A DNA stretch of 59,622 bases. It comes from Paraglaciecola sp. (GTDB lineage Bacteria; Pseudomonadota; Gammaproteobacteria; Enterobacterales; Alteromonadaceae). The notes beneath the pieces were generated by a model. That model saw only the letters and a list, made by a program, of their open reading frames with translations. It had not been told where the DNA came from and did no database searches. A program made the translations under genes and the position numbers. Positions within the stretch are counted from its first letter, which is position 1, and every line of letters starts with the position of its first letter. Location: assembly GCA_009993955.1 (NCBI GenBank), contig JAACSL010000025.1:1-59622 (forward strand), given 5' to 3'. This document shows, piece after piece, positions 1 through 59,622 of the stretch.

Positions 1-75
1 GCATATTGCCTCAAGAAAAATAAGCCATCCCTTAATATTAGCGACGTTGAGAGAAATGCGATGGTGGCTGCTTAA
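1..75 (+). CDS. Possible 3' end of an unidentified gene, cut by the window edge
   Basis: Frame 1 is open from the first base to a TAA at 73-75, giving 24 residues that end in NAMVAA. The stretch is followed by an inverted repeat and then by the convergent end of glsA, as expected for a gene tail. The fragment is too short to recognise, and an open frame of this length can arise by chance. Confidence 0.3.
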   Translation, partial: AYCLKKNKPSLNISDVERNAMVAA

Positions 76-81
76 ACCGAT

Positions 82-110
82 CTCAGGTTACTTACTTGTG
101 CCAACCTGAG
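82..110. terminator. Inverted repeat between convergent gene ends
   Basis: CTCAGGTT (82-89) and AACCTGAG (103-110) form an 8-bp perfect stem with a 13-nt loop. It lies just beyond the glsA stop. Neither strand has a clear T-run after the stem, so calling it a terminator is inference from position. Confidence 0.35.
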
Positions 111-116
111 GGCAGA

Positions 117-1034
117 TTAGCCAGCAAACACAGACCACCCCGTTTTATGGGTTAATCGTTCTAAAGCCTCAGTACCAAGTTTACTATTGCCGATGGGGTC
201 TAATCCTGGCGACCACACAGCAATGGACGCCTTGCCTGGCGCAATAGCTAGTATGCCACCCCCCACTCCACTTTTACCGGGTAAGCCTACCCGAAAAGCA
301 AATTCACCCGAGCCATCATAGTGCCCACAGGTCATCATTAAGGCGTTAATGCGTTTGGCTCGACGTGGTGACACCACCGCATAGCCGGTGTGAGGATTGA
401 TGCCTTGATTGGCCAAAAACAGGCCAGCTGTCGCCAGTTGCTGAGTATTCATGGCAATAGAACAGTGGTGAAAGTAGATGCCTAATACCGCATCCACTGG
501 ATTGTGGAAATGCCCAAATGAGGCCATAAAGTGCGCTAACGAAGCATTCCTATCCCCCGTTTCCAGCTCTGAACGCGCTACCCGTTCATCAATAGCAATC
601 GTGTTGTCGTTAGCCAAAAACCGCACAAATTGCAGAATTTCAGCTAGGGTTTCTTTGGCTTGCCCTTGCATGATGGCATCGGCAATGGCGATGGCGCCGG
701 CATTGATGAAAGGATTACGTGGTTTACCTTGCTCGTGCTCTAGTTGCACGATGGAATTGAAGGGATCACCGGAGGGTTCTCGCCCCACGCGGTGCCACAA
801 GTTTTCACCCAACTTACCCAACGCAAGTGTTAGGGTAAACACCTTCGAAACACTCTGAATGGAAAACAAGGTATCAGCGCAACCAGCGCTGACCACCTGG
901 CCATCAGGTGTGGCGACGCTGATGGCAAATTGTTCAAGGTTGACCCGCGCCAATTGGGGAATGTAGGTCGCTACCTTGCCCTTGTCGGCACGGCTCAACA
1001 TTTGGCTGGCAATTTCATCAATAATATCTTGCAT
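117..1034 (-). CDS. glsA: Glutaminase (GlsA family)
   Basis: Cytoplasmic glutaminase that hydrolyses L-glutamine to glutamate and ammonia; about 305 residues, the usual length of the serine-dependent beta-lactamase-fold family. The SxxK catalytic motif is visible in [10 protein letters not shown] near residue 60, with the family stretches [10 protein letters not shown] and GKSGVGGGI further on. The frame can open at a GTG at 1037, but the ATG at 1034 is preferred, with GGGG about 7 bases upstream. It lies 41 bp after ilvA on the same strand, so it may be the last gene of an ilvD-ilvA-glsA unit. A link to nitrogen supply for amino acid synthesis is inference. Confidence 0.95.
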
Positions 1035-1075
1035 CACTTACCCCACATCTACGCCATGTTGTAGCGAATGTTAGC

Positions 1076-2626
1076 TCAGCTAAACGCACCGTTCACATCT
1101 GCTAAAAAGAAACGATAGGCCGGGTTGTTGGTTTGCTCTTCGTATTGATAATCAAGGGCTGCTAAATGTTGGTCAAAATCAGCGCGTTGCTCATCTGCCA
1201 ACTCAAAACCAACTAATACTAAGCCTGCCGCCGCACCATGGTTTCGATAATGAAAAAGGGTAATATTCCATGTTTCGCCTAAGGTATTGAGAAACTTCAT
1301 CAAGGCGCCTGGATACTCAGGAAATTCGAATGAAAAAATATGCTCGTTTTGTAAGCTCGCTGGACGTCCACCTACCATGTAACGCACATGTAATTTAGCC
1401 ATCTCATTTTGTGATAGATCAAAACACTGGTAGCCATGTGTACTTAATTTATCACTGAGCTCAATAAATTCATGGCTACCCCCGCGCAGTTTGATCCCCA
1501 CAAAAATATGCGCTTCTCGGTCTGTGGCGTAGCGATAATTAAACTCTGTGATAATGCGACCGCCAAGCAACTCGCAAAATTGTTTGAAGGCGCCAGCGCG
1601 CTCTGGAATTTTAACCGCAAATACCGCTTCTTTTTGCTCCCCCAACTCACAGCGCTCTGAAACATAACGCAAGGTGTGAAAATTGATATTCGCTCCGCAT
1701 AATATGCCCCCAAACACACGTCCTTGACTGGGATGAGTTTTAAGATACTTACGGATCCCAGCGATAGACAACGCTCCCGCAGGTTCAGCGATCACACGTG
1801 TATCATCAAAGATGTCTTTTATGGCGGCGCATATTTCATCGGTGCTAACTGTGATGACTTCATCCACGTATTGCTGACATAGGCGAAAGGGTTCAACGCC
1901 GATGGTTTTCACCGCGACACCATCGGCAAAGATACCCACAGAGGGCAAGGATACGGGTTTACCCGCTTGCATCGCCGCTTGTAAACACGCCGATTCATCT
2001 GATTCCACGGCAATGATTTTAAGTTCAGGTTTGAGTTGTTTGAGAAACACGCTGATCCCGGCCGCCAAACCGCCGCCACCCACCGCAATAAACAGGGTGT
2101 CAATGTTGGGGTTTTGCTCCAACAGTTCACGGCCGATAGTGCCCTGCCCGGCAATCACATCTTCGTCATCAAAGGGTGCCACCATGGTATAGCCATGCGT
2201 TAAGGCCAAGCGCTGGGCTTCATCCTTGGCTTGGTCAAAACTAGTACCATACAGCACCACATCAACGTAACTGCCACCAAAATTGCGCACCGCTTCGACT
2301 TTAATGTCAGGGGTTGTTTCTGGCATCACAATGGTTGCGTGAATTTTTTTTCGTTGCGCTGAATAGGCAACACCTTGTGCATGGTTACCGGCAGAGGCCG
2401 CCACCACACCCGCTTGTAATTGCGCCGCCGATAAACTGGCGAGTTTGTTGTAGGCTCCTCGTAACTTAAAGGATTTTACCGCTTGCTGATCCTCTCGCTT
2501 GAGCCACACCTCATTGCCCAAACTGGCTGATAATTTATCCAGTTTGACTAGATCACTGTTCACCGCCACATCATAAACCGGCGAGAGTAAGATACGTTTT
2601 AAATAATCATTTGCACTTAAACTCAT
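1076..2626 (-). CDS. ilvA: Threonine ammonia-lyase, biosynthetic
   Basis: PLP enzyme that converts L-threonine to 2-oxobutanoate and ammonia, the first step towards isoleucine. At 516 residues it has the long biosynthetic form: a catalytic domain (about 1-320) with the PLP lysine K54 in SFKLRGAY and the phosphate-binding loop GGGGLAAG near residue 183, then two ACT-like regulatory domains (about 330-515) that in this family bind isoleucine or valine. Its ATG directly follows the ilvD stop (TAAATG, no gap), which points to one transcript and translational coupling. The two-domain C-terminus separates it from the short catabolic TdcB type. Confidence 0.97.
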   Translation of the reverse strand: MSLSANDYLKRILLSPVYDVAVNSDLVKLDKLSASLGNEVWLKREDQQAVKSFKLRGAYNKLASLSAAQLQAGVVAASAGNHAQGVAYSAQRKKIHATIVMPETTPDIKVEAVRNFGGSYVDVVLYGTSFDQAKDEAQRLALTHGYTMVAPFDDEDVIAGQGTIGRELLEQNPNIDTLFIAVGGGGLAAGISVFLKQLKPELKIIAVESDESACLQAAMQAGKPVSLPSVGIFADGVAVKTIGVEPFRLCQQYVDEVITVSTDEICAAIKDIFDDTRVIAEPAGALSIAGIRKYLKTHPSQGRVFGGILCGANINFHTLRYVSERCELGEQKEAVFAVKIPERAGAFKQFCELLGGRIITEFNYRYATDREAHIFVGIKLRGGSHEFIELSDKLSTHGYQCFDLSQNEMAKLHVRYMVGGRPASLQNEHIFSFEFPEYPGALMKFLNTLGETWNITLFHYRNHGAAAGLVLVGFELADEQRADFDQHLAALDYQYEEQTNNPAYRFFLADVNGAFS

Positions 2627-4474
2627 TTATTCGTCCAACATCGCAGCATTGCGAACGGCCCCTTTGTCTGCACTGGTGGCAAGCAAGGCATAAGCTTTTA
2701 GTGCTAAGGAAACCTTACGTTGTCGCTTTACAGGTTTCCACGGTTTAGCGCTGTTTTGCATGGCCTCACGGCGAGCTTGCAGTAAATCAGCGCTGATGTT
2801 GATATTGATAGTGCGGTTGGGAATATCGATGGATATGCTGTCACCTTCTTCCACCAACGCGATACCACCGCCACTGGCAGCTTCAGGAGAGCAATGACCA
2901 ATAGACAAACCTGATGTGCCCCCAGAAAACCTGCCGTCAGTGATGAGGGCGCAGAGTTTGCCCAACCCTTTGGCTTTTAAATACGTAGTGGGATACAGCA
3001 TTTCTTGCATGCCTGGGCCACCTTTGGGTCCCTCGTAGCGAATAACAACGACATCCCCTGCTACAACCTTGTCACCCAGAATGGCCTCGACTGCTTCATC
3101 CTGACTTTCAAAAATACGCGCGCGACCGCTAAATTTATGAATGGATTCATCCACACCGGCTGTTTTTACAATACAACCGGCTTCAGCAATGTTGCCAAAT
3201 AATACGGCTAGCCCGCCTTCTTCACTAAAAGCATGAGCACGGTCGCGAATGCAACCTTGTTGCCGGTCGACATCGGCAGTGGGATAGCGACAATCTTGAC
3301 TGAAGGCCTTGGTGGTGCGAATACCGGCAGGTCCGGCACGATAAAACTGCAAAGCACGTTCATTAGCTGGGTTAGTAATATCCCAGTCGCTGATCACCTC
3401 TGCCATACTTTTGCCCAATACATGGCGACTGTCGCCGTACAGCAAACCGGCTTTATTTAATTCGTTTAAGATGCCCAGCACCCCACCCGCACGATGCACA
3501 TCTTCCATGTGATACAGTGGGGTAGAAGGTGCAACTTTACACAAGTGTGGCACTTTACGAGAAAGGCGATCGATGTCGTCTAGGGTAAAGGGCACTTCCC
3601 CTTCTACGGCTGCGGCCAAGAGATGCAGGATGGTATTCGTTGAACCACCCATGGCAATATCCAGACTCATGGCATTTTCAAAGGCTTTGAAGTTAGCGAT
3701 ATTACGCGGTAATACACTGTGGTCATCTTGGTCGTAATAACGCTTACACAACTCAACAATTTGTTGACCCGCTTGGATAAAAAGTCCTTCACGATCAACA
3801 TGGGTAGCCAACATTGAACCATTACCTGGCAATGACAAACCCAAGGCTTCGGTTAAACAGTTCATGGAATTGGCCGTAAACATGCCAGAGCATGAACCAC
3901 AAGTAGGACAAGCAGAACGTTCCACTTCTGCACTTTGTGCATCACTGACATTGCTGTCTACACCTGCCACCATGGCATCCACTAAGTCGAGTTTAATGAG
4001 CTTGTCAGACAGTTTGGTTTTACCTGCCTCCATTGGCCCACCCGATACAAATATCACTGGAATATTTAAACGCATTGACGCCATCAACATACCAGGGGTG
4101 ATTTTATCGCAATTGGAGATGCACACGATGGCATCAGCACAATGGGCATTGACCATGTATTCCACTGAATCGGCAATGATCTCGCGGGAAGGTAAACTGT
4201 ACAGCATGCCGCTATGCCCCATGGCGATGCCATCATCAACGGCAATAGTATTAAATTCTTTGGCCACGCCTCCTGCGGCTTCAATGCTGCGTGCCACCAA
4301 TTGCCCCATATCTTTTAGATGCACATGCCCTGGCACAAACTGAGTAAAGGAGTTAGATACCGCAATAATCGGCTTAGAGAAGTCTTTGTCAGTCATGCCA
4401 GTGGCTCGCCACAGGGCACGGGCACCAGCCATATTTCTGCCTTGAGTAGTGGTTGCGGAACGGAGCTTGGGCAT
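2627..4474 (-). CDS. ilvD: Dihydroxy-acid dehydratase
   Basis: Fe-S enzyme that dehydrates 2,3-dihydroxy-isovalerate and 2,3-dihydroxy-3-methylvalerate to the keto acids before valine and isoleucine. From the ATG at 4474 it has 615 residues and begins [10 protein letters not shown], as in other gammaproteobacterial IlvD. This ATG follows AAGG by 8 bases; a GTG at 4483 is less likely. Cluster cysteines are visible at C122 in SNCDKITPG and in [11 protein letters not shown]. The C-terminal [11 protein letters not shown] is typical. It is the first gene of the ilvD-ilvA unit; ilvC, ilvE and the acetolactate synthase genes are not in the window. Confidence 0.97.
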
Positions 4475-4555
4475 GCTGAACACCTTTTTATGGTTGAAGC
4501 AGTGAGTGACTGCTTGATTATGTTAACTTGCAAATAACGTCATGGACTAAACATG

Positions 4556-4584
4556 ATAATAAAAACAGACAGGAGTCTAGGTAA
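4556..4584 (-). promoter_or_regulatory. Candidate ilvD promoter
   Basis: On the minus strand TTACCT (4579-4584) and TATTAT (4556-4561) are spaced 17 bases apart, about 80 bases before the ilvD start. A 7-bp stem-loop (AAGCAGT/ACTGCTT, 4497-4515) sits in the expected leader. No leader peptide rich in Ile, Val or Leu was found, so classic attenuation is not supported. The promoter is a pattern match only. Confidence 0.35.
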
Positions 4585-4741
4585 GGGTCCAGTCGCAAGG
4601 CTATTCAACACGAACAAGGCAGGCCAAGCAAGCCTGGCTATATGCTTTTTTCACTTGCCATATAACTTGGCCGCTATCACTCACCTTGCCTGATAGAGTG
4701 GGCTCTCTTATTATGGCTCATCAAAATGAATGGGAATTGGC

Positions 4742-5371
4742 ATGACGAGTTGGTTGCACTGGGTTGATTTGTTGGGGGTGGCCGTATTTGCCATCGCAGG
4801 TACTTTGATGGCGTATAAAAAACACATGGATGGTTTTGGCGTGATTGTGTTGGCCTCGGTTACTGCTATTGGCGGAGGAACGCTGCGCGATATGATTTTA
4901 GATCTGCCGGTGTTTTGGGTGCAAGATCCCAGTTTCTTCTATGCTATATTGGCGGCCGCGTTTGCCACCATCATCTGGCTGCGCACCCGCCAAACGTTTC
5001 CAATGCGGTATTTATTATTTGCCGATGCCTTCGGCTTAGCCTTTTTTAATGTAATGGGACTGCAAAAAGCCTTGAGTTATGGTGCACCACCTCTCATTGC
5101 TATTGGGCTGGGCACCATGACGGGTGTTTTTGGTGGTTTAATTCGTGATGTGATTTGCCGGGAAATTCCCTTGGTATTAAAAGGTGAGCTCTATGCCACA
5201 ACCTGTATCTTAGGCGGCGCCAGTTATGTAACTGCGCTGTTATGTGGTCTCAGTGTGCCTTGGTGCATGCTCATCGGTTTTAGTGTGACCTTGGCCTGTC
5301 GTTTAGCTGCGATGCGTTGGCACTGGCACTTGCCGGTATTTCAGGCCCATAAAGAAGTATTGGATGAATAA
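4742..5371 (+). CDS. TRIC-type / UPF0126 membrane protein (YicG-like)
   Basis: Integral membrane protein of 209 residues made of two repeats of the trimeric-intracellular-cation-channel fold. Each half has the family glycine stretch: AIGGGTLRDMI in the first and GVFGGLIRDVI in the second. About seven hydrophobic segments are visible. Bacterial members form potassium-permeable trimers in vitro; the role in this cell is unknown. An ATG at 4730 is in frame, but the one at 4742 has GGGA at the right distance. It stands alone, divergent from ilvD, and ends at a shared terminator. Confidence 0.85.
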   Translation: MTSWLHWVDLLGVAVFAIAGTLMAYKKHMDGFGVIVLASVTAIGGGTLRDMILDLPVFWVQDPSFFYAILAAAFATIIWLRTRQTFPMRYLLFADAFGLAFFNVMGLQKALSYGAPPLIAIGLGTMTGVFGGLIRDVICREIPLVLKGELYATTCILGGASYVTALLCGLSVPWCMLIGFSVTLACRLAAMRWHWHLPVFQAHKEVLDE

Positions 5372-5387
5372 GCTAAACACTGGACAT

Positions 5388-5416
5388 AAAAAAACCCGAA
5401 ACATTCGGGTTTTTTT
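5388..5416. terminator. Bidirectional rho-independent terminator
   Basis: ACCCGAA and TTCGGGT form a GC-rich stem with a 3-base loop (ACA), flanked by seven A on one side and seven T on the other. This suits termination in both directions between the convergent genes ending at 5371 and 5433. Confidence 0.92.
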
Positions 5417-5432
5417 AGCTATTTAGTGGCTA

Positions 5433-7307
5433 TTATTGCTCACGCACAACCCTAAAACCAATGTAGTTTGCACGGAATCTAGGCTCTAATTGCATGCGTG
5501 TAGACACTCTGGCTAGACGGGGAGCAAAATTCCAAGCGCCACCGCGTACCACACCTTCTTTGGCTGCGCTGCTGCTGGTTGTCCATTCCCAGACATTACC
5601 AACAGTGTCAAACAAACCAAAGTTATTGCGGGCAAATGATCCTACTGGGGCAGTGCTGATATTTGACCACTGACTGCCACACCATCCACAGTTTGCATTA
5701 TCGGTGCCGATGCCATCACCCCACCAATAATCAGATTCTTTACCGCCACGCGCGGCATATTCCCATCGTTCTTCAGTGGGTAATTTATACACTTGACTAC
5801 TAGACTTCGACATCCACGCGACAAACGCTTGGGCGTCACTGAGGCTTACACAGACAACTGGACTATTATCGCTTTGATTAAAACCGGGCGAACGCCAATT
5901 ACGATTGCGCTCCCAAACTGCTTGCCCTTCTTGGTAGGCTGCACAGCCTTTATCTTTTTCTGCATCGGTAACAAACTTGGTCGCCGCGACAAATTGTTCA
6001 AATGCTTTAACTGTAATTTCTGTTTCACTCATGCCAAACGACTGCTTGATGCTTTTGCTTTGCACCGGACGTTCGTTTTCAATACCTTTACCACTGATGT
6101 CTCCCATGCGAAAACTACCCGCTGGAATGACTACCAGTTCTGGACCGGGTATATCACCCGCCAGAATATCTTGAATTTTTTCACCCTTGCTAAAGCTGTA
6201 TTTGGCTTTATCTAATTCTAAGCGCAGTGTAGTGGGTTCTTTTAGGGTAATGGACTGACGACTGGATTGATAACCACGTTTGACAATTTCTACATCATGT
6301 TCACCGGCAGGCAACATCACTTGCAATTTAGTGGAACCGTAGCTGACCCCATCAATAAAAACTTCATCGTCAACAACGTTTGAACGCACAGTGAGCTCGT
6401 ACATGACTGAACCGTCAGCAGGGGCAGCTTTGGCCTTTTCAATCACGGCCTGTTTGCTCGCTTCGCTGCCCGCATTGGCAATACAGTAGCGTTTATCGAG
6501 GCCTAATAAATCACAGCCCTCAGCACGTTTGAGATTGCCTTGTAGTTCAAGGTTCATTTTCACGTTGTAGTTGCCTTGACCACTGAAATTACTGTCAGCC
6601 ACTTCACTACGCAGTACTTGCACGTACACGTCTGACGACTGACGACGGGCGCTGGCGGCCACCGCATCACTCAGGCTGTCATATAGATTGTCTAAGAAAT
6701 GCTTGGATGCTTTTTGTTTGGCAAGTCCCTTACCACGCTCAGCACACTTGCTGATGGTTTCATCTTTGTCACAGACGATATTATGACTCACTACGACGGC
6801 TTCTTTACGATTAAATTCTTGGTAGAGTCTCTCGACTCTTGCGCTATTTAGCTGCTCTTTGAGGCCTTCGATGGTGTTCAGTAAGCTGTGTTTGGACAGT
6901 TGCATTTTTTCAACATCTTGCAATTTGTTCTGCCACTCATTGTATTTTGCCGTGATCGCATCTTTGATAGCGACATGTGTTCTAACGGCTTTGGCGTAGG
7001 ATGCTTTCACGCTGCTGATATCTAACTCAGGGTTATCTATCATTTTTTCATATTGCGCATTCATCTCGAGTAAAGCGGTTTGGCGGTCTGCATCGGCTAA
7101 GGTAACATTTTTGCGCAGCCCATCGAGATCCCACTCCAATTTACTAGCTGCATCAACTTCTGCCTGTAAGTTCTTGTTATAGTTATTAAATTCAGATTGT
7201 TTAGCGGCAATTTTTTGCTCAATATCAGCGACTGTGAGATCAGCGGCAAAAACAATATTACAAAGTGACAGGGCAACAATACAGGTCAGTTGTGCTATTT
7301 GATTCAT
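5433..7307 (-). CDS. Secreted coiled-coil / PEGA / FGE-sulfatase-domain protein
   Basis: A 624-residue exported protein of unknown role. Residues 1-22 form a signal peptide (cleavage likely after NIVFA). Residues about 25-170 are charged, heptad-like coiled coil. A PEGA-type beta domain spans about 305-365 (VFIDGVSYGSTKL, LPAGEHDVEIVKRGY). Residues about 388-624 are a formylglycine-generating-enzyme/sulfatase-modifying fold, with IPAGSFRMGD, LPTEERWEYAARGG, NVWEWTTS and RGGAWNFAPR. Such proteins are mostly non-catalytic binding modules. A GGAA Shine-Dalgarno site precedes the ATG. It follows mshQ on the same strand after a 231-bp gap, so it may be independent of the pilus operon. Confidence 0.85.
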   Translation of the reverse strand: MNQIAQLTCIVALSLCNIVFAADLTVADIEQKIAAKQSEFNNYNKNLQAEVDAASKLEWDLDGLRKNVTLADADRQTALLEMNAQYEKMIDNPELDISSVKASYAKAVRTHVAIKDAITAKYNEWQNKLQDVEKMQLSKHSLLNTIEGLKEQLNSARVERLYQEFNRKEAVVVSHNIVCDKDETISKCAERGKGLAKQKASKHFLDNLYDSLSDAVAASARRQSSDVYVQVLRSEVADSNFSGQGNYNVKMNLELQGNLKRAEGCDLLGLDKRYCIANAGSEASKQAVIEKAKAAPADGSVMYELTVRSNVVDDEVFIDGVSYGSTKLQVMLPAGEHDVEIVKRGYQSSRQSITLKEPTTLRLELDKAKYSFSKGEKIQDILAGDIPGPELVVIPAGSFRMGDISGKGIENERPVQSKSIKQSFGMSETEITVKAFEQFVAATKFVTDAEKDKGCAAYQEGQAVWERNRNWRSPGFNQSDNSPVVCVSLSDAQAFVAWMSKSSSQVYKLPTEERWEYAARGGKESDYWWGDGIGTDNANCGWCGSQWSNISTAPVGSFARNNFGLFDTVGNVWEWTTSSSAAKEGVVRGGAWNFAPRLARVSTRMQLEPRFRANYIGFRVVREQ

Positions 7308-7339
7308 TATGTGGTTCCAAGCTGATTACCAACAGGTAA

Positions 7340-7510
7340 GCTATTGTTCTGGCGTTGTTGCAGTTACGCGCATATTCATGCCCAATTCCTGCTACTTCAG
7401 CAGCCTATGCTATTGAGTTACAACAAAAAGCGCAAGACCCAAAGGGAAAGACTGTGCATTATCCTTTGGGTAATCAAGCCAATGTTGCGGTTTTATCGCA
7501 GTTAATATGA
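7340..7510 (+). pseudogene. Possible decayed gene tail
   Basis: Between mshQ and the FGE-domain gene, one plus-strand frame is open from just after a TAA at 7337 to a TGA at 7508-7510. From about 7394 on it reads like protein (for example IELQQKAQDPKGKTVHYPLG). There is no start codon or ribosome site. It could be the relic of a deleted gene or chance; the family is not recognised. The same stretch holds an imperfect transcript hairpin (CCCAAAGG 7438-7445, CCTTTGGG 7463-7470) downstream of mshQ. Confidence 0.25.
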
Positions 7511-7538
7511 TTTAACGTGCTTATTACTCGGTACATTC

Positions 7539-10500
7539 TTAATTAAACACTTCACGCCATTGAATGACACGGTCGTTGCCACGGTATAAACCAAAACTGA
7601 GTACCGAACTGGGGTAATCAATGGTTCCAGTGCCACTACAACTGCTCGTTTGGTTACAGATCTGACCGTCGCCATTCCAGTCAAAGTTTAAGTGTTTTGG
7701 CCAGGCTAGCAGATCACTTTGTGGATTTAAACGCAGTAACACTTCACCCACTTGACCTGGGGCACTTAACAAAAAATCACCTGCATCATCGGCTTGACCG
7801 AGACTCAACACCCCATTACTGCTAATTGGGTTAATGAGGTCGGTTAAATCAGCACCGCTTCCATAGACTGACAACAATAAACTGCCAGCACTTTCACTGA
7901 AATTAATTGAAGTCTCATTGTCACTGGTGAATACCTGCCAACGTCCGGCGAGATAATGTTCAACCGCAAATCCTGCGTTTAATGCCTCGTTTTCTGGCCC
8001 ATAAGCACTGTACAAGGCAAACCGACCAAAGTGCAGGTTGGCTCCCGAAACGTCACCCATGACGTAATTGTTGCAACTTGCATCTGCATAATCGTCACGC
8101 ACACAAATACCATTTAGATCGGTGAGGAAATTAACACTAAAGGTCAGATCAATTTTTACTGCAAAAGGCTCAACTGGTGCGATTAATGCGCCGCTATCAT
8201 TCACTTTGGCGTAGCGTAGCGATGCATCGGGGATCAGCACACTCGCCGAACCATCATACTCGGCATTATTGACGATCAGCGGTAAGCCCCCTTTTGATTC
8301 CACCACAAACTGACCAGGATAGGCAGGTACATTAGATTCTAGGTAAGTGAGGTTATCGCCGGTATTAACGTCTGCAAGTGCAGGCCGATAGAGCCACAAG
8401 TCTTTGGCATAATTAGTGCTAATGTTATTCAACGCATTCATTGCGCTTAGGCTAAATCCCGGTTCTTGGGAGAAGCTCAGACTTTGTTCGATATAGCTAA
8501 ACCCCAGATGCACGTTTTGTAACTGTGCTAATTCTTCCAATGGCGTCAGGCGATAATAGGCCGGAATAAAGGGTGTTAAGATCACTGGCGCCGTTGTTGC
8601 AATGACATGCCCCTTGTAGTTGAAGTCACGTACATCTAAGGAAATAACCCCGGTTTCTGTGTAATACGCATTGTTTTCGCTATATTGCCCATCGTTAAAC
8701 GGCAGACTACCCGTTGCATGAAAATCGTTGTCTTGTGCACCACTGATCAACCTCAAGGGGCTGTTAGAGTAGACAAATTCACCATTGCGACTGCCCGTTT
8801 CACTCAGGGCAGGTTGGCTACGCAAGCGTTTGATGTGTAAATCTTCTGCCACATAATTAGGCAGCACAGTGCCATTCGCCCCGACTGCCGCAATGCGCAA
8901 GGTAAGTGGTGCTGCTGCTTTAATTTGGCCATTTTGCAAAGAGCTGACGGGCTCGTCTATCTGCAGGTTCAGTCTTTGCGGGTAGACCACAAACTGGCTA
9001 CTCCCTGACTCAATCCTTACCCCCGAAATAACCGCCTGCGCTGCTAAACTAATTTGCCCAGCGTCATCGAACTTGAAGGTGGCGAAATCAGCCACGCCAT
9101 CACTGTTAAAGTTGAGGTTCACACTTTGAGCGATGTCCTCTGTCAAACTGATGCTGTCGTATCGCAATGGGGTTTTACAGCTACTAGGTTCATCGCAGGA
9201 GAAACTCAAATTTATCGAGTTATTTCCGCTTAACAGAGGCTTACATACACCACTGTCATCTTTCACCGCACGTAACTTGATGCCACTAAAATTAGTTTCT
9301 GCGACTACGTCTGACAAGGGTGAACCGAGGGCGCTATTTAAAAATTGAAAACCCGCATTGCTAAATTGAATATTGCAGGTTTCAGTGCCCCCCACAAAAC
9401 AACGCAGGGGAGCATCAGGATTTGCACTCACTTTGCTGAACGAATAAGTACCGGCGGTGCTCACTGCCAAGCTTTTGTTGGTAGAGCCGACAAAACTGAA
9501 GCTATTGCCGCCTACCCAACCACTTGGACTTAAATTGAGTGTAGCCAGCTCGCTACTCAATGCACTGCACGTCGTATCCAAACAAGCTTTGATTATCACT
9601 GGCTCGCTTTCACAGGTTAGTGCCTGGCCATCGTGCTCAATGCGATAGTGGTTGACTGCCGCACAGGTTGTGCGGTCATCTCTATCCGCGATTATTTGCC
9701 CGCTGGTTTGTGCGTAGGCGTACAGGCGCAAATCATCGAATTGCCCATTGGCAGAATTTGCACTGCTGCCAAAGGTAAAATAATCCGTACGATTATCTCC
9801 CAAATAAATCGTGCCAAAATCAGCAATATTGTCCACCAAACTTGGGCTGCGTTGATACGTAACTGACTGGGCAGCACCGTTAACATAAATGGTTAAGGTT
9901 TCTGCCGGCATATTCCAACTGATGGCGATATGTGTCCATTCACCTGCTGCACGACTAGAAGTCGCAGTGGTGGCCACCAAGTGTTTATCTTCTGCATCTT
10001 CCAAACCAAACTGCAAACTGCCATTACCAAGCAGCACAAGAAAAAAATGTTTATTAGGGTCACTGGTTGTTGAGGTGCGCGTTGAGGCATCTAACAACTG
10101 CCGCGCCACACCGCTATTCCAAGGGGCATTAGCTTGATACCAGAAAGAGATGGTGCCAATGTTGCCCAATGCGTTGAGGTCAACTTGGGTATCTACTGCA
10201 TCTTTTATGGCACTGCTACGATTATCCGGCACACTCACCATGCGACAGGCAATTTGATCGGTATTTAACAAGGAAGCAATAACACCGGTGGGTGACGCAT
10301 GCCGAAGATTACCGCTGCTGTCCAAAATACTGCCCGCACCAGAAAAAACCTCCTGCTCAAAATGGTAAGTGGCAAAAGGAGCAACAATACAGGGCGACAC
10401 GTTGGCAGCATCAGCCGCAATTTGGCTTTGCGTTTGTTGAAAATCATAGACGCGCACGTCATCAAACTGACCATTAGCCGAATAACCTGTGCTGCCATAA

Positions 10501-12395
10501 ACGATGTAGGTACTGCGGTTATCGCCAAAATACAAGGTGTTTAGATTGCCAATCGTACCATTTAACCCAGAGTTGGTGTTCTGGGCGGCTAAGGCACCAT
10601 TCAGATAAATCTGCATGTTATTGGTACCGACATCCCAAGTAACCGCCACATGCACCCATTCTTGCGCCGCGTAATTTAGACCCGTGGCATTGACAAGCGC
10701 ATCTTTGTCGGTGTTGTCCTCCATGCCAAATTGCAAAATGCCATTTTGCAAGGACAAATAAAAATACTTATTGGGAGACGTGCCGGTATTCGAGGCATCG
10801 AACAATTGACGGGCAATGCCATTGCTCCACCCCAGATTACTTTTGTACCAAAACGAAATGCTGCCCCCTAGACCGATGTCTCTGTCCACATCGAGACGGG
10901 TATTAATGGCACTGATCGTGTCTACTGAGGTATTGGCTGGCACATCCAGCATTTGACAGGATTTCTGACTACCTGTTGGAAACAAGGGTGTCACACTGCC
11001 AAGTGGATTGGCATGCTGATTGTTGCCTGAAGAATCAAGTACACTGTTAGTACCAGACCACAGCGCCTCTTCAAACTGGTAAAACACCAAAGGTGAACGT
11101 GAGCAGGGATACAAGGTAGCAATATCGCTAGCAATGGCCGTTGAACTTTGCTCAAAGTTATAAATACGCAGGGCATCAAATTGCCCATTCGCTGAATTTG
11201 GCACACTATTATTCACGCTGTAGTCTGTGCGATTATCACCAATAAAAAGTGTATTAAAATTGGCAGTGGAGCCATTTAAACCCAGCGAATTATTGGCGCC
11301 CACCAACGTACCGTTGATATACAGTGATGCGCGATTTAATGAATAATCCCATCTGACAGCGATATGCACCCATTCACTGGCCGCATAATTCAAACCGCTT
11401 ACACTTAACACGGCGTCATTGTCGGCACTGTCTTCCAGGCCAAAAGTCAGCTGTCCTGACTGAAGACTGAGGAAAAAGTACTTGGAATTATCGTTATCGC
11501 CGTTAAATGTCGAAGCATCAAACAACTGGCGTGGTGTACTGCTGCCCCACGAAACATTGCTGCGATACCAAAATGAAATGGTGCCTTTACTACCGACATC
11601 ACGGTCTAAATCTAAACCCGTGTCAACACCATAACGCAGGGCTGAACTGGCGTTTATGGGCACATTTAATACTTGGCAGGATTTTTGGGTAAGGCCCGGA
11701 AACTCAGGGGTTGCCGAACCAACAGCGCTGCCATGACTGGCCTGCCCCGACGAATCCAAGACCGCCCCAAGCCCTGACCAACTGCTTTGTTCAAACTCAT
11801 AATAAGCAAGATTAATTGGATCCGCGGCCGCCGCTTTAGACAGACTTTTTATTTTAATGGAAAAATAAACACCACTGTTCTCCGTCACCGTATTTGACCA
11901 AATCCAAGTCGCAGAAGCGGATATGAAAGGACGCGTAGCCCAGGGACTTACGCCATTGTTGCCATTCCTTGTTGATGCGTTGACGTAGCCACTCCAGCCG
12001 GTTTTGCTCACCTTCCAATCGGTGGTATTAGTGAGCACGGTGGTGAGGTCATTACTGAAGACATGATCAGACCCGGATAATTGAAACTGCCCTAAAAACC
12101 CCGCATCTGATAGATTATTTTTTGCGTAAATATGAAAATAATAGTCTTGTCCATCCACCAAATTTTGACTGAATGTATAGGTATTCCGCCAATCATTGCC
12201 GCTACCTAAGTATGTGCCTGCCAAGTTATCGTTAGTACTGATGAACACGTCGAATTCATCGTCAGCGGTGAGGTTACCGGAGAGCGTGCTAGCCGCGGCC
12301 ACGTTGATGTTGGCCAAGCAAAATAGTACAAAGCCCAAAGGCCGCAGTAGGCGCCACCAAGACTTAAGTTGAGCGTCCAATCGAGATACCATCAT
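7539..12395 (-). CDS. mshQ: MSHA pilus protein MshQ, with three LamG-like repeats
   Basis: Very large exported protein at the end of the MSHA locus, about 1,618 residues. A signal peptide (LLRPLGFVLFCLANINVAAA) is followed by an N-terminal beta domain, three tandem concanavalin/LamG-like units, and a long C-terminal region of the MshQ/DUF6701 type that ends RGNDRVIQWREVFN. The start at 12395 is chosen because AAGG lies 8 bases upstream; a TTG/ATG pair at 12422/12419 overlapping mshP is also open. MshQ is probably a surface or tip-associated part of the pilus system, but its exact job is not established. LamG folds often bind sugars or proteins, so adhesion is a reasonable inference. Confidence 0.9.
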   Translation of the reverse strand: MMVSRLDAQLKSWWRLLRPLGFVLFCLANINVAAASTLSGNLTADDEFDVFISTNDNLAGTYLGSGNDWRNTYTFSQNLVDGQDYYFHIYAKNNLSDAGFLGQFQLSGSDHVFSNDLTTVLTNTTDWKVSKTGWSGYVNASTRNGNNGVSPWATRPFISASATWIWSNTVTENSGVYFSIKIKSLSKAAAADPINLAYYEFEQSSWSGLGAVLDSSGQASHGSAVGSATPEFPGLTQKSCQVLNVPINASSALRYGVDTGLDLDRDVGSKGTISFWYRSNVSWGSSTPRQLFDASTFNGDNDNSKYFFLSLQSGQLTFGLEDSADNDAVLSVSGLNYAASEWVHIAVRWDYSLNRASLYINGTLVGANNSLGLNGSTANFNTLFIGDNRTDYSVNNSVPNSANGQFDALRIYNFEQSSTAIASDIATLYPCSRSPLVFYQFEEALWSGTNSVLDSSGNNQHANPLGSVTPLFPTGSQKSCQMLDVPANTSVDTISAINTRLDVDRDIGLGGSISFWYKSNLGWSNGIARQLFDASNTGTSPNKYFYLSLQNGILQFGMEDNTDKDALVNATGLNYAAQEWVHVAVTWDVGTNNMQIYLNGALAAQNTNSGLNGTIGNLNTLYFGDNRSTYIVYGSTGYSANGQFDDVRVYDFQQTQSQIAADAANVSPCIVAPFATYHFEQEVFSGAGSILDSSGNLRHASPTGVIASLLNTDQIACRMVSVPDNRSSAIKDAVDTQVDLNALGNIGTISFWYQANAPWNSGVARQLLDASTRTSTTSDPNKHFFLVLLGNGSLQFGLEDAEDKHLVATTATSSRAAGEWTHIAISWNMPAETLTIYVNGAAQSVTYQRSPSLVDNIADFGTIYLGDNRTDYFTFGSSANSANGQFDDLRLYAYAQTSGQIIADRDDRTTCAAVNHYRIEHDGQALTCESEPVIIKACLDTTCSALSSELATLNLSPSGWVGGNSFSFVGSTNKSLAVSTAGTYSFSKVSANPDAPLRCFVGGTETCNIQFSNAGFQFLNSALGSPLSDVVAETNFSGIKLRAVKDDSGVCKPLLSGNNSINLSFSCDEPSSCKTPLRYDSISLTEDIAQSVNLNFNSDGVADFATFKFDDAGQISLAAQAVISGVRIESGSSQFVVYPQRLNLQIDEPVSSLQNGQIKAAAPLTLRIAAVGANGTVLPNYVAEDLHIKRLRSQPALSETGSRNGEFVYSNSPLRLISGAQDNDFHATGSLPFNDGQYSENNAYYTETGVISLDVRDFNYKGHVIATTAPVILTPFIPAYYRLTPLEELAQLQNVHLGFSYIEQSLSFSQEPGFSLSAMNALNNISTNYAKDLWLYRPALADVNTGDNLTYLESNVPAYPGQFVVESKGGLPLIVNNAEYDGSASVLIPDASLRYAKVNDSGALIAPVEPFAVKIDLTFSVNFLTDLNGICVRDDYADASCNNYVMGDVSGANLHFGRFALYSAYGPENEALNAGFAVEHYLAGRWQVFTSDNETSINFSESAGSLLLSVYGSGADLTDLINPISSNGVLSLGQADDAGDFLLSAPGQVGEVLLRLNPQSDLLAWPKHLNFDWNGDGQICNQTSSCSGTGTIDYPSSVLSFGLYRGNDRVIQWREVFN
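9663..11807 (-). repeat. Three tandem LamG-like domain repeats inside mshQ
   Basis: Units of about 235 residues are encoded at 11103-11807, 10389-11087 and 9663-10373. Each begins with a Y/F-x-FE segment and VLDSSG or ILDSSG, followed by a conserved cysteine (KSCQ or IACR), GTISFWY or SISFWY, RQLFDAS or RQLLDAS, and ANGQFD near the end. Units 1 and 2 are closer to each other than to unit 3. The copies have diverged, so this is old internal duplication rather than recent amplification. Confidence 0.88.
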
Positions 12396-12405
12396 CAATA
12401 AGGCC

Positions 12406-12825
12406 TTACAACATTGCATCAATATACACCGTGCGACTCACTACAATATTGCCCACTGAACATTGGCCCATGCTGGTGAACTGGGCATAGGTGCGAGTGA
12501 GCGAACCATCAATGACACTTTTTTGTGCCACGTTAGCTTGATAGGTGCAATTTTCTAAACCTCGCACATTAGTAAAGGTAAATTGTGGCAGGTTAGTACA
12601 GGGCGAACTGGCAAAGGTGGTAGCCAACTGACATTCAATGCCAGCTCGCGCCGCATTTAACGCACGTTGCCCCAGAACTTCATGAACCACAGCGTCAGTA
12701 CCAGAAGCAAGCAAACGGCTGATGGTTAAACCGAGATAGGCTAATACCACGATAACAAACAAGGCCATCACCAACATACTGCCTTGTTGTTGCAAAGGGA
12801 TGATGATGTTTTGCTTAGGGCGCAT
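12406..12825 (-). CDS. mshP: MSHA biogenesis protein MshP
   Basis: Small pilin-like membrane protein of about 139 residues: a short basic N-terminus, then one hydrophobic helix (SMLVMALFVIVVLAYLGLTI) and a periplasmic part with several cysteines. It resembles the PilX-type minor component. It lacks a textbook G/F-T-L-I-E prepilin site. The frame opens at a TTG at 12843, but the ATG at 12825 is the more natural start; it overlaps the end of mshO. The next gene, mshQ, starts within or just after its end, so the genes are translationally linked. Confidence 0.85.
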   Translation of the reverse strand: MRPKQNIIIPLQQQGSMLVMALFVIVVLAYLGLTISRLLASGTDAVVHEVLGQRALNAARAGIECQLATTFASSPCTNLPQFTFTNVRGLENCTYQANVAQKSVIDGSLTRTYAQFTSMGQCSVGNIVVSRTVYIDAML

Positions 12826-13678
12826 TGGCAATATTAACCTCAAGCCCGTAATTCACTAGCTCTTCATTGCGCATAAAACTCAGTTTGATCTGGGCTAAGG
12901 CATTGCGACTTAAACTGGCTGGCAACACAACAAAAGGTGTATCCACCGCTAAGTTATTTTGCACATGTTCGGCCATGAGGCTACCTGAGCTATACAATGT
13001 TTGGCTAGCATTAATAGCGCTTTCAACTCGGTATATGCTGCCATTGGCCACACAATAGCTTACAGCGTTTCGAGCAATGTATAAGCGCGAGGCAGGGGAG
13101 TTGTCGGCGAAGCTGCCAGCAAAACTGAGTTCTGCCAAGTGAGAAACCCCATTTTCATTGGCACAGTTGCCATCACTGTCTGGATTGCCGTCATTGTTGG
13201 CATCCATATTGGTGGTGCAGGCAAGGATCTCTCTGCGTTTTTCACTTGTCGCGCCGTATACATCTTCACTCTTGGTGGGATAAACCACCGCATAATCTCC
13301 CGCTTGCCAAGCATAATTGACGGAATTACTGGCTAATTCGACAACACGCCCCTTGTTCGAAGCATCCGGAAACACCGATAAACTGGTGTAATAAGTCACC
13401 CACTGAGCTGGAACAAATTCGATGCAAGCACGGGTGGCGTCTTGTGCCACTCTGAGGCTGTTGGGGATAGCACTGCGTAACTCACGGGTTAACCGTTCGA
13501 CAACAAAACGGCTGTCACCGAGGAGCTGTTCACGTTCGGTAGCATCCGCATAAATCTGCACGCCACCGCGCATAAAGCCTGCAATCCCCACAGAGACTAT
13601 GCCTAACACCACAATGACTGTGACTAATTCAATCAGGGTGAAACCCTGGGTTGCTGATGTATTTTCGACGTTGCTCAT
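12815..13678 (-). CDS. mshO: MSHA minor pilin MshO
   Basis: Type IV minor pilin of 287 residues, made as a prepilin. The leader ends at glycine in TQG/FTLIELVTV, with the conserved Glu at +5 and a hydrophobic helix up to about residue 35. The periplasmic part is long and contains paired cysteines and an acidic DANNDGNPDSDGN loop that could bind calcium (inference). Its ATG overlaps the mshD stop by one base (TAATG). By analogy with PilW/GspJ it would belong to the minor-pilin priming complex at the fibre tip. Confidence 0.9.
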   Translation of the reverse strand: MSNVENTSATQGFTLIELVTVIVVLGIVSVGIAGFMRGGVQIYADATEREQLLGDSRFVVERLTRELRSAIPNSLRVAQDATRACIEFVPAQWVTYYTSLSVFPDASNKGRVVELASNSVNYAWQAGDYAVVYPTKSEDVYGATSEKRREILACTTNMDANNDGNPDSDGNCANENGVSHLAELSFAGSFADNSPASRLYIARNAVSYCVANGSIYRVESAINASQTLYSSGSLMAEHVQNNLAVDTPFVVLPASLSRNALAQIKLSFMRNEELVNYGLEVNIANAP

Positions 13679-14253
13679 TAATAGTTGCGCCGAAATGTGG
13701 AGAATACTAGTTCGTCGCCTTTTGGCGTGGTAACCGTGACCTCGATGAGTTTGGTATTGCCCACATAGGCAGAACTTGTTGTTAAAGCATCATCGATGCC
13801 GTTCATATCGTCATCATAAACAACCCGTACGGTGAGGGAAAAGCCCGCATACAGAGATTGGCCGTTTACAGAAATATCCTGACCCAGTGCATTTTCAATG
13901 ATGTTTAAGTTGTGGTAGTCGTCAACATCATTATAAGTCGTGCGTGTCTCCGCGTTATCAGGCCCTAATTGCCCAGCCTCGGTGCACGCTGTCACGCCAT
14001 CATTGCAACGCGCGCTACCACCTACTCGACTGGAAAATTGATCAAAAGCTTTGCTTGAAATTTCGTTTAATAAAGACTGGGCAAGCTCTGCACTGCGCAC
14101 TTGCAGAATGGGCTCGGCACTTTGCCGCGCTTGAGGCACCAATAAACTGGTGAATAAACTCAATGCTATTGCAAATACTACAAGGCCAATCACTAACTCT
14201 AATAGCGTAAAACCTTGTAAACGCTTGGTGATGATTGGTTTAAGGGCAAGCAT
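13678..14253 (-). CDS. mshD: MSHA minor pilin MshD
   Basis: Minor pilin of about 191 residues with prepilin site LQG/FTLLELVIG and Glu at +5, of the PilV/GspI-like type. The chosen ATG at 14253 has GAGGG 8 bases upstream and overlaps the mshC end by 14 bases; the longer frame from 14286 adds residues without a good ribosome site. An acidic DDDMNGIDD loop is visible near residue 145. It is part of the contiguous mshC-D-O-P-Q run. Confidence 0.9.
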   Translation of the reverse strand: MLALKPIITKRLQGFTLLELVIGLVVFAIALSLFTSLLVPQARQSAEPILQVRSAELAQSLLNEISSKAFDQFSSRVGGSARCNDGVTACTEAGQLGPDNAETRTTYNDVDDYHNLNIIENALGQDISVNGQSLYAGFSLTVRVVYDDDMNGIDDALTTSSAYVGNTKLIEVTVTTPKGDELVFSTFRRNY

Positions 14254-14785
14254 GCACGTAACCCTCAGACTCAATACACACGCCAATCCTTTGCTCCCCG
14301 AGGAATTCTATTCTGCACCCCGCAGCACAATTGCTGCTGCTGGTGAGGGGCCGACCTAAGTTATCAAAGCCAACATAAAATATACTTGAGCCACCATCTT
14401 TATTGTCACTGATCCTGACGTTTTCACTCGCCATTTCAGTGGCACTGGTAGCAAAGTGTTTGGGATTGGTGTAATCAATTACCGTTGTGCAAGTGGGGCT
14501 GGGATCTGCTTCGGTATAGGCCATTCTCGGCGCACCGAAAGCCCGACGCGAGCTACTGATGTTTATTTGAAAGCAATAACCGGGGCGTGTGTCGTGCATG
14601 GCTCTGGTCTGCATAGCCCGCAACGCAGAAACAAGGCGCGCTTGATAGGTATATTCAGCGTAACCACTTTTGCCGCTGAAGCGAGGAACAACCGTCACGG
14701 CTAAGATGCTGAGCAAAATAATGACCACAACCAACTCAATGAGTGAGAAGCCGCGTGTGCCACTTGGTTGATTTACATTACGCAT
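14240..14785 (-). CDS. mshC: MSHA minor pilin MshC
   Basis: Minor pilin of 181 residues with prepilin site TRG/FSLIELVVVIILL and Glu at +5, of the GspH/FimT-like type. Four cysteines in the C-terminal third (two in NCAAGC) suggest disulfides. It begins the minor-pilin group after mshA, from which it is separated by 84 bp containing a strong stem-loop. It should therefore be made in smaller amounts than the major pilin (inference). Confidence 0.9.
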   Translation of the reverse strand: MRNVNQPSGTRGFSLIELVVVIILLSILAVTVVPRFSGKSGYAEYTYQARLVSALRAMQTRAMHDTRPGYCFQINISSSRRAFGAPRMAYTEADPSPTCTTVIDYTNPKHFATSATEMASENVRISDNKDGGSSIFYVGFDNLGRPLTSSSNCAAGCRIEFLGEQRIGVCIESEGYVHACP

Positions 14786-14812
14786 GGGCTCATTTCAGTT
14801 TCATAAACAAAC

Positions 14813-14843
14813 AGAGGCCATTGAACAGGGTTCAATGGCCTCT
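14813..14843 (-). terminator. Strong stem-loop after the major pilin gene
   Basis: AGAGGCCATTGAAC (14813-14826) and GTTCAATGGCCTCT (14830-14843) form a perfect 14-bp stem with a 3-base loop. On the minus strand it is followed by the T-rich GTTTGTTTATG. It sits 26 bases past the mshA stop. It probably stops most transcripts or protects the 3' end of mshA mRNA, so that MshA exceeds the minor pilins. Confidence 0.8.
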
Positions 14844-14869
14844 ACTACCTACTTACAACAAGCGATAAG

Positions 14870-15382
14870 TTAGTTACATTCACCGGTATAAGCAGTCACC
14901 GTCGCTGCCACATTTGCGCCGGTAGACTCTTTGTATACTACAACACAGCCTGTACCTGCCACAGGGGCCGCATAGTTAAACGTTGTGTCATCGTAACCAT
15001 AAAAAGTCAGCGTAGACGTACCGACTCCAGGTTGACCTGCCGCCGCTGCGCCGGCACCGGCTTCAAATACTGGTGTAAGGTCGGCGCCAACATCCAACAA
15101 AGTAGTTAGATTCACAGAAGATGCGATATAGCCATAGACTAAAGCGGTAGCATTACCGTTTACACTAACCGAACCGGTGGCACCAGTTTGGCCATTGATC
15201 AACGCCTTACCATAAACAATCGAACTAACCGAATTGACCGCCGCTTCTACAGCCTTAACTGTACCCGCTTTTGCGTCATTCGAAATATCAATGAATTTAG
15301 GTGCCGCTGTTACCGCCAAAATACCTAAAATAACGATAACAATAATTAACTCTATCAGTGTAAAACCTTGTTGCTTTTGCAT
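14870..15382 (-). CDS. mshA: MSHA major pilin MshA
   Basis: Major subunit of the mannose-sensitive hemagglutinin pilus, 170 residues. The prepilin leader is very short (MQKQQG), cut before FTLIELIIVIVILGIL, with Glu at +5. The globular domain is rich in Gly, Ala, Thr and Val. It has just two cysteines, in GTGCVVV and at the end in GECN, which fit the C-terminal disulfide loop of type IVa pilins. A strong GAGG ribosome site lies 7 bases before the ATG. Its position between mshB and mshC and the following stem-loop fit a highly expressed pilin. Confidence 0.95.
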   Translation of the reverse strand: MQKQQGFTLIELIIVIVILGILAVTAAPKFIDISNDAKAGTVKAVEAAVNSVSSIVYGKALINGQTGATGSVSVNGNATALVYGYIASSVNLTTLLDVGADLTPVFEAGAGAAAAGQPGVGTSTLTFYGYDDTTFNYAAPVAGTGCVVVYKESTGANVAATVTAYTGECN

Positions 15383-15429
15383 GTTTGATCCTCGACGGAA
15401 TATCTAAATGTAAGTCCCTGCTTTGGTGA

Positions 15430-15453
15430 GGTGTTTTATACCATCAAAACACC
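15430..15453 (-). promoter_or_regulatory. Stem-loop with -10-like element before mshA
   Basis: GGTGTTTT (15430-15437) and AAAACACC (15446-15453) form an 8-bp perfect inverted repeat with an 8-base loop in the 89-bp mshB-mshA gap. No T-run follows on the minus strand, so it is not a standard terminator. The minus-strand loop region contains TATAAA, a possible -10 for an mshA-specific promoter, but no good -35 was found. Confidence 0.3.
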
Positions 15454-15471
15454 GTGGAAAGCTATACTGCG

Positions 15472-16107
15472 CTAATTATTACTAAAAACAATCACTTGCC
15501 CAATGCGAGGATCATAGATAAACCCATTACCCGCGGTATTATCTAAAGGCTCACTGGTTCTATTTTTAATGGTCTGAGTGAGGTAATAATAACAAATATC
15601 ATTTCCTCCACTGCCCGCCCCCGCCACTACACGAGTGAAATAACGGAAATTATTAAAAGGCCTATCATTCCAATCAGATGAAATGGTTGGGGCACTTTGC
15701 ATAATCAAATTAAAAATACTCTCACAATCCAACAAACTTACCTGCACATCTTCACTGCTGCTGTCGGTATCAAGTTGGCCTGTTGGATAACCTGTGTCTT
15801 TATCCACACCGATTTGGATGTCGTTGATCGTCACGTACGTGGTATTTGTGCCATTGTTTTCTTGTGGCCTACCTTCTAATTCCCATTGGGCACGCACTAA
15901 GCCCACCGCAGAGGCAAAGCCACCTGCCACTCCATCAACCGTTGCATCCTCGGCATCTTTTGTCACATCTAAGAGACGTGGCAACGCTGTCGCAGCTAAC
16001 AAACCGAGGATCACCACCACAATCACGAGCTCAATTAAGGTAAAACCCCGTTGGTGTATTGGTCTATTGAGCAATCGATTATGCTGCATTGTTTTTGCTA
16101 CCTTCAT
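15472..16107 (-). CDS. mshB: MSHA pilin-like protein MshB
   Basis: Pilin-like protein of 211 residues with prepilin site QRG/FTLIELVIVVVILGLL, close to MshA in the first 50 residues and then different. The start at 16107 is chosen because GATAGGAG precedes the ATG by 5 bases; the longer open frame to 16257 runs into mshF and is not needed. It lies directly before mshA. In Vibrio cholerae the structural transcript is reported to begin at mshB, so a promoter near its start is plausible here, but none was identified. Confidence 0.9.
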   Translation of the reverse strand: MKVAKTMQHNRLLNRPIHQRGFTLIELVIVVVILGLLAATALPRLLDVTKDAEDATVDGVAGGFASAVGLVRAQWELEGRPQENNGTNTTYVTINDIQIGVDKDTGYPTGQLDTDSSSEDVQVSLLDCESIFNLIMQSAPTISSDWNDRPFNNFRYFTRVVAGAGSGGNDICYYYLTQTIKNRTSEPLDNTAGNGFIYDPRIGQVIVFSNN

Positions 16108-16138
16108 TTTTACTCCTATCGGGGGTATGTTTTTAAAC

Positions 16139-16669
16139 TTAATCTTGCACTGCCAACACTTCACCGGTAAACACCTTATATTCAAAATAAGGACCGGTGG
16201 ATAAGCGATAACGACAGCGTGAGTCAGTATTCTTGCCACTGAGTTTGGTGCCATCATAATACTCAGCTAACACTCTAAAACCCTCAATCTCCATGGGCAT
16301 ATTCAGGATACTATCCCAAATTTGTTCGCACCCTAAGCGGCTACCATCCGCTTTTGGCCAGCCTAATTCGTTCAAAAACACCGGGCGTTTTTCTGTTTCT
16401 ACCACGCTATTTTGATCGTCTAAACGCGGTGCAAACACACTCAACAAAATAATTTCTGGTCGTCCTTCAGCCTGCCATTGCCAATGCACGTTATGCACAC
16501 TGGAAGCAAAACTTTTGGCCAAATTTTCGAATGTGACGCGGCGTAAATTAGGGGCGTTTTGATTGAAATACACTATAAAACTCACCATCAAAACCACAAA
16601 CAGCACCACCACGGTGACATTAAAAAAAACACTTCGATTTCGCTCTTCAGCTGCCTGATTTTTTTGCAT
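16139..16669 (-). CDS. mshF: MSHA biogenesis protein MshF
   Basis: Bitopic inner-membrane protein of about 176 residues: a short charged N-terminus, one membrane helix (VFFNVTVVVLFVVLMVSFIV) and a periplasmic domain. The biochemical role is not established; the gene always lies between mshG and mshB in MSHA loci. The ATG at 16669 is 11 bases after the mshG stop and is preferred to an upstream in-frame start at 16711 inside mshG. Part of the periplasmic domain (NVHWQWQAEGRPE) resembles the segment of MshB with QWELEGRPQ, suggesting distant kinship with the pilin-like fold. Confidence 0.85.
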   Translation of the reverse strand: MQKNQAAEERNRSVFFNVTVVVLFVVLMVSFIVYFNQNAPNLRRVTFENLAKSFASSVHNVHWQWQAEGRPEIILLSVFAPRLDDQNSVVETEKRPVFLNELGWPKADGSRLGCEQIWDSILNMPMEIEGFRVLAEYYDGTKLSGKNTDSRCRYRLSTGPYFEYKVFTGEVLAVQD

Positions 16670-16680
16670 GTTAGGTCTGC

Positions 16681-17901
16681 CTATCCTTTGATGGCACCCA
16701 TCATATCCCACATCGGGGTAAATATGCCTAAGGCTAAAATTAACACCATGCCTGCTACGATCGAAATCAATATGGGCTCGATTTTGGCGGTAAGACTCTT
16801 TAAATCATAGTCTACTTCGCGCTCATAAAATTCTGCTGCTTCGGTGAGCAGCTCATCAACTCGTCCCGTTTCTTCACCCACGTTAATCATCTGCAGCACC
16901 AGAGGTGTAAAAAGTTTGCTACTAGCCGCCACCCTCGACAGACTCTCACCTTTTTCAATGTTTTTACGCATGGTAATAATTCTTTCGGCCATAAAGCTAT
17001 TATTCACGGCTTCAGCCACTAAGTTGAGCGCAGTGGTAAGAGGCACACCTGCCACTAACATCATCGAAAAACTCCGTGAAAACCGACCTAACAAAGTGCG
17101 CTCAAAAATACTACCGACTATGGGTAAACGCAGTTTGATGCTATCCCATTTGTATTCGCCTTGTGGCGTTTGAAGATAACGACGGATACCCCAAATCAAC
17201 ACAATAATGCTGACTAACATATAGGGCCACTTGGTGATAAAAAAGTGTGAGGTGGCGAGTAAGATGCGGGTCATTAGTGGCAGCTCAGCGCCTAATGAAC
17301 TGAACATGTCTGCGAAAATCGGGATGACAACGATGTTCATAATCACCATGGCGATAACAACGGCAAAAATTACAAACAAAGGATACCGTGTTGCCGCTTT
17401 AATTTGCTTACGTGTTTCTTGTTCCCGCTCTAAGTAAAACGATAACTGTAAAAATGCCTCATCCAACTTACCGGTGTTTTCCCCGACGTGCACGATACTG
17501 ATGAACAGACGACTAAAAATATGTTTGTGTTTGTTCAGGGCTGACGACAAGCTTCGCCCTCGCTCCAACTGTCCTGCCACGTCTTGCAAGGCCTCAGCCA
17601 TGCGTTTTGACCCAGTAGTATCCGCCAAGCCTTTCACTGCCCGTAAAATGGGGATGCCTGACTTCGCCAATGAATACATCTGCCGCGCAAAAATTACCAA
17701 GTCATCGAGGGTAATATTGGGTGTGAAAAAATTAACCAGCGATTTTTCTTTTTGCTGTTTTGGGGTGAATTCGATGATCTCTAAAGGTATAAAGCTCCGC
17801 CCAGCCAGAATCTGCGCCACCATGGCAGAATCAGGGGCTTCAAGTACACCAGTGGTCAATTCACCGCTGGTTTTACGGGCTTTATAACTATATTGCGCCA
17901 C
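16681..17901 (-). CDS. mshG: MSHA platform protein MshG (type II secretion F family)
   Basis: Polytopic inner-membrane platform protein of about 406 residues (PilC/GspF family), on which the pilus is assembled by the ATPase MshE. It has two GspF repeats with matching signatures (GKLDEAFLQLSFYLERE and GRVDELLTEAAEFYERE) and three membrane segments near residues 170-195, 220-240 and 375-400. The start is a GTG at 17901 with GGAGG just upstream inside the end of mshE; a GTG at 17907 is also possible. It overlaps mshE by about 14-20 bases. Confidence 0.93.
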   Translation of the reverse strand: MAQYSYKARKTSGELTTGVLEAPDSAMVAQILAGRSFIPLEIIEFTPKQQKEKSLVNFFTPNITLDDLVIFARQMYSLAKSGIPILRAVKGLADTTGSKRMAEALQDVAGQLERGRSLSSALNKHKHIFSRLFISIVHVGENTGKLDEAFLQLSFYLEREQETRKQIKAATRYPLFVIFAVVIAMVIMNIVVIPIFADMFSSLGAELPLMTRILLATSHFFITKWPYMLVSIIVLIWGIRRYLQTPQGEYKWDSIKLRLPIVGSIFERTLLGRFSRSFSMMLVAGVPLTTALNLVAEAVNNSFMAERIITMRKNIEKGESLSRVAASSKLFTPLVLQMINVGEETGRVDELLTEAAEFYEREVDYDLKSLTAKIEPILISIVAGMVLILALGIFTPMWDMMGAIKG

Positions 17902-19762
17902 CAGCACCTCCAGGTGGACGATCTAATGGTTCGAGATCAAAAGAAAACTCATTGGATTTTTTGTCTTTTGGTTTTTCTGCTTCGTCCTGGCTAAGCCCTA
18001 TTACTTGGGCGAGATCGTGTTCCAAGGGCTGGTGCTGCTCAGGATCGTCATTTAGGTTGCGTTCTTCTGCCACCATTTCAATGAGTTTGAGTACTTCATC
18101 AACGGTAGTAATGCCCATTTTCGCGTAAGTAAGCGCTACCTTGGCTAAGGGAATAAAACCGGGGCTTTGTTCAGCAACTTGAGCAAAGAGCACCGTATTA
18201 TTAGCCTTTAAAGCGTTCATCATGCTTTCGGTCATCTCCAGTAACTCAAATACCCCTAAACGGCCTTTATATCCTGTTTTGTTGCAATTACTGCAGCCTC
18301 TGCCACGTTTGAACGTGGTTCCTGCTAATTTACTGTCTAGACTGTTTAGCCATAGCAATTCATCCGCTTGAGGTTGATACGTTTCCTGGCAATTGTCACA
18401 AATTTTTCGAACCAAGCGCTGCGCGATGATGGCACGGAGCGAACTGGCGACGAGGTATCCAGGGGCGCCCATATCCAGCAAGCGCACCGCACTACTCACG
18501 GCATCGTTAGTATGCAGAGTAGACAGTACTAAGTGACCGGTGAGTGCACCACGCAGACCTATCTCTGCGGTTTCTTGGTCGCGCATTTCCCCCACCATAA
18601 TAATATCTGGGTCTTGGCGTAAGGTGGTGCGCAGTACATTGGCAAAGCTCAAACCGATCTTGTTATTGGTTTGCACTTGGTTGATACGCGGCAGGCGATA
18701 TTCTACGGGATCTTCCACTGTGATAATTTTGGTAGACGGCAGATTGAGTTCACTTAATGCACCATACAGCGTGGTGGTTTTGCCCGAACCTGTCGGCCCT
18801 GTCACTAAAATCATACCGTGCGGACGTTTTAACAAACCTCTGAAACGGCGTAACAAGGTCACTGGCATACCAGTTTGGTCTAGGGTCAGTAAACCAGCAC
18901 TTTGATCCAATAAACGCATAACCACGGACTCGCCGTTTTGAATAGGCATGGTCGACACCCGCACATCCACTGCATGCCCTTTGATGCGCATGCTGGTGCG
19001 GCCATCTTGCGGTAAACGTTTCTCAGAAATATCCAAGCCCGACATCAACTTCAAACGCAATACCAGCGCCGAGGCGACATTTTTTTCATTGATCACATTT
19101 TCTTGCAATACGCCATCAACGCGCATACGAATGCGTAATGAACCCTCGTCTGGTTCAATGTGAATGTCAGACGCTTTGGTTTGTAGGGCATCTTCAAAAA
19201 TAGATTGCAAGAGACGGGCAACGGCGGTGTCTTGTTCATTACCTACACCCGTATCAAAATCAAATTCATTGCCGTCTTCGTATTCTTCGGCGAGTTCTTG
19301 GGCGAAAGAGGCAATATCTTCAGTACGGCGATAATAGGTGTCATAGGCCTGCAGTAATTGACTGTCGCTGACTACCGCTATTTTGATGGGTTTAAACAAC
19401 AAACCGCTGAGCACGTCTACTGCCGCTAAGTCTGCAGGATCGCTCATGCCCACTAAAAAATGGTCGCCTTTGTCGTCCAACACGATGGCGCGATAACGCC
19501 GAGCCTGAACCTCGGGTAACATGGTCACGGCTTGCGCCAGCACGTTGTATTGCGGAATATCAACCAGTGGCACGTTAAGATGCTGGGATAAAAAGTTAAG
19601 TAATTGGTTTTCGCTCACAAAACCTTGAGCAATCAATTCATGTCCCAGTTTACGCCCAGATTGTTTCTGGATTGTTAACACTTGCATCAGTTGTTCTTCA
19701 CTGATGATGCCTTGTTGCACCAACAAGGCACCAAGACGGATTTTGGTTTTTGTGGGGTTCAT
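17888..19762 (-). CDS. mshE: MSHA extension ATPase MshE with c-di-GMP-binding N-terminus
   Basis: Cytoplasmic AAA+ motor of the GspE/PilB family (624 residues) that powers pilus extension. The N-terminal MshEN domain starts with a perfect copy of the c-di-GMP motif RLGxxLx10Lx3Lx2Q at residues 9-32; a second copy follows with K for R and H for Q. The core shows Walker A GPTGSGKTT, the Walker B region DPDIIMVGEMRD, and a four-cysteine zinc site (CDNC, CSNC). The C-terminus carries an extra acidic, Pro/Gly-rich tail of about 50 residues. Its ATG overlaps the mshN stop (ATGA). Confidence 0.95.
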   Translation of the reverse strand: MNPTKTKIRLGALLVQQGIISEEQLMQVLTIQKQSGRKLGHELIAQGFVSENQLLNFLSQHLNVPLVDIPQYNVLAQAVTMLPEVQARRYRAIVLDDKGDHFLVGMSDPADLAAVDVLSGLLFKPIKIAVVSDSQLLQAYDTYYRRTEDIASFAQELAEEYEDGNEFDFDTGVGNEQDTAVARLLQSIFEDALQTKASDIHIEPDEGSLRIRMRVDGVLQENVINEKNVASALVLRLKLMSGLDISEKRLPQDGRTSMRIKGHAVDVRVSTMPIQNGESVVMRLLDQSAGLLTLDQTGMPVTLLRRFRGLLKRPHGMILVTGPTGSGKTTTLYGALSELNLPSTKIITVEDPVEYRLPRINQVQTNNKIGLSFANVLRTTLRQDPDIIMVGEMRDQETAEIGLRGALTGHLVLSTLHTNDAVSSAVRLLDMGAPGYLVASSLRAIIAQRLVRKICDNCQETYQPQADELLWLNSLDSKLAGTTFKRGRGCSNCNKTGYKGRLGVFELLEMTESMMNALKANNTVLFAQVAEQSPGFIPLAKVALTYAKMGITTVDEVLKLIEMVAEERNLNDDPEQHQPLEHDLAQVIGLSQDEAEKPKDKKSNEFSFDLEPLDRPPGGAGGAI

Positions 19763-20865
19763 GAATTACCTGCCAAAATGGTGATACGTTGCTGCATAAA
19801 TTGATCAACTGCCCCATCTAATTGGGCGAGCGCTCTGGCCTGACGGTAGGCGGCCAAAGCAGCATCTACCTGATTGAGTTTGTCATTCACCACGGCCAGA
19901 CCCAACCACCATTTTGCATTATTATTTTCTAACTGGGTGAGTTGTTGATAATCGCTTAACGCGGTTTGATAAACATCTAGTTGTTGCGCCAGTGTCGCGC
20001 GAAAAGCCAAATAATCCACCTCTAAATAGGCTTGTGGTTTATGTTTTGATAATAGCTGCATGGCCTCACTTGGCTTATTTTGTTGGCTATAAAGTCGCGC
20101 CAACATCAAGCGAAAATCACTTTGCTCAGGTTGCAGATCCAGTTGTTTTTGCAACAGCTGCGCCGCAGCACTTACATTGCCATTGGCAAACCATAGGGTT
20201 GCCAGTTTCTTAATAGCTGCCGTATTGGTGGGTTCAACGTCAATATAAGCTTGCAACAATCGGATTGCCCGCGCCGTATCATTAGCCGCCAACGCGTCAC
20301 TGATGGCTTGTTTTTGACTTTGTGATTCCAGCCCACTCGTCTGACTGCTGCGTACGGCCAGATTAGAGGTGTCCGTTACTGGTTTGCTTGTTGTTTCTTG
20401 CGGGGCCTGTTTGGCCGCAGCCAATAATTCATCCTCTGCGACTACTTCACTGTTAGTGCTTATCAAAACTGTGTTTTCTAAAGAGGCTTGCTCAGTGACA
20501 ACTGATTGATTGGCTTGGCTTTCCTGCTCCGCAACGGGGCTTTCATCTGGGGTTTCAGGCAAGACTTTTGTGACTGAGCTTACTGACATGTGTTGCTCTT
20601 CAACCCTGTCTGTTTGAGCTGCCCTAGTGACGGTTTTAGGCTGCACGGCCGAGCTAATCACAGCGTCGGCACTTGCTTGAGATTGCGGTTTTGCCTGCCA
20701 AAGGGTGTAAACCCAATACACCAAGATGCCACTGGCGAGTAACAAGGCTAGCCATTTCCACCATCCGGCATAAGAACGACGAGGTGGCTGATAATCGGCA
20801 CTGATCTGTTCACCGTCTGCACGGCGCGCTTCGAGATCTTGCAGCATTTTATTCACAACACTCAT
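19759..20865 (-). CDS. mshN: MSHA biogenesis protein MshN (TPR)
   Basis: Bitopic inner-membrane protein of 368 residues. A cytoplasmic N-terminus (SVVNKMLQDLEARRADG) is followed by one membrane helix (WWKWLALLLASGILVYWVYT), a low-complexity Ser/Glu/Thr linker (about 65-185), and a run of TPR-like helices (about 190-350) for protein contacts. It overlaps both mshM and mshE by 4 bases. The short motif SVVNKMLQDLE is typical of MshN and GspB-like partners of the ExeA-type ATPase encoded just before it. Confidence 0.9.
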   Translation of the reverse strand: MSVVNKMLQDLEARRADGEQISADYQPPRRSYAGWWKWLALLLASGILVYWVYTLWQAKPQSQASADAVISSAVQPKTVTRAAQTDRVEEQHMSVSSVTKVLPETPDESPVAEQESQANQSVVTEQASLENTVLISTNSEVVAEDELLAAAKQAPQETTSKPVTDTSNLAVRSSQTSGLESQSQKQAISDALAANDTARAIRLLQAYIDVEPTNTAAIKKLATLWFANGNVSAAAQLLQKQLDLQPEQSDFRLMLARLYSQQNKPSEAMQLLSKHKPQAYLEVDYLAFRATLAQQLDVYQTALSDYQQLTQLENNNAKWWLGLAVVNDKLNQVDAALAAYRQARALAQLDGAVDQFMQQRITILAGNS

Positions 20866-21770
20866 GGCGCAAACCTAAGGTAAGAGTAATATCCTAAAAA
20901 CGACAGGAGCGCGACACTCACTAAAACCACGGCACTTTTTAGCCAAGGATAACCACCTTGGTAGGCTGCCTCGGTATCTCGTATAGCAAGTTTAACATGT
21001 TGTGAGCTAACCCTTTGTAAACCCTCTCCATAAGCCAGCATTAATGCTTTGTGACACAGCACATTCACGATGCGAGGCGTGCCTTTGCTCGCTTTATATA
21101 ATAATTGACAGCACTTGCTCGAAAACACTTCGGTGCCACGATGTCCGGCAATATTCATGCGGTGACGTACATATTGATAAAGTTGGTCTGCGTCCATCAA
21201 CCGCAATTTATAAGAAAACGTAATACGCTGTTTGAGCTGGCGTAACTCTGGCAAGGCCAGTTTGTCATCTAATTCCGGTTGGCCAAACAAAACCACTTGC
21301 AACAATTTACGTGATTCTGTTTCGAGATTGGTCATCAACCGCAATGCTTCGATACTTTCGATGGGCAGAGCTTGTGCTTCATCAATGATCAATACCACAC
21401 CACGATTGCGTTGATTAATTTCAATCAAGCGCTGTTGAATGCGTTGTGTAAATTCCTGTTGGTCGGCTTGTGAAGACAACTCTACTTGCAACTCAGTGGC
21501 CACAGAACGCCTTAATTCAGATGGCGTGAGATAAGGATTGGGAATATAGGCTGCGACAAAATGATCAGGAATTTCATTCAGAAGCTTACGGCAAATTAAG
21601 GTTTTGCCCGCCCCCACTTCGCCGGTGACTTTGATAAAACCTTCACCACTTTTTAAGGCCGTTAATAAGACCTGAATGGCCTCTTTATGACTGGGCAAGC
21701 CAAAAAAATAGCTAGTATTCGGCGTTAGCGTAAAGGGGAGTTCGCGAATACCAAAATGGTAAAGGTACAT
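20862..21770 (-). CDS. mshM: MSHA biogenesis ATPase MshM (ExeA-like)
   Basis: AAA ATPase of about 302 residues related to ExeA/GspA. Walker A is GEVGAGKT near residue 48, and the Walker B region is VVLIIDEAQALP. A C-terminal membrane helix (AVVLVSVALLSFLGYYSYL) would anchor it to the inner membrane. The ATG at 21770 gives the family-typical start MYLYHFGIRELPF and lies 4 bases after the mshL stop. By analogy with ExeA it may help seat the secretin in peptidoglycan, working with MshN. Confidence 0.92.
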   Translation of the reverse strand: MYLYHFGIRELPFTLTPNTSYFFGLPSHKEAIQVLLTALKSGEGFIKVTGEVGAGKTLICRKLLNEIPDHFVAAYIPNPYLTPSELRRSVATELQVELSSQADQQEFTQRIQQRLIEINQRNRGVVLIIDEAQALPIESIEALRLMTNLETESRKLLQVVLFGQPELDDKLALPELRQLKQRITFSYKLRLMDADQLYQYVRHRMNIAGHRGTEVFSSKCCQLLYKASKGTPRIVNVLCHKALMLAYGEGLQRVSSQHVKLAIRDTEAAYQGGYPWLKSAVVLVSVALLSFLGYYSYLRFAP

Positions 21771-21774
21771 GCCA

Positions 21775-23427
21775 CTATTCCACGTGCAGCCAATCTGCCA
21801 TGGTGTCACGACTGCGTTTTAGCTCGTTCCGCCAAGTCTCAATATCTACTACGGTAGGTTTGATTAGTATAACCAGTTCTTTCTTGACCTCAGTTTTGCG
21901 CACAGATTTGAATAAATTGCCTAACAGTGGAATGTCACCCAACAAAGGCGTTTGTGAGTTTTCATCACTGATAATGCTTTGCATCAATCCACCAATCACC
22001 ACAATTTCCCCAGATTTGGCATGGATGATGGTGTCAGACTCACGAATATTGCTCTGCGCCAAGGGCAAAATATATTGTTCTTCGTTCAACGTGACGATTT
22101 TTTCTTGCTCTTGAGTTTCAATCACTGAGGGATGTACGTGCAATAACACCCCGCCATTTTTATCGATTTGCGGAGTCACATCCAAGGCAATACCTGAGAA
22201 AAATGGCGTTAACTCAATATTGGGCACCACCGATGTGGTGCTCGACGAAATGGTGCTTTGGCTCGATACATCCGTCACAAAGTACTCGTCATCACCCACT
22301 TTTATTACCGCTTTTTGATTGTTTACTGCCGTTACTCGGGGGCTTGATAGCACTTGAACGTTACCCTGTGTTGATAACAACGACAGCACACCAGAAAAGT
22401 CTTTATTGATAAATGACAAGCTAGTGATGTTGCCCAAGGTCGCACTGATGTTGTCACCAATGCTGCCACCGGTTGTAGAGAACTGAAAATCTGTACTACC
22501 ACTGTGAGAGAGAATTTCCCCCCAGTTAATGCCTTGTTGATAACCATCACTCAAGGATACTTCGATGATTCTCGCTTCTAAAATAACCTGACGTTGAACA
22601 ATCTCTTCAGACACATTCAAAAAACTTTTAATCACCCGCAGTTCTTCAGGCATGGCCCGCACGGTAACCAAACCTGCCTGAGGTGTTACCATCACACTTT
22701 TACCCTCTCCTTCGCCTAACATGGATTGCAGGGTGAGTAATAATTCTGGCCAAAAATCGGTCTCTGTGCGCGTAGAAATATTGGTGCCATTGATATTGTT
22801 ATTGGAGCCAAAGTTATTACTGTTATTGTTGTTACCGCTGCTTGAGTTTCCAGAGAAGTTGTTCTGTGAGCGATTATTGGCGTTATTGCCCTGTGTTTGT
22901 GATACGCCACCCGAGGTAATACTGGTTTGTGTAGCGCCGTCACGTTTCATCATCAGATAGTTGACAGCAAATGTCTCGGTGCGCATGCCAGCTGGATAAA
23001 TGCGAAAAATGTTTTGTTTGCGTTGAATATCATAACCGTATATTTCGCTGACTAAATCAAACACTTCTTGCAAAGAAACCTGTTTCAGTTCGAGGCTTAT
23101 CGTGCCTTTCACATCAGGGTGAATAGCCACACTGTATGGCGTATCTTTAACTATCCCAGCAAAAAATGCGCTAGCGTCCAGCTGCTGGGCACTGATGTCG
23201 TATTTCACTTCCCCAAACAAAGGGCGGTCGACACTGTGATTAGATGGCATTAATGCTTGGTTGACAGCGTCAGGAACGCTCGCCAGCTGGGTAGAGGCCG
23301 CGGATTGAGGCTTGGGATCTGTGATGGCTGAATCCAAAGACGCCGTCAAGGCATTTGACTGGGGTTGGCTTTGGCAGGCACACAGCAAGGCGCCAAATGT
23401 TATAAACGCGGCATTTCTAAAAACCAT
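21775..23427 (-). CDS. mshL: MSHA secretin MshL
   Basis: Outer-membrane secretin ring protein of about 550 residues through which the pilus leaves the cell. From the ATG at 23427 it has a lipoprotein signal ending in LLCAC, so it is probably acylated. It then has STN/N-domains, an Asn/Ser/Gly low-complexity stretch (about 185-220), and a C-terminal secretin domain with GEIVVIGGLMQS and PLLGDIPLLGNLF. The start overlaps the end of mshK by 11 bases; a longer frame to 23463 is less likely. Confidence 0.93.
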   Translation of the reverse strand: MVFRNAAFITFGALLCACQSQPQSNALTASLDSAITDPKPQSAASTQLASVPDAVNQALMPSNHSVDRPLFGEVKYDISAQQLDASAFFAGIVKDTPYSVAIHPDVKGTISLELKQVSLQEVFDLVSEIYGYDIQRKQNIFRIYPAGMRTETFAVNYLMMKRDGATQTSITSGGVSQTQGNNANNRSQNNFSGNSSSGNNNNSNNFGSNNNINGTNISTRTETDFWPELLLTLQSMLGEGEGKSVMVTPQAGLVTVRAMPEELRVIKSFLNVSEEIVQRQVILEARIIEVSLSDGYQQGINWGEILSHSGSTDFQFSTTGGSIGDNISATLGNITSLSFINKDFSGVLSLLSTQGNVQVLSSPRVTAVNNQKAVIKVGDDEYFVTDVSSQSTISSSTTSVVPNIELTPFFSGIALDVTPQIDKNGGVLLHVHPSVIETQEQEKIVTLNEEQYILPLAQSNIRESDTIIHAKSGEIVVIGGLMQSIISDENSQTPLLGDIPLLGNLFKSVRKTEVKKELVILIKPTVVDIETWRNELKRSRDTMADWLHVE

Positions 23428-23752
23428 GATTGACGTCTTTCTTAGTGTTGTTGTTATTGACATAAAGTACTTGCTTACCCTCTGGTCCAGCTAATTCGAC
23501 CTGATTCGCTAAAATAGTCACGACCTTTTTACCTTGTACCTGCTCGCCAGCGCTATAACTTTTACCATTGATAATGGCCAGTCTACGTTCGTCTGTGATA
23601 AAAATGGCGTTGAGCTTTAAGCTCTGCTCACCTTGAGTGTCTTTAGTGCTCGCTACGCTTGACGCTGGGCGTGTCGGGTCGTTCAGCACTTGCCCGACGG
23701 CCACTTGTTGGTAAATCACAAAAACTAAACCATAGCGCCAAATATTCTGCAT
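23417..23752 (-). CDS. mshK: MSHA biogenesis protein MshK (PilP-like)
   Basis: Small periplasmic protein of 111 residues with an N-terminal hydrophobic signal or anchor. It has the DPTRP motif and the LNAIFITDERRLAIINGK region shared with PilP/GspC-type linkers, which connect the inner-membrane complex to the secretin. Its ATG abuts the mshJ stop (TAAATG), and its 3' end overlaps mshL. Identification rests on this motif and on locus order. Confidence 0.85.
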   Translation of the reverse strand: MQNIWRYGLVFVIYQQVAVGQVLNDPTRPASSVASTKDTQGEQSLKLNAIFITDERRLAIINGKSYSAGEQVQGKKVVTILANQVELAGPEGKQVLYVNNNNTKKDVNHGF

Positions 23753-24424
23753 TTATACCCCGAGGAAAGCTTTGTTGGTACTTAAGGTGTAGATATCCAC
23801 CGCTACCCGTGCAACTGGATATTGGGTGACCGTATAATCAAATTTTTGCCAGTAAAATTGCCACTGCAGAGCTTCAAGACGCGCCAAATAAGCTTGAATA
23901 TCAAAGTAACTACCTTCGATGACTAAACTCACACCATGTCGGTATAGATCAGCGGTATCTTGCTCTTCCTCGTTTTTATCACCCAATAAAATCGGGGTTG
24001 GCGCGATAGATTGTAAGCTCACAACGGTCAAGCCTTTACTACGGGTCAAGACATTTTCCAACATCTGCGGCATTTTGTTGGCAGGAACAAGGCTAGCGGT
24101 TTGATTTTTCAATCGATCATTGGTGTGATCAATTTGCTGACGAATTTCCTCAATGCGCTGTCGAACTGCTTGATTTGGGTCGCGACGGATGGCCGCGCTC
24201 AGATCATCAATTTGACTCATGACGGTGTCCAGTTGTTGTTGATTACGTTTGATATCCTCGTCTAATCTCGCGTTGCTGACCATCAGCGGGTCAATCAATA
24301 ACATGTAAGTAATGAAGGCAATCAGGGCAACGCCAAACAAGAGCACCATAAACTGTTCGCGCAAACTTATCGCGTTGAATTTTTGACACAACATCAGATA
24401 ATAAGCGTTGAGTGATTTGTTCAC
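23753..24424 (-). CDS. mshJ: MSHA biogenesis protein MshJ (PilO-like)
   Basis: Bitopic inner-membrane protein of 223 residues: a membrane helix near 25-45 (FMVLLFGVALIAFITYMLL), then a coiled coil and a ferredoxin-like periplasmic domain. This is the PilO/GspM pattern of the alignment complex. It starts with GTG directly after the mshI2 stop, with AGGAG about 9 bases upstream. Confidence 0.87.
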   Translation of the reverse strand: MNKSLNAYYLMLCQKFNAISLREQFMVLLFGVALIAFITYMLLIDPLMVSNARLDEDIKRNQQQLDTVMSQIDDLSAAIRRDPNQAVRQRIEEIRQQIDHTNDRLKNQTASLVPANKMPQMLENVLTRSKGLTVVSLQSIAPTPILLGDKNEEEQDTADLYRHGVSLVIEGSYFDIQAYLARLEALQWQFYWQKFDYTVTQYPVARVAVDIYTLSTNKAFLGV

Positions 24425-25042
24425 TTATTGCTTCTCCTGCGCACTGGCGGTGCTGCGAACGCCGATTGCACTGGCAACAATAAAATTGAGTTGTTGCTCA
24501 CCGTCGCGATACACCTGGGTATCAGCAAATTCCTGTCCACTAAAATATTGTGTATCACCTAAACTGGCCAACCATTTTGGGATCAGAGCAGATTCACTGG
24601 CGCTGCCTTCCAAAATGACATTACGTCCATCTAAACCAATGTGGCTCAGCCAAACGCCAGGTTGATGATTTCTGGCCAATTCCATCATCAAGGGCGCAAA
24701 ACCATTAGTTTTTAAGTTTGCTTGACCGTCAATTTCAGCCAGCACACGCTGTTTACGTGTTAAGAGTAGTTGATTGTCGACTAATTGCTGTTGCAAAGCG
24801 GGGTCAACCTTCAAACTGGCCAGTTCACTTTGTAAAATTTTGGCAAGGCTGTTGTTTTGGCTCAACTGTCCGACAACAGCAAGCTTGTCTGTACTCAGCC
24901 GTTGCTCTTCAAAACGCAAATAACCATAAACGGCAAGCATCACTAACAGCAGGAGCATCCAAAAAACCGAGGCAAGTGGCAAGGACAGGAGGCGTAATGT
25001 GGGGTGATAGCTTGGCGCATAAAGATTCACTCTGCTCTTCAT
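24425..25042 (-). CDS. mshI2: MSHA biogenesis protein MshI2 (PilN-like)
   Basis: Bitopic membrane protein of 205 residues, PilN/GspL C-terminal-like. The N-terminal VNLYAPSYHPTLRLLSLP resembles the cytoplasmic PilN tail (INLLP type) that binds PilM. A membrane helix (VFWMLLLLVMLAVYGYL) and a periplasmic coiled coil plus ferredoxin-like domain follow. It overlaps mshI1 by 4 bases (ATGA), so the PilM-like and PilN-like partners are coupled. Confidence 0.87.
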   Translation of the reverse strand: MKSRVNLYAPSYHPTLRLLSLPLASVFWMLLLLVMLAVYGYLRFEEQRLSTDKLAVVGQLSQNNSLAKILQSELASLKVDPALQQQLVDNQLLLTRKQRVLAEIDGQANLKTNGFAPLMMELARNHQPGVWLSHIGLDGRNVILEGSASESALIPKWLASLGDTQYFSGQEFADTQVYRDGEQQLNFIVASAIGVRSTASAQEKQ

Positions 25043-25968
25043 ACTGACAACCCTATTTTATCATCCATCGCTGTACCTAAACTTGCATAACTTTCAGGGC
25101 TGAGTTTCACTGTGTCACCTAAGGCAATATCAGGCACCAATGGCTCGATATTGATAAACAAGATGGCTTTTATGAGTTGGGCAATCACGTCTTGATGCGG
25201 TGTATCTAAGGACATGTACACTTTTTTAATCGGCGCTTGGCGCAGTTGGCTTTCAAAATAGTCCATTGAGCGCTGTATTTCTAAGGCCAGGTTATCAACC
25301 ACGCCCATTTGCAATTCTTGCTCAGAAAAATTCGCCAAGTTTTCATAACTACGCAGGCGCCGTGAAAAATATAACAACTGGTTTTTGACGATGCTGAGAC
25401 AGATTTGTTCACCCACATTTTGATGCAACATGATGGCCGCTTCATCGCTATTTGGCAGTAAATTGCACATCGCTAATTCTTGCGCACCAATGGATTCTAA
25501 CTGCAAACCCGCTTGCAAAACGCCATTACGAATCTCAATGATTTCATGCTGGCCAATCGCAACGACATTGATTTTTTTACTGTTGGCTGGTGCAGCTGGT
25601 AAATCAAAGTAGTCAACCGCGAGCTCACCATCGCTGAATAATTGTTCTTTGACGGTCCACTGCAAGGCTTGATTGATTTCTGCATCCGGTACAGCCGGTT
25701 TATCAACTTGCAAAAGTTGGTATTTCGAGATGGATAAAGCAACGACACAACGGGTATTTTGTAATTTGTGCTCATCAACAAATGCTTTCAGCGCGTCTTG
25801 CCAATCATCAGCATCACATTTGTATTGTTTTACCCAAGTAAGTTGCCCGTTAACTTTGCGTAATGCACAGATGTGCACATCATTCACGCCGTACTCAATA
25901 CCCACGCTATGATACTTTGAAGGCTTTCTGAAACGGCGTTTGATGAATTCGCGCCAACCGATTTGCAT
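25039..25968 (-). CDS. mshI1: MSHA biogenesis protein MshI1 (PilM-like)
   Basis: Cytoplasmic actin-fold protein of about 309 residues (PilM/GspL cytoplasmic-like), thought to link the assembly ATPase to the membrane complex through MshI2. The N-terminal part VGIEYGVNDVHICAL has the phosphate-1 layout of this fold. The ATG at 25968 is chosen; a TTG at 25980 is in frame. It is the first msh gene here. mshH (a CsrD-like regulator), which precedes mshI in Vibrio, is not next to it. Confidence 0.88.
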   Translation of the reverse strand: MQIGWREFIKRRFRKPSKYHSVGIEYGVNDVHICALRKVNGQLTWVKQYKCDADDWQDALKAFVDEHKLQNTRCVVALSISKYQLLQVDKPAVPDAEINQALQWTVKEQLFSDGELAVDYFDLPAAPANSKKINVVAIGQHEIIEIRNGVLQAGLQLESIGAQELAMCNLLPNSDEAAIMLHQNVGEQICLSIVKNQLLYFSRRLRSYENLANFSEQELQMGVVDNLALEIQRSMDYFESQLRQAPIKKVYMSLDTPHQDVIAQLIKAILFINIEPLVPDIALGDTVKLSPESYASLGTAMDDKIGLSV

Positions 25969-26197
25969 TGGACAAAACAAGCTCTTATTTTTGTAATGGC
26001 CTCATTACAGCAAAAAAGACCCAAAAGCACCAGCAATATCAGCTGCTTAGCTGATTTGATTGGGCACTGCACTCAGCGTGGCTTAACAGTATTCAATCTT
26101 GACTGGATAAGTCACCTATTTTTGGGGCAAAAAAACTGAGGTAATACAGGCCTTGCCCCTGAAAAACACAAAAACAAAGCCTTAAGCACACGATAGA

Positions 26198-27070
26198 TCA
26201 AGGTTGACGGCCATCTAGCTCTGCTAAAAATGCCAAGCTTTTTGGCACTTGTTGCATCACCCTTGAAGATTCGTCTTCAATGAAAAAGTAACGAATGCCT
26301 TGCTTTTTTGCTTCTGCTACGACTGCCGCGATACCCACATCTCCCGTGCCTAACACGACATTTGTCTCAATATCCGCTTTGCCATCGGAGGAGTTAGGTG
26401 AACCTTTGAGACGGTCTTTTAAATGCAGCGATAAGAAGCGACCGGGATAACGTTGCAACAGCTGCGTTGGATCAACACCTGCTTGCTTCATCCAAAATAC
26501 ATCCATTTGAAATTGCGCTGCATGGGTATTTTGAATGATGTAATCGAGTATTGTGCCATCTTCGTATTTTAGTAACTCATAGCCATGAGGGTGGTATTGC
26601 AGGGTGATGCCATGTTGTTTTAATACCGCTCCCGCCTTGTTCATCATGTCCACGGCTTGTTTGGCTGTATCAATTGAAAAGGGTTGGCCTCCATCGTGTG
26701 GGATCCAATAAAACGTGGCATAACGCGCGCCAAAAAAACGTGCTTTATAGACGGCAGCAAGGGGATTATCTTGCAATTCTGCGTAATTGGTATCAACACT
26801 CACTACTTGCAAATCATTGGCTATTAACAGATTACGGTAGTCATCAATACTGTGCCCATATAAGGCGCCACCGCCCTCAAGCACTTTAATTCCCCAAGTG
26901 TTAATGGCCGAAAATGCAGCGGGCAAATCCTGCTCCATCTGTTTGCGCACACTGTAGAGTTGCAAGCCAATTTCGTGGGCTTGAGACGCGATTGGCAAAA
27001 GACCTATCAGCGCCACTGCGCATAATCGTTGCATCGCCGTTTTTACACCTTGCTTGGTATTCGTTAACAT
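26198..27070 (-). CDS. Exported sugar phosphate isomerase/epimerase-like TIM-barrel protein
   Basis: AP-endonuclease-2/xylose-isomerase-like TIM barrel of 290 residues with an N-terminal signal peptide (cleavage near ASQA/HE), so it is probably periplasmic. Family features include GLQLYSVR at the first strand, YHPHGYE with metal-ligand-type histidines, FQMDVFWMKQAG, LHLKD, and IEDESS near the end. The sugar or cyclitol substrate cannot be told. A strong AGGA site precedes the ATG. It is divergent from a PAS-AraC regulator, with a large palindrome in its upstream region, so local control is plausible. Confidence 0.85.
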   Translation of the reverse strand: MLTNTKQGVKTAMQRLCAVALIGLLPIASQAHEIGLQLYSVRKQMEQDLPAAFSAINTWGIKVLEGGGALYGHSIDDYRNLLIANDLQVVSVDTNYAELQDNPLAAVYKARFFGARYATFYWIPHDGGQPFSIDTAKQAVDMMNKAGAVLKQHGITLQYHPHGYELLKYEDGTILDYIIQNTHAAQFQMDVFWMKQAGVDPTQLLQRYPGRFLSLHLKDRLKGSPNSSDGKADIETNVVLGTGDVGIAAVVAEAKKQGIRYFFIEDESSRVMQQVPKSLAFLAELDGRQP

Positions 27071-27473
27071 AGCTTGTCCTCATCGTTTAGCGTTCTTGCC
27101 CATTATGCTTATCTACAGGCGCGAAGTTGTTAATTTACACTTTATTAACATTAATTTAGTGTAGCGGTCTGATGTCTGTGCAAGCTAATACTAAATCGGC
27201 TAAGACTATGAACAATTCGGCGCAATATCTGGTCAAACCTTGACTTTCACCAAAGCTAATCTTGCGAGGAAAGCGCCGCTTTATATATAGTGATGCGCCT
27301 CCATGAATGCATAAGTGCCGACTATCGTTAAACGTTTTGATGCTAGGCATTCGGCGGCAGTGATAATTGTTACTTACCTCTTTGCGTTTTTAACCTTAGC
27401 TACAACCGCTGACATTGGTGATGCAGAACAATCAACATAAAAAGTAGATGGGTGTTAATTTGGAAAAAATATT
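27071..27473. other. 403-bp intergenic region between divergent genes
   Basis: It holds no convincing gene. It contains the 26-bp palindrome at 27137-27162 and should hold promoters for both flanking genes, although no clear -35/-10 pair was found. A 9-codon open frame (ATG at 27448) ends overlapping the GTG start of the regulator; it may be a coupling leader or chance. Confidence 0.6.
27137..27162. promoter_or_regulatory. Interrupted palindrome, candidate operator
   Basis: The site reads ACACT-N2-ATTAA-N2-TTAAT-N2-AGTGT, symmetric at 20 of 26 positions. It lies 67 bases before the start of the TIM-barrel gene. The three 2-base breaks are regular, which favours a dimeric protein site over chance. 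Which regulator binds it is unknown; the divergent AraC-type protein is one candidate, though that family more often uses direct repeats. Confidence 0.5.
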
Positions 27474-28226
27474 GTGAGCGATGAGCGGATTTTTGTAGAA
27501 AGCCAAGTGTTTTTGCAGGATGTGCTGGGGCTTGAACAAATCCTGCACATGTTTGATCTGTTGCCAGATATTATCTTCTGGATCAAAAATGCCGATAGCC
27601 AAATCGTGTATGCCAACCAGCAGTTTGTCCAGCACATTGGCCTGCACTCCCTACAACAAGTAGTGGGCAAGTCAGATGCGGCTTTTTTCCCACCACACAT
27701 CGCGCGGCAATTCATTAACGATGATCTCAGTGTGATGAATGGTCAAAGCATCACTGATCGTATTGAATTGAATATGTTGAAAACAGGCGATTTTGCCTGG
27801 TTTTCTACCTCTAAACGCCCGCTGTATAGTCAAAATAGGATGATTGTTGGCAGTTATGGTTTTACGCAACTTCTGACCAAAACCTCACAGGTTTTGTCGA
27901 GTATTGATGCGATTAAAGCCCCGGTGGAATACGTGCGCAAAAATTATCATACTGACATAGCAGTACATGAACTAGCAGACCTTGCCTTTTTATCGGTAAG
28001 CGCCCTTGAGCGCCGTTTTAAAAAATATTTAGCCAAGACCCCTAAACAGTTTATTAACGAAATTCGTCTGGAAAATGCGCGACGTTTGCTGATTGAAACC
28101 AAGCTACCCATTATGGAAATAGCTTTTCGCTGTGGCTTCTCTGAACACAGCTATTTTAGTCGTCAGTTCAAAACTCTGTTTGGTATCCTGCCATCACAGA
28201 TTCGCGAGACCTTGTATCAACATTAG
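27474..28226 (+). CDS. PAS-domain AraC-family transcription regulator
   Basis: Regulator of 250 residues that joins an N-terminal PAS domain (about 20-135; PDIIFWIKNADSQIVYANQQF, VVGKSDAAFFP) to a C-terminal AraC/XylS double helix-turn-helix (about 150-245; IAVHELADLAFLSVSALERRF, IMEIAFRCGFSEHSYFSRQFK). It begins with GTG, preceded by GGA about 9 bases upstream. The PAS ligand is unknown. It is divergent from the TIM-barrel gene and may control it (inference). Confidence 0.88.
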   Translation: MSDERIFVESQVFLQDVLGLEQILHMFDLLPDIIFWIKNADSQIVYANQQFVQHIGLHSLQQVVGKSDAAFFPPHIARQFINDDLSVMNGQSITDRIELNMLKTGDFAWFSTSKRPLYSQNRMIVGSYGFTQLLTKTSQVLSSIDAIKAPVEYVRKNYHTDIAVHELADLAFLSVSALERRFKKYLAKTPKQFINEIRLENARRLLIETKLPIMEIAFRCGFSEHSYFSRQFKTLFGILPSQIRETLYQH

Positions 28227-28307
28227 CGCTTAATTTTATTGGCTGTGCATAAGTTTCACTTAAGCGGCCAAGATTAAGATGGCCGTTTGCCCCATTGGAA
28301 CCAAAAA

Positions 28308-29966
28308 ATGCCTATAAGTTTTGCCAAGCAACTCATGCAAACACCCAAAACTTGGTTTGCCCAATATACGATTACTCCCGTCGTCTTGTTGCTGCTCGTA
28401 AGTTTGTTTGTCACCCTCAGCGGAAATTTGACCTTTTTCAAACAAGTTACTGAGGTTTATCCTGTCTCCAATCATCTTGGGTTTTTATTGGCTTTGCTGC
28501 TCATTGTATTTGCCATCATCAGTTTGCTACTTGTTGTATTGCAGTTCCTTATGCCACTAAAGTGGGCCAGCGGTTTAGTTATGATCATCGCGGTGTTTTG
28601 TGCGTATTTCGCCGATAATTTTGGTGTGGTCATTGATGTAGACATGATCCGCAACACCCTGCAAACCAATGTAAGTGAAGCCAGTGATTTGATGACTTTC
28701 GGGCTGCTGGCAAGAGTTATCTTTTTAGCCCTTTTACCCACTTACATTGTGTTTATGTTGCCGCTACGCTCAAAGGCTAAGCACAACGTTTGGCAACGCA
28801 AACTCAAACCTATGTTACTGCTGGCGGTGGCGATTTTACTGCTGATGCTCGCCACTATCATGAGTGTCAGCGCTAATTTCAGCAGTTTTATTCGTGAGCA
28901 CAAACCCCTGCGATATTACATCAACCCCATTCATCCGATTTATTCCGGGATCCGTTATGTCAGTGCTCAATTCAGCAACGAAACAGCGCATGATTTTGTT
29001 GAATTAACAAGTTATGCTCGTCAGTCACAGACCTCTCCCTTAAAGCGGGTGGTGATCATGGTGGTGGGGGAAACCGCGCGCAGCGATCACTTTGGACTAT
29101 ATGGCTATAGTCGGCAAACAACACCGCTGCTTAGTCAACAAACAAATCTTGTGCATTACCCCAATATCGTTTCCTGCGGTACATCTACGGCGATTTCTGT
29201 TCCTTGCATGTTTTCCTTGTTTGACCGTGAAGATTTTGATGTGGGGCAGTCACACTTTACCGAAAACGTTGTAGACGTTTTGGCGAAAGCCAACGTGAGC
29301 GTTTTGTGGCGCGACAATAATTCTGATTCTAAGGGCGTGGCGCTGCGTCAGCAGTTTGAAGACTTTCGTACTAACAACAACAATCCTAACTGCGACATCG
29401 AATGCCGTGACGAAGGTTTGTTAAACGGTTTGCAAACCTATATTGATGCCCAAACAAACGATGTATTGATTGTTTTGCATCAAATGGGCAGCCATGGTCC
29501 GGCTTATTACAAACGTTATCCGCCGGAATTTGAACGTTTCACACCGAGTTGTCAGTCTGCAGAACTATCGAATTGTAGTCAGCAGGAAATCATCAATGCT
29601 TACGACAATACCATTGTTTACACCGATTACTTTTTAACCAAAATCATTACTTTTTTGCAGGGAAATTCTGCTACACAACAAAGCACCATGTTGTATGTGA
29701 GTGATCACGGTGAGTCATTGGGGGAAAAAGGCATTTATTTACATGGCCTGCCCTACGCATTCGCGCCGGATGCACAAACTCATGTGCCTATTTTGTTATG
29801 GACCAGTGAAAATTCAAATATCGATATCGAATCAACACAAGTTTTGAGTCAGGCCGCTAATTCTCACGATGCCGTAGCGCCCACATTGCTGCAGTTATTC
29901 GCTGTAGAGAGTGATGCCCCTGCCAGCAAGTCATCCCCATTGATAACATTAAAGACGCCGAATTAG
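28308..29966 (+). CDS. eptA: Phosphoethanolamine transferase (EptA family)
   Basis: Inner-membrane enzyme of about 552 residues whose relatives move phosphoethanolamine from phosphatidylethanolamine to lipid A, lowering surface charge and polymyxin binding. Five membrane helices lie in the first ~200 residues, then a periplasmic sulfatase-like domain. Visible catalytic features are the metal-ligand Glu in VVGETARSD, the nucleophile Thr in CGTSTAISVPCMFS, and the Asp/His pair in SDHGESLGE. Paired cysteines stabilise the soluble domain. The start at 28308 is favoured by GGAA 8 bases upstream; the TTG at 28287 is weaker. The acceptor could also be another glycolipid. Confidence 0.92.
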   Translation: MPISFAKQLMQTPKTWFAQYTITPVVLLLLVSLFVTLSGNLTFFKQVTEVYPVSNHLGFLLALLLIVFAIISLLLVVLQFLMPLKWASGLVMIIAVFCAYFADNFGVVIDVDMIRNTLQTNVSEASDLMTFGLLARVIFLALLPTYIVFMLPLRSKAKHNVWQRKLKPMLLLAVAILLLMLATIMSVSANFSSFIREHKPLRYYINPIHPIYSGIRYVSAQFSNETAHDFVELTSYARQSQTSPLKRVVIMVVGETARSDHFGLYGYSRQTTPLLSQQTNLVHYPNIVSCGTSTAISVPCMFSLFDREDFDVGQSHFTENVVDVLAKANVSVLWRDNNSDSKGVALRQQFEDFRTNNNNPNCDIECRDEGLLNGLQTYIDAQTNDVLIVLHQMGSHGPAYYKRYPPEFERFTPSCQSAELSNCSQQEIINAYDNTIVYTDYFLTKIITFLQGNSATQQSTMLYVSDHGESLGEKGIYLHGLPYAFAPDAQTHVPILLWTSENSNIDIESTQVLSQAANSHDAVAPTLLQLFAVESDAPASKSSPLITLKTPN

Positions 29967-29971
29967 GCGTC
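29951..29971 (-). terminator. Weak terminator between convergent eptA and the GT39 gene
   Basis: GACGCC (29954-29959) and GGCGTC (29966-29971) form a 6-bp stem with a 6-base loop, overlapping the eptA stop codon. On the minus strand the stem is followed by TTTAATG, so it fits best as the end of the GT39 transcript. Confidence 0.5.
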
Positions 29972-29998
29972 GTTGTCATACACATTTACTGCTGATAG

Positions 29999-31738
29999 TT
30001 AATCACGCACAGCGGTGTGAGAGGTACTAAACGTGCGAGCTGGGGCTTCTGGATCGGGGCAAGCAGATAAACGGCTTGCCGTAGTTAACAACACCCAATT
30101 AACCCGGTGGGCATAACCTAGATCAATGGCAAGGTCAGGGTTGAAACAAGCCAAGATCTCCGTTTTATCCATTACAATGACTTTATCTTTATCGTCGCCT
30201 TGCCACTGCCACGCCACGCTCAGTTGTTGTGGCAGCAGGGTATGATAACCAAAATGGGTGACGGGATAAGGTGAGAATAAAATAAACTGCTCCGACATAC
30301 CGACCAACGCCATTTGTGTATTGGCGTTCACATGCTGCGCTACTGCAGCTAAAATGGCTTTGGGGGTTTTGACTGGGCTCAGCAGGGCATAGCCCCACGT
30401 GCTGTAAATGATCCAAAGACTGGCAATAAATAGCGGCCAACTGACCATTCGCCAGCGTTTCACTGTTAGCATGCAAATGATGACACCTAAGCCCCCCACA
30501 CACAGTAAAAATGCCCAAGGAGAAACCTCGTATTCTGCCATCAGTTTGACGGTTGCTTTTACTTCTGCCAAGCCAGCCACAGCAAGCATCAGCAACAATA
30601 GTGACAGCAAACACGTGACACTCCATACCAGCCACTGCGGCCCACGTTTTTGCATAATATCACGCACATAGGGTGCGATAATCAGTGTGAGCATCGGTAG
30701 AGCAGGCAAGATATACACGCCGCGCTTGCCGGGGCTTGCGCTAAAGAAAATGAGTACCAACACGATCCATGCAAGGGGCAAGATAATCCGGTAATCCAGT
30801 TTTTGTATCGCGGCTTTCCACGGTTTCACCAACCATGGCAACAGTAAACTGACGGGCAGCCAAAAGATGGGCACAACTGACACAAAATAGTACCAAAAGG
30901 GTTTAATGTGATGCCAAGAGTCGGCATAACGTGTCACCGTTTGACGGAAAAGTATGTTATCGCGATAGCCAAAGTAAAGAGGGGTTTGAGTATGTTCTAC
31001 CAATAACAACATGGGCACAAACCACAAAGCAATCGCCGCCAACATCACGATGGGTCCTAACCAAAACAGCCAAGTATGCGAGATTGTCGGCGCACTGGGG
31101 TTGGGTCGTTTAAAGATCTGCAGTACGGCAAAGGGCAATAACATCAACAGGGGTAAAAACCCTACACCTTTGGTGATCACACCGATGCCCATGAAAAACC
31201 ACGCCATGAAATACCATCGCCAGCGTCCGTCGATTAACAAAAATCGCAACAAGCCGTAGCAGCCAAGGGTAATCCAGCAACACACCATGGCATCGATTTG
31301 TGCTGTTTTGGCCTGCAAAGTAAATTGCAGACTGAACAGCAAGAGTAAACCCGCATACAATCCTACTTGATTGGACCACAATTGCCGTCCTAGGGTGTAA
31401 ACGAGATAAAGGGTAAGCAAACCGCACAGTGCACTGGGTAGCAAAAAAGCAAGCTTAATTGACCCCGTTAGCCAGTAAAATAGGGCAATTGACCACATAA
31501 AAACAGGGGGTTTGTCAGGGTAGAGCTCACCGCCTCGGGTAGGAAAAAACCACTCACCTGATTTAACCATTTCAATGGAAACTTGGGCAAAACGTGGTTC
31601 ATCTGCTGGCCAAGGGTCACGCAAACCTAAGCCAACAAAAATCAACGCCAAGGCTAAGCCAAATAAACACCATAAATTTTGGCGATGTTCGTGACCAACA
31701 TTGCTCAACCATTGAAACCATGAAGACGTTGTATGCAT
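29999..31738 (-). CDS. ArnT-like glycosyltransferase, family 39
   Basis: Polytopic membrane glycosyltransferase of 579 residues that would use a polyprenyl-phosphate sugar as donor. The first periplasmic loop has the acidic signature DPWPADEPRFAQ and RGGELYPDKPPVF, as in ArnT/PMT enzymes. About 11-12 hydrophobic segments follow, then a soluble C-terminal part. ArnT puts aminoarabinose on lipid A, but the genes for making that sugar (arnABDEF) are not here, so the sugar is unknown. It is the last of three genes with a GT2 enzyme and a VTT protein. Confidence 0.87.
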   Translation of the reverse strand: MHTTSSWFQWLSNVGHEHRQNLWCLFGLALALIFVGLGLRDPWPADEPRFAQVSIEMVKSGEWFFPTRGGELYPDKPPVFMWSIALFYWLTGSIKLAFLLPSALCGLLTLYLVYTLGRQLWSNQVGLYAGLLLLFSLQFTLQAKTAQIDAMVCCWITLGCYGLLRFLLIDGRWRWYFMAWFFMGIGVITKGVGFLPLLMLLPFAVLQIFKRPNPSAPTISHTWLFWLGPIVMLAAIALWFVPMLLLVEHTQTPLYFGYRDNILFRQTVTRYADSWHHIKPFWYYFVSVVPIFWLPVSLLLPWLVKPWKAAIQKLDYRIILPLAWIVLVLIFFSASPGKRGVYILPALPMLTLIIAPYVRDIMQKRGPQWLVWSVTCLLSLLLLMLAVAGLAEVKATVKLMAEYEVSPWAFLLCVGGLGVIICMLTVKRWRMVSWPLFIASLWIIYSTWGYALLSPVKTPKAILAAVAQHVNANTQMALVGMSEQFILFSPYPVTHFGYHTLLPQQLSVAWQWQGDDKDKVIVMDKTEILACFNPDLAIDLGYAHRVNWVLLTTASRLSACPDPEAPARTFSTSHTAVRD

Positions 31739-31765
31739 AGTTATGCCATGTAGAATATGAAATAT

Positions 31766-32479
31766 TTATGGATTGGTGGGAGACAGTTCACTGTTATCCT
31801 CATCCAACATACGCGCGGCTTTATACTGTTTGTATAGACGCAAACTTAGGGCCGCAGAAATAATAAACAGGATGCCACTGAGGACAATTTTCCAGACTGA
31901 CATCACCACAATACCTTTACCCATAAGCGCAAAAATGGCCATTTGCGGCACATAGCCAAGACATGAACCAACAATAAAAGGTAAAGCTTTGACTTGGGTC
32001 ACACCCGCCACTAAGTTAGTGACTAAATTGTTACCCACCGGTAGAAGGCGGATGACAATGGTTTTCGACAAAGGATCATCTTGCAGGAAGCGATTCACTT
32101 TTTGAATTTTTTTGGCAAAGCGTTGGTTGATGATGGGGCGCCCCACCTGACGAGAAAAGTGAAAGCTACATATACAGCCTAGTGTGACGGCGAAGGTTGA
32201 TAGTAGACAGCCATTCACAAAACCAAAGGCATAGCCCCCTAAAAAGGCAATCATTTGGCGTGGTGCGCCTACCGCACTGGTCAATGCGCCAATGCTTAAA
32301 AACACCAACATGCCGCTCCAACCGCTATTGCGGATGTGCACATCTACCCAATTTTTATTTAATACTTCGTTAAAGGGTAACTGACTCAGTAGGATACCGG
32401 CGACACAGCAGATGACGAGAAGCCGTAAGCTACTTTTGAACCATGAGGTGCGTAATAAAGGTAACAAAACCTTAATCAT
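31766..32479 (-). CDS. VTT-domain (TVP38/TMEM64, DedA-like) membrane protein
   Basis: Membrane protein of about 237 residues with the VTT hallmark regions (GAPRQMIAFLGGYAFG, RLLPVGNNLVTNLVAGVT, LGYVPQM). DedA/VTT proteins are implicated in lipid carrier or phospholipid scrambling and recycling. The ATG at 32479 overlaps the stop of the upstream GT2 gene by 8 bases; the TTG at 32500 is less likely. Sitting between a polyprenyl-phosphate glycosyltransferase and a GT39 enzyme, it could help the lipid-linked sugar cross the membrane (inference). Confidence 0.87.
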   Translation of the reverse strand: MIKVLLPLLRTSWFKSSLRLLVICCVAGILLSQLPFNEVLNKNWVDVHIRNSGWSGMLVFLSIGALTSAVGAPRQMIAFLGGYAFGFVNGCLLSTFAVTLGCICSFHFSRQVGRPIINQRFAKKIQKVNRFLQDDPLSKTIVIRLLPVGNNLVTNLVAGVTQVKALPFIVGSCLGYVPQMAIFALMGKGIVVMSVWKIVLSGILFIISAALSLRLYKQYKAARMLDEDNSELSPTNP

Positions 32480-33197
32480 TGGGATGAACAATTTCGGCAA
32501 GTTTAACCCGTCGTTGCAACCACATTACCCCTAACATATCCACCAAACCTACACCCAAGCGACCCAACATATTGTATTTTGATACACCAAATTGGCGGTC
32601 GAGATGGTTCACTTCAACCACCACTATATGCCCACCTAAACGTCGAACCAAGGCTGGCAAAAAACGGTGCATGTGATTGAAATAGGGCAAGGTTAAAAAC
32701 GTGGTGCGGGGCAGGGCTTTTAAACCACAACCAGTATCTGGTGTGCCATCATGTAAGAGTGTACTGCGTACTTTGTTGGCAATTTTTGATTGGAAACGCT
32801 TCCAGGCCGTGTCTTTACGATTTTTACGGTAGCCGGCAATGCAAAAATGACTATTGGCAGGCTGTAACTTGGCTTGTTTGATTAAATTTGGAATATCTGC
32901 TGGATCGTTTTGACCATCTGCGTCTAGGGTAACGATAAGCGCTCCTGCCGCAAACTTCACGCCAGTATGAATAGCCGTGCTTTGTCCCACCGAAAAGCGA
33001 TGTTTAACTGGTTTGATTTGGCTTAAACCTTGCGAGATTAAACGCTGGAGTTCAGCATAGGTGGCATCGTCGCTGCCGTCGTCGACATAGACAATTTCAA
33101 AACTCACCAAACCGTTTAGTGCAGCAACAATGCCCCTTATCACGGGTTCAACATTGTCCTGTTCATTTTTTGCTGGAATAACGACTGATACTTCCAT
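32472..33197 (-). CDS. Glycosyltransferase family 2 (polyprenyl-phosphate sugar synthase-like)
   Basis: Cytoplasmic GT-A enzyme of 241 residues similar to dolichyl-phosphate mannose synthase and the ArnC catalytic domain. It starts MEVSVVIPAKNEQDN and has IVYVDDGSDDAT and the metal-binding VTLDADGQNDP, but lacks the two C-terminal membrane helices of ArnC. It probably charges a polyprenyl phosphate with a sugar for the GT39 enzyme two genes on. It is first in the three-gene run, with a perfect palindrome about 170 bases upstream. Confidence 0.9.
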   Translation of the reverse strand: MEVSVVIPAKNEQDNVEPVIRGIVAALNGLVSFEIVYVDDGSDDATYAELQRLISQGLSQIKPVKHRFSVGQSTAIHTGVKFAAGALIVTLDADGQNDPADIPNLIKQAKLQPANSHFCIAGYRKNRKDTAWKRFQSKIANKVRSTLLHDGTPDTGCGLKALPRTTFLTLPYFNHMHRFLPALVRRLGGHIVVVEVNHLDRQFGVSKYNMLGRLGVGLVDMLGVMWLQRRVKLAEIVHPND

Positions 33198-33367
33198 TGC
33201 TTATCTCACGCAGAGTGCTTGGTATGAAGTCCTGTAGCTCACATACTGGCACAACTATATTAATGGGTGCTTAAAGCTACCCAACTTTTCAATAAAGCGG
33301 CAGCAAAAAAGACCTTGGTTTATGATCGTGCATAATACCCTATGTTTGCCTCAGGAAGGGTCAAAAA

Positions 33368-33384
33368 ATGCAAATAATTTGCAT
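33368..33384. promoter_or_regulatory. Perfect 17-bp palindrome upstream of the GT2 gene
   Basis: ATGCAAAT-A-ATTTGCAT is a fully symmetric 8-1-8 site, 171 bases before the GT2 start. Its layout resembles the symmetry of Fur sites, and the ATGCAAAT and ATTTGCAT halves also flank the Fur-like box before the siderophore receptor. The regulator is not known. Confidence 0.45.
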
Positions 33385-33439
33385 ATTAACGGCATAAAAT
33401 ACAGGGTAGTTTTACCTAGCCGACTAGCTTAGTTACCGA

Positions 33440-34486
33440 TTACCGTTGTACTGGGGCAAGAGCCTGAGTTGAATCACGCAGAACAAGCTTGGGTAAGTAA
33501 TGTTGATGACTGATGATTTTGCTGGCAGTTTGTTGGCGCTGAGCAACAATATTGCGGATCAGAAAATTAGTGGCTTGGCGGGCAATATCTCGTGTTGGTT
33601 GGGCCGCAGTGGTAAGTTTAGGGATCGTTTGCCGAGAGAAGGGGCTGTCTTCAAAACCCGCTATAGACAACTGTTCTGGTACCTTAACCCCATTCAAGCG
33701 GGCGGCAAACAATGCCCCTGCCGCAATTTCATCGTTACAAGCAAAAATAGCGGTGGGTGGATTGGACAACGCCAACAACTGTTGCGCACCTTTGACCCCT
33801 GAATCAAATGAATACTGGCCGTCTATCAACCAAGTAGGATCCACCAGCAACTGATGACGTTGCATGGCGTTGATAAAACCTTGTTGTCGCTCAAACGTTG
33901 AACGGTGATCTTTTTCACCACTGATAAAGGCAATTTTTTTATGCTGTTGGGCAATCAAATGTTCGGTGATGGTCTCGGCCGCTTCACGGTCATGGATCAG
34001 CACACAAGGACTTGCGCTCTGACCAGGCTCTTCTGAACCCGAAACAATGCGGATAAATTGAATATCCAAGTCACTCAATTGCGCCATCATATGTGGATTT
34101 TCCGATAGCGGTGGACAGATGATCAAACCGGATAATTGCGAGCGTTTCACCATTCGTCGAATTTCGTCGATAATGCTTTCATCACTCCCTTCACAGGGGT
34201 GGATTAACAACTCGTAGCCTTTTTCACGACATTCATCAAGAATGCCATTTTGCATATCGATAACATAATAGGCGTTGGGATTGTTATAAATAAAACCCAA
34301 CGAAAATGTGCGTGAACCCGCCAAATTGCGCGCGGCATTGTTTGGGTGATAATTCAATTCGCGTATCGCTTGATTGACTTTTTCTAAGGTGTCTGGCTTG
34401 ACCGAGCCTTCGTTATTAATGACCCGTGAGACGGTTTTAAAAGATACCCCTGCTAAGTCAGCCACATCTTTTATGGTTATTTTCAT
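33440..34486 (-). CDS. nagR: LacI-family regulator of the GlcNAc locus (NagR-like)
   Basis: LacI/GalR-type repressor of about 348 residues. It has an N-terminal helix-turn-helix (ITIKDVADLAGVSFKTVSRVINNEG), the hinge helix NAARNLAG, and a periplasmic-binding-protein-like effector domain (about 60-340). LacI-type NagR replaces NagC in many Alteromonadales GlcNAc loci, and the neighbours and operators support that role. The ATG at 34486 has GGA at proper distance; 34498 is also possible. It is divergent from the TonB receptor, and the operators in between suggest it represses that gene and perhaps itself until a GlcNAc-derived inducer binds. Confidence 0.88.
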   Translation of the reverse strand: MKITIKDVADLAGVSFKTVSRVINNEGSVKPDTLEKVNQAIRELNYHPNNAARNLAGSRTFSLGFIYNNPNAYYVIDMQNGILDECREKGYELLIHPCEGSDESIIDEIRRMVKRSQLSGLIICPPLSENPHMMAQLSDLDIQFIRIVSGSEEPGQSASPCVLIHDREAAETITEHLIAQQHKKIAFISGEKDHRSTFERQQGFINAMQRHQLLVDPTWLIDGQYSFDSGVKGAQQLLALSNPPTAIFACNDEIAAGALFAARLNGVKVPEQLSIAGFEDSPFSRQTIPKLTTAAQPTRDIARQATNFLIRNIVAQRQQTASKIISHQHYLPKLVLRDSTQALAPVQR

Positions 34487-34637
34487 GCTGTTTTCCATAC
34501 TACAAACTCATGCAAGGCAGAGCGCTTAATAACGCAATTCTACTGAGATAATCGTAAAAGCATAGTATTAGTCCCATGTTAATTTTTTGTATTTATTGTT
34601 TGCCATACGAAAAATCCTGATGTAAATTGCTTACAAA

Positions 34638-34651
34638 TGACAGCGCTGTCA
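34638..34651. promoter_or_regulatory. NagR-like operator 1
   Basis: TGACAGCGCTGTCA is a perfect palindrome (16 bp with flanking A and T) with the central CG usual for LacI-family sites. It lies between the divergent regulator and TonB receptor genes and recurs with one change at two more places in this locus. Confidence 0.85.
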
Positions 34652-34702
34652 TGGTTGTACTAGCTTAGTCTTAACAGCGGTCATTTTTTTAAGAAGGGCA
34701 AA

Positions 34703-34716
34703 TGACAACGCTGTCA
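34703..34716. promoter_or_regulatory. NagR-like operator 2
   Basis: TGACAACGCTGTCA, one base off the perfect palindrome, lies 102 bases before the TonB receptor start. It is identical to the copy at 44015-44028 ahead of the nagK operon. Confidence 0.85.
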
Positions 34717-34818
34717 AACGATACTCAGAACAAATAAAAGATCGTTGGTGTGACAAGTTAAATCATTTGGGGCCACAACTTTGCAAACGCTATTGCAGCG
34801 ATAAATACCAGGTAGGAC

Positions 34819-37416
34819 ATGATGACACAGATTAAAATGAACAAACTTACTCGCAGCGTGAAAACTGCGTTGTTAGTTGGCACAGCAGTCGGCAATGGCA
34901 TGGTTATGTCGACTTCCGCTTTGGCGCAAGATTCGGCTACTCAAAGTGTTGAGGTAATCCAAGTATCTGGTATCCGCGCCAGCGTCAAAGAAAATTTAAA
35001 TAACAAACGTTTTTCAGACAGCATTGTTGATGCAATTAACGCTGAAGACATTGGCAAGTTTCCTGATAAAAATGTCGCTGAGTCTCTGCAACGCATTTCA
35101 GGGGTTACCATTCAACGCCAATTTGGTGAGGGTGCGGGCGTATCCATTCGTGGTGCGGGCTTAGATTTAACCCTAACAACCCTGAATGGGCAGAATGTCG
35201 CTTCAACCGGTTGGTTTGTTTTAGAGCCTGCCAAACGCTCATTCAACTATGAATTACTGCCATCTGAATTAGTGGGCAAACTGGAAGTGTATAAGAGTTC
35301 ACAAGCCGATTTAGCTGAGGGCGGTATCGGCGGTACTGTGGTGGTGAATACCCGTAAACCCCTAGAAATGACGAGCAATACATTTTTTGGGTCGGCAGAA
35401 GCGCAATATCAAACCGATTCGGGGGAGACTGATCCGCAACTTTCCGGCATGTATAGCTGGAAAGATGAAGAAGAAAAATTTGGTGTATTAGTGTCTGCGG
35501 TGATGCAACAGCGTTCATTGCAACGTCAAGGTAACGAAGCATTTTGGGAATGGGGTGCAGGTCCTGTTGGTTTCACTCAAGAACGTGAACGTCAAGCCCT
35601 CACCGCTACCTTGCAGTATGCGCCAAACGAAAATCTCGATTTTGTCCTCAATGCCATGAATATGGAAATGAGCGCCGACAATACCAACTATGCGTTGTGG
35701 TTAACTCAAGCCGACACCACATGGGGCGGTGGCACCACCACTTCTTGGATTGGCGGTGATGGCAGTGGCGATAACGCAGGCGCTCAGGCCGCAGGCCCTC
35801 TCAATGTGGCGTTTTATCAAGCACGTCCGCGCGAAGCAACCATGAAATCTGATGTGCTTGATTTAACCATGAACTACAGCACCTCTGATTACACCATTAA
35901 AGTACAAGTAGGCGATAGTTCTTCCACCGGTGGCACTGATTTTGAAATGGTGGTAGACGATGGCACAGGTGGTACGCCCATCGTCAACGGCACCTACGAT
36001 TTTACCCAAGGTCATCAAACCTGGAACACCCCACAGTTAGATCTTGCTACTTACGACCCCGGCTCTTTAGCCATGGGTACTGGCGCAGCGTTTAACAAAA
36101 CCCCGAAAACCGATGATGAAAGTTACCTGCAAGCGGATATCGAATTTAATGTGGATTATGGTCCCATCACCAGCATCAAAGGCGGCGCTAAGTATTCAGA
36201 TCACAATACCACCAGCCGTCAGATATTTTTTGATCAAGCGGCGGGTTTTAATAACGTTATCTCAACCTCCGGTTTAAGTGAAGGCACCTATGACGTGGGC
36301 GCGGGCGACTATCAAATCATTCGCTTTGACGCCGATGCACTAAAAGACTGGGCAAAAGCCAGTATTATCGGTGAAACAGAAGACCTAGGTACCTACAGTG
36401 AAATTCAAGAAGACAATTTTGCCGCTTATGTAATGGCTAAATTTTCCACTGAAAATATTCGCGGTAATGTCGGTGTGCGTTATGTCACCACCGACGCCAC
36501 CTCGGTTTATTACCTTGATAATACCAAGACAGAGTCCAGTGCTGACTATGCCGAGTTTTTACCGAGCTTCAACTTAGCCATGAACTTGGCCGACGATCTG
36601 ATTCTACGTATCTCGGCGGCGCGGGCCATGTCACGTCCACAATATGTCGACATGTACGTGAACCCAAGTCCAATTGGTGTGAACGATGACACCCCAAACA
36701 ATCAGTTTTGGGTAGTGGGTAATGTGGGTTTAAAACCCTTTGTATCGGACCAGTTTGATATGGGCCTGGAGTGGTATTTTGACGAAAGTTCATTGCTCAG
36801 TGCCACCTGGTTTAAGAAAGATGTGAAGAACTTTGTCACCATCTCACAATACTCTGCGACAAATGCTGAGATCCCCTTCCAAGGCACTCTGCGTCCCGAC
36901 GAACAGGGTTGGACAGTTCAGGAAAAAAGCAATGGTAAGGCGGCTGAGATCCAGGGTGTAGAACTGCAATATCAACAAGACTATGGCAATGGCTTTGGTT
37001 CGTTAATTAACTACACCTACACCGATGCTCAAGCCGATGGCGAAACCTTCACTGATCGCAATTCAGTACTCAGTGACAGCTCGCGCCACTCGTACAACCT
37101 TACTGGTTTTTATGAAGTTGAGGCCTTTCAAATCAGGGTGTCCTATAACTGGCGAAGTGAGTACATGCTGCGTGAATCTGGTTCGTACGGCAATCGCATC
37201 CACGGTGATTTTGGTAGCTTAGATTTAAGTGCGGTTTACCATGTCAGTGAAAATGTGGATGTAAAATTGGATGTGAATAACCTCACTGAAGCATCATCGG
37301 AGCAAAAGGGTAATAACAACTTCCAAACCAACTACAGCGGTTTTGCCAAAGGTTTCCCATTGTATGAATATGAAATGGCACGCCGAATTACTGCTGGAGT
37401 CAGTGTGAAGTTCTAA
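34819..37416 (+). CDS. TonB-dependent receptor, probable GlcNAc/chito-oligosaccharide uptake
   Basis: Outer-membrane active transporter of 865 residues of the Caulobacter/Xanthomonas type. A signal peptide (cleavage near ALAQ) is followed by a TonB-box-like VEVIQVSG. The plug has the family signature NAEDIGKFPDKNVAESLQRI with GVSIRG. A 22-strand barrel follows, ending in the aromatic-terminal ITAGVSVKF. Substrate is inferred from the GlcNAc genes downstream and from the shared operators. It starts MM, with AGGA just upstream. It is followed by a strong terminator, so expression of the downstream SapC and halogenase genes needs read-through or another promoter. Confidence 0.92.
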   Translation: MMTQIKMNKLTRSVKTALLVGTAVGNGMVMSTSALAQDSATQSVEVIQVSGIRASVKENLNNKRFSDSIVDAINAEDIGKFPDKNVAESLQRISGVTIQRQFGEGAGVSIRGAGLDLTLTTLNGQNVASTGWFVLEPAKRSFNYELLPSELVGKLEVYKSSQADLAEGGIGGTVVVNTRKPLEMTSNTFFGSAEAQYQTDSGETDPQLSGMYSWKDEEEKFGVLVSAVMQQRSLQRQGNEAFWEWGAGPVGFTQERERQALTATLQYAPNENLDFVLNAMNMEMSADNTNYALWLTQADTTWGGGTTTSWIGGDGSGDNAGAQAAGPLNVAFYQARPREATMKSDVLDLTMNYSTSDYTIKVQVGDSSSTGGTDFEMVVDDGTGGTPIVNGTYDFTQGHQTWNTPQLDLATYDPGSLAMGTGAAFNKTPKTDDESYLQADIEFNVDYGPITSIKGGAKYSDHNTTSRQIFFDQAAGFNNVISTSGLSEGTYDVGAGDYQIIRFDADALKDWAKASIIGETEDLGTYSEIQEDNFAAYVMAKFSTENIRGNVGVRYVTTDATSVYYLDNTKTESSADYAEFLPSFNLAMNLADDLILRISAARAMSRPQYVDMYVNPSPIGVNDDTPNNQFWVVGNVGLKPFVSDQFDMGLEWYFDESSLLSATWFKKDVKNFVTISQYSATNAEIPFQGTLRPDEQGWTVQEKSNGKAAEIQGVELQYQQDYGNGFGSLINYTYTDAQADGETFTDRNSVLSDSSRHSYNLTGFYEVEAFQIRVSYNWRSEYMLRESGSYGNRIHGDFGSLDLSAVYHVSENVDVKLDVNNLTEASSEQKGNNNFQTNYSGFAKGFPLYEYEMARRITAGVSVKF

Positions 37417-37447
37417 TATAGCATTTGCCATAATTGCAAATGGATCT

Positions 37448-37470
37448 AAAAGGGGGGTAACCCCCTTTTT
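37448..37470 (+). terminator. Rho-independent terminator after the TonB receptor
   Basis: AAAAGGGGG (37448-37456), loop GTAA, and CCCCCTTTT with a further T form a GC-rich hairpin with a T-run. It lies 31 bases past the stop codon and should reduce transcription into the sapC-like gene. Confidence 0.9.
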
Positions 37471-37522
37471 CGTCAGCCCAGCACCCTATGCTTGAGCCTA
37501 AACCAGAATAAGTGATGACGAT

Positions 37523-38227
37523 ATGAGTAAACAGATTGTGCCAGTGAACAGCAACCTTCACCAAACAGTAAGGGTGCTACGCGATCCAACATTTAATCAG
37601 GCCAAAGACGCGCAACTGGTTCCTGTTGTGGTACAAGAAGTCATGGATTGCGCCATTGAGTACCCCGTTGTCTTAGTAAAAAATGCTCATTCTGGTCAGT
37701 TTGTATTGGTCGCGATGATGGGTCTGAAAAGCGGTGAGAACCTTTACTGCGGTGAAGTAAAATTCGATGGTCATTATGTACCGCAAGTATTGCGGCACTA
37801 TCCCTTTGTTTTGCAAGCAACACCCAACAGCGAACATATGTTACTGAGCATTGATGAACACTCACCCCTTGTGAATCAGCAGGAAGGAGAGCATTTATTT
37901 GATAGTGCTGGCGAGCAAAGTCCCTTTTTGGTGAATAAAGCCAAAGCCTTGCAACTGCATCATGAACAGCAGCAAATTACCGAAAGTTTTGTGGCGTTGT
38001 TGTTGCAATACCAATTGCTTAGCCAGCAACAATTGACTATTCAACTTGGTGCTGGTCAACCCACCATCCTAGACGGTGTTTATTTAGTTGATCAAAAACG
38101 CCTCGACGAACTCAGCGAAGCCGAGTACTTGGCGCTCAGAAAAAATGGGGCCTTAGCGATTATTCATGCGCACTTGTTATCACTTAAACAGTTAAATCGC
38201 CTTGCCCGTCGGGCATTAACGCTGTAA
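37523..38227 (+). CDS. SapC-family protein
   Basis: Soluble protein of 234 residues of the SapC family, named after an S-layer-linked gene but of unknown biochemical role. The N-terminal half has YPVVLVKNAHSGQFVLVAMMGL, and LRHYPFVL is typical of the family. No signal peptide is seen. SapC genes often sit beside TonB receptors and tryptophan-halogenase-family genes, as here. It ends 18 bases before the first halogenase start, so the two are probably co-transcribed. Confidence 0.85.
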   Translation: MSKQIVPVNSNLHQTVRVLRDPTFNQAKDAQLVPVVVQEVMDCAIEYPVVLVKNAHSGQFVLVAMMGLKSGENLYCGEVKFDGHYVPQVLRHYPFVLQATPNSEHMLLSIDEHSPLVNQQEGEHLFDSAGEQSPFLVNKAKALQLHHEQQQITESFVALLLQYQLLSQQQLTIQLGAGQPTILDGVYLVDQKRLDELSEAEYLALRKNGALAIIHAHLLSLKQLNRLARRALTL

Positions 38228-38245
38228 GTGAAGTTGGAAAAGTCC

Positions 38246-39805
38246 ATGTCTGCACACAAAACAATTCAGCATATTGTGATCCTAGGTGGAGGCACGGCTG
38301 GCTGGCTAAGCGCTAACCATCTTGCCAAAAAGTTACTGGTCAATGCTCCGCACGGGATGCGCATCACTTTAGTTGAGTCTCCCGACATCCCTACCGTGGG
38401 TGTGGGTGAGGGCACGGTACCAGCCATCCGTGACACGCTGCAGTATTTAGGCATTACTGAAACCGAGCTGATTCAGCAGTGTGATGCGACGTTTAAGCAA
38501 AGTATTCACTTTATCGACTGGCAACCCGCTCTGGCAAACGGCAAACGCCACAGCTATCACCACGTTTTTGACTACCCACTGCCGGGTTATCACGACTATT
38601 TACCTGACTGGCTTGTCAAAACAGAATCACGTGAGAATTTCGCCGATGTCTTCTCCATCCAATCTCGGCTATGTGCTGCTGGATTGGCACCCAAAGCGGT
38701 CACACAACCTGAATATCAAGGATTATGCAATTACGCCTATCATTTTGATGCCGCTAAGTTTGGCAAACTACTGGCCAGGCATGCGGTTGAAAAATTAGGG
38801 GTGATACACCGACAACTGCGCATTGTTGATGTATGCATGGATGAACATGGTCATATCGCGCATTTAGTCAGCGACACGGGCGAACAACTTGGTGCAGACC
38901 TGTTTATAGATTGCAGTGGCACACCATCAATATTGCTTGGCAAAGCGTTAAATGTGCCCTTTATCAGCAAACACGATATGTTATTCACCGATACGGCCAT
39001 CGCGACACAAGTGCCGTATGCCGATATTAGTGCAGCCATCCCCTGTTCGACATTAGCCACCGCACAGTCAGCCGGTTGGATATGGGACATTGGTTTAAGC
39101 CATCGACGTGGCGTGGGTTTGGTGTACTCTTCAGCCCATTGTTCTGATGATGAGGCAGAGCAGCAACTTTACCGATATTTGGGGTCGCAGGCGCCTCAGG
39201 CTGCACTGCGTAAAATCGCCATGCGCACGGGTTATCATCAATCGTTTTGGCAGGGTAACTGCGTGGCTGTCGGTTTAGCACAAGGATTTGTCGAACCGCT
39301 GGAGGCCACAGGTTTGTTATTGTTTGATATTGCCGCGCGTATGTTGGCAGAGCAATTTCCTGCCAACCATGCCGCGATGCAAACCACGGCCAAACGCTAC
39401 AATCGCAAAATGCGCCAAGCTTGGGATAGAGTGTTTGATTTCATCAAACTGCATTATTGTTTATCCCAGCGCCAAGATAGTGATTTTTGGCAACAACATC
39501 GGCGCCGAGACAGCCAATCAGAGACCTTGAGTGAAGTATTAGATCACTGGCGTTGGCATCTGCCTAGTCAATATGATTTCACCGATCGCGCGGCTATTTT
39601 CAATTTAGAAAACTATTTATACGTGTTGTACGGTATGCAATTTCACACTGATTTATCGGCGCAAGCGTGGCGATTTGATCCACAAAAAAGCGCTGAGGTG
39701 TCATGGCAGCACATGGCACACAGGGCCGCACAAGCCAAACAACAATTGCTGCCACATCGGCAACTGCTGGAACGTATTCAGCGTTTTGGCATTCAGCCCA
39801 TCTAA
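38246..39805 (+). CDS. Tryptophan-halogenase-family flavoprotein 1
   Basis: FAD-dependent halogenase-like protein of about 519 residues. It has the FAD motif GGGTAGW (14-20), the lysine aligned with catalytic K79 of RebH at K84 (CDATFKQSIHFIDW), and the EPLEATG region with the equivalent of E346 at E353. The WxWxIP motif reads WIWDIG (278-283), so its proline is missing. In characterised enzymes FADH2 from a separate reductase makes hypohalous acid; no reductase is seen here. The ATG at 38246 has GGA 8 bases upstream; a GTG at 38228 is in frame. Substrate and activity are unknown. Confidence 0.87.
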   Translation: MSAHKTIQHIVILGGGTAGWLSANHLAKKLLVNAPHGMRITLVESPDIPTVGVGEGTVPAIRDTLQYLGITETELIQQCDATFKQSIHFIDWQPALANGKRHSYHHVFDYPLPGYHDYLPDWLVKTESRENFADVFSIQSRLCAAGLAPKAVTQPEYQGLCNYAYHFDAAKFGKLLARHAVEKLGVIHRQLRIVDVCMDEHGHIAHLVSDTGEQLGADLFIDCSGTPSILLGKALNVPFISKHDMLFTDTAIATQVPYADISAAIPCSTLATAQSAGWIWDIGLSHRRGVGLVYSSAHCSDDEAEQQLYRYLGSQAPQAALRKIAMRTGYHQSFWQGNCVAVGLAQGFVEPLEATGLLLFDIAARMLAEQFPANHAAMQTTAKRYNRKMRQAWDRVFDFIKLHYCLSQRQDSDFWQQHRRRDSQSETLSEVLDHWRWHLPSQYDFTDRAAIFNLENYLYVLYGMQFHTDLSAQAWRFDPQKSAEVSWQHMAHRAAQAKQQLLPHRQLLERIQRFGIQPI

Positions 39806-39820
39806 ACCACTGAGGCAACC

Positions 39821-41380
39821 ATGCAAGCAACAAAAACAAGGTCTGTTTTAATCGTTGGGGGTGGTAGCGCAGGCTGGATTACGGCTTTGTATCTCAACCG
39901 ATATTTTAATCAGCATGGTAAACACCTCAATATCCGCTTGCTCGAATCCAAACAGATTGGTCCTATTGGGGTAGGTGAAGCGACAGTGCACAGCATTCGT
40001 TTCTTATTTGCAGCCCTTGGTTTAGACGAAGCTGAGTTAATGCGAGAAACCAACGCCACCCTAAAAACCGGCATTTTATTTAGAGATTGGATGAATCCGC
40101 AAAATCAACAACAACATGAATATTTTCATCCTTTTGAACAACAACGGACCAATAGTGACATTGACATTTCCAGTGCGTGGCTAAGTGGCGACAAACATAT
40201 GCCCTACGATCATAGTGTATGTTTGAGCCGCAAATTGATTGCCAAACAACACTCGCCAAAATCTCACGTCAGCAAAGCTTATCAAGGTGTTGTGCCCTAT
40301 GGTTATCATTTAGATGCCACATTGCTTGGGCAATTTTTACAGCGCAAAGGCTTAGAAGCAGGCATAGAGCATAGCTACGACACGGTACAATCGGTGCATT
40401 GTCGAAACGGTGAAATTGCCGCGCTTATGACCAGCAATGGGGAACAAACAGCAGATTTTTACATCGATTGTAGTGGTTTTGCCGGGAAACTTATCGAGGC
40501 CTTGGCCGCTGATAATTGGCTAGATTTTAGCGACAGCCTGCCTTGCAATAAGGCTGTGGCAATCCAACGGGAGTATCATCCTGGCGAGATCCCTAAACCC
40601 TACACCACAGCCACTGCGCTGAGCGCGGGCTGGGCGTGGCAAATAGACTTGGTAAACCGCCAAGGTAGTGGCTATGTTTATGCTGGCAAATACCTTAGTC
40701 AAGACCAAGCCGAACAGGAACTGCGGACATTACTTGGCCCAGATGCCAAGACCAAACCAGCATTACATTTGGATATGAAAGTTGGTTGTCGTAAAGCATT
40801 TTGGCTCGGCAATTGTCTGGCTATTGGTCTGTCGGCTGGCTTCATTGAACCGCTTGAATCCACTGGTTTACACCTCATCAATCTTGGAGTGAGGCTTTTT
40901 GCCACGCATTTTTCCGCAAGCCACCTTAATCAAAGTGTGCGCGACAGTTACAATCGTCAACTTGCAGGCATTTATAACGACCTCAAACAGTTTATCGTTT
41001 TGCACTACTGCTTGAGCGATAGAAACGACAGTGCGTTCTGGAAAGCCGCACGTCAATCTGCCGCCCATTGCCCGGGTCTGCAAGAAAAACTGACTGCATG
41101 GCAGTACAAAGTCTGCGAATTTATGGATTTAGCGGGGGGCTTTACCACCACATTTAACGATGAGAATTACCGCTACGTTTTATACGGTATGCAGCATTAT
41201 CCAGCGTTACATGCCCCCTTAGACCCCACCACTAGAGAAAACATGTTTGCTGCGGTGCAACAACTTGGTGACAACCTATTGTTGCAAACCACTTCACACC
41301 GCGAATTTTTAGAGCGTTTACACCATCGCCCCCTATTTAACATGACTGCAGCGCATTCAGTTCAGCCATCTTCATTATGA
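39821..41380 (+). CDS. Tryptophan-halogenase-family flavoprotein 2
   Basis: Second halogenase-family protein, 519 residues, paralogous but distinct from the first. The FAD motif is GGGSAGW (13-19). The catalytic lysine equivalent is K82 in TNATLKTGILFRDW. E346-S347-T348-G349 match RebH numbering exactly. The WxWxIP motif reads WAWQID (271-276), again without proline. It starts 15 bases after the first gene ends and is followed 13 bases later by the hexosaminidase, so the four genes from sapC on form one unit. Whether it halogenates, hydroxylates or only binds flavin is open. Confidence 0.87.
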   Translation: MQATKTRSVLIVGGGSAGWITALYLNRYFNQHGKHLNIRLLESKQIGPIGVGEATVHSIRFLFAALGLDEAELMRETNATLKTGILFRDWMNPQNQQQHEYFHPFEQQRTNSDIDISSAWLSGDKHMPYDHSVCLSRKLIAKQHSPKSHVSKAYQGVVPYGYHLDATLLGQFLQRKGLEAGIEHSYDTVQSVHCRNGEIAALMTSNGEQTADFYIDCSGFAGKLIEALAADNWLDFSDSLPCNKAVAIQREYHPGEIPKPYTTATALSAGWAWQIDLVNRQGSGYVYAGKYLSQDQAEQELRTLLGPDAKTKPALHLDMKVGCRKAFWLGNCLAIGLSAGFIEPLESTGLHLINLGVRLFATHFSASHLNQSVRDSYNRQLAGIYNDLKQFIVLHYCLSDRNDSAFWKAARQSAAHCPGLQEKLTAWQYKVCEFMDLAGGFTTTFNDENYRYVLYGMQHYPALHAPLDPTTRENMFAAVQQLGDNLLLQTTSHREFLERLHHRPLFNMTAAHSVQPSSL

Positions 41381-41393
41381 GAAATCTAAGCAC

Positions 41394-43973
41394 ATGAACA
41401 CGCTAAGCCACGCCTTTCTGATCGTCACTTTGCTGGTACTTGCAGCCTGTGATTCGCCAAAATATTCAGCCGCAAGTGTGCAAGCCCAGCAACAACTTGA
41501 TGACGCTGCGCGTGACATGCAAGTTAGTCTGACGGTGGTCAGCAATATTGCTGTTGAAGACTGTCCGGCCAAGACGCAGCCATGTTATTTGGCGGAAATG
41601 CGCCTTGGCTTACCAGCCAACATGCCAGCCAATTGGCGTATCTATTTTAGTAGCCTCACGCCCATTGCTTGGGACGGCAGCGATGACTTTGATATCCGCC
41701 ATATCAATGGTGACTTACACGAAATTGTCCCTTTAACCTCCCTGACAGCCAAGGCAGCTGGCTATCTCATTCCGTTTAAGGGCGCAGCGGGCTTGGTGTC
41801 ACAATCCGTGCTTTTTCCCAATTACATTTTGGCTGCTGAAGGATTAACAGCGCGAGTCATTCATGCCACTCAAGAAGCGTTACATGCCGGTGAGCAAGTG
41901 CCGCGCTCACTGCATGTGCAAGATTTTCTAAACCCTGAACAGCGCTTGCGTTCGGTGGATGACCAAGTGCCTTTTGCTGACGCAGCATGGCGTTATGCAC
42001 GCAATGAAAGCTTGTTTGTTAAACAGGTGGACATTGATAAAAATCGGATCGTGCCGCACGTTAAAGACAGCACGTTTAAGTCTGAGTATTTAGATTTGCG
42101 TCAAGGCTTAGATCTCAGTCAAATCGATGAAGTTTATCCCGTTGCCAGCCAACGGTTAATGCAGCTTGGCATCATCAACAATCAAGCTGGCGTGCCACTG
42201 AGCGTGGTTCTCAATAGTAAACTTAGTCATGAAATGGCAGACGAGTCCTATCAGATTCTGCTCGCTGAGCAGGGCATTCAAATTCAAGCGGCGTCTTCCG
42301 CTGGCGTATTTTACGCGTTAATGACAGTTGGCCAAATGTATGATCCACTGCAACAACACCTGCCTCTGGGCGCGGTGAACGATGCTCCACGCTACCATTT
42401 TCGGGGTCTGCATGTAGATTTAGCACGTAATTTTCATAGCCAAGACTTTTTATTCCGCTTAGTAGACCAAATGGCCTATTACAAACTCAACAAACTGCAT
42501 TTACATTTGGCTGATGATGAAGGCTGGCGCTTAGCCATTCCCGGTTTGCCGGAACTGACAGATCTTGCCAGTAAACGTTGTTTAGACTGGCAGGAAAATC
42601 TCTGTTTGCAGCCGCAACTGGCTGCAGGCGTGGATAGCGATGGACCCAATAATGGCTATTTAAGTGATACAGACTACATCGCCTTGCTGAAATATGCCGA
42701 TGCGCGCCACATTGAAATTATCCCTGCCTTAGATATGCCTGGACATTCACGTGCCGCTGTCATTGCCATGCAAAAACGTTATCTCAGTTTGATGAAACAA
42801 GAACAGCGCGCTGCTGCCGAACAATACTGGTTGTCCGAGCCTGCGGATACCAGCGTGTATTCGTCTATTCAACATTATCGCGATAATACCCTCAATCCTT
42901 GTTTGGACAGCACCTACCGCTTTGTCAGCAAAGTCTTACAAGAAGTACAAACCATGCATCGCACGGCGGGTGTGCCACTTCGTCGCTATCATATTGGTGC
43001 TGATGAAACCGCAGGGGCATGGCGCGGTTCACCAGCATGTCAATCGTTACTCAGTCAGCACCCAGAAATTGGAGGAACCGCTAAACTCAGTGCTTATTTT
43101 ATTGAAAAAGTCGCCAACATGGTGGCTGAGATGGGGGTTATACCCGCAGCGTGGAGTGACGGTTTAGCCCATGCAAGTTTGGACAATTTACCTGCCAAAG
43201 TGCAGTCCAATGTTTGGGACACACTTTACAGCAATGGCTTTGATCGCAGTAACAGTATGGTAAATGCTGGATGGGGTGTGGTTTTATCCTTACCCGACGT
43301 TCTTTATTTTGACTTTCCTTACGAGGCGGATCCTATTGAACCCGGTTATTACTGGGGTTCGCGAGCAACCGACAGTTTTCAGGTTTTTCAATTCATGCCA
43401 GATAATTTGCCTGCTCATGCGGAGTTATGGCCAGACAAAATGGGTAAACCATATCGCTCAACGGAGCAAATCAGCCTCAATCCAGACAGACGAGTGTTAG
43501 GAATTCAAGCACAGCTATGGAGTGAAACTGTGCGCTCCGATCAACAAGCCGCGTACATGTTATTCCCACGCCTAGTAGCTTTTGCTGAACGCGCTTGGCA
43601 TCGCCCCGCGTGGGCTGAGCCTTACAAAGTAGGTCAATCTTACGATGCAAACACCGGGCACATTGACACTATGCAGTTACAACATCTGCGGGCTGATTGG
43701 CAGAGTTTTGCACAAGTCATGAGTGGCAAGATTCTCAAGCAACTGGTGCTTGATGGGATGGAGCCAAGAGTTCCCATGCCTGGCGCCAGAATTGATGCTG
43801 GGAGACTCAGCATGAACACACACTTTGCTGGCTTGGTATTGGAATATCAACAACAAGGTGGTGAGTGGCAAACATATCAACAGCCCGTGGCTATTGAATC
43901 AGCAAGTTTGGTGCGAGCCAGAATTGCCGGCACACAAGTTGCCAGCCGAGTGCAACGTATCAGCCCCCAATGA
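41394..43973 (+). CDS. Beta-N-acetylhexosaminidase, GH20, lipoprotein
   Basis: Exo-acting hexosaminidase of 859 residues that would release GlcNAc from chito-oligosaccharides. It has a lipobox LAAC with the acylated Cys at 19 and Asp at the next position, which in enteric bacteria favours retention in the inner membrane. A carbohydrate-binding-like N-terminal domain (about 40-190), a GH20b domain (about 215-330) and the catalytic barrel (about 335-720) follow. The catalytic Asp-Glu pair is D537-E538 in YHIGADETAG. It is the last gene before the second operator and would act in the periplasm between the receptor and NagP. Confidence 0.94.
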   Translation: MNTLSHAFLIVTLLVLAACDSPKYSAASVQAQQQLDDAARDMQVSLTVVSNIAVEDCPAKTQPCYLAEMRLGLPANMPANWRIYFSSLTPIAWDGSDDFDIRHINGDLHEIVPLTSLTAKAAGYLIPFKGAAGLVSQSVLFPNYILAAEGLTARVIHATQEALHAGEQVPRSLHVQDFLNPEQRLRSVDDQVPFADAAWRYARNESLFVKQVDIDKNRIVPHVKDSTFKSEYLDLRQGLDLSQIDEVYPVASQRLMQLGIINNQAGVPLSVVLNSKLSHEMADESYQILLAEQGIQIQAASSAGVFYALMTVGQMYDPLQQHLPLGAVNDAPRYHFRGLHVDLARNFHSQDFLFRLVDQMAYYKLNKLHLHLADDEGWRLAIPGLPELTDLASKRCLDWQENLCLQPQLAAGVDSDGPNNGYLSDTDYIALLKYADARHIEIIPALDMPGHSRAAVIAMQKRYLSLMKQEQRAAAEQYWLSEPADTSVYSSIQHYRDNTLNPCLDSTYRFVSKVLQEVQTMHRTAGVPLRRYHIGADETAGAWRGSPACQSLLSQHPEIGGTAKLSAYFIEKVANMVAEMGVIPAAWSDGLAHASLDNLPAKVQSNVWDTLYSNGFDRSNSMVNAGWGVVLSLPDVLYFDFPYEADPIEPGYYWGSRATDSFQVFQFMPDNLPAHAELWPDKMGKPYRSTEQISLNPDRRVLGIQAQLWSETVRSDQQAAYMLFPRLVAFAERAWHRPAWAEPYKVGQSYDANTGHIDTMQLQHLRADWQSFAQVMSGKILKQLVLDGMEPRVPMPGARIDAGRLSMNTHFAGLVLEYQQQGGEWQTYQQPVAIESASLVRARIAGTQVASRVQRISPQ

Positions 43974-44014
43974 TCCTGTCTTATATAATAGTAAAGATAG
44001 GCGAAAAAACAGAA

Positions 44015-44028
44015 TGACAACGCTGTCA
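44015..44028. promoter_or_regulatory. NagR-like operator 3, ahead of nagK operon
   Basis: TGACAACGCTGTCA, extended to 18 bases of near-symmetry at 44013-44030. It lies 20 bases upstream of a perfect TATAAT, so bound repressor would overlap or abut the -35 region. It is identical to operator 2 at 34703. Confidence 0.87.
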
Positions 44029-44048
44029 TTTCTAAGTTAAACTGAATT

Positions 44049-44054
44049 TATAAT
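44049..44054 (+). promoter_or_regulatory. Candidate -10 element of the nagK operon
   Basis: TATAAT, a perfect -10 match, lies 49 bases before the nagK start; the -35 (TCATTT at 17 bases) is weak. A 7-bp stem-loop (AACCTAA/TTAGGTT, 44061-44080) follows directly at the expected transcript start, just ahead of the AGGA ribosome site. Confidence 0.55.
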
Positions 44055-44102
44055 CTCGAAAACCTAACATTCATTAGGTTTGGCAGACATGAGGACAATA
44101 CA

Positions 44103-44996
44103 TTGCTAGATCAGCAGTATTTTTTAGGCATCGATGGTGGTGGCAGTAAATGCAAAGCCAGATTAGAGGATGCACATGGTAATTTATTGGCGGAAACTGT
44201 TGCCGGACCAGCCAATCCCGTGCGGGATTATGCGCTGGCGATTGCATCCATCAATGAAGCGTGTCAGAGCGTATATAAACTCGCAAGATTACCACTGGAG
44301 GCCATGGCGAATACTTTTCTAGGCATGGGTTTAGCGGGCATTAACCTGCCACACTGTCGACAAGCCATGTTAGCTTGGTCACACCCTTTTGCAGGGTTGA
44401 ATTTGAGTACTGATCTGCACATTGCGTGTTTAGGTGCCCATGGCAGCCAAAATGGCGCTATCGTCATTGTTGGCACCGGCAGTTCTGCCATGGTTACCCA
44501 AGACAACACATCCTTTGAATACGGTGGCCATGGATTTCTGTTGGGTGACAAAGGCAGTGGCGCTTGGTTTGGTGCCCAAGCGGTGCGGTGGGTCTTAGAA
44601 AGCTTTGACGGTTTAGCGCCAACCAGCCACTTTACCCAAGCGCTGTGCCAGTTTGCACATTGTTATTCCGCCACAGCACTGGCCGAAAAATACCTGAGTG
44701 CTAGCCCTGCTCAATTTGCTCAGTTTGCCCCGTTAATCTTTGATTTTGCCGAACAGCAAGATGAGGTTGCATTGGCATTGGTGCGTGAAGGCGCCAACTA
44801 CCTTAGCGCCTTATCTCGACAGTTATTACACCATCAACCAAGTCGTTTAGCGTTTATCGGCGGCCTTGCCGAGAGAGTGAAACCATGGCTAGACGCGGAT
44901 ATACAACAACAAGTTAGCTGTGCATTGCAGCCCCCCGAGTGTGGTGCCGTGTTATTAGCCAAACTACCTATTAAATCACTGGAGAGTGCATCATGA
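44103..44996 (+). CDS. nagK: N-acetylglucosamine kinase (BadF/BadG ATPase family)
   Basis: Cytoplasmic kinase of 297 residues that would phosphorylate GlcNAc to GlcNAc-6-phosphate. It has the actin-like phosphate-1 motif FLGIDGGGSKCKARL near the start, the phosphate-2 region AIVIVGTGSSAM, and LLGDKGSGAWFG. It starts with TTG, placed by AGGA 7 bases upstream; the only nearby ATG hits a stop. This non-ROK kinase is typical of GlcNAc loci in which the sugar enters through NagP rather than a PTS. It overlaps nagB-II by 4 bases. Confidence 0.88.
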   Translation: MLDQQYFLGIDGGGSKCKARLEDAHGNLLAETVAGPANPVRDYALAIASINEACQSVYKLARLPLEAMANTFLGMGLAGINLPHCRQAMLAWSHPFAGLNLSTDLHIACLGAHGSQNGAIVIVGTGSSAMVTQDNTSFEYGGHGFLLGDKGSGAWFGAQAVRWVLESFDGLAPTSHFTQALCQFAHCYSATALAEKYLSASPAQFAQFAPLIFDFAEQQDEVALALVREGANYLSALSRQLLHHQPSRLAFIGGLAERVKPWLDADIQQQVSCALQPPECGAVLLAKLPIKSLESAS

Positions 44997-45991
44997 ATGG
45001 CACCCTAATGGCGAGCGAAGCTGCATCGGCACCGCAACTAATTGCCCAACAATTACAAAAAAATCAGTCGGTTTGCGCCGATTTAGGTGCACAGATCCGC
45101 GCGTTCGACCCTACTCTGGTTTACATTATTGGCCGTGGCTCCTCTGATCATGCGGGTGTCTACGCTAAATACCTGATTGAAGTAGAACTGGGCATTCCTG
45201 TTTGTGCTGCCGCCCCCTCGGTGACCGGTTTATTTGGTCGCCAGCTCAATTTAAAACGCGCCTTAGTTTTGTGCATCTCGCAATCCGGGCGCAGCCCCGA
45301 TATTTTGACTCAAGCTGCAGCAGCACGTAAATCAGGGGCCTTATGTGTGGCCTTAGTGAATGATCAAAGTTCACCTTTGGCTGAACTGGCTGATGTAGTA
45401 GTGCCACTCTTAGTGGGTGAAGAAAAAGCGGTAGCCGCCACCAAAAGTTATCTTGCCACCTTGAGTGCTATTTTGCAGTTAGTGGCTTTTTGGGCCAACA
45501 ACCCCTCCCTACAGCAGGCTTTAACTGTGCTACCAAAGCAATTGCAACAAGCCGTCGATGCGCCGCCGCAACTCACCCAATCCTTTGTCGACCCTCTCAA
45601 ACACTGTGTGGTTTTAGGTCGCAGTTTTGGTTATGCCATTAGCCGTGAGATAGCGCTTAAATTAAAAGAAGTGTTGGGCATTCATGCTGAGTCTTTCAGT
45701 AGTGCTGAATTCTTGCATGGCCCAGTGACCTTAGTTGCCAATAAACTCGGTGTGATTGATATAGATCTTGAGGATGAATCAGCCATAGCTCACCGTGCAC
45801 AAATCGCAGAAATCGCGCAACGTGGTGGCATCATGGCGCAATTGCATACGGTTGGCACTGAACTGCATCCGCGCACCGCAGCACTAACGGTACTGCAACG
45901 CTTTTATTTGGACATCGAACAAATTGCTGTCAGCATGGGACGTGACCCAGACCGTCCCGTAGGACTCAACAAAGTAACTAAAACCGTTTAG
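44993..45991 (+). CDS. nagB: Glucosamine-6-phosphate deaminase, SIS type (NagB-II)
   Basis: Two-SIS-domain protein of 332 residues, similar to the isomerase half of GlmS, that would convert glucosamine-6-phosphate to fructose-6-phosphate and ammonia. The first SIS domain has YIIGRGSSDHAG and LCISQSGRSPD; EEKAVAATKSYLA lies between, and the second has VVLGRSFGYAISREIALKLKE. It lacks the glutaminase domain of GlmS, and the fold is unrelated to classical NagB. The ATG overlaps the nagK stop (ATGA). The locus strongly supports a deaminase role over other SIS functions. Confidence 0.9.
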   Translation: MNGTLMASEAASAPQLIAQQLQKNQSVCADLGAQIRAFDPTLVYIIGRGSSDHAGVYAKYLIEVELGIPVCAAAPSVTGLFGRQLNLKRALVLCISQSGRSPDILTQAAAARKSGALCVALVNDQSSPLAELADVVVPLLVGEEKAVAATKSYLATLSAILQLVAFWANNPSLQQALTVLPKQLQQAVDAPPQLTQSFVDPLKHCVVLGRSFGYAISREIALKLKEVLGIHAESFSSAEFLHGPVTLVANKLGVIDIDLEDESAIAHRAQIAEIAQRGGIMAQLHTVGTELHPRTAALTVLQRFYLDIEQIAVSMGRDPDRPVGLNKVTKTV

Positions 45992-45999
45992 GAAAGGCG

Positions 46000-47148
46000 A
46001 TGAGGCATTATCACGCAAAACAACTATTTGACGGCGAACACTTTTTACACGATGTGCGTTTATCGGTGAGCGATGGCCTGATTATCGGCATCAGCAAGCA
46101 ACCGCAAAAGACCGACGAGGTCTTGGACGGACTCGTCAGCGCTGGTTATGTCGATACCCAAGTCAATGGTGGAGGGGGTTTGCTGTTTAATCAGCAACCA
46201 CAGCTTAGCACCTTGCGCACTATGCTTGCTGCCCACAGCCAATTTGGTACAACGGCCATGTTGCCTACCCTGATTACCGATAGTTTAGAGGTGATGCAAC
46301 GCGCTGCCGATGCGGTGGCAGAGGCCGTGCAACTCGATGAACCGGGTATTGTCGGCGTGCACTTTGAAGGCCCGCATTTAAGTATTGCCAAACGGGGGAT
46401 CCATGCAGACACCGAGATACGCTCACTGAGTGATGCAGAACTAGCGCTCTTCTGTCGCCAAGATCTCGGTAAAGTCATGATAACGGTAGCGCCAGAAAAC
46501 GTTAGCCCAGATCTTATTCGTGACTTAGTTAAACAAGGCGTGGTGGTGGCGTTAGGGCATTCAGCAGCCACGGTAGAAACCGTATTACTTGCGATTGAAG
46601 CAGGTGCTAGCGGTTTTACTCACTTGTTCAATGCCATGTCGGGTTTAAGCGCGCGTGATCCCGGCATGATTGCGGCTGCATTAAATGATTCACGCGTTTA
46701 TTGTGGGCTGATTGCCGACCTTATCCACGTGCATCCCTATAACGGGCGACTTGCCTATCGCTGCAAAAATTGGCAGCGCTTGATGTTAGTTACCGATGCG
46801 ATGGCACACGTCGGCTGTGACTTGGACGTACTACCATGGTTAGACACACAAATTACCCGTCACGGCAATAAACTCACCTTGGATAATGGCACGATTGCCG
46901 GCTCAGCGTTGGATATGGCGAGCGCGGTGCGTAATGCCCACCAGCATATGCACATTGAGCTTGGACATGCACTAAACATGGCAAGTCTGAGTCCTGCTGC
47001 CTTTGCGGGGCTAGAGCAGCTCGGCCAACTCAAAGTGGGTAAACAAGCAGATTTTATTTTACTTGATCGCCAACTCAGTGTTGTTTCAAGCTGGATCAAG
47101 GGCGAACAACAAATGACGCAGACAGCAGCGGCACAAAGTAAGGGATAA
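46000..47148 (+). CDS. nagA: N-acetylglucosamine-6-phosphate deacetylase
   Basis: Amidohydrolase of 382 residues that removes acetate from GlcNAc-6-phosphate. Seen are the early GYVDTQVNGGGG, the metal-site HFEGPHLS, the histidine segments LGHSAA and FTHLFNAMS, and the catalytic aspartate in LVTDAMAHVG. A GGAAAGG ribosome site precedes the ATG, 8 bases after nagB-II. The next gene, nagP, starts 2 bases after its stop. Confidence 0.95.
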   Translation: MRHYHAKQLFDGEHFLHDVRLSVSDGLIIGISKQPQKTDEVLDGLVSAGYVDTQVNGGGGLLFNQQPQLSTLRTMLAAHSQFGTTAMLPTLITDSLEVMQRAADAVAEAVQLDEPGIVGVHFEGPHLSIAKRGIHADTEIRSLSDAELALFCRQDLGKVMITVAPENVSPDLIRDLVKQGVVVALGHSAATVETVLLAIEAGASGFTHLFNAMSGLSARDPGMIAAALNDSRVYCGLIADLIHVHPYNGRLAYRCKNWQRLMLVTDAMAHVGCDLDVLPWLDTQITRHGNKLTLDNGTIAGSALDMASAVRNAHQHMHIELGHALNMASLSPAAFAGLEQLGQLKVGKQADFILLDRQLSVVSSWIKGEQQMTQTAAAQSKG

Positions 47149-47150
47149 AC

Positions 47151-48503
47151 ATGAATCAACCAGAGAAAGCAACAATCATGACCGACCCAAAAACTCCGAC
47201 AAATTTAGTCCCCATCATGCTTATTGGTAGCTTGTTTTTTATTTTTGGATTCATCACTTGGCTGAACGGTGCGTTAATCCCGTTTTTGCAAATAGTCTGT
47301 GACTTATCACAAACTCAAGCCCTGTTTATAGCCAGCGCCTTTTATTTGGCTTACACGCTGATGGCCTTACCCATGGCATGGGTGCTGGAAAAAGTTGGCT
47401 ATAAAAATGCTATTTCATTGGGGCTAGTGCTGGTTGCCGTGGGCTTTTTATTGTTTATTCCTGCGGCGGAAACGCAAGTATTTGTATTGTTTTTGTTTGC
47501 GCAGTTTGTAGTTGGTACCAGCCTGACCTTGCTGCAAACGGCAGCCAATCCTTATATTGTTAAATGCGGTCCACAAAAAACGGCGGCTGTACGTATCTTT
47601 GTGATGGGTTTGCTGAACAAAGGAGCCGGTGTCTTAGCACCGCTATTTTTTGCTGCCTGGGTAGTTGGCGATTTTAAAGATGTCACCGTGGACTCTATTA
47701 ATGCCTTGCCAGAAGCAGAACGATTGATACAAATTGACGCCTTAGCAAATGGCTTGATCATGCCTTATTTGGCTGGCGCAATTGTGTGGTTAATCGCTGC
47801 CGCTTTAATTAAAAAGTCCAGCCTACCTGAGTTGGATTTGGACAATGAAATATCCGCAGAAACTGGCACCCAGTTAAGCCAAAATAAAACCTCGATCATG
47901 CAGTTCCCACATTTGATTTTAGGCGCACTTACGATCTTTGTTTATGTGGGTGTCGAAGTGATCGCCGGTGACACAATTGGTTTGTTTGGTGCCAGTTTGG
48001 GTGTTGCCAATGCGACCACACTTACCTCGTATACCATGGGTTTCATGCTACTGGGCTATGCGCTCGGCTTAGTGTTAATTCCACGCATCATGCAACAACA
48101 AACGGCTTTATTAGGTTCAGCCGCCTTAGGGGTGATTTTGTCTATTTTGATCATCATCTCAGACCCAGAATCAAGCAGTGTTTCTGAGGTATTGTGGGGC
48201 TGGTCAGGTATACAAATATTACCAAACATCATTACTTTTGTTGCTATGTTTGGTTTTGCCAATGCGGTTGTCTGGCCTGCGGTATGGCCACTGGCGCTGG
48301 AGGGATTGGGTAAATTTACCGCGCGGGGCTCTGCGTTATTGATCATGGGCATAGCCGGCGGTGCCACCCTACCCTTGTTGTATGGCGTATTAGCCGAACA
48401 AACTGGTGGGCAAAGCGCCTATTGGATGATGATCCCTTGTTATCTGTTTATTTTTTATTACGCCCTCAAAGGTCATAGCCTGCGCAGTTGGACCAGATCA
48501 TAA
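47151..48503 (+). CDS. nagP: N-acetylglucosamine transporter NagP (FucP-type MFS)
   Basis: Inner-membrane sugar:proton symporter of 450 residues with about 12 membrane helices, of the FucP/GluP branch of the major facilitator family. Seen are SLFFIFGFITWLNGALIPFL in helix 1 and the branch marker LLQTAANPYIVKCGP. In Shewanella-type loci this protein imports GlcNAc, which the kinase NagK then phosphorylates; this fits the genes here. It is the last gene of the nagK-B-A-P operon. Confidence 0.92.
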   Translation: MNQPEKATIMTDPKTPTNLVPIMLIGSLFFIFGFITWLNGALIPFLQIVCDLSQTQALFIASAFYLAYTLMALPMAWVLEKVGYKNAISLGLVLVAVGFLLFIPAAETQVFVLFLFAQFVVGTSLTLLQTAANPYIVKCGPQKTAAVRIFVMGLLNKGAGVLAPLFFAAWVVGDFKDVTVDSINALPEAERLIQIDALANGLIMPYLAGAIVWLIAAALIKKSSLPELDLDNEISAETGTQLSQNKTSIMQFPHLILGALTIFVYVGVEVIAGDTIGLFGASLGVANATTLTSYTMGFMLLGYALGLVLIPRIMQQQTALLGSAALGVILSILIIISDPESSSVSEVLWGWSGIQILPNIITFVAMFGFANAVVWPAVWPLALEGLGKFTARGSALLIMGIAGGATLPLLYGVLAEQTGGQSAYWMMIPCYLFIFYYALKGHSLRSWTRS

Positions 48504-48547
48504 GCTCCTCACCGACTGAGTGTTAATAGTGCATCACCTCAAATGCA

Positions 48548-48566
48548 AATGCGTTTGACTCTCATT
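48548..48566. promoter_or_regulatory. Candidate Fur box
   Basis: Read on the minus strand, AATGAGAGTCAAACGCATT matches the common Fur-box form AATGAGAATCATTCTCATT at 15 of 19 positions. It lies 37 bases before the start of a siderophore-type TonB receptor, and the ATTTGCAT and ATGCAAAT flanks extend the symmetry. This suggests repression when iron is plentiful. Confidence 0.65.
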
Positions 48567-48603
48567 TGCATAAACGATAGGATCGTCGGCATTACGTTTA
48601 TTA

Positions 48604-50754
48604 ATGCCGAAAACCCTTATGTTCAAACCTTGTTCAATCAGTGCGTCAGTTTTTGTCGCGTTATCTTCGTTTGCCTCTGTAACGCTGGCAAATAGCCCTG
48701 CACCTACCGAAACTGCGGCCCTTGCGGCAGCAAGTGAAATCGACCGCATCACCGTACGTGGTGCCTATTTTGGTCAGCAAAACGCGGATTCGTTAAAAAC
48801 CCCTACTTTGTTGGTCAACGTGCCACAATCTTTGTCTATCGTCAGTGCTGAGCAAATAGAAGAACAAGGTTTTGTCTCCATCGCCGACATCTTGCAATAC
48901 ACACCAGGCGCATCCATCGGCCAAGGTGAAGGTCATCGTGATCAAATGACTATTCGTGGTCAAAATAGTACCGCTGACTTTTTCATCGACGGTTTGCGAG
49001 ATGACGTGCAGTACTATCGTCCTTTGTACAACTTAGAAAGGGTTGAAATTCTACGTGGTGCCAATGCCTTGTTATTTGGGCGAGGTGGCGCAGGTGGTAT
49101 TGTTAATCGTGTGACAAAAACCGCAAAAATGAACCAACAGTTTACTGGTTTGAATGCCAACCTTGATTCGTTTGCCAATACGGCCGTGGCAATTGACCAT
49201 AATCAGGCTATTGATAGTGAACAAGCAGTACGTATCAATGCTTACTACGAGCAATTGAATAATCACCGCGACAATTACGATGGCGAGAGGTTTGCCATCA
49301 ATCCAACCTATAGCAAGAATTTCAACGACAGTACGCAACTCGTTTTATCATACGAGTTTGTTGACGATGAACGCGCAGTTGATCGTGGTATTCCCTCTCT
49401 TGATGGCCAACCACTGAGCAATGCCAATAAAACATTTTTTGGCGATAAGGATCTTAACCTAAGCGACTTACAGGCCCACATCTTGCGCACCAGGCTCGAC
49501 CATCAACTCGATGAAAATTGGTCACTGAATGCCACCTTGCAATACGCCAGTTACGACAAGCTATACCAAAATATTTACCCTACCGCGTTTAGTGCAGTCA
49601 ACAACACGGTTAGCTTTGACGGCTATCGTGATGCCACACAGCGCGATAATTTCATTGCCCAGTTTAATGCTGTGACACAATTTACAACGGGTTTCATCGA
49701 TCACACCGTATTACTCGGCGCAGAAGTTGGTAAGCAGGACTCGACCAACAACCGTCGTGATACCTTGTTTGCGCAAACCAATGACGACCAAATCACTGTA
49801 GATTTCACGCAACCTTTGGTAGTGCCGCGCCCGGGTTTTACTGATTTTGTGCGTGATAGTGAATCAAACCTGAAATTCAGCTCGGTATTTTTCCAAGATG
49901 AAATCAACTTGAATGAACAGTTTATTTTAGTGGCAGGGCTGCGTTTTGATCGCTTCGACCTGAGCGTGAATGACAACATCGAAGTGGCCAACGGCAGTGC
50001 CGATGGCAATAACGGTTTGTTGGGACGCACCGACAATGAAGTATCGCCGCGCTTTGGCGTAATTTACAAACCCAATGCCGATGTGTCGTTTTACCTGAGC
50101 GTCAGCCATTCTTTCTTGCCGCGCTCTGGTGATCAGTTTTTAAGTTTGAGTCTTAATGATCAGACTTTAGCACCAGAAGAGTTTGAAAATCGGGAGCTGG
50201 GTATCAAGTGGAATCTCAGTAATAAGCTGAGTTTCACTGCCGGTGTGTTTGAAGTAAAACGCGAAAATGGCACCGTGACGGATCCCAACAATCCAGAAAA
50301 ATCCTTGGTCACAGGCACCCTCACCAAAGGTCTTGAATTGCAACTCGTGGGTTATGTCTCTGACGATTGGCAGATTAATGCTGGCTACAGCTATTTAGAT
50401 GCACAAGAAAAAGGGCGCATAAGCGCTGGAACCATTAACAATAGAGAACTGGCGCAGGTGCCAGAGTCGATGTTTACCTTATGGAACCGCTACGAATTAA
50501 ATGAAACATGGGCCTTCGGTTTAGGTTTGATCTATCAATCTGAGCAATACACATCATTAAACAATAATGTGGTATTGCCAGATTTTACGCGGATTGATGC
50601 TGCTGTGTATTACGCCATATCAGAAAAAATGCGCGTGCAACTTAACGTAGAAAATCTATTCGATGAAACTTATTATCCTGCCGCACATAATGATAACAAC
50701 ATCAGTACCGGCGAACCTGTCAATGCCCGTTTGAGCCTGTCTTATCAGTTCTAA
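48604..50754 (+). CDS. TonB-dependent siderophore receptor (catecholate type)
   Basis: Outer-membrane receptor of 716 residues. A signal peptide ends near TLANS, and the TonB-box region is DRITVRG. The plug domain has VPQSLSIVSAEQIEEQG, MTIRGQNSTADFFIDGLRDD and LERVEILRGANALLFGRGGAGGIVNRVTK. The barrel ends in NARLSLSYQF with a terminal Phe. The plug resembles Fiu-like catecholate receptors, but the siderophore cannot be named. The in-frame ATG at 48619 is an alternative start. It stands alone, with no siderophore synthesis or ABC genes nearby. Confidence 0.9.
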   Translation: MPKTLMFKPCSISASVFVALSSFASVTLANSPAPTETAALAAASEIDRITVRGAYFGQQNADSLKTPTLLVNVPQSLSIVSAEQIEEQGFVSIADILQYTPGASIGQGEGHRDQMTIRGQNSTADFFIDGLRDDVQYYRPLYNLERVEILRGANALLFGRGGAGGIVNRVTKTAKMNQQFTGLNANLDSFANTAVAIDHNQAIDSEQAVRINAYYEQLNNHRDNYDGERFAINPTYSKNFNDSTQLVLSYEFVDDERAVDRGIPSLDGQPLSNANKTFFGDKDLNLSDLQAHILRTRLDHQLDENWSLNATLQYASYDKLYQNIYPTAFSAVNNTVSFDGYRDATQRDNFIAQFNAVTQFTTGFIDHTVLLGAEVGKQDSTNNRRDTLFAQTNDDQITVDFTQPLVVPRPGFTDFVRDSESNLKFSSVFFQDEINLNEQFILVAGLRFDRFDLSVNDNIEVANGSADGNNGLLGRTDNEVSPRFGVIYKPNADVSFYLSVSHSFLPRSGDQFLSLSLNDQTLAPEEFENRELGIKWNLSNKLSFTAGVFEVKRENGTVTDPNNPEKSLVTGTLTKGLELQLVGYVSDDWQINAGYSYLDAQEKGRISAGTINNRELAQVPESMFTLWNRYELNETWAFGLGLIYQSEQYTSLNNNVVLPDFTRIDAAVYYAISEKMRVQLNVENLFDETYYPAAHNDNNISTGEPVNARLSLSYQF

Positions 50755-50768
50755 ATTCACAAATATCA

Positions 50769-50804
50769 TACCAGTGTCATGCCGTTTTCGGCCTGCCACT
50801 GGTA
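50769..50804. terminator. Nested stem-loop after the siderophore receptor
   Basis: TACCAGTG (50769-50776) and CACTGGTA (50797-50804) form an 8-bp outer stem, and GCCG-TTTT-CGGC forms an inner hairpin. It lies between the convergent receptor and PEP-CTERM-like genes. No T-run follows directly, so it may be a weak terminator or a transcript-stabilising structure. Confidence 0.4.
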
Positions 50805-50873
50805 GTCGTTTGCTGTATATTTTTTATACAGGAAATAACGCTTCTGTAGGTTGCCGTACAAAGTTCACTATCG

Positions 50874-51575
50874 TCATGACATGCATCCACTCACTCGCTG
50901 ACGACTCAACAGGTTGCTGCTTAACCAAGGCAAACAAAAAACCAACAAGCCCCAAACTGCAGGCGCATGCACCGAATGAGCCGCGGGAGCAGTCAATGCC
51001 TGAAAGGTTGGCGTAGCAGCTTTAACCAAAAAGCTACCATAAAAAATATTCTGCGAGGCAGATATGCCATCTGTGTAATCGGATGTAAATTGACTAGCAT
51101 AAATATTGGCACTGCCAGAGCCGTTCACGAACGCCCCACCCATACGGATTCTGCTATTTTCATCCGCATACAAACCATAGGAATACTGCTGATAATACTT
51201 ATCACCCGTCACGGCACCAAATAGGTCTTGCCAGTGTTTGGCGCTACGGTAACAAACTGAGGTATTGGCACAATTTTGTTCAAACAAGTAAGTACTGCCA
51301 AGAGGGCCTGACACTTTGAGTTCATTGAAAAATCCATCTAACAACGCTTCAACCATGTCATAACTTGCGTATTGCCAACCTGAATATAGCGTGGCGGCAT
51401 CTTGATAGGTAAAACCTGCTGTCTGGTCGAGGTCTAACCATATCAGCCCAGTTGCCTCGTCTTTGACTGCTTTTTTATCATTCGACTCAAATGCATCCCA
51501 CTGCACAAGTGCCGCCTGCGTTATAGAACTGACCAACAGAAAACTGCAAATTATCCACGTGTTAATTTTCATCAT
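50874..51575 (-). CDS. Exported protein with PEP-CTERM-like C-terminus
   Basis: Exported protein of about 233 residues: a signal peptide (IICSFLLVSSITQA), then a domain with DEATGLIWLDLDQTAG and GWQYASYD, a pattern common in PEP-CTERM proteins. The C-terminus has a short VHAPAVW motif, a hydrophobic helix (GLLVFCLPWLSS) and basic residues (RQR), like a degenerate PEP-CTERM sorting tag with APA for PEP. The tail goes on a few residues more than usual. The start at 51575 (or 51572) is chosen for an AGG site; 51614 is the longer frame. No exosortase gene is in the window. Confidence 0.75.
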   Translation of the reverse strand: MMKINTWIICSFLLVSSITQAALVQWDAFESNDKKAVKDEATGLIWLDLDQTAGFTYQDAATLYSGWQYASYDMVEALLDGFFNELKVSGPLGSTYLFEQNCANTSVCYRSAKHWQDLFGAVTGDKYYQQYSYGLYADENSRIRMGGAFVNGSGSANIYASQFTSDYTDGISASQNIFYGSFLVKAATPTFQALTAPAAHSVHAPAVWGLLVFCLPWLSSNLLSRQRVSGCMS

Positions 51576-51914
51576 TGCCTGCTTTTTATTTTTGTGCGCG
51601 GAATTGTAGGGCAATTTTTTGGAATGAAAATACGTAAACGCTTATTTTTTGATTTAAATATTTGTTTTTGTTTGTTTTTTGCTCAACAGCAAACTTTTAT
51701 CATTTATGTGTTGCGTGAATTTTTCTTTTTCAGAGAGGCGTATTGAGTCTAATTATGTCAATGAAATCAGCAGCACGTTTAATCACAGGCTGTGATCATA
51801 TGGTTTTACTGCCAGCCGCAGTTCTAACAGGAAAGAAATTTTGTTAGCCCTGAAACAAGCTAATTACCCTTAACGAGGCGTCAAATAAAGCCTTATTAAT
51901 CCGCACTGAGTGTA
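51576..51914. other. 339-bp region without a convincing gene
   Basis: It is very AT-rich at 51600-51740 (long T-runs), as expected for the promoter zone of the PEP-CTERM-like gene on the minus strand. A 30-codon open frame at 51756-51845 has no ribosome site or recognisable product. No terminator for the diguanylate cyclase gene was found. Confidence 0.5.
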
Positions 51915-52895
51915 TTACGCGGCGACGACAATTTGATTCCGTCCTTGAATTTTGGCGTTATATAGGGCTTGGTCACTGTGTACCAGCCATGATTTCCAAT
52001 CGTAGTTCTCAGCTGCCTTGGCTAAGCCAATGCTCGCTGTCACTTGCTTACAATCAGGAATGTGTAACTGGCTGATTGTTGTTAAAATTTCCTCGGCTTT
52101 TTGCTGACCATCTGCGTTAAACAACAAACAACAAAACTCTTCTCCGCCGATACGAAAAACACTGTCGCTGGCACGCACTTGATTCTTCAACGCCGCCGCA
52201 ACTTCAACTAACACCTGGTCACCCACGTCATGACCATATTGGTCATTGATCGCTTTAAAATGGTCTAAATCGATACTCAGCAAGGTCATGGGATTGTTGG
52301 TACGTTGGTGCACGTTTAAGGCCTGCTCCAAGGTCGACTGTAACATCATGCGATTATTCAGCCCTGTCAGCGGATCGGTTATGGCTAAGTGGCGCAGTTG
52401 CTTTTGTTGGACACGAATAATGCGCAAAAATATCGCAGAGAATATGGCGGTTGCACACAAGGTAGCGACCACGCGCCACGCTATCGCAGGTTCCAGCACC
52501 AACCAACTGCTCACCGTTGCCGTCACAATCAATATAAAAGTAGCCAACCAAGCTAAACGTTCTGGCAACATAAAATAGAAAGATAAGACAGCAGGTGCAC
52601 ACCAGAGAGCCCCAATCACCCCTTGTTGGAAAAAGGCCGTCACCAGAAAAAATAAAATGATGGGCACTTGTAGAAAAAAGGTCAGCAAAGAGCTGTATTT
52701 TTTGTGTTGCGTGACCAGCGCATTGGTCACCAACACTGCAATCACAGCCAACGAGAGCATGCCCAATAAAGTGCGACCTTGAAAAAAATTGTTGGTCGCA
52801 AAAGGCACAAAAATTAATACCGCAGCGATGCCGACATATTTGGTAGCCGCAGCGTACAAATCTTGAATTGGGTTGGGTTTATCAACTTTGAACAT
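51915..52895 (-). CDS. Membrane diguanylate cyclase (GGDEF)
   Basis: Inner-membrane enzyme of 326 residues. About six hydrophobic helices (residues 20-160) make a small unclassified sensor. The catalytic GGDEF domain follows (about 170-326), with DPLTGLNNRMML, the metal and substrate region SIDLDHFKAINDQYGHDVGD, and the active-site motif GGEEF at 250-254. The inhibitory site RxxD is present as RASD (241-244), five residues upstream. It should make c-di-GMP and be feedback-inhibited. The product may act on the c-di-GMP-binding MshE in this window (inference). Confidence 0.92.
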   Translation of the reverse strand: MFKVDKPNPIQDLYAAATKYVGIAAVLIFVPFATNNFFQGRTLLGMLSLAVIAVLVTNALVTQHKKYSSLLTFFLQVPIILFFLVTAFFQQGVIGALWCAPAVLSFYFMLPERLAWLATFILIVTATVSSWLVLEPAIAWRVVATLCATAIFSAIFLRIIRVQQKQLRHLAITDPLTGLNNRMMLQSTLEQALNVHQRTNNPMTLLSIDLDHFKAINDQYGHDVGDQVLVEVAAALKNQVRASDSVFRIGGEEFCCLLFNADGQQKAEEILTTISQLHIPDCKQVTASIGLAKAAENYDWKSWLVHSDQALYNAKIQGRNQIVVAA

Positions 52896-52905
52896 TTTTC
52901 TTCCA

Positions 52906-52930
52906 CAAAAAGCCCTGTAGATACAGGGCT
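52906..52930 (-). terminator. Terminator of the yajR-ssb transcript
   Basis: AGCCCTGT (52911-52918) and ACAGGGCT (52923-52930) form an 8-bp stem with a 4-base loop. On the minus strand it is followed by TTTTTGTGG. It lies 38 bases past the ssb stop and just before the diguanylate cyclase start. Confidence 0.88.
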
Positions 52931-52968
52931 ATTTTAAACGACTTGTGCTGACTACTGCTTAACAAGCT

Positions 52969-53520
52969 CTAGAAGGGAATGTCATCATCGAAGTCAAAAT
53001 CAGGCTCAACCATGGGGGGTTGGTTCTGAGGGTTTTGCTGATAACCACGATCGTTGCCACCTTGATTAGCAGATGATGCATGACCGCCTTGGTTGGGCAT
53101 TTGTTGATAGCCGCCTTGCGGTTTGTTTTGCTGTGCAGGACGATTTTGTGGTTGAAAGCCCCCTTCTTGGGCCCCTTGACCACCTTTACTACCCAACATT
53201 TGCAACTGATCAGCAATCACTTCCGTGGTGTAACGATCTTGACCTTGTTGGTCTTGCCACTTACGGGTTTGCAATTTACCTTCAATGTAAATCTGTGAAC
53301 CTTTGCGCAGGTATTCACCGGCAATTTCCGCTAAACGACGGTACATGGTAATACGGTGCCATTCAGTGCGTTCTTGCAACTGTCCAGCCTGGTCTTTCCA
53401 GCTTTCACTGGTGGCCAAGGTTAAGTTTGCTACGGCATTGCCATTGGGCATATAACGTACCTCAGGATCTTGTCCCAAATTTCCCACTAGAATGACTTTA
53501 TTGACACCTTTAGTCGCCAT
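52969..53520 (-). CDS. ssb: Single-stranded DNA-binding protein
   Basis: SSB of 183 residues. The N-terminal OB fold (about 1-110) has the typical start [22 protein letters not shown] and [22 protein letters not shown] Gln/Gly/Asn-rich linker and the conserved acidic tip DFDDDIPF follow; the tip recruits repair and replication proteins. A strong AGGAG site precedes the ATG. It lies 11 bases after the MFS gene, so the two are co-transcribed, away from uvrA. Confidence 0.97.
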
Positions 53521-53531
53521 TTTTACTCCTC

Positions 53532-54875
53532 TTATTCTTGTAAATTCAGGATCTTACGAGCTTGTTGCAAATCAAATATTTGGGCATTTGCATTGATGTA
53601 AAGTACACACTCAGAAGCGACGTAACTCAGATCTTTGAGCCCGGTTAGCGATTGAAGCTGCTGTAAAACTTCATCTTCCGGCGCATCAGTTAAGCTAAGT
53701 GTATAACGTTTTAAACGCCTAGTACCAACTAAACCTTTGATAAAAAATGCCCACAGGAGACAGACCAGCGCGGCACTAACAAACAGCCATTGACTATTCA
53801 GTAAGTGGCTAACCGTCCCAGAAATCACGCCCCCCAAAAAAGCGCCAAAAAACTGAAAACTCGCATAAATACCCATGGCAGACCCTTTTTTGCCCGCTGG
53901 GGCAATACTCGACACCATGGCGGGGAAATTCGCCTCTAAATAGTTAAAACAGATAAAAAATCCACACGACCATAACAATAAAATGATCATAGAGGATTTA
54001 TCGAAAGCCAAACCCGCAAATACCGCGCATAAACCCAAGATGGCAAATTGCACCAATTGGCTCTGTTGCCACTTTTTGCCCAAGGTCATCACCAAGGCTA
54101 AACCCACTACCGAGATGGTCAAAATTAAAAGATATAACTGCCAATGGCTGCCAATTCCCCAACCCAAGTTCACAAAAAACGTGGGAATTTTTACAAATAA
54201 CAGGGTAATCAACATGTGCAATAACATCACACTGATGTTTAATCGGGCTAATTGTGGGTGCACAAACAAGGCTTTTAAATCGTTTAAAATCGGCAAGGTA
54301 TCAGCAGAAGGTGCGGTTTTCTCAGCATTTGGTACACCCCACACAGTCAGAGCAATGCACACAAAGGCAAGGGTTCCAGTGGCCAGAAAAATACCATTTA
54401 ATCCAAATTTATTGGCGATAGACGGTCCGAGTAACAAAGCCAAGTAAAACGAAAAGCCAATGGCAACCCCAATAATAGCCATGACTTTAGGACGTTGATT
54501 TTCGCGACTTAAATCCCCTGCCAGAGCCATGATGGCGCCGGCAATAGCTCCCGCACCTTGTAAAAAACGCCCCACCACAACCCACAAGAGTGTGTCGGCG
54601 TAAGCTGCCACAAAACTACCCAAGGAAAACATCAACAAACCAATGATGATCACCGGTTTACGCCCAATCTTGTCAGACAAAACCCCCATCGGTATTTGCA
54701 AACAAGATTGCGTTAAACCATAACCACCAATGGCCAAGCCCACCAGGAGCATCGAATAATCAGGATATTGTTGAGCGGCAACAGCCATGACGGGCATGAT
54801 CATAAACAGGCCAAGCATGCGCAGCACGTAGATAAAAGCCAGCGAAAATGCGGCGCGAAGTTCTAGTGAATTCAA
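53532..54875 (-). CDS. MFS transporter, YajR-like with C-terminal YAM-type domain
   Basis: Major facilitator of 447 residues with about 12 helices: motif [14 protein letters not shown] after helix 2, and [21 protein letters not shown] in helix 4. A soluble tail of about 65 residues ([24 protein letters not shown] to the end) fits the ferredoxin-like YAM domain of YajR. The start is a TTG with AGG 7 bases upstream; no ATG fits. Substrate unknown, possibly a drug or metabolite exporter. The order uvrA/MFS/ssb is common in Alteromonadales-type genomes. Confidence 0.87.
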
Positions 54876-55083
54876 GCGACTACCTGTGTCGTAAACTATT
54901 GCGTTAAACGTGCATTTAGAAGGTTTTCAGGGGGCAGAATTCTAGCACAATGCATCACGCTGCTCCTAGTCAAAAGCGCGATTTACTGCAAGGCGCCCTG
55001 TATAAAAAAGATAATCGCACTGAGCGTAGAGCTGATTTGCAGAGTATGTAATACTACGCTTTTGCCCTCGCAACTGGTCAACA

Positions 55084-57912
55084 ATGGACAAAATTGAAGT
55101 ACGTGGTGCCCGCACCCACAATCTCAAGAATATTAGCTTAGATATCCCTCGCGACAAACTCACTGTAATTACCGGTTTGTCTGGCTCAGGTAAGTCCTCA
55201 CTTGCGTTTGACACCCTGTATGCTGAGGGGCAGCGTCGCTACGTTGAATCACTTTCGGCCTATGCGCGTCAATTTTTGTCAATGATGGAAAAGCCTGACG
55301 TTGACCATATTGAAGGCTTGTCTCCGGCTATTTCCATTGAGCAAAAATCCACTTCACATAACCCACGATCAACCGTCGGTACGATTACGGAGATCTATGA
55401 CTATCTGCGTTTGTTGTACGCCCGAGTTGGTGAACCACGTTGCCCCGATCATAATGTGCCTCTGAACGCGCAAACCATCAGCCAAATGGTTGATAGAGTG
55501 CTCGAGATGCCTGAAGACACCAAATTAATGTTGTTAGGGCCGGTAGTGCAAGATCGCAAAGGTGAACACCTTAAAACCCTGGAAAATTTGGCCGCACAGG
55601 GTTTCATTCGGGCGCGAATTGATGGTGAAGTGTGTGATTTATCTGATCCCCCGAGCCTCGATTTGCACAAGAAACACACGATCGAAGTGGTAGTTGACCG
55701 ATTTAAGGTACGAGAAGACCTCAAGCTGCGTCTGGCAGAATCTTTCGAAACCGCCTTAAACTTATCGGGTGGCACGGCCAAAGTTGCCTTTATGGATGAA
55801 CCACAGAAACAGGAATTAGTGTTTTCTTCGAATTTTGCTTGTCCCCATTGCGGTTACAGCATGGCGGAACTCGAACCGCGATTATTTTCTTTTAATAATC
55901 CTGCAGGTGCATGTCAAACCTGCGACGGACTGGGCACTAAACAATTTTTTGACCCCTTACGACTGGTCAGTAACGACGAATTGAGTTTATCTGGTGGCGC
56001 TATCCGGGGCTGGGATAAACGCAGTTACTACTACTATCAGATGTTGCAGGCTGTTGCCGATCATTACAAATTTGACCTCACTAAACCCTTTAAAGATCTG
56101 GATAAAAAAGCCCAAGACTTAGTGTTGTATGGCAGCAAAGGGACGTCGTTGACCTTTAAATATATCAATGATCGTGGCGACATCATGGAGCGCAAACATC
56201 CATTTGAGGGCATCATTCCCAATATGGAGCGGCGCTATCGTGAGACAGAGTCAAATGCGGTGCGTGACGAATTGGCCAAATATCTGAGTCAACAAAGCTG
56301 CACAAGTTGTGGTGGCACACGCTTACGTTTAGAAGCGCGGAACGTTTTCATTGGTGATACACCGTTGCCCACCATTACTGATATGTCGATTGCCGACGCG
56401 TTAGAGTTTTTTGCCAGTGTCACCTTAACCGGCAGCCGTGAAAAAATTGCTGAGAAAATTTTTAAAGAAATTAACGACCGTTTGTCATTTTTAGTCAACG
56501 TAGGCCTTAACTATTTATCTTTATCACGCAGTGCTGACACCCTTTCCGGTGGTGAGGCCCAGCGTATTCGTTTAGCCAGTCAAATTGGTGCCGGCTTGGT
56601 TGGCGTTATGTATGTATTGGATGAACCTTCCATTGGTTTGCACCAACGCGATAATGAACGCTTATTAAAAACCCTGATCCATTTGCGTGACCTAGGCAAT
56701 ACTGTATTAGTTGTAGAACATGATGAAGATGCCATTCGTGCTGCCGATTTTATTCTCGATATTGGTCCAGGCGCTGGGGTGCACGGAGGAGAAATTGTCG
56801 CCCAAGGTACACTCGAAGACATCAAAAACAGCGAACGCAGCCTGACGGGTAAGTATTTGTCGGGGCGTGAGAAAATTGAAGTACCAAAAAAACGCACCAC
56901 TATTAATCAAGACAAATGGATAGAACTAGTAGGTGCCACAGGCAACAATCTCAAAAATGTGACCTTTAAAGCGCCAATTGGTCTTATGACTTGTGTAACG
57001 GGGGTATCGGGTTCAGGCAAATCAACGCTGATCAACGATACGTTTTATCGCATTGCCCATCGTGAACTGAACGGTGCCACTACTGGTGAACCTGCTCCCT
57101 ACAAATCCATTATAGGCATGCAATTCCTCGATAAAGTGGTAGACATCGATCAAAGCCCGATTGGTCGCACACCGCGCTCAAACCCGGCAACTTATGCTGG
57201 CATTTTCACCCCTGTTCGCGAATTATTTGCGGGCACCCAAGAAAGTCGTTCGCGGGGTTACCAAGCCGGACGTTTCAGCTTCAACGTGAAAGGTGGACGT
57301 TGCGAAGCCTGTCAAGGCGATGGTGTAATCAAAGTAGAAATGCACTTTTTACCTGATGTTTATGTGCCATGTGATGTGTGCAAGGGCAAACGCTACAATC
57401 GCGAAACCCTTGAGATCCAATACAAAGGGCGCAACATTCACCAAGTGCTGGAAATGACCGTTGAAGAGGCCCGGCCATTTTTTGATGCCATTCCAGCCAT
57501 AGCGCGAAAACTCCAGACTTTAATGGATGTTGGTTTGTCGTATGTGCGTTTAGGGCAAGCCGCCACAACCTTATCGGGTGGCGAAGCTCAGCGAGTGAAG
57601 TTAGCCAAAGAGCTGTCTAAACGCGACACTGGGCAAACTTTGTATATATTGGATGAGCCCACCACAGGCTTGCATTTTCATGACATAAAACAGTTGTTGC
57701 AGGTCTTGCACAAATTGCGTGACCACGGCAACACCGTAGTGGTTATTGAGCATAATTTAGACGTGATCAAAACCGCTGATTGGGTGGTCGATTTAGGCCC
57801 AGAAGGCGGCTCGGGTGGCGGACAAATAATCGCACAGGGCACACCAGAAGCGATATGCGATATCGCCGAGTCACACACTGGGCGCTTCTTAAAACCCTTA
57901 TTAGCGGGGTAA
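55084..57912 (+). CDS. uvrA: Excinuclease ABC subunit A
   Basis: DNA-damage recognition ATPase of nucleotide excision repair, 942 residues, full length. It has two ABC-type nucleotide sites: Walker [10 protein letters not shown] near residue 31 and GVSGSGKST near residue 640, with signature LSGGEAQR in both halves. Zinc modules are seen as CPHC/CQTC and CEAC/CDVC. It acts with UvrB and UvrC. The upstream 208 bp shows no clear LexA box, unlike the E. coli uvrA-ssb promoter. Confidence 0.98.
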
Positions 57913-57917
57913 CTTAG

Positions 57918-58313
57918 ATGTACAGTGAGTTGTTTAAAGTTCGGTTTTGTGAAACTGATGCCTTAGCCCATGTGAGTAACACGGTGTTAGTCCAATGGTT
58001 CGAGACGGCGAGAGAACCAATCTTTCGTTTGTTTACACCCAATCTAGACCTGAAAAACTGGCCGCTTATCTTGGCCAGTTACAAGGTCGATTTTTTACTG
58101 CAGATCTTCTACGGGCATGAAGTAGAAGTGCGTACCTTCATCAGTCGTATCGGCAATAGCTCCTTTGATGTATACCAAGAGTTGTGGCAAGAACAAAAAA
58201 AATGCGCCAGCGGCACCACCACATTGGTGCATTATGATTTTTGCAGTGGTAAAGCCTGCACGATTCCTGATGAGATCAAAGCTTTGTTAAATAAGCACTT
58301 TTTAAATCCTTAG
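57918..58313 (+). CDS. Hot-dog fold acyl-CoA thioesterase
   Basis: Small thioesterase-family protein of 131 residues of the 4HBT (YbgC/FadM-like) type. The active-site region is VRFCETDALAHVSNTVLVQWFETARE, with the Asp of the family near residue 14, and the hot-dog strand VDFLLQIFYGHEVEVRTFISRIG follows. The substrate acyl group is unknown. It starts 5 bases after uvrA ends and may be co-transcribed with it. Confidence 0.88.
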   Translation: MYSELFKVRFCETDALAHVSNTVLVQWFETAREPIFRLFTPNLDLKNWPLILASYKVDFLLQIFYGHEVEVRTFISRIGNSSFDVYQELWQEQKKCASGTTTLVHYDFCSGKACTIPDEIKALLNKHFLNP

Positions 58314-58426
58314 ACTAAGGACTCATCAAGTTAAGGTTTGATTGCAAGATAGCAATTCCTGTCCTAGGCTCAGTGCATTAATAAACGGGATCACAGATCA
58401 ACTATGCAACAAAGTCCCTTCAACCA

Positions 58427-58782
58427 ATGAAGACAGTGTATTTATTAGGGGTGCTGGGGCTCAGCACTCAAACGTCATTACTTTTTGCTCAAGATTCTGC
58501 CGCCATTGAAGTTTCAGGTTTTGTCAGACTTGTTGGCGGTATCCTTGACGACAGCGATGCCGCATATCAAGGTTATGAGAACTCCCTAAGCTTCTCACAA
58601 CATTCCTTACTTGGATTACAGATAGACGCCAATATCACCGACCGCTGGTCCATCACAACACAGTTAGTCGCCCACTCTGCCAACAATAACCGTTCAAGTA
58701 TTGAGTGGCTGTATACCACCTATCAACTGAATAATGCTTGGCAATTCAAAGTGGGCAAGTTGCGCGCTCCTTTTTTTAATTA
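58427..58782 (+). pseudogene. Porin-like gene truncated by an insertion sequence
   Basis: The first ~118 codons of an outer-membrane porin: a signal peptide (cleavage near LLFAQ), then beta-strand sequence (IEVSGFVRLVGG, SLLGLQIDANITDRWSITTQ, TTYQLNNAWQFKVGKLRAPFF). The last motif normally leads into further barrel strands. The frame stops at a TAA (58781-58783) formed at the junction with the IS left end. The remainder would lie beyond the IS, outside the window. The product here cannot be a working porin. Confidence 0.82.
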
Positions 58783-59622
58783 ACCCCAATCCTGTTTAAG
58801 AAATTGAACTAAATGTCTGTTCCAAGATCCGATCTTTCGACCAAGAAAGTGGGAACCAACAGAGGAACAGGCATGAAGAACCTAGTCGAATTATTTTGTG
58901 ATGTCGATGATTTTTGCAAAGTATTTATCCCTGAATGGCAAAAGCAACTCATTGAAGACGGCTCCAGAATACGAAGACGAGAATGTCGGATGTCGATGAG
59001 TGAAATGATGACCATCATCATCGGTTTTCATATGTCTCACCATCGCGATTTTAAGAATTACTACTTGGGATATGTGCGTGTATTTTATCGCAAAGACTTC
59101 CCTGACTTGCTGAGTTATACGCGCTTTTTAGAAGTGATGCCCCGAGTCATTGTGCCTATGTGCGCATACTTTACGTCATTGAAGGGAAAGCCGACAGGTA
59201 TTGAATTCATTGACTCTACCAGCTTAAAGGTGTGCCATAACATTCGCATCCCAAGGCACAAAACATTTGATGGTATAGCGCAACGAGGAAAAGGAACGAT
59301 GGGTTGGTTCTATGGCTTCAAACTCCACTTAATTGTCAACCATCATGGTGAAATTGTGGCGGCAAAAGTAACGACTGGCAATGTGCACGACACCAAGCCC
59401 GTCGAAGAATTAGCGCATAACTTACCCGATAAATTGTATGGTGATAAGGGGTATTTGAGCAAGGCGTTGGAAGCCGATTTATTTGAAAAAGGTGTGAGCC
59501 TTATCACGACGGTTCGTAAGAATATGAAGGCAAAAGCTATCTCTTTGTGGGATCGTGCGATGCTTTCAAGGCGCTTTATTATTGAAACTATCAACGACCA
59601 ATTAAAGAATATTTCGTTTATC
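58783..59622 (+). mobile_element. IS982-family insertion sequence (left part; right end beyond window)
   Basis: The left end begins ACCCCAATCCTG at 58783, matching the ACCC-type termini of IS982 elements, and directly breaks the porin gene. The transposase starts 90 bases inside. The right inverted repeat and the target duplication are outside the window, so exact limits are inferred from the ORF break and terminal bases. Confidence 0.85.
58873..59622 (+). CDS. IS982-family transposase (3' end cut by window)
   Basis: The frame is open for 250 codons from an ATG with AGGA upstream to the window end, with no stop. Begins MKNLVELFCDVDDFCKVF. The DDE residues are seen as IEFIDSTSLKVC (D), YGDKGYLSKALE (D) and RRFIIETINDQLK (E). 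The IS982 hallmark GTMGWFYGFKLHLIVNHHGE is present. The usual family length is about 290 residues, so 40 or so codons are missing. There are no internal stops, so the element may be active. Confidence 0.93.
   Translation, partial: MKNLVELFCDVDDFCKVFIPEWQKQLIEDGSRIRRRECRMSMSEMMTIIIGFHMSHHRDFKNYYLGYVRVFYRKDFPDLLSYTRFLEVMPRVIVPMCAYFTSLKGKPTGIEFIDSTSLKVCHNIRIPRHKTFDGIAQRGKGTMGWFYGFKLHLIVNHHGEIVAAKVTTGNVHDTKPVEELAHNLPDKLYGDKGYLSKALEADLFEKGVSLITTVRKNMKAKAISLWDRAMLSRRFIIETINDQLKNISFI

Follow-up and report, generated by a model that had tools for sequence, protein, structure and literature searches.

A halogenase-family gene pair in a GlcNAc locus of Paraglaciecola and its link to the adjoining TonB-dependent receptor

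Why does a bacterial locus for GlcNAc use carry two tandem genes of the tryptophan-halogenase family? The window, a stretch of 59,622 nucleotides from Paraglaciecola sp., presents this arrangement at 37523-41380, where SapC is followed by HalA and then HalB (Table 1). ORF coordinates and profile searches bear out the preliminary description, which had reported SapC and two halogenase-family ORFs in this interval (one PF07277 and two PF04820 matches) and had placed the pair between a TonB receptor and a GH20 enzyme (TIGR01782 and Pfam matches). The profile scores are 218.1 bits for SapC against a cut-off of 28.9, and 428.9 and 410.7 bits for HalA and HalB, respectively, against a PF04820 cut-off of 21.

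Gene arrangement and predicted regulation

Table 1. Features of the halogenase-bearing GlcNAc locus, in window coordinates.
Feature	Coordinates	Strand	Basis or remark
NagR-type LacI regulator, divergent	33440..34498	-	PF00356/PF13377
NagR-type operator TGACAGCGCTGTCA	34638..34651	.	exact palindrome match
NagR-type operator TGACAACGCTGTCA	34703..34716	.	exact palindrome match
TonB-dependent receptor, TIGR01782 type	34819..37416	+	608.6 bits, cut-off 310; tree; mirror-tree
Terminator-like hairpin	37448..37472	+	between receptor and SapC
SapC	37523..38227	+	PF07277, 1.4e-64
HalA, PF04820 flavoenzyme	38228..39805	+	PF04820, 3.1e-128; GTG start, ATG alternative at 38246
HalB, PF04820 flavoenzyme	39821..41380	+	PF04820, 1e-122
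GH20 hexosaminidase	41394..43973	+	starts 13 bp past HalB
Third NagR-type operator	44015..44028	.	before nagK
nagK, nagB-II, nagA, nagP (GlcNAc catabolism and uptake)	44103..48503	+	profile matches

A predicted operator palindrome lies upstream of both the receptor gene and nagK, and together with the nag genes this marks the region as a predicted NagR-regulated GlcNAc locus. Exact TGACANCGNTGTCA palindromes occur only three times in the whole genome, the site at 34638..34651 among them. The regulator shares 52-65% identity with its homologues in other nag loci that have one, and 35 of 40 halogenase-bearing nag loci have a NagR-type site upstream of their receptor gene. The GH20 gene has no exact NagR-type operator of its own. 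For the downstream nag genes, the NCBIfam cut-offs of the NagB-II and nagA models are exceeded and those of the NagK and NagP models are not reached.

A terminator-like hairpin usually stands between receptor and modifier genes. Specifically, comparable structures are found in 20 of 23 gaps between a receptor and SapC and in 52 of 77 between a receptor and a halogenase (gaps of 30 bp or more), and the one in this locus has a 9 bp stem followed by a T run. Co-expression of the pair with the GlcNAc locus draws support from the operators upstream of the receptor gene and carries the caveat of this hairpin before SapC, which could be a full terminator. The intergenic gaps of 106, 0, 15 and 13 bp offer no visible space for a RiPP-like precursor peptide gene within the operon, and a precursor at this site was therefore rejected.

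Association of the halogenases with TIGR01782 receptors

Among 59 genomes of the order, a halogenase occurs in 15 and the receptor family in 15, with both present in 14 (Fisher 1.7e-11). Of the 49 halogenases, 34 have a TIGR01782 receptor within 5 kb, where 0.94 were expected, and 33 of these 34 share its strand. When the count starts from the receptors, a halogenase is found within 5 kb of 31 of 38, including all 9 of 9 at 63% identity or more. A sample of the class comprised 75 genomes, among them that of the window; the receptor family is present in three, all with a halogenase, and a halogenase in four. Neither a halogenase nor SapC lies within 5 kb of 50 of 78 TIGR01782 receptors, one genome (G039) has two such receptors and zero halogenases, and in the control Bacteroides ihuae the receptor family occurs without a halogenase match. 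The pair is neither an oddity nor a one-off: it belongs to a widespread SapC-linked and receptor-linked subfamily in which loss of the WxWxIP proline is usual, and SapC is found near 31 of 34 proline-less halogenases.

The halogenase changes with its receptor rather than with the catabolic genes. In a mirror-tree comparison of 28 nag loci, receptor and halogenase correlate at r 0.878, and at 0.872 (p 2e-4) when NagA, NagK and GH20 are partialled out; without the outlier L051 the value is 0.826, and receptor and halogenase types agree in 26 of 27 loci. There is no co-divergence of the halogenase with GH20, NagK or NagA in 28 GlcNAc loci. A HalB orthologue is present in 19 of the 23 distinct loci that carry this receptor type and in none of 85 other loci, and HalB relatives at 50% identity or more are seen only with this receptor type. 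Culturable relatives that share the cassette include Aliiglaciecola lipolytica (L095) and Rheinheimera baltica (L096). We consider it very probable that HalA and HalB are tied to the neighbouring TonB receptor.

Shared transfer of neighbouring genes could mimic co-divergence without a functional bond, and truly independent swaps are few. If linked inheritance were the only tie within a receptor/SapC/halogenase cassette, then the halogenase might make a signal or deterrent of the haloindole type, controlled by the sugar. The predicted NagR-type operators fit such an arrangement, as do receptor-halogenase cassettes that vary among nag loci within one genus, and the available part of PMC11337851 suggests a role in competition for tryptophan halogenases expressed by Colwellia. 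This explanation is nevertheless unlikely, given that GH20 adjoins the cassette in many loci and yet has a partial correlation of only 0.17, that HalB is specific to a single receptor type, and that six receptors in the window's own genome each come with a separate halogenase.

Halogenases also adjoin receptors in loci of GH94, pullulanase and GH3, as well as a receptor next to a prolyl oligopeptidase; the sugar is therefore not the common factor. The same diversity bears on the possibility that the flavoenzymes may act on something the receptor carries rather than on the receptor itself. An aromatic compound or aglycone, for example, might be co-imported with a GlcNAc oligomer by this receptor type and be modified or detoxified in the cytoplasm, which would account for co-divergence with receptor specificity. 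Free indoles are indeed halogenated by the related enzymes BrvH and Xcc4156, according to the available portions of PMC5945002 and PMC7336383. However, an aromatic cargo common to all of these receptors is improbable, and some nag receptors have no halogenase in their locus, which leaves imported cargo an unlikely target.

Candidate target, chemistry and the role of SapC

Because the halogenase tracks its receptor rather than the genes for GlcNAc use, the receptor, or something associated with it, is favoured among the targets offered by the preliminary description, whose overall interpretation is partly supported. We hypothesize, with a probability of roughly 0.4, that HalA, HalB and SapC are accessories of the adjoining receptor that oxidise aromatic side chains of its preprotein before export. 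HalA and HalB would work in the cytoplasm as FAD enzymes with a halogenase fold and would brominate or chlorinate, or else hydroxylate, one or more of these side chains. SapC would serve as their adaptor, and the hairpin would set dosage such that the levels of both enzymes stay lower than that of the receptor.

No single fixed target residue emerges from a comparison of 66 receptors, 44 with a halogenase or SapC nearby and 22 without, since at the cut applied linked and unlinked sequences are distinguished by no Trp, Tyr or His. The only columns to pass it are Phe7, Phe672, Phe770 and Ser89, and none is separable from descent. Among nag receptors, 13 of the 15 with a halogenase have Tyr526, the remaining two having Phe or His there, and none of the 5 without a halogenase has it. 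The differences at Tyr526, Tyr555 and Trp245 run between halogenase-linked and unlinked nag receptors, each of which forms one clade, so that one ancestral change explains them. No column distinguishes loci with HalB from three without it. In an exploratory sliding-window analysis, receptor stretches at about 147-296 and 703-802 track the halogenase beyond the receptor as a whole (peaks 0.41 and 0.40; 95% null maximum 0.24), with weaker tracking at 67-146, 538-617 and 783-832; Tyr526 lies outside every one of these stretches.

Both enzymes retain the catalytic features that had been read from them. The FAD motif is kept (GGGTAGW in HalA, GGGSAGW in HalB), as are the catalytic lysine and glutamate (K84/E353 in HalA, K82/E346 in HalB), the HalA numbers being counted from the in-frame ATG and becoming K90/E359 from the GTG start six codons earlier. 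The Thr-Gly of the halide loop is present in both (EATG and ESTG). HalB also fits the Fx.Px.Sx.G motif described in the available part of PMC7336383 (FIEPLESTG), whereas HalA has Ala in place of Ser (FVEPLEATG). The predicted HalB structure (AF2 pLDDT 90.3) has the halogenase fold. The proline of WxWxIP is missing as reported (WIWDIG in HalA, WAWQID in HalB), and we therefore class both in the PF04820 sequence family and not as proven halogenases.

Could the proline-less enzymes instead be flavin monooxygenases that, like QhpG, hydroxylate an aromatic residue within a peptide chain? WxWxIP has been suggested to stop halogenases working as monooxygenases (available part of PMC5945002), its proline is lost in the SapC-linked clade, and there is a weak similarity to QhpG (9.4e-12). 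The retention of the catalytic Lys and Glu and of the Thr-Gly halide loop makes such a purely hydroxylating role quite improbable. That the two are scaffolds or chaperones of halogenase descent without catalytic activity is more improbable still: degenerate paralogues do exist (L024:12226-13728 and L045:10531-12063), but all catalytic residues examined are still present in HalA and HalB.

For PF01613, the reported lack of a nearby flavin reductase extends to the whole genome, which has no match at E<=0.001; such a match was obtained in 13 of 14 control genomes. No tryptophan pathway appears among the 20 Pfam-scanned ORFs of the window, in which ORFs of at least 180 aa number 41.

SapC has no signal peptide by eye, and its predicted structure (AF2 pLDDT 96.8) has no match in the PDB by Foldseek (best E 1.1). 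As a strict receptor partner it was rejected, since in 13 loci, with the best-scoring SapC used, it followed the catabolic genes. With the SapC closest to the halogenase, its co-divergence is intermediate in 28 loci; with the halogenase controlled, its correlation with the receptor is 0.08, which adds nothing to the receptor link.

Relation to known flavoenzymes

The nearest solved relatives of HalA are 9lu2 (Pseudoalteromonas sp. L11-2, 'tryptophan halogenase putative'; 2.8e-152) and 2pyx (Shewanella frigidimarina; 7.5e-135). Like HalA they have a proline-less motif (WIWDIA/WIWDIG), and on motif and similarity they are judged to belong to the HalA/HalB subfamily. They are compared here as solved structures only. 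HalB finds its best match in the PDB, both in sequence and in fold, in AbeH (8fov). AbeH and PyrH (2wet), at about 34% identity, are annotated as tryptophan 5-halogenases. Unlike HalB, AbeH retains WxWxIP (WIWTIP).

Among the matches listed, the titles and abstract openings of CC-licensed literature tie neither these halogenases nor SapC to TonB receptors. The words 'halogenase' and 'SapC' are both absent from PMC2996990 and PMC1790865, 'SapC' denotes a clay in PMC4911050, PMC7618045 holds nothing on a link of halogenase or SapC to a receptor, and PMC3853003 describes a halogenase for bromo-indole acetic acid.

BrvH (6frl) and Xcc4156 (6y1w) are PF04820 proteins as HalA and HalB are. From the available portions of PMC5945002 and PMC7336383, both have open active sites and are inactive on free tryptophan, and peptide substrates have been proposed for them; BrvH and three Xanthomonas enzymes are described there as having no known native substrate. 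A second halogenase gene adjoins that of BrvH, as in the HalA/HalB pair. BrvH keeps WxWxIP, whereas HalA and HalB lack its proline, and its halide loop has Thr-Ser and that of Xcc4156 Thr-Asn in place of Thr-Gly. The main texts on both enzymes contain neither 'TonB' nor 'SapC'.

Modification of a protein by HalA and HalB would have a precedent in QhpG, a halogenase-like flavoprotein that dihydroxylates peptidyl tryptophan within a protein (available part of PMC7876137). Neither is a member of the QhpG model NF049967 (44.5 and 34.3 bits, cut-off 240), and their matches to the LodB model fall far under its cut-off. Genes for likely protein modifiers, namely Cupin_8, DUF6445 and sulfotransferase, are found beside such receptors. 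We propose, more tentatively than for this locus, a Proteobacterial system of cytoplasmic receptor tailoring. In it, TIGR01782-type nutrient receptors would be covalently modified ahead of export by matched sets of flavin halogenases and SapC, joined in some loci by FIH-type cupins, DUF6445 proteins or sulfotransferases.

If so, then outer-membrane receptors would bear aromatic residues that are halogenated or hydroxylated. Nutrient uptake would thereby involve a new protein modification, and the system would supply halogenases that act on peptides or proteins. Many PF04820 'tryptophan halogenases' are without a known substrate, and the receptor-by-receptor matching of a large branch offers a concrete candidate. 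Tailored receptors might thus be the missing class of natural substrate for many of these enzymes, perhaps including those of the BrvH type and from Xanthomonas.

Gene order and regulation of the GlcNAc locus

The genes of the window locus run from a TIGR01782 TonB receptor (hereafter, the receptor) through SapC, HalA, HalB and GH20 to nagK, nagB-II, nagA and nagP, and a LacI-type NagR gene is divergent from this series. Pfam and TIGR01782 profile matches bear out the preliminary description, which placed the halogenase pair between a TonB receptor and GH20. Motif inspection likewise agrees with it that HalA and HalB both carry the FAD motif, the lysine and the glutamate while lacking the WxWxIP proline; HalA residue numbers shift by six from the earlier ones when counted from the GTG start.

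Coordinates of the locus and of other features observed in the window and elsewhere
Sequence	Position	Feature	Remarks
Window	37523-41380	SapC, HalA, HalB	PF07277 and PF04820 matches far over cut-off
Window	48604-50754	Second TonB receptor, directly after nagP	Not among the genome's TIGR01782 matches; no adjoining modifier genes
Window	5433-12422	PEGA and FGE-sulfatase-type protein with adjoining 1627-aa DUF6701/laminin-G protein	Near the secretion ATPase and secretin at 17888-23463
Window	17888-23463	Type II/IV secretion ATPase and secretin	Near the PEGA/FGE-sulfatase-type protein
L024 (own genome, contig C9)	12226-13728	Degenerate PF04820 paralogue beside an intact one	Pseudoenzyme-pair-like; GRGLPLA at FAD motif, Arg replacing catalytic Lys
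L045	10531-12063	Degenerate PF04820 paralogue beside an intact one	Pseudoenzyme-pair-like
L032 (own genome, contig C59)	8357-9136	SapC	No halogenase or TIGR01782 receptor across 18.6 kb of surrounding sequence
L041	4780-14164	TonB receptor, sulfotransferase-like gene, two halogenases, prolyl oligopeptidase	Sulfotransferase-like match 21 bits (cut-off 22); receptor missed by receptor profile

Exact copies of the palindrome TGACANCGNTGTCA number three across the genome and are confined to this locus: two 5′ of the receptor gene and one 5′ of nagK. Of 40 GlcNAc (nag) loci with a halogenase, 35 have a palindrome of this type upstream of the receptor gene, as do 5 of 5 lacking a halogenase; these counts include two loci duplicating others. 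Because GH20 starts 13 bp after HalB and lacks a separate exact operator within the window, the receptor gene through GH20 most likely forms one regulated unit. The gap between the receptor and SapC genes holds a hairpin with a T run. Among gaps of at least 30 bp, comparable hairpins occur in 20/23 receptor-to-SapC and 52/77 receptor-to-halogenase gaps (shuffled fraction 0.003-0.004), in 1/29 modifier-to-modifier gaps (most of the 99 such pairs have shorter gaps), in 3/6 modifier-to-GH20 gaps and in 1/4 receptor-to-GH20 gaps. We read the receptor/SapC hairpin as reducing the enzyme level relative to the receptor; it may instead be a full terminator.

Distribution of halogenases, SapC and receptors

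In the window's own genome, PF04820 yields 11 near-full-length matches (one degenerate) plus a weak partial one, alongside five SapC genes and seven receptors over the cut-off. Six of these receptors have an adjoining halogenase, and none was seen beside the seventh (contig C64:9178). The halogenase-linked receptors adjoin GH20 (window), GH94 (C13), pullulanase (C47) and GH3 (C9, C64) genes; no receptor is in view for the halogenases of C28 (at the contig end, beside GH97) and C49 (beside an alpha-amylase-family gene). No PF01613 flavin reductase matched in this genome at E<=0.001; such a reductase is present in 13 of the 14 control genomes.

Among 59 genomes of the order (thresholds E<=1e-60 for PF04820 and E<=1e-90 for TIGR01782), halogenases occur in 15, receptors in 15 and SapC in 13. 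Halogenase and receptor coincide in 14 (Fisher 1.7e-11, with kinship making the genomes non-independent); the exceptions are G039, with receptors and no halogenase, and G053, with halogenases and no TIGR01782 receptor. In this sample 34 of 49 halogenases lie within 5 kb of a receptor, where random placement predicts 0.94, and of 24 SapC genes 15 have a receptor nearby and 16 a halogenase. Of the 78 receptors, drawn from at most 13 scored candidates per genome, only 27 lie within 5 kb of a halogenase, and for 50 there is no halogenase or SapC within that distance. Class-wide (75 genomes including this one), the receptor family is present in three genomes, each with a halogenase, and the halogenase in four. 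Caulobacter vibrioides has both; in the control genome of Bacteroides ihuae the receptor family exceeds the cut-off, yet no halogenase matched. Among the best 80 of 579 relatives in named genomes, chiefly from Alteromonadales but also from Cellvibrionales, sphingomonads, Pseudoxanthomonas, Paucibacter and others, the locus holds a receptor in at least 73 and SapC in at least 65, minima given that ORF picking overlooked even the halogenase itself in four loci. The grouping of halogenase, SapC and receptor is thus a system rather than an oddity.

Absence of the proline marks much of this system. It is missing from 34 of 69 halogenases from loci of the order (one a degenerate paralogue), and SapC lies within 5 kb of 31/34 proline-less versus 5/35 proline-bearing halogenases (Fisher 4.3e-11, optimistic because the halogenases are related). 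All five of the latter also adjoin a Cupin_8 protein. On the halogenase tree the proline label requires three changes, a single proline-less clade being broken by the proline-bearing pair of L041 and one degenerate sequence; HalA and HalB belong to separate sub-branches.

Co-divergence of halogenase and receptor

Halogenase divergence tracks that of the receptor. Across 13 nag loci, receptor distances correlate with those of HalA-type proteins at r 0.80, versus 0.16-0.35 for NagA, NagK, NagR and GH20; given those four, the receptor-HalA partial correlation is 0.79 (12 loci, p 0.0005). In 28 nag loci, comprising the earlier and the named loci with two duplicates removed, receptor and halogenase give r 0.878 (partial 0.872, p 2e-4), falling to 0.826 once the outlier L051 is dropped and to 0.73 with SapC also controlled. 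The receptor-GH20 partial is 0.17, and the receptor-SapC correlation is 0.08 after controlling for the halogenase. Four-way clustering matches receptor type to halogenase type in 26 of 27 loci, while GH20, NagK and NagA types are common to several receptor types; Colwellia has three receptor-halogenase pairs (L102 and L104; L117, L123 and L132; L154) over similar catabolic genes.

Among loci having both receptor and halogenase matches, a HalB of at least 50% identity is found in 20/24 with a receptor sharing 55% or more identity with that of the window and in 0/87 others (19/23 versus 0/85 among distinct loci, three locus pairs having identical receptors). Remoter HalB-like proteins occur outside that receptor type in L138 (46%) and G165 (42%). 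These loci were collected chiefly via halogenases; the converse, a receptor-first search of 295 genomes with at most three candidates scored in each, found a halogenase within 5 kb of 31 of 38 receptors. Contig ends truncate two of the remaining seven and five show no halogenase (one with only about 2.5 kb of contig left), and HalA and SapC accompany all nine receptors of at least 63% identity. Across 104 receptor-halogenase pairs r is 0.54, with identical nearest neighbours in 47%; the 70 pairs outside nag loci give 0.62 and 41%. The own-genome pair L024 is discordant in the 104-pair comparison.

Four nag loci (L078, L079, L083, L088) have GH20, NagK, NagB, NagA and NagP and show neither halogenase nor SapC in the sequence covered, and a fifth, L086, has a Cupin_8 in their place. 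The receptors of these five form one clade (95*), separate from a 15-member halogenase-linked nag-type clade; those of L051 and L052, nag loci with a halogenase, fall outside both. GlcNAc breakdown can do without a halogenase in the locus, and the five loci show only that, because all their genomes (G015, G040, G044, G014, G052) carry halogenases at other sites.

Possible substrates and reactions

The enzymes are tied to the receptor, and the receptor polypeptide itself may be the substrate of HalA and HalB, because receptor and halogenase match, other likely protein modifiers lie alongside, and QhpG (PMC7876137) offers a precedent. Elsewhere, receptors neighbour genes for Cupin_8, DUF6445 and sulfotransferases, the last with weak TPR matches. 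Known protein modifiers occur among sulfotransferases and cupin-type oxygenases. The row of genes in L041 shows the halogenase-receptor link in an apparent peptide locus. In nag loci L033, L035, L036, L037 and L039, an opposite-strand sulfotransferase gene with weak TPR matches lies between halogenase and GH20 (called by Pfam for L037, by profile match for the others).

Among 66 receptors (44 linked to a halogenase or SapC, 22 unlinked), no Trp, Tyr or His passed the cut for enrichment in linked receptors. The columns that passed are Phe672 (34/44 versus 8/22), Phe770 (30/44 versus 3/22), Phe7 (36/44 versus 9/22) and Ser89. Within nag receptors, Tyr526 is found in 13/15 with a halogenase versus 0/5 without (L033 has His, L043 Phe), Tyr555 in 15/15 versus 1/5 and Trp245 in 15/15 versus 2/5, although these groups of 15 and 5 are each a clade and the pairs test has too few contrasts. 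Such positions count as candidates and do not show that the receptor is modified.

To judge by the N-termini, read by eye, the reaction would take place in the cytoplasm. The retained lysine, glutamate and halide-loop Thr-Gly would favour halogenation; loss of the proline might permit hydroxylation. The highly confident SapC model (pLDDT 96.8) found no match in the PDB by Foldseek (best E 1.1). That of HalB (pLDDT 90.3) has the halogenase fold, with AbeH as top structural match (TM 0.88/0.91). PDB sequence matches identify the phage-derived VirX1 (6qgm) as a PF04820 relative. Among the papers listed in literature searches, none ties these halogenases to TonB receptors, judged by titles and abstract openings. 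If TonB receptors are indeed halogenase targets, phage copies of the enzyme might act on phage receptors, and PMC11337851 offers a speculation on a halogenase and virus-host receptors.
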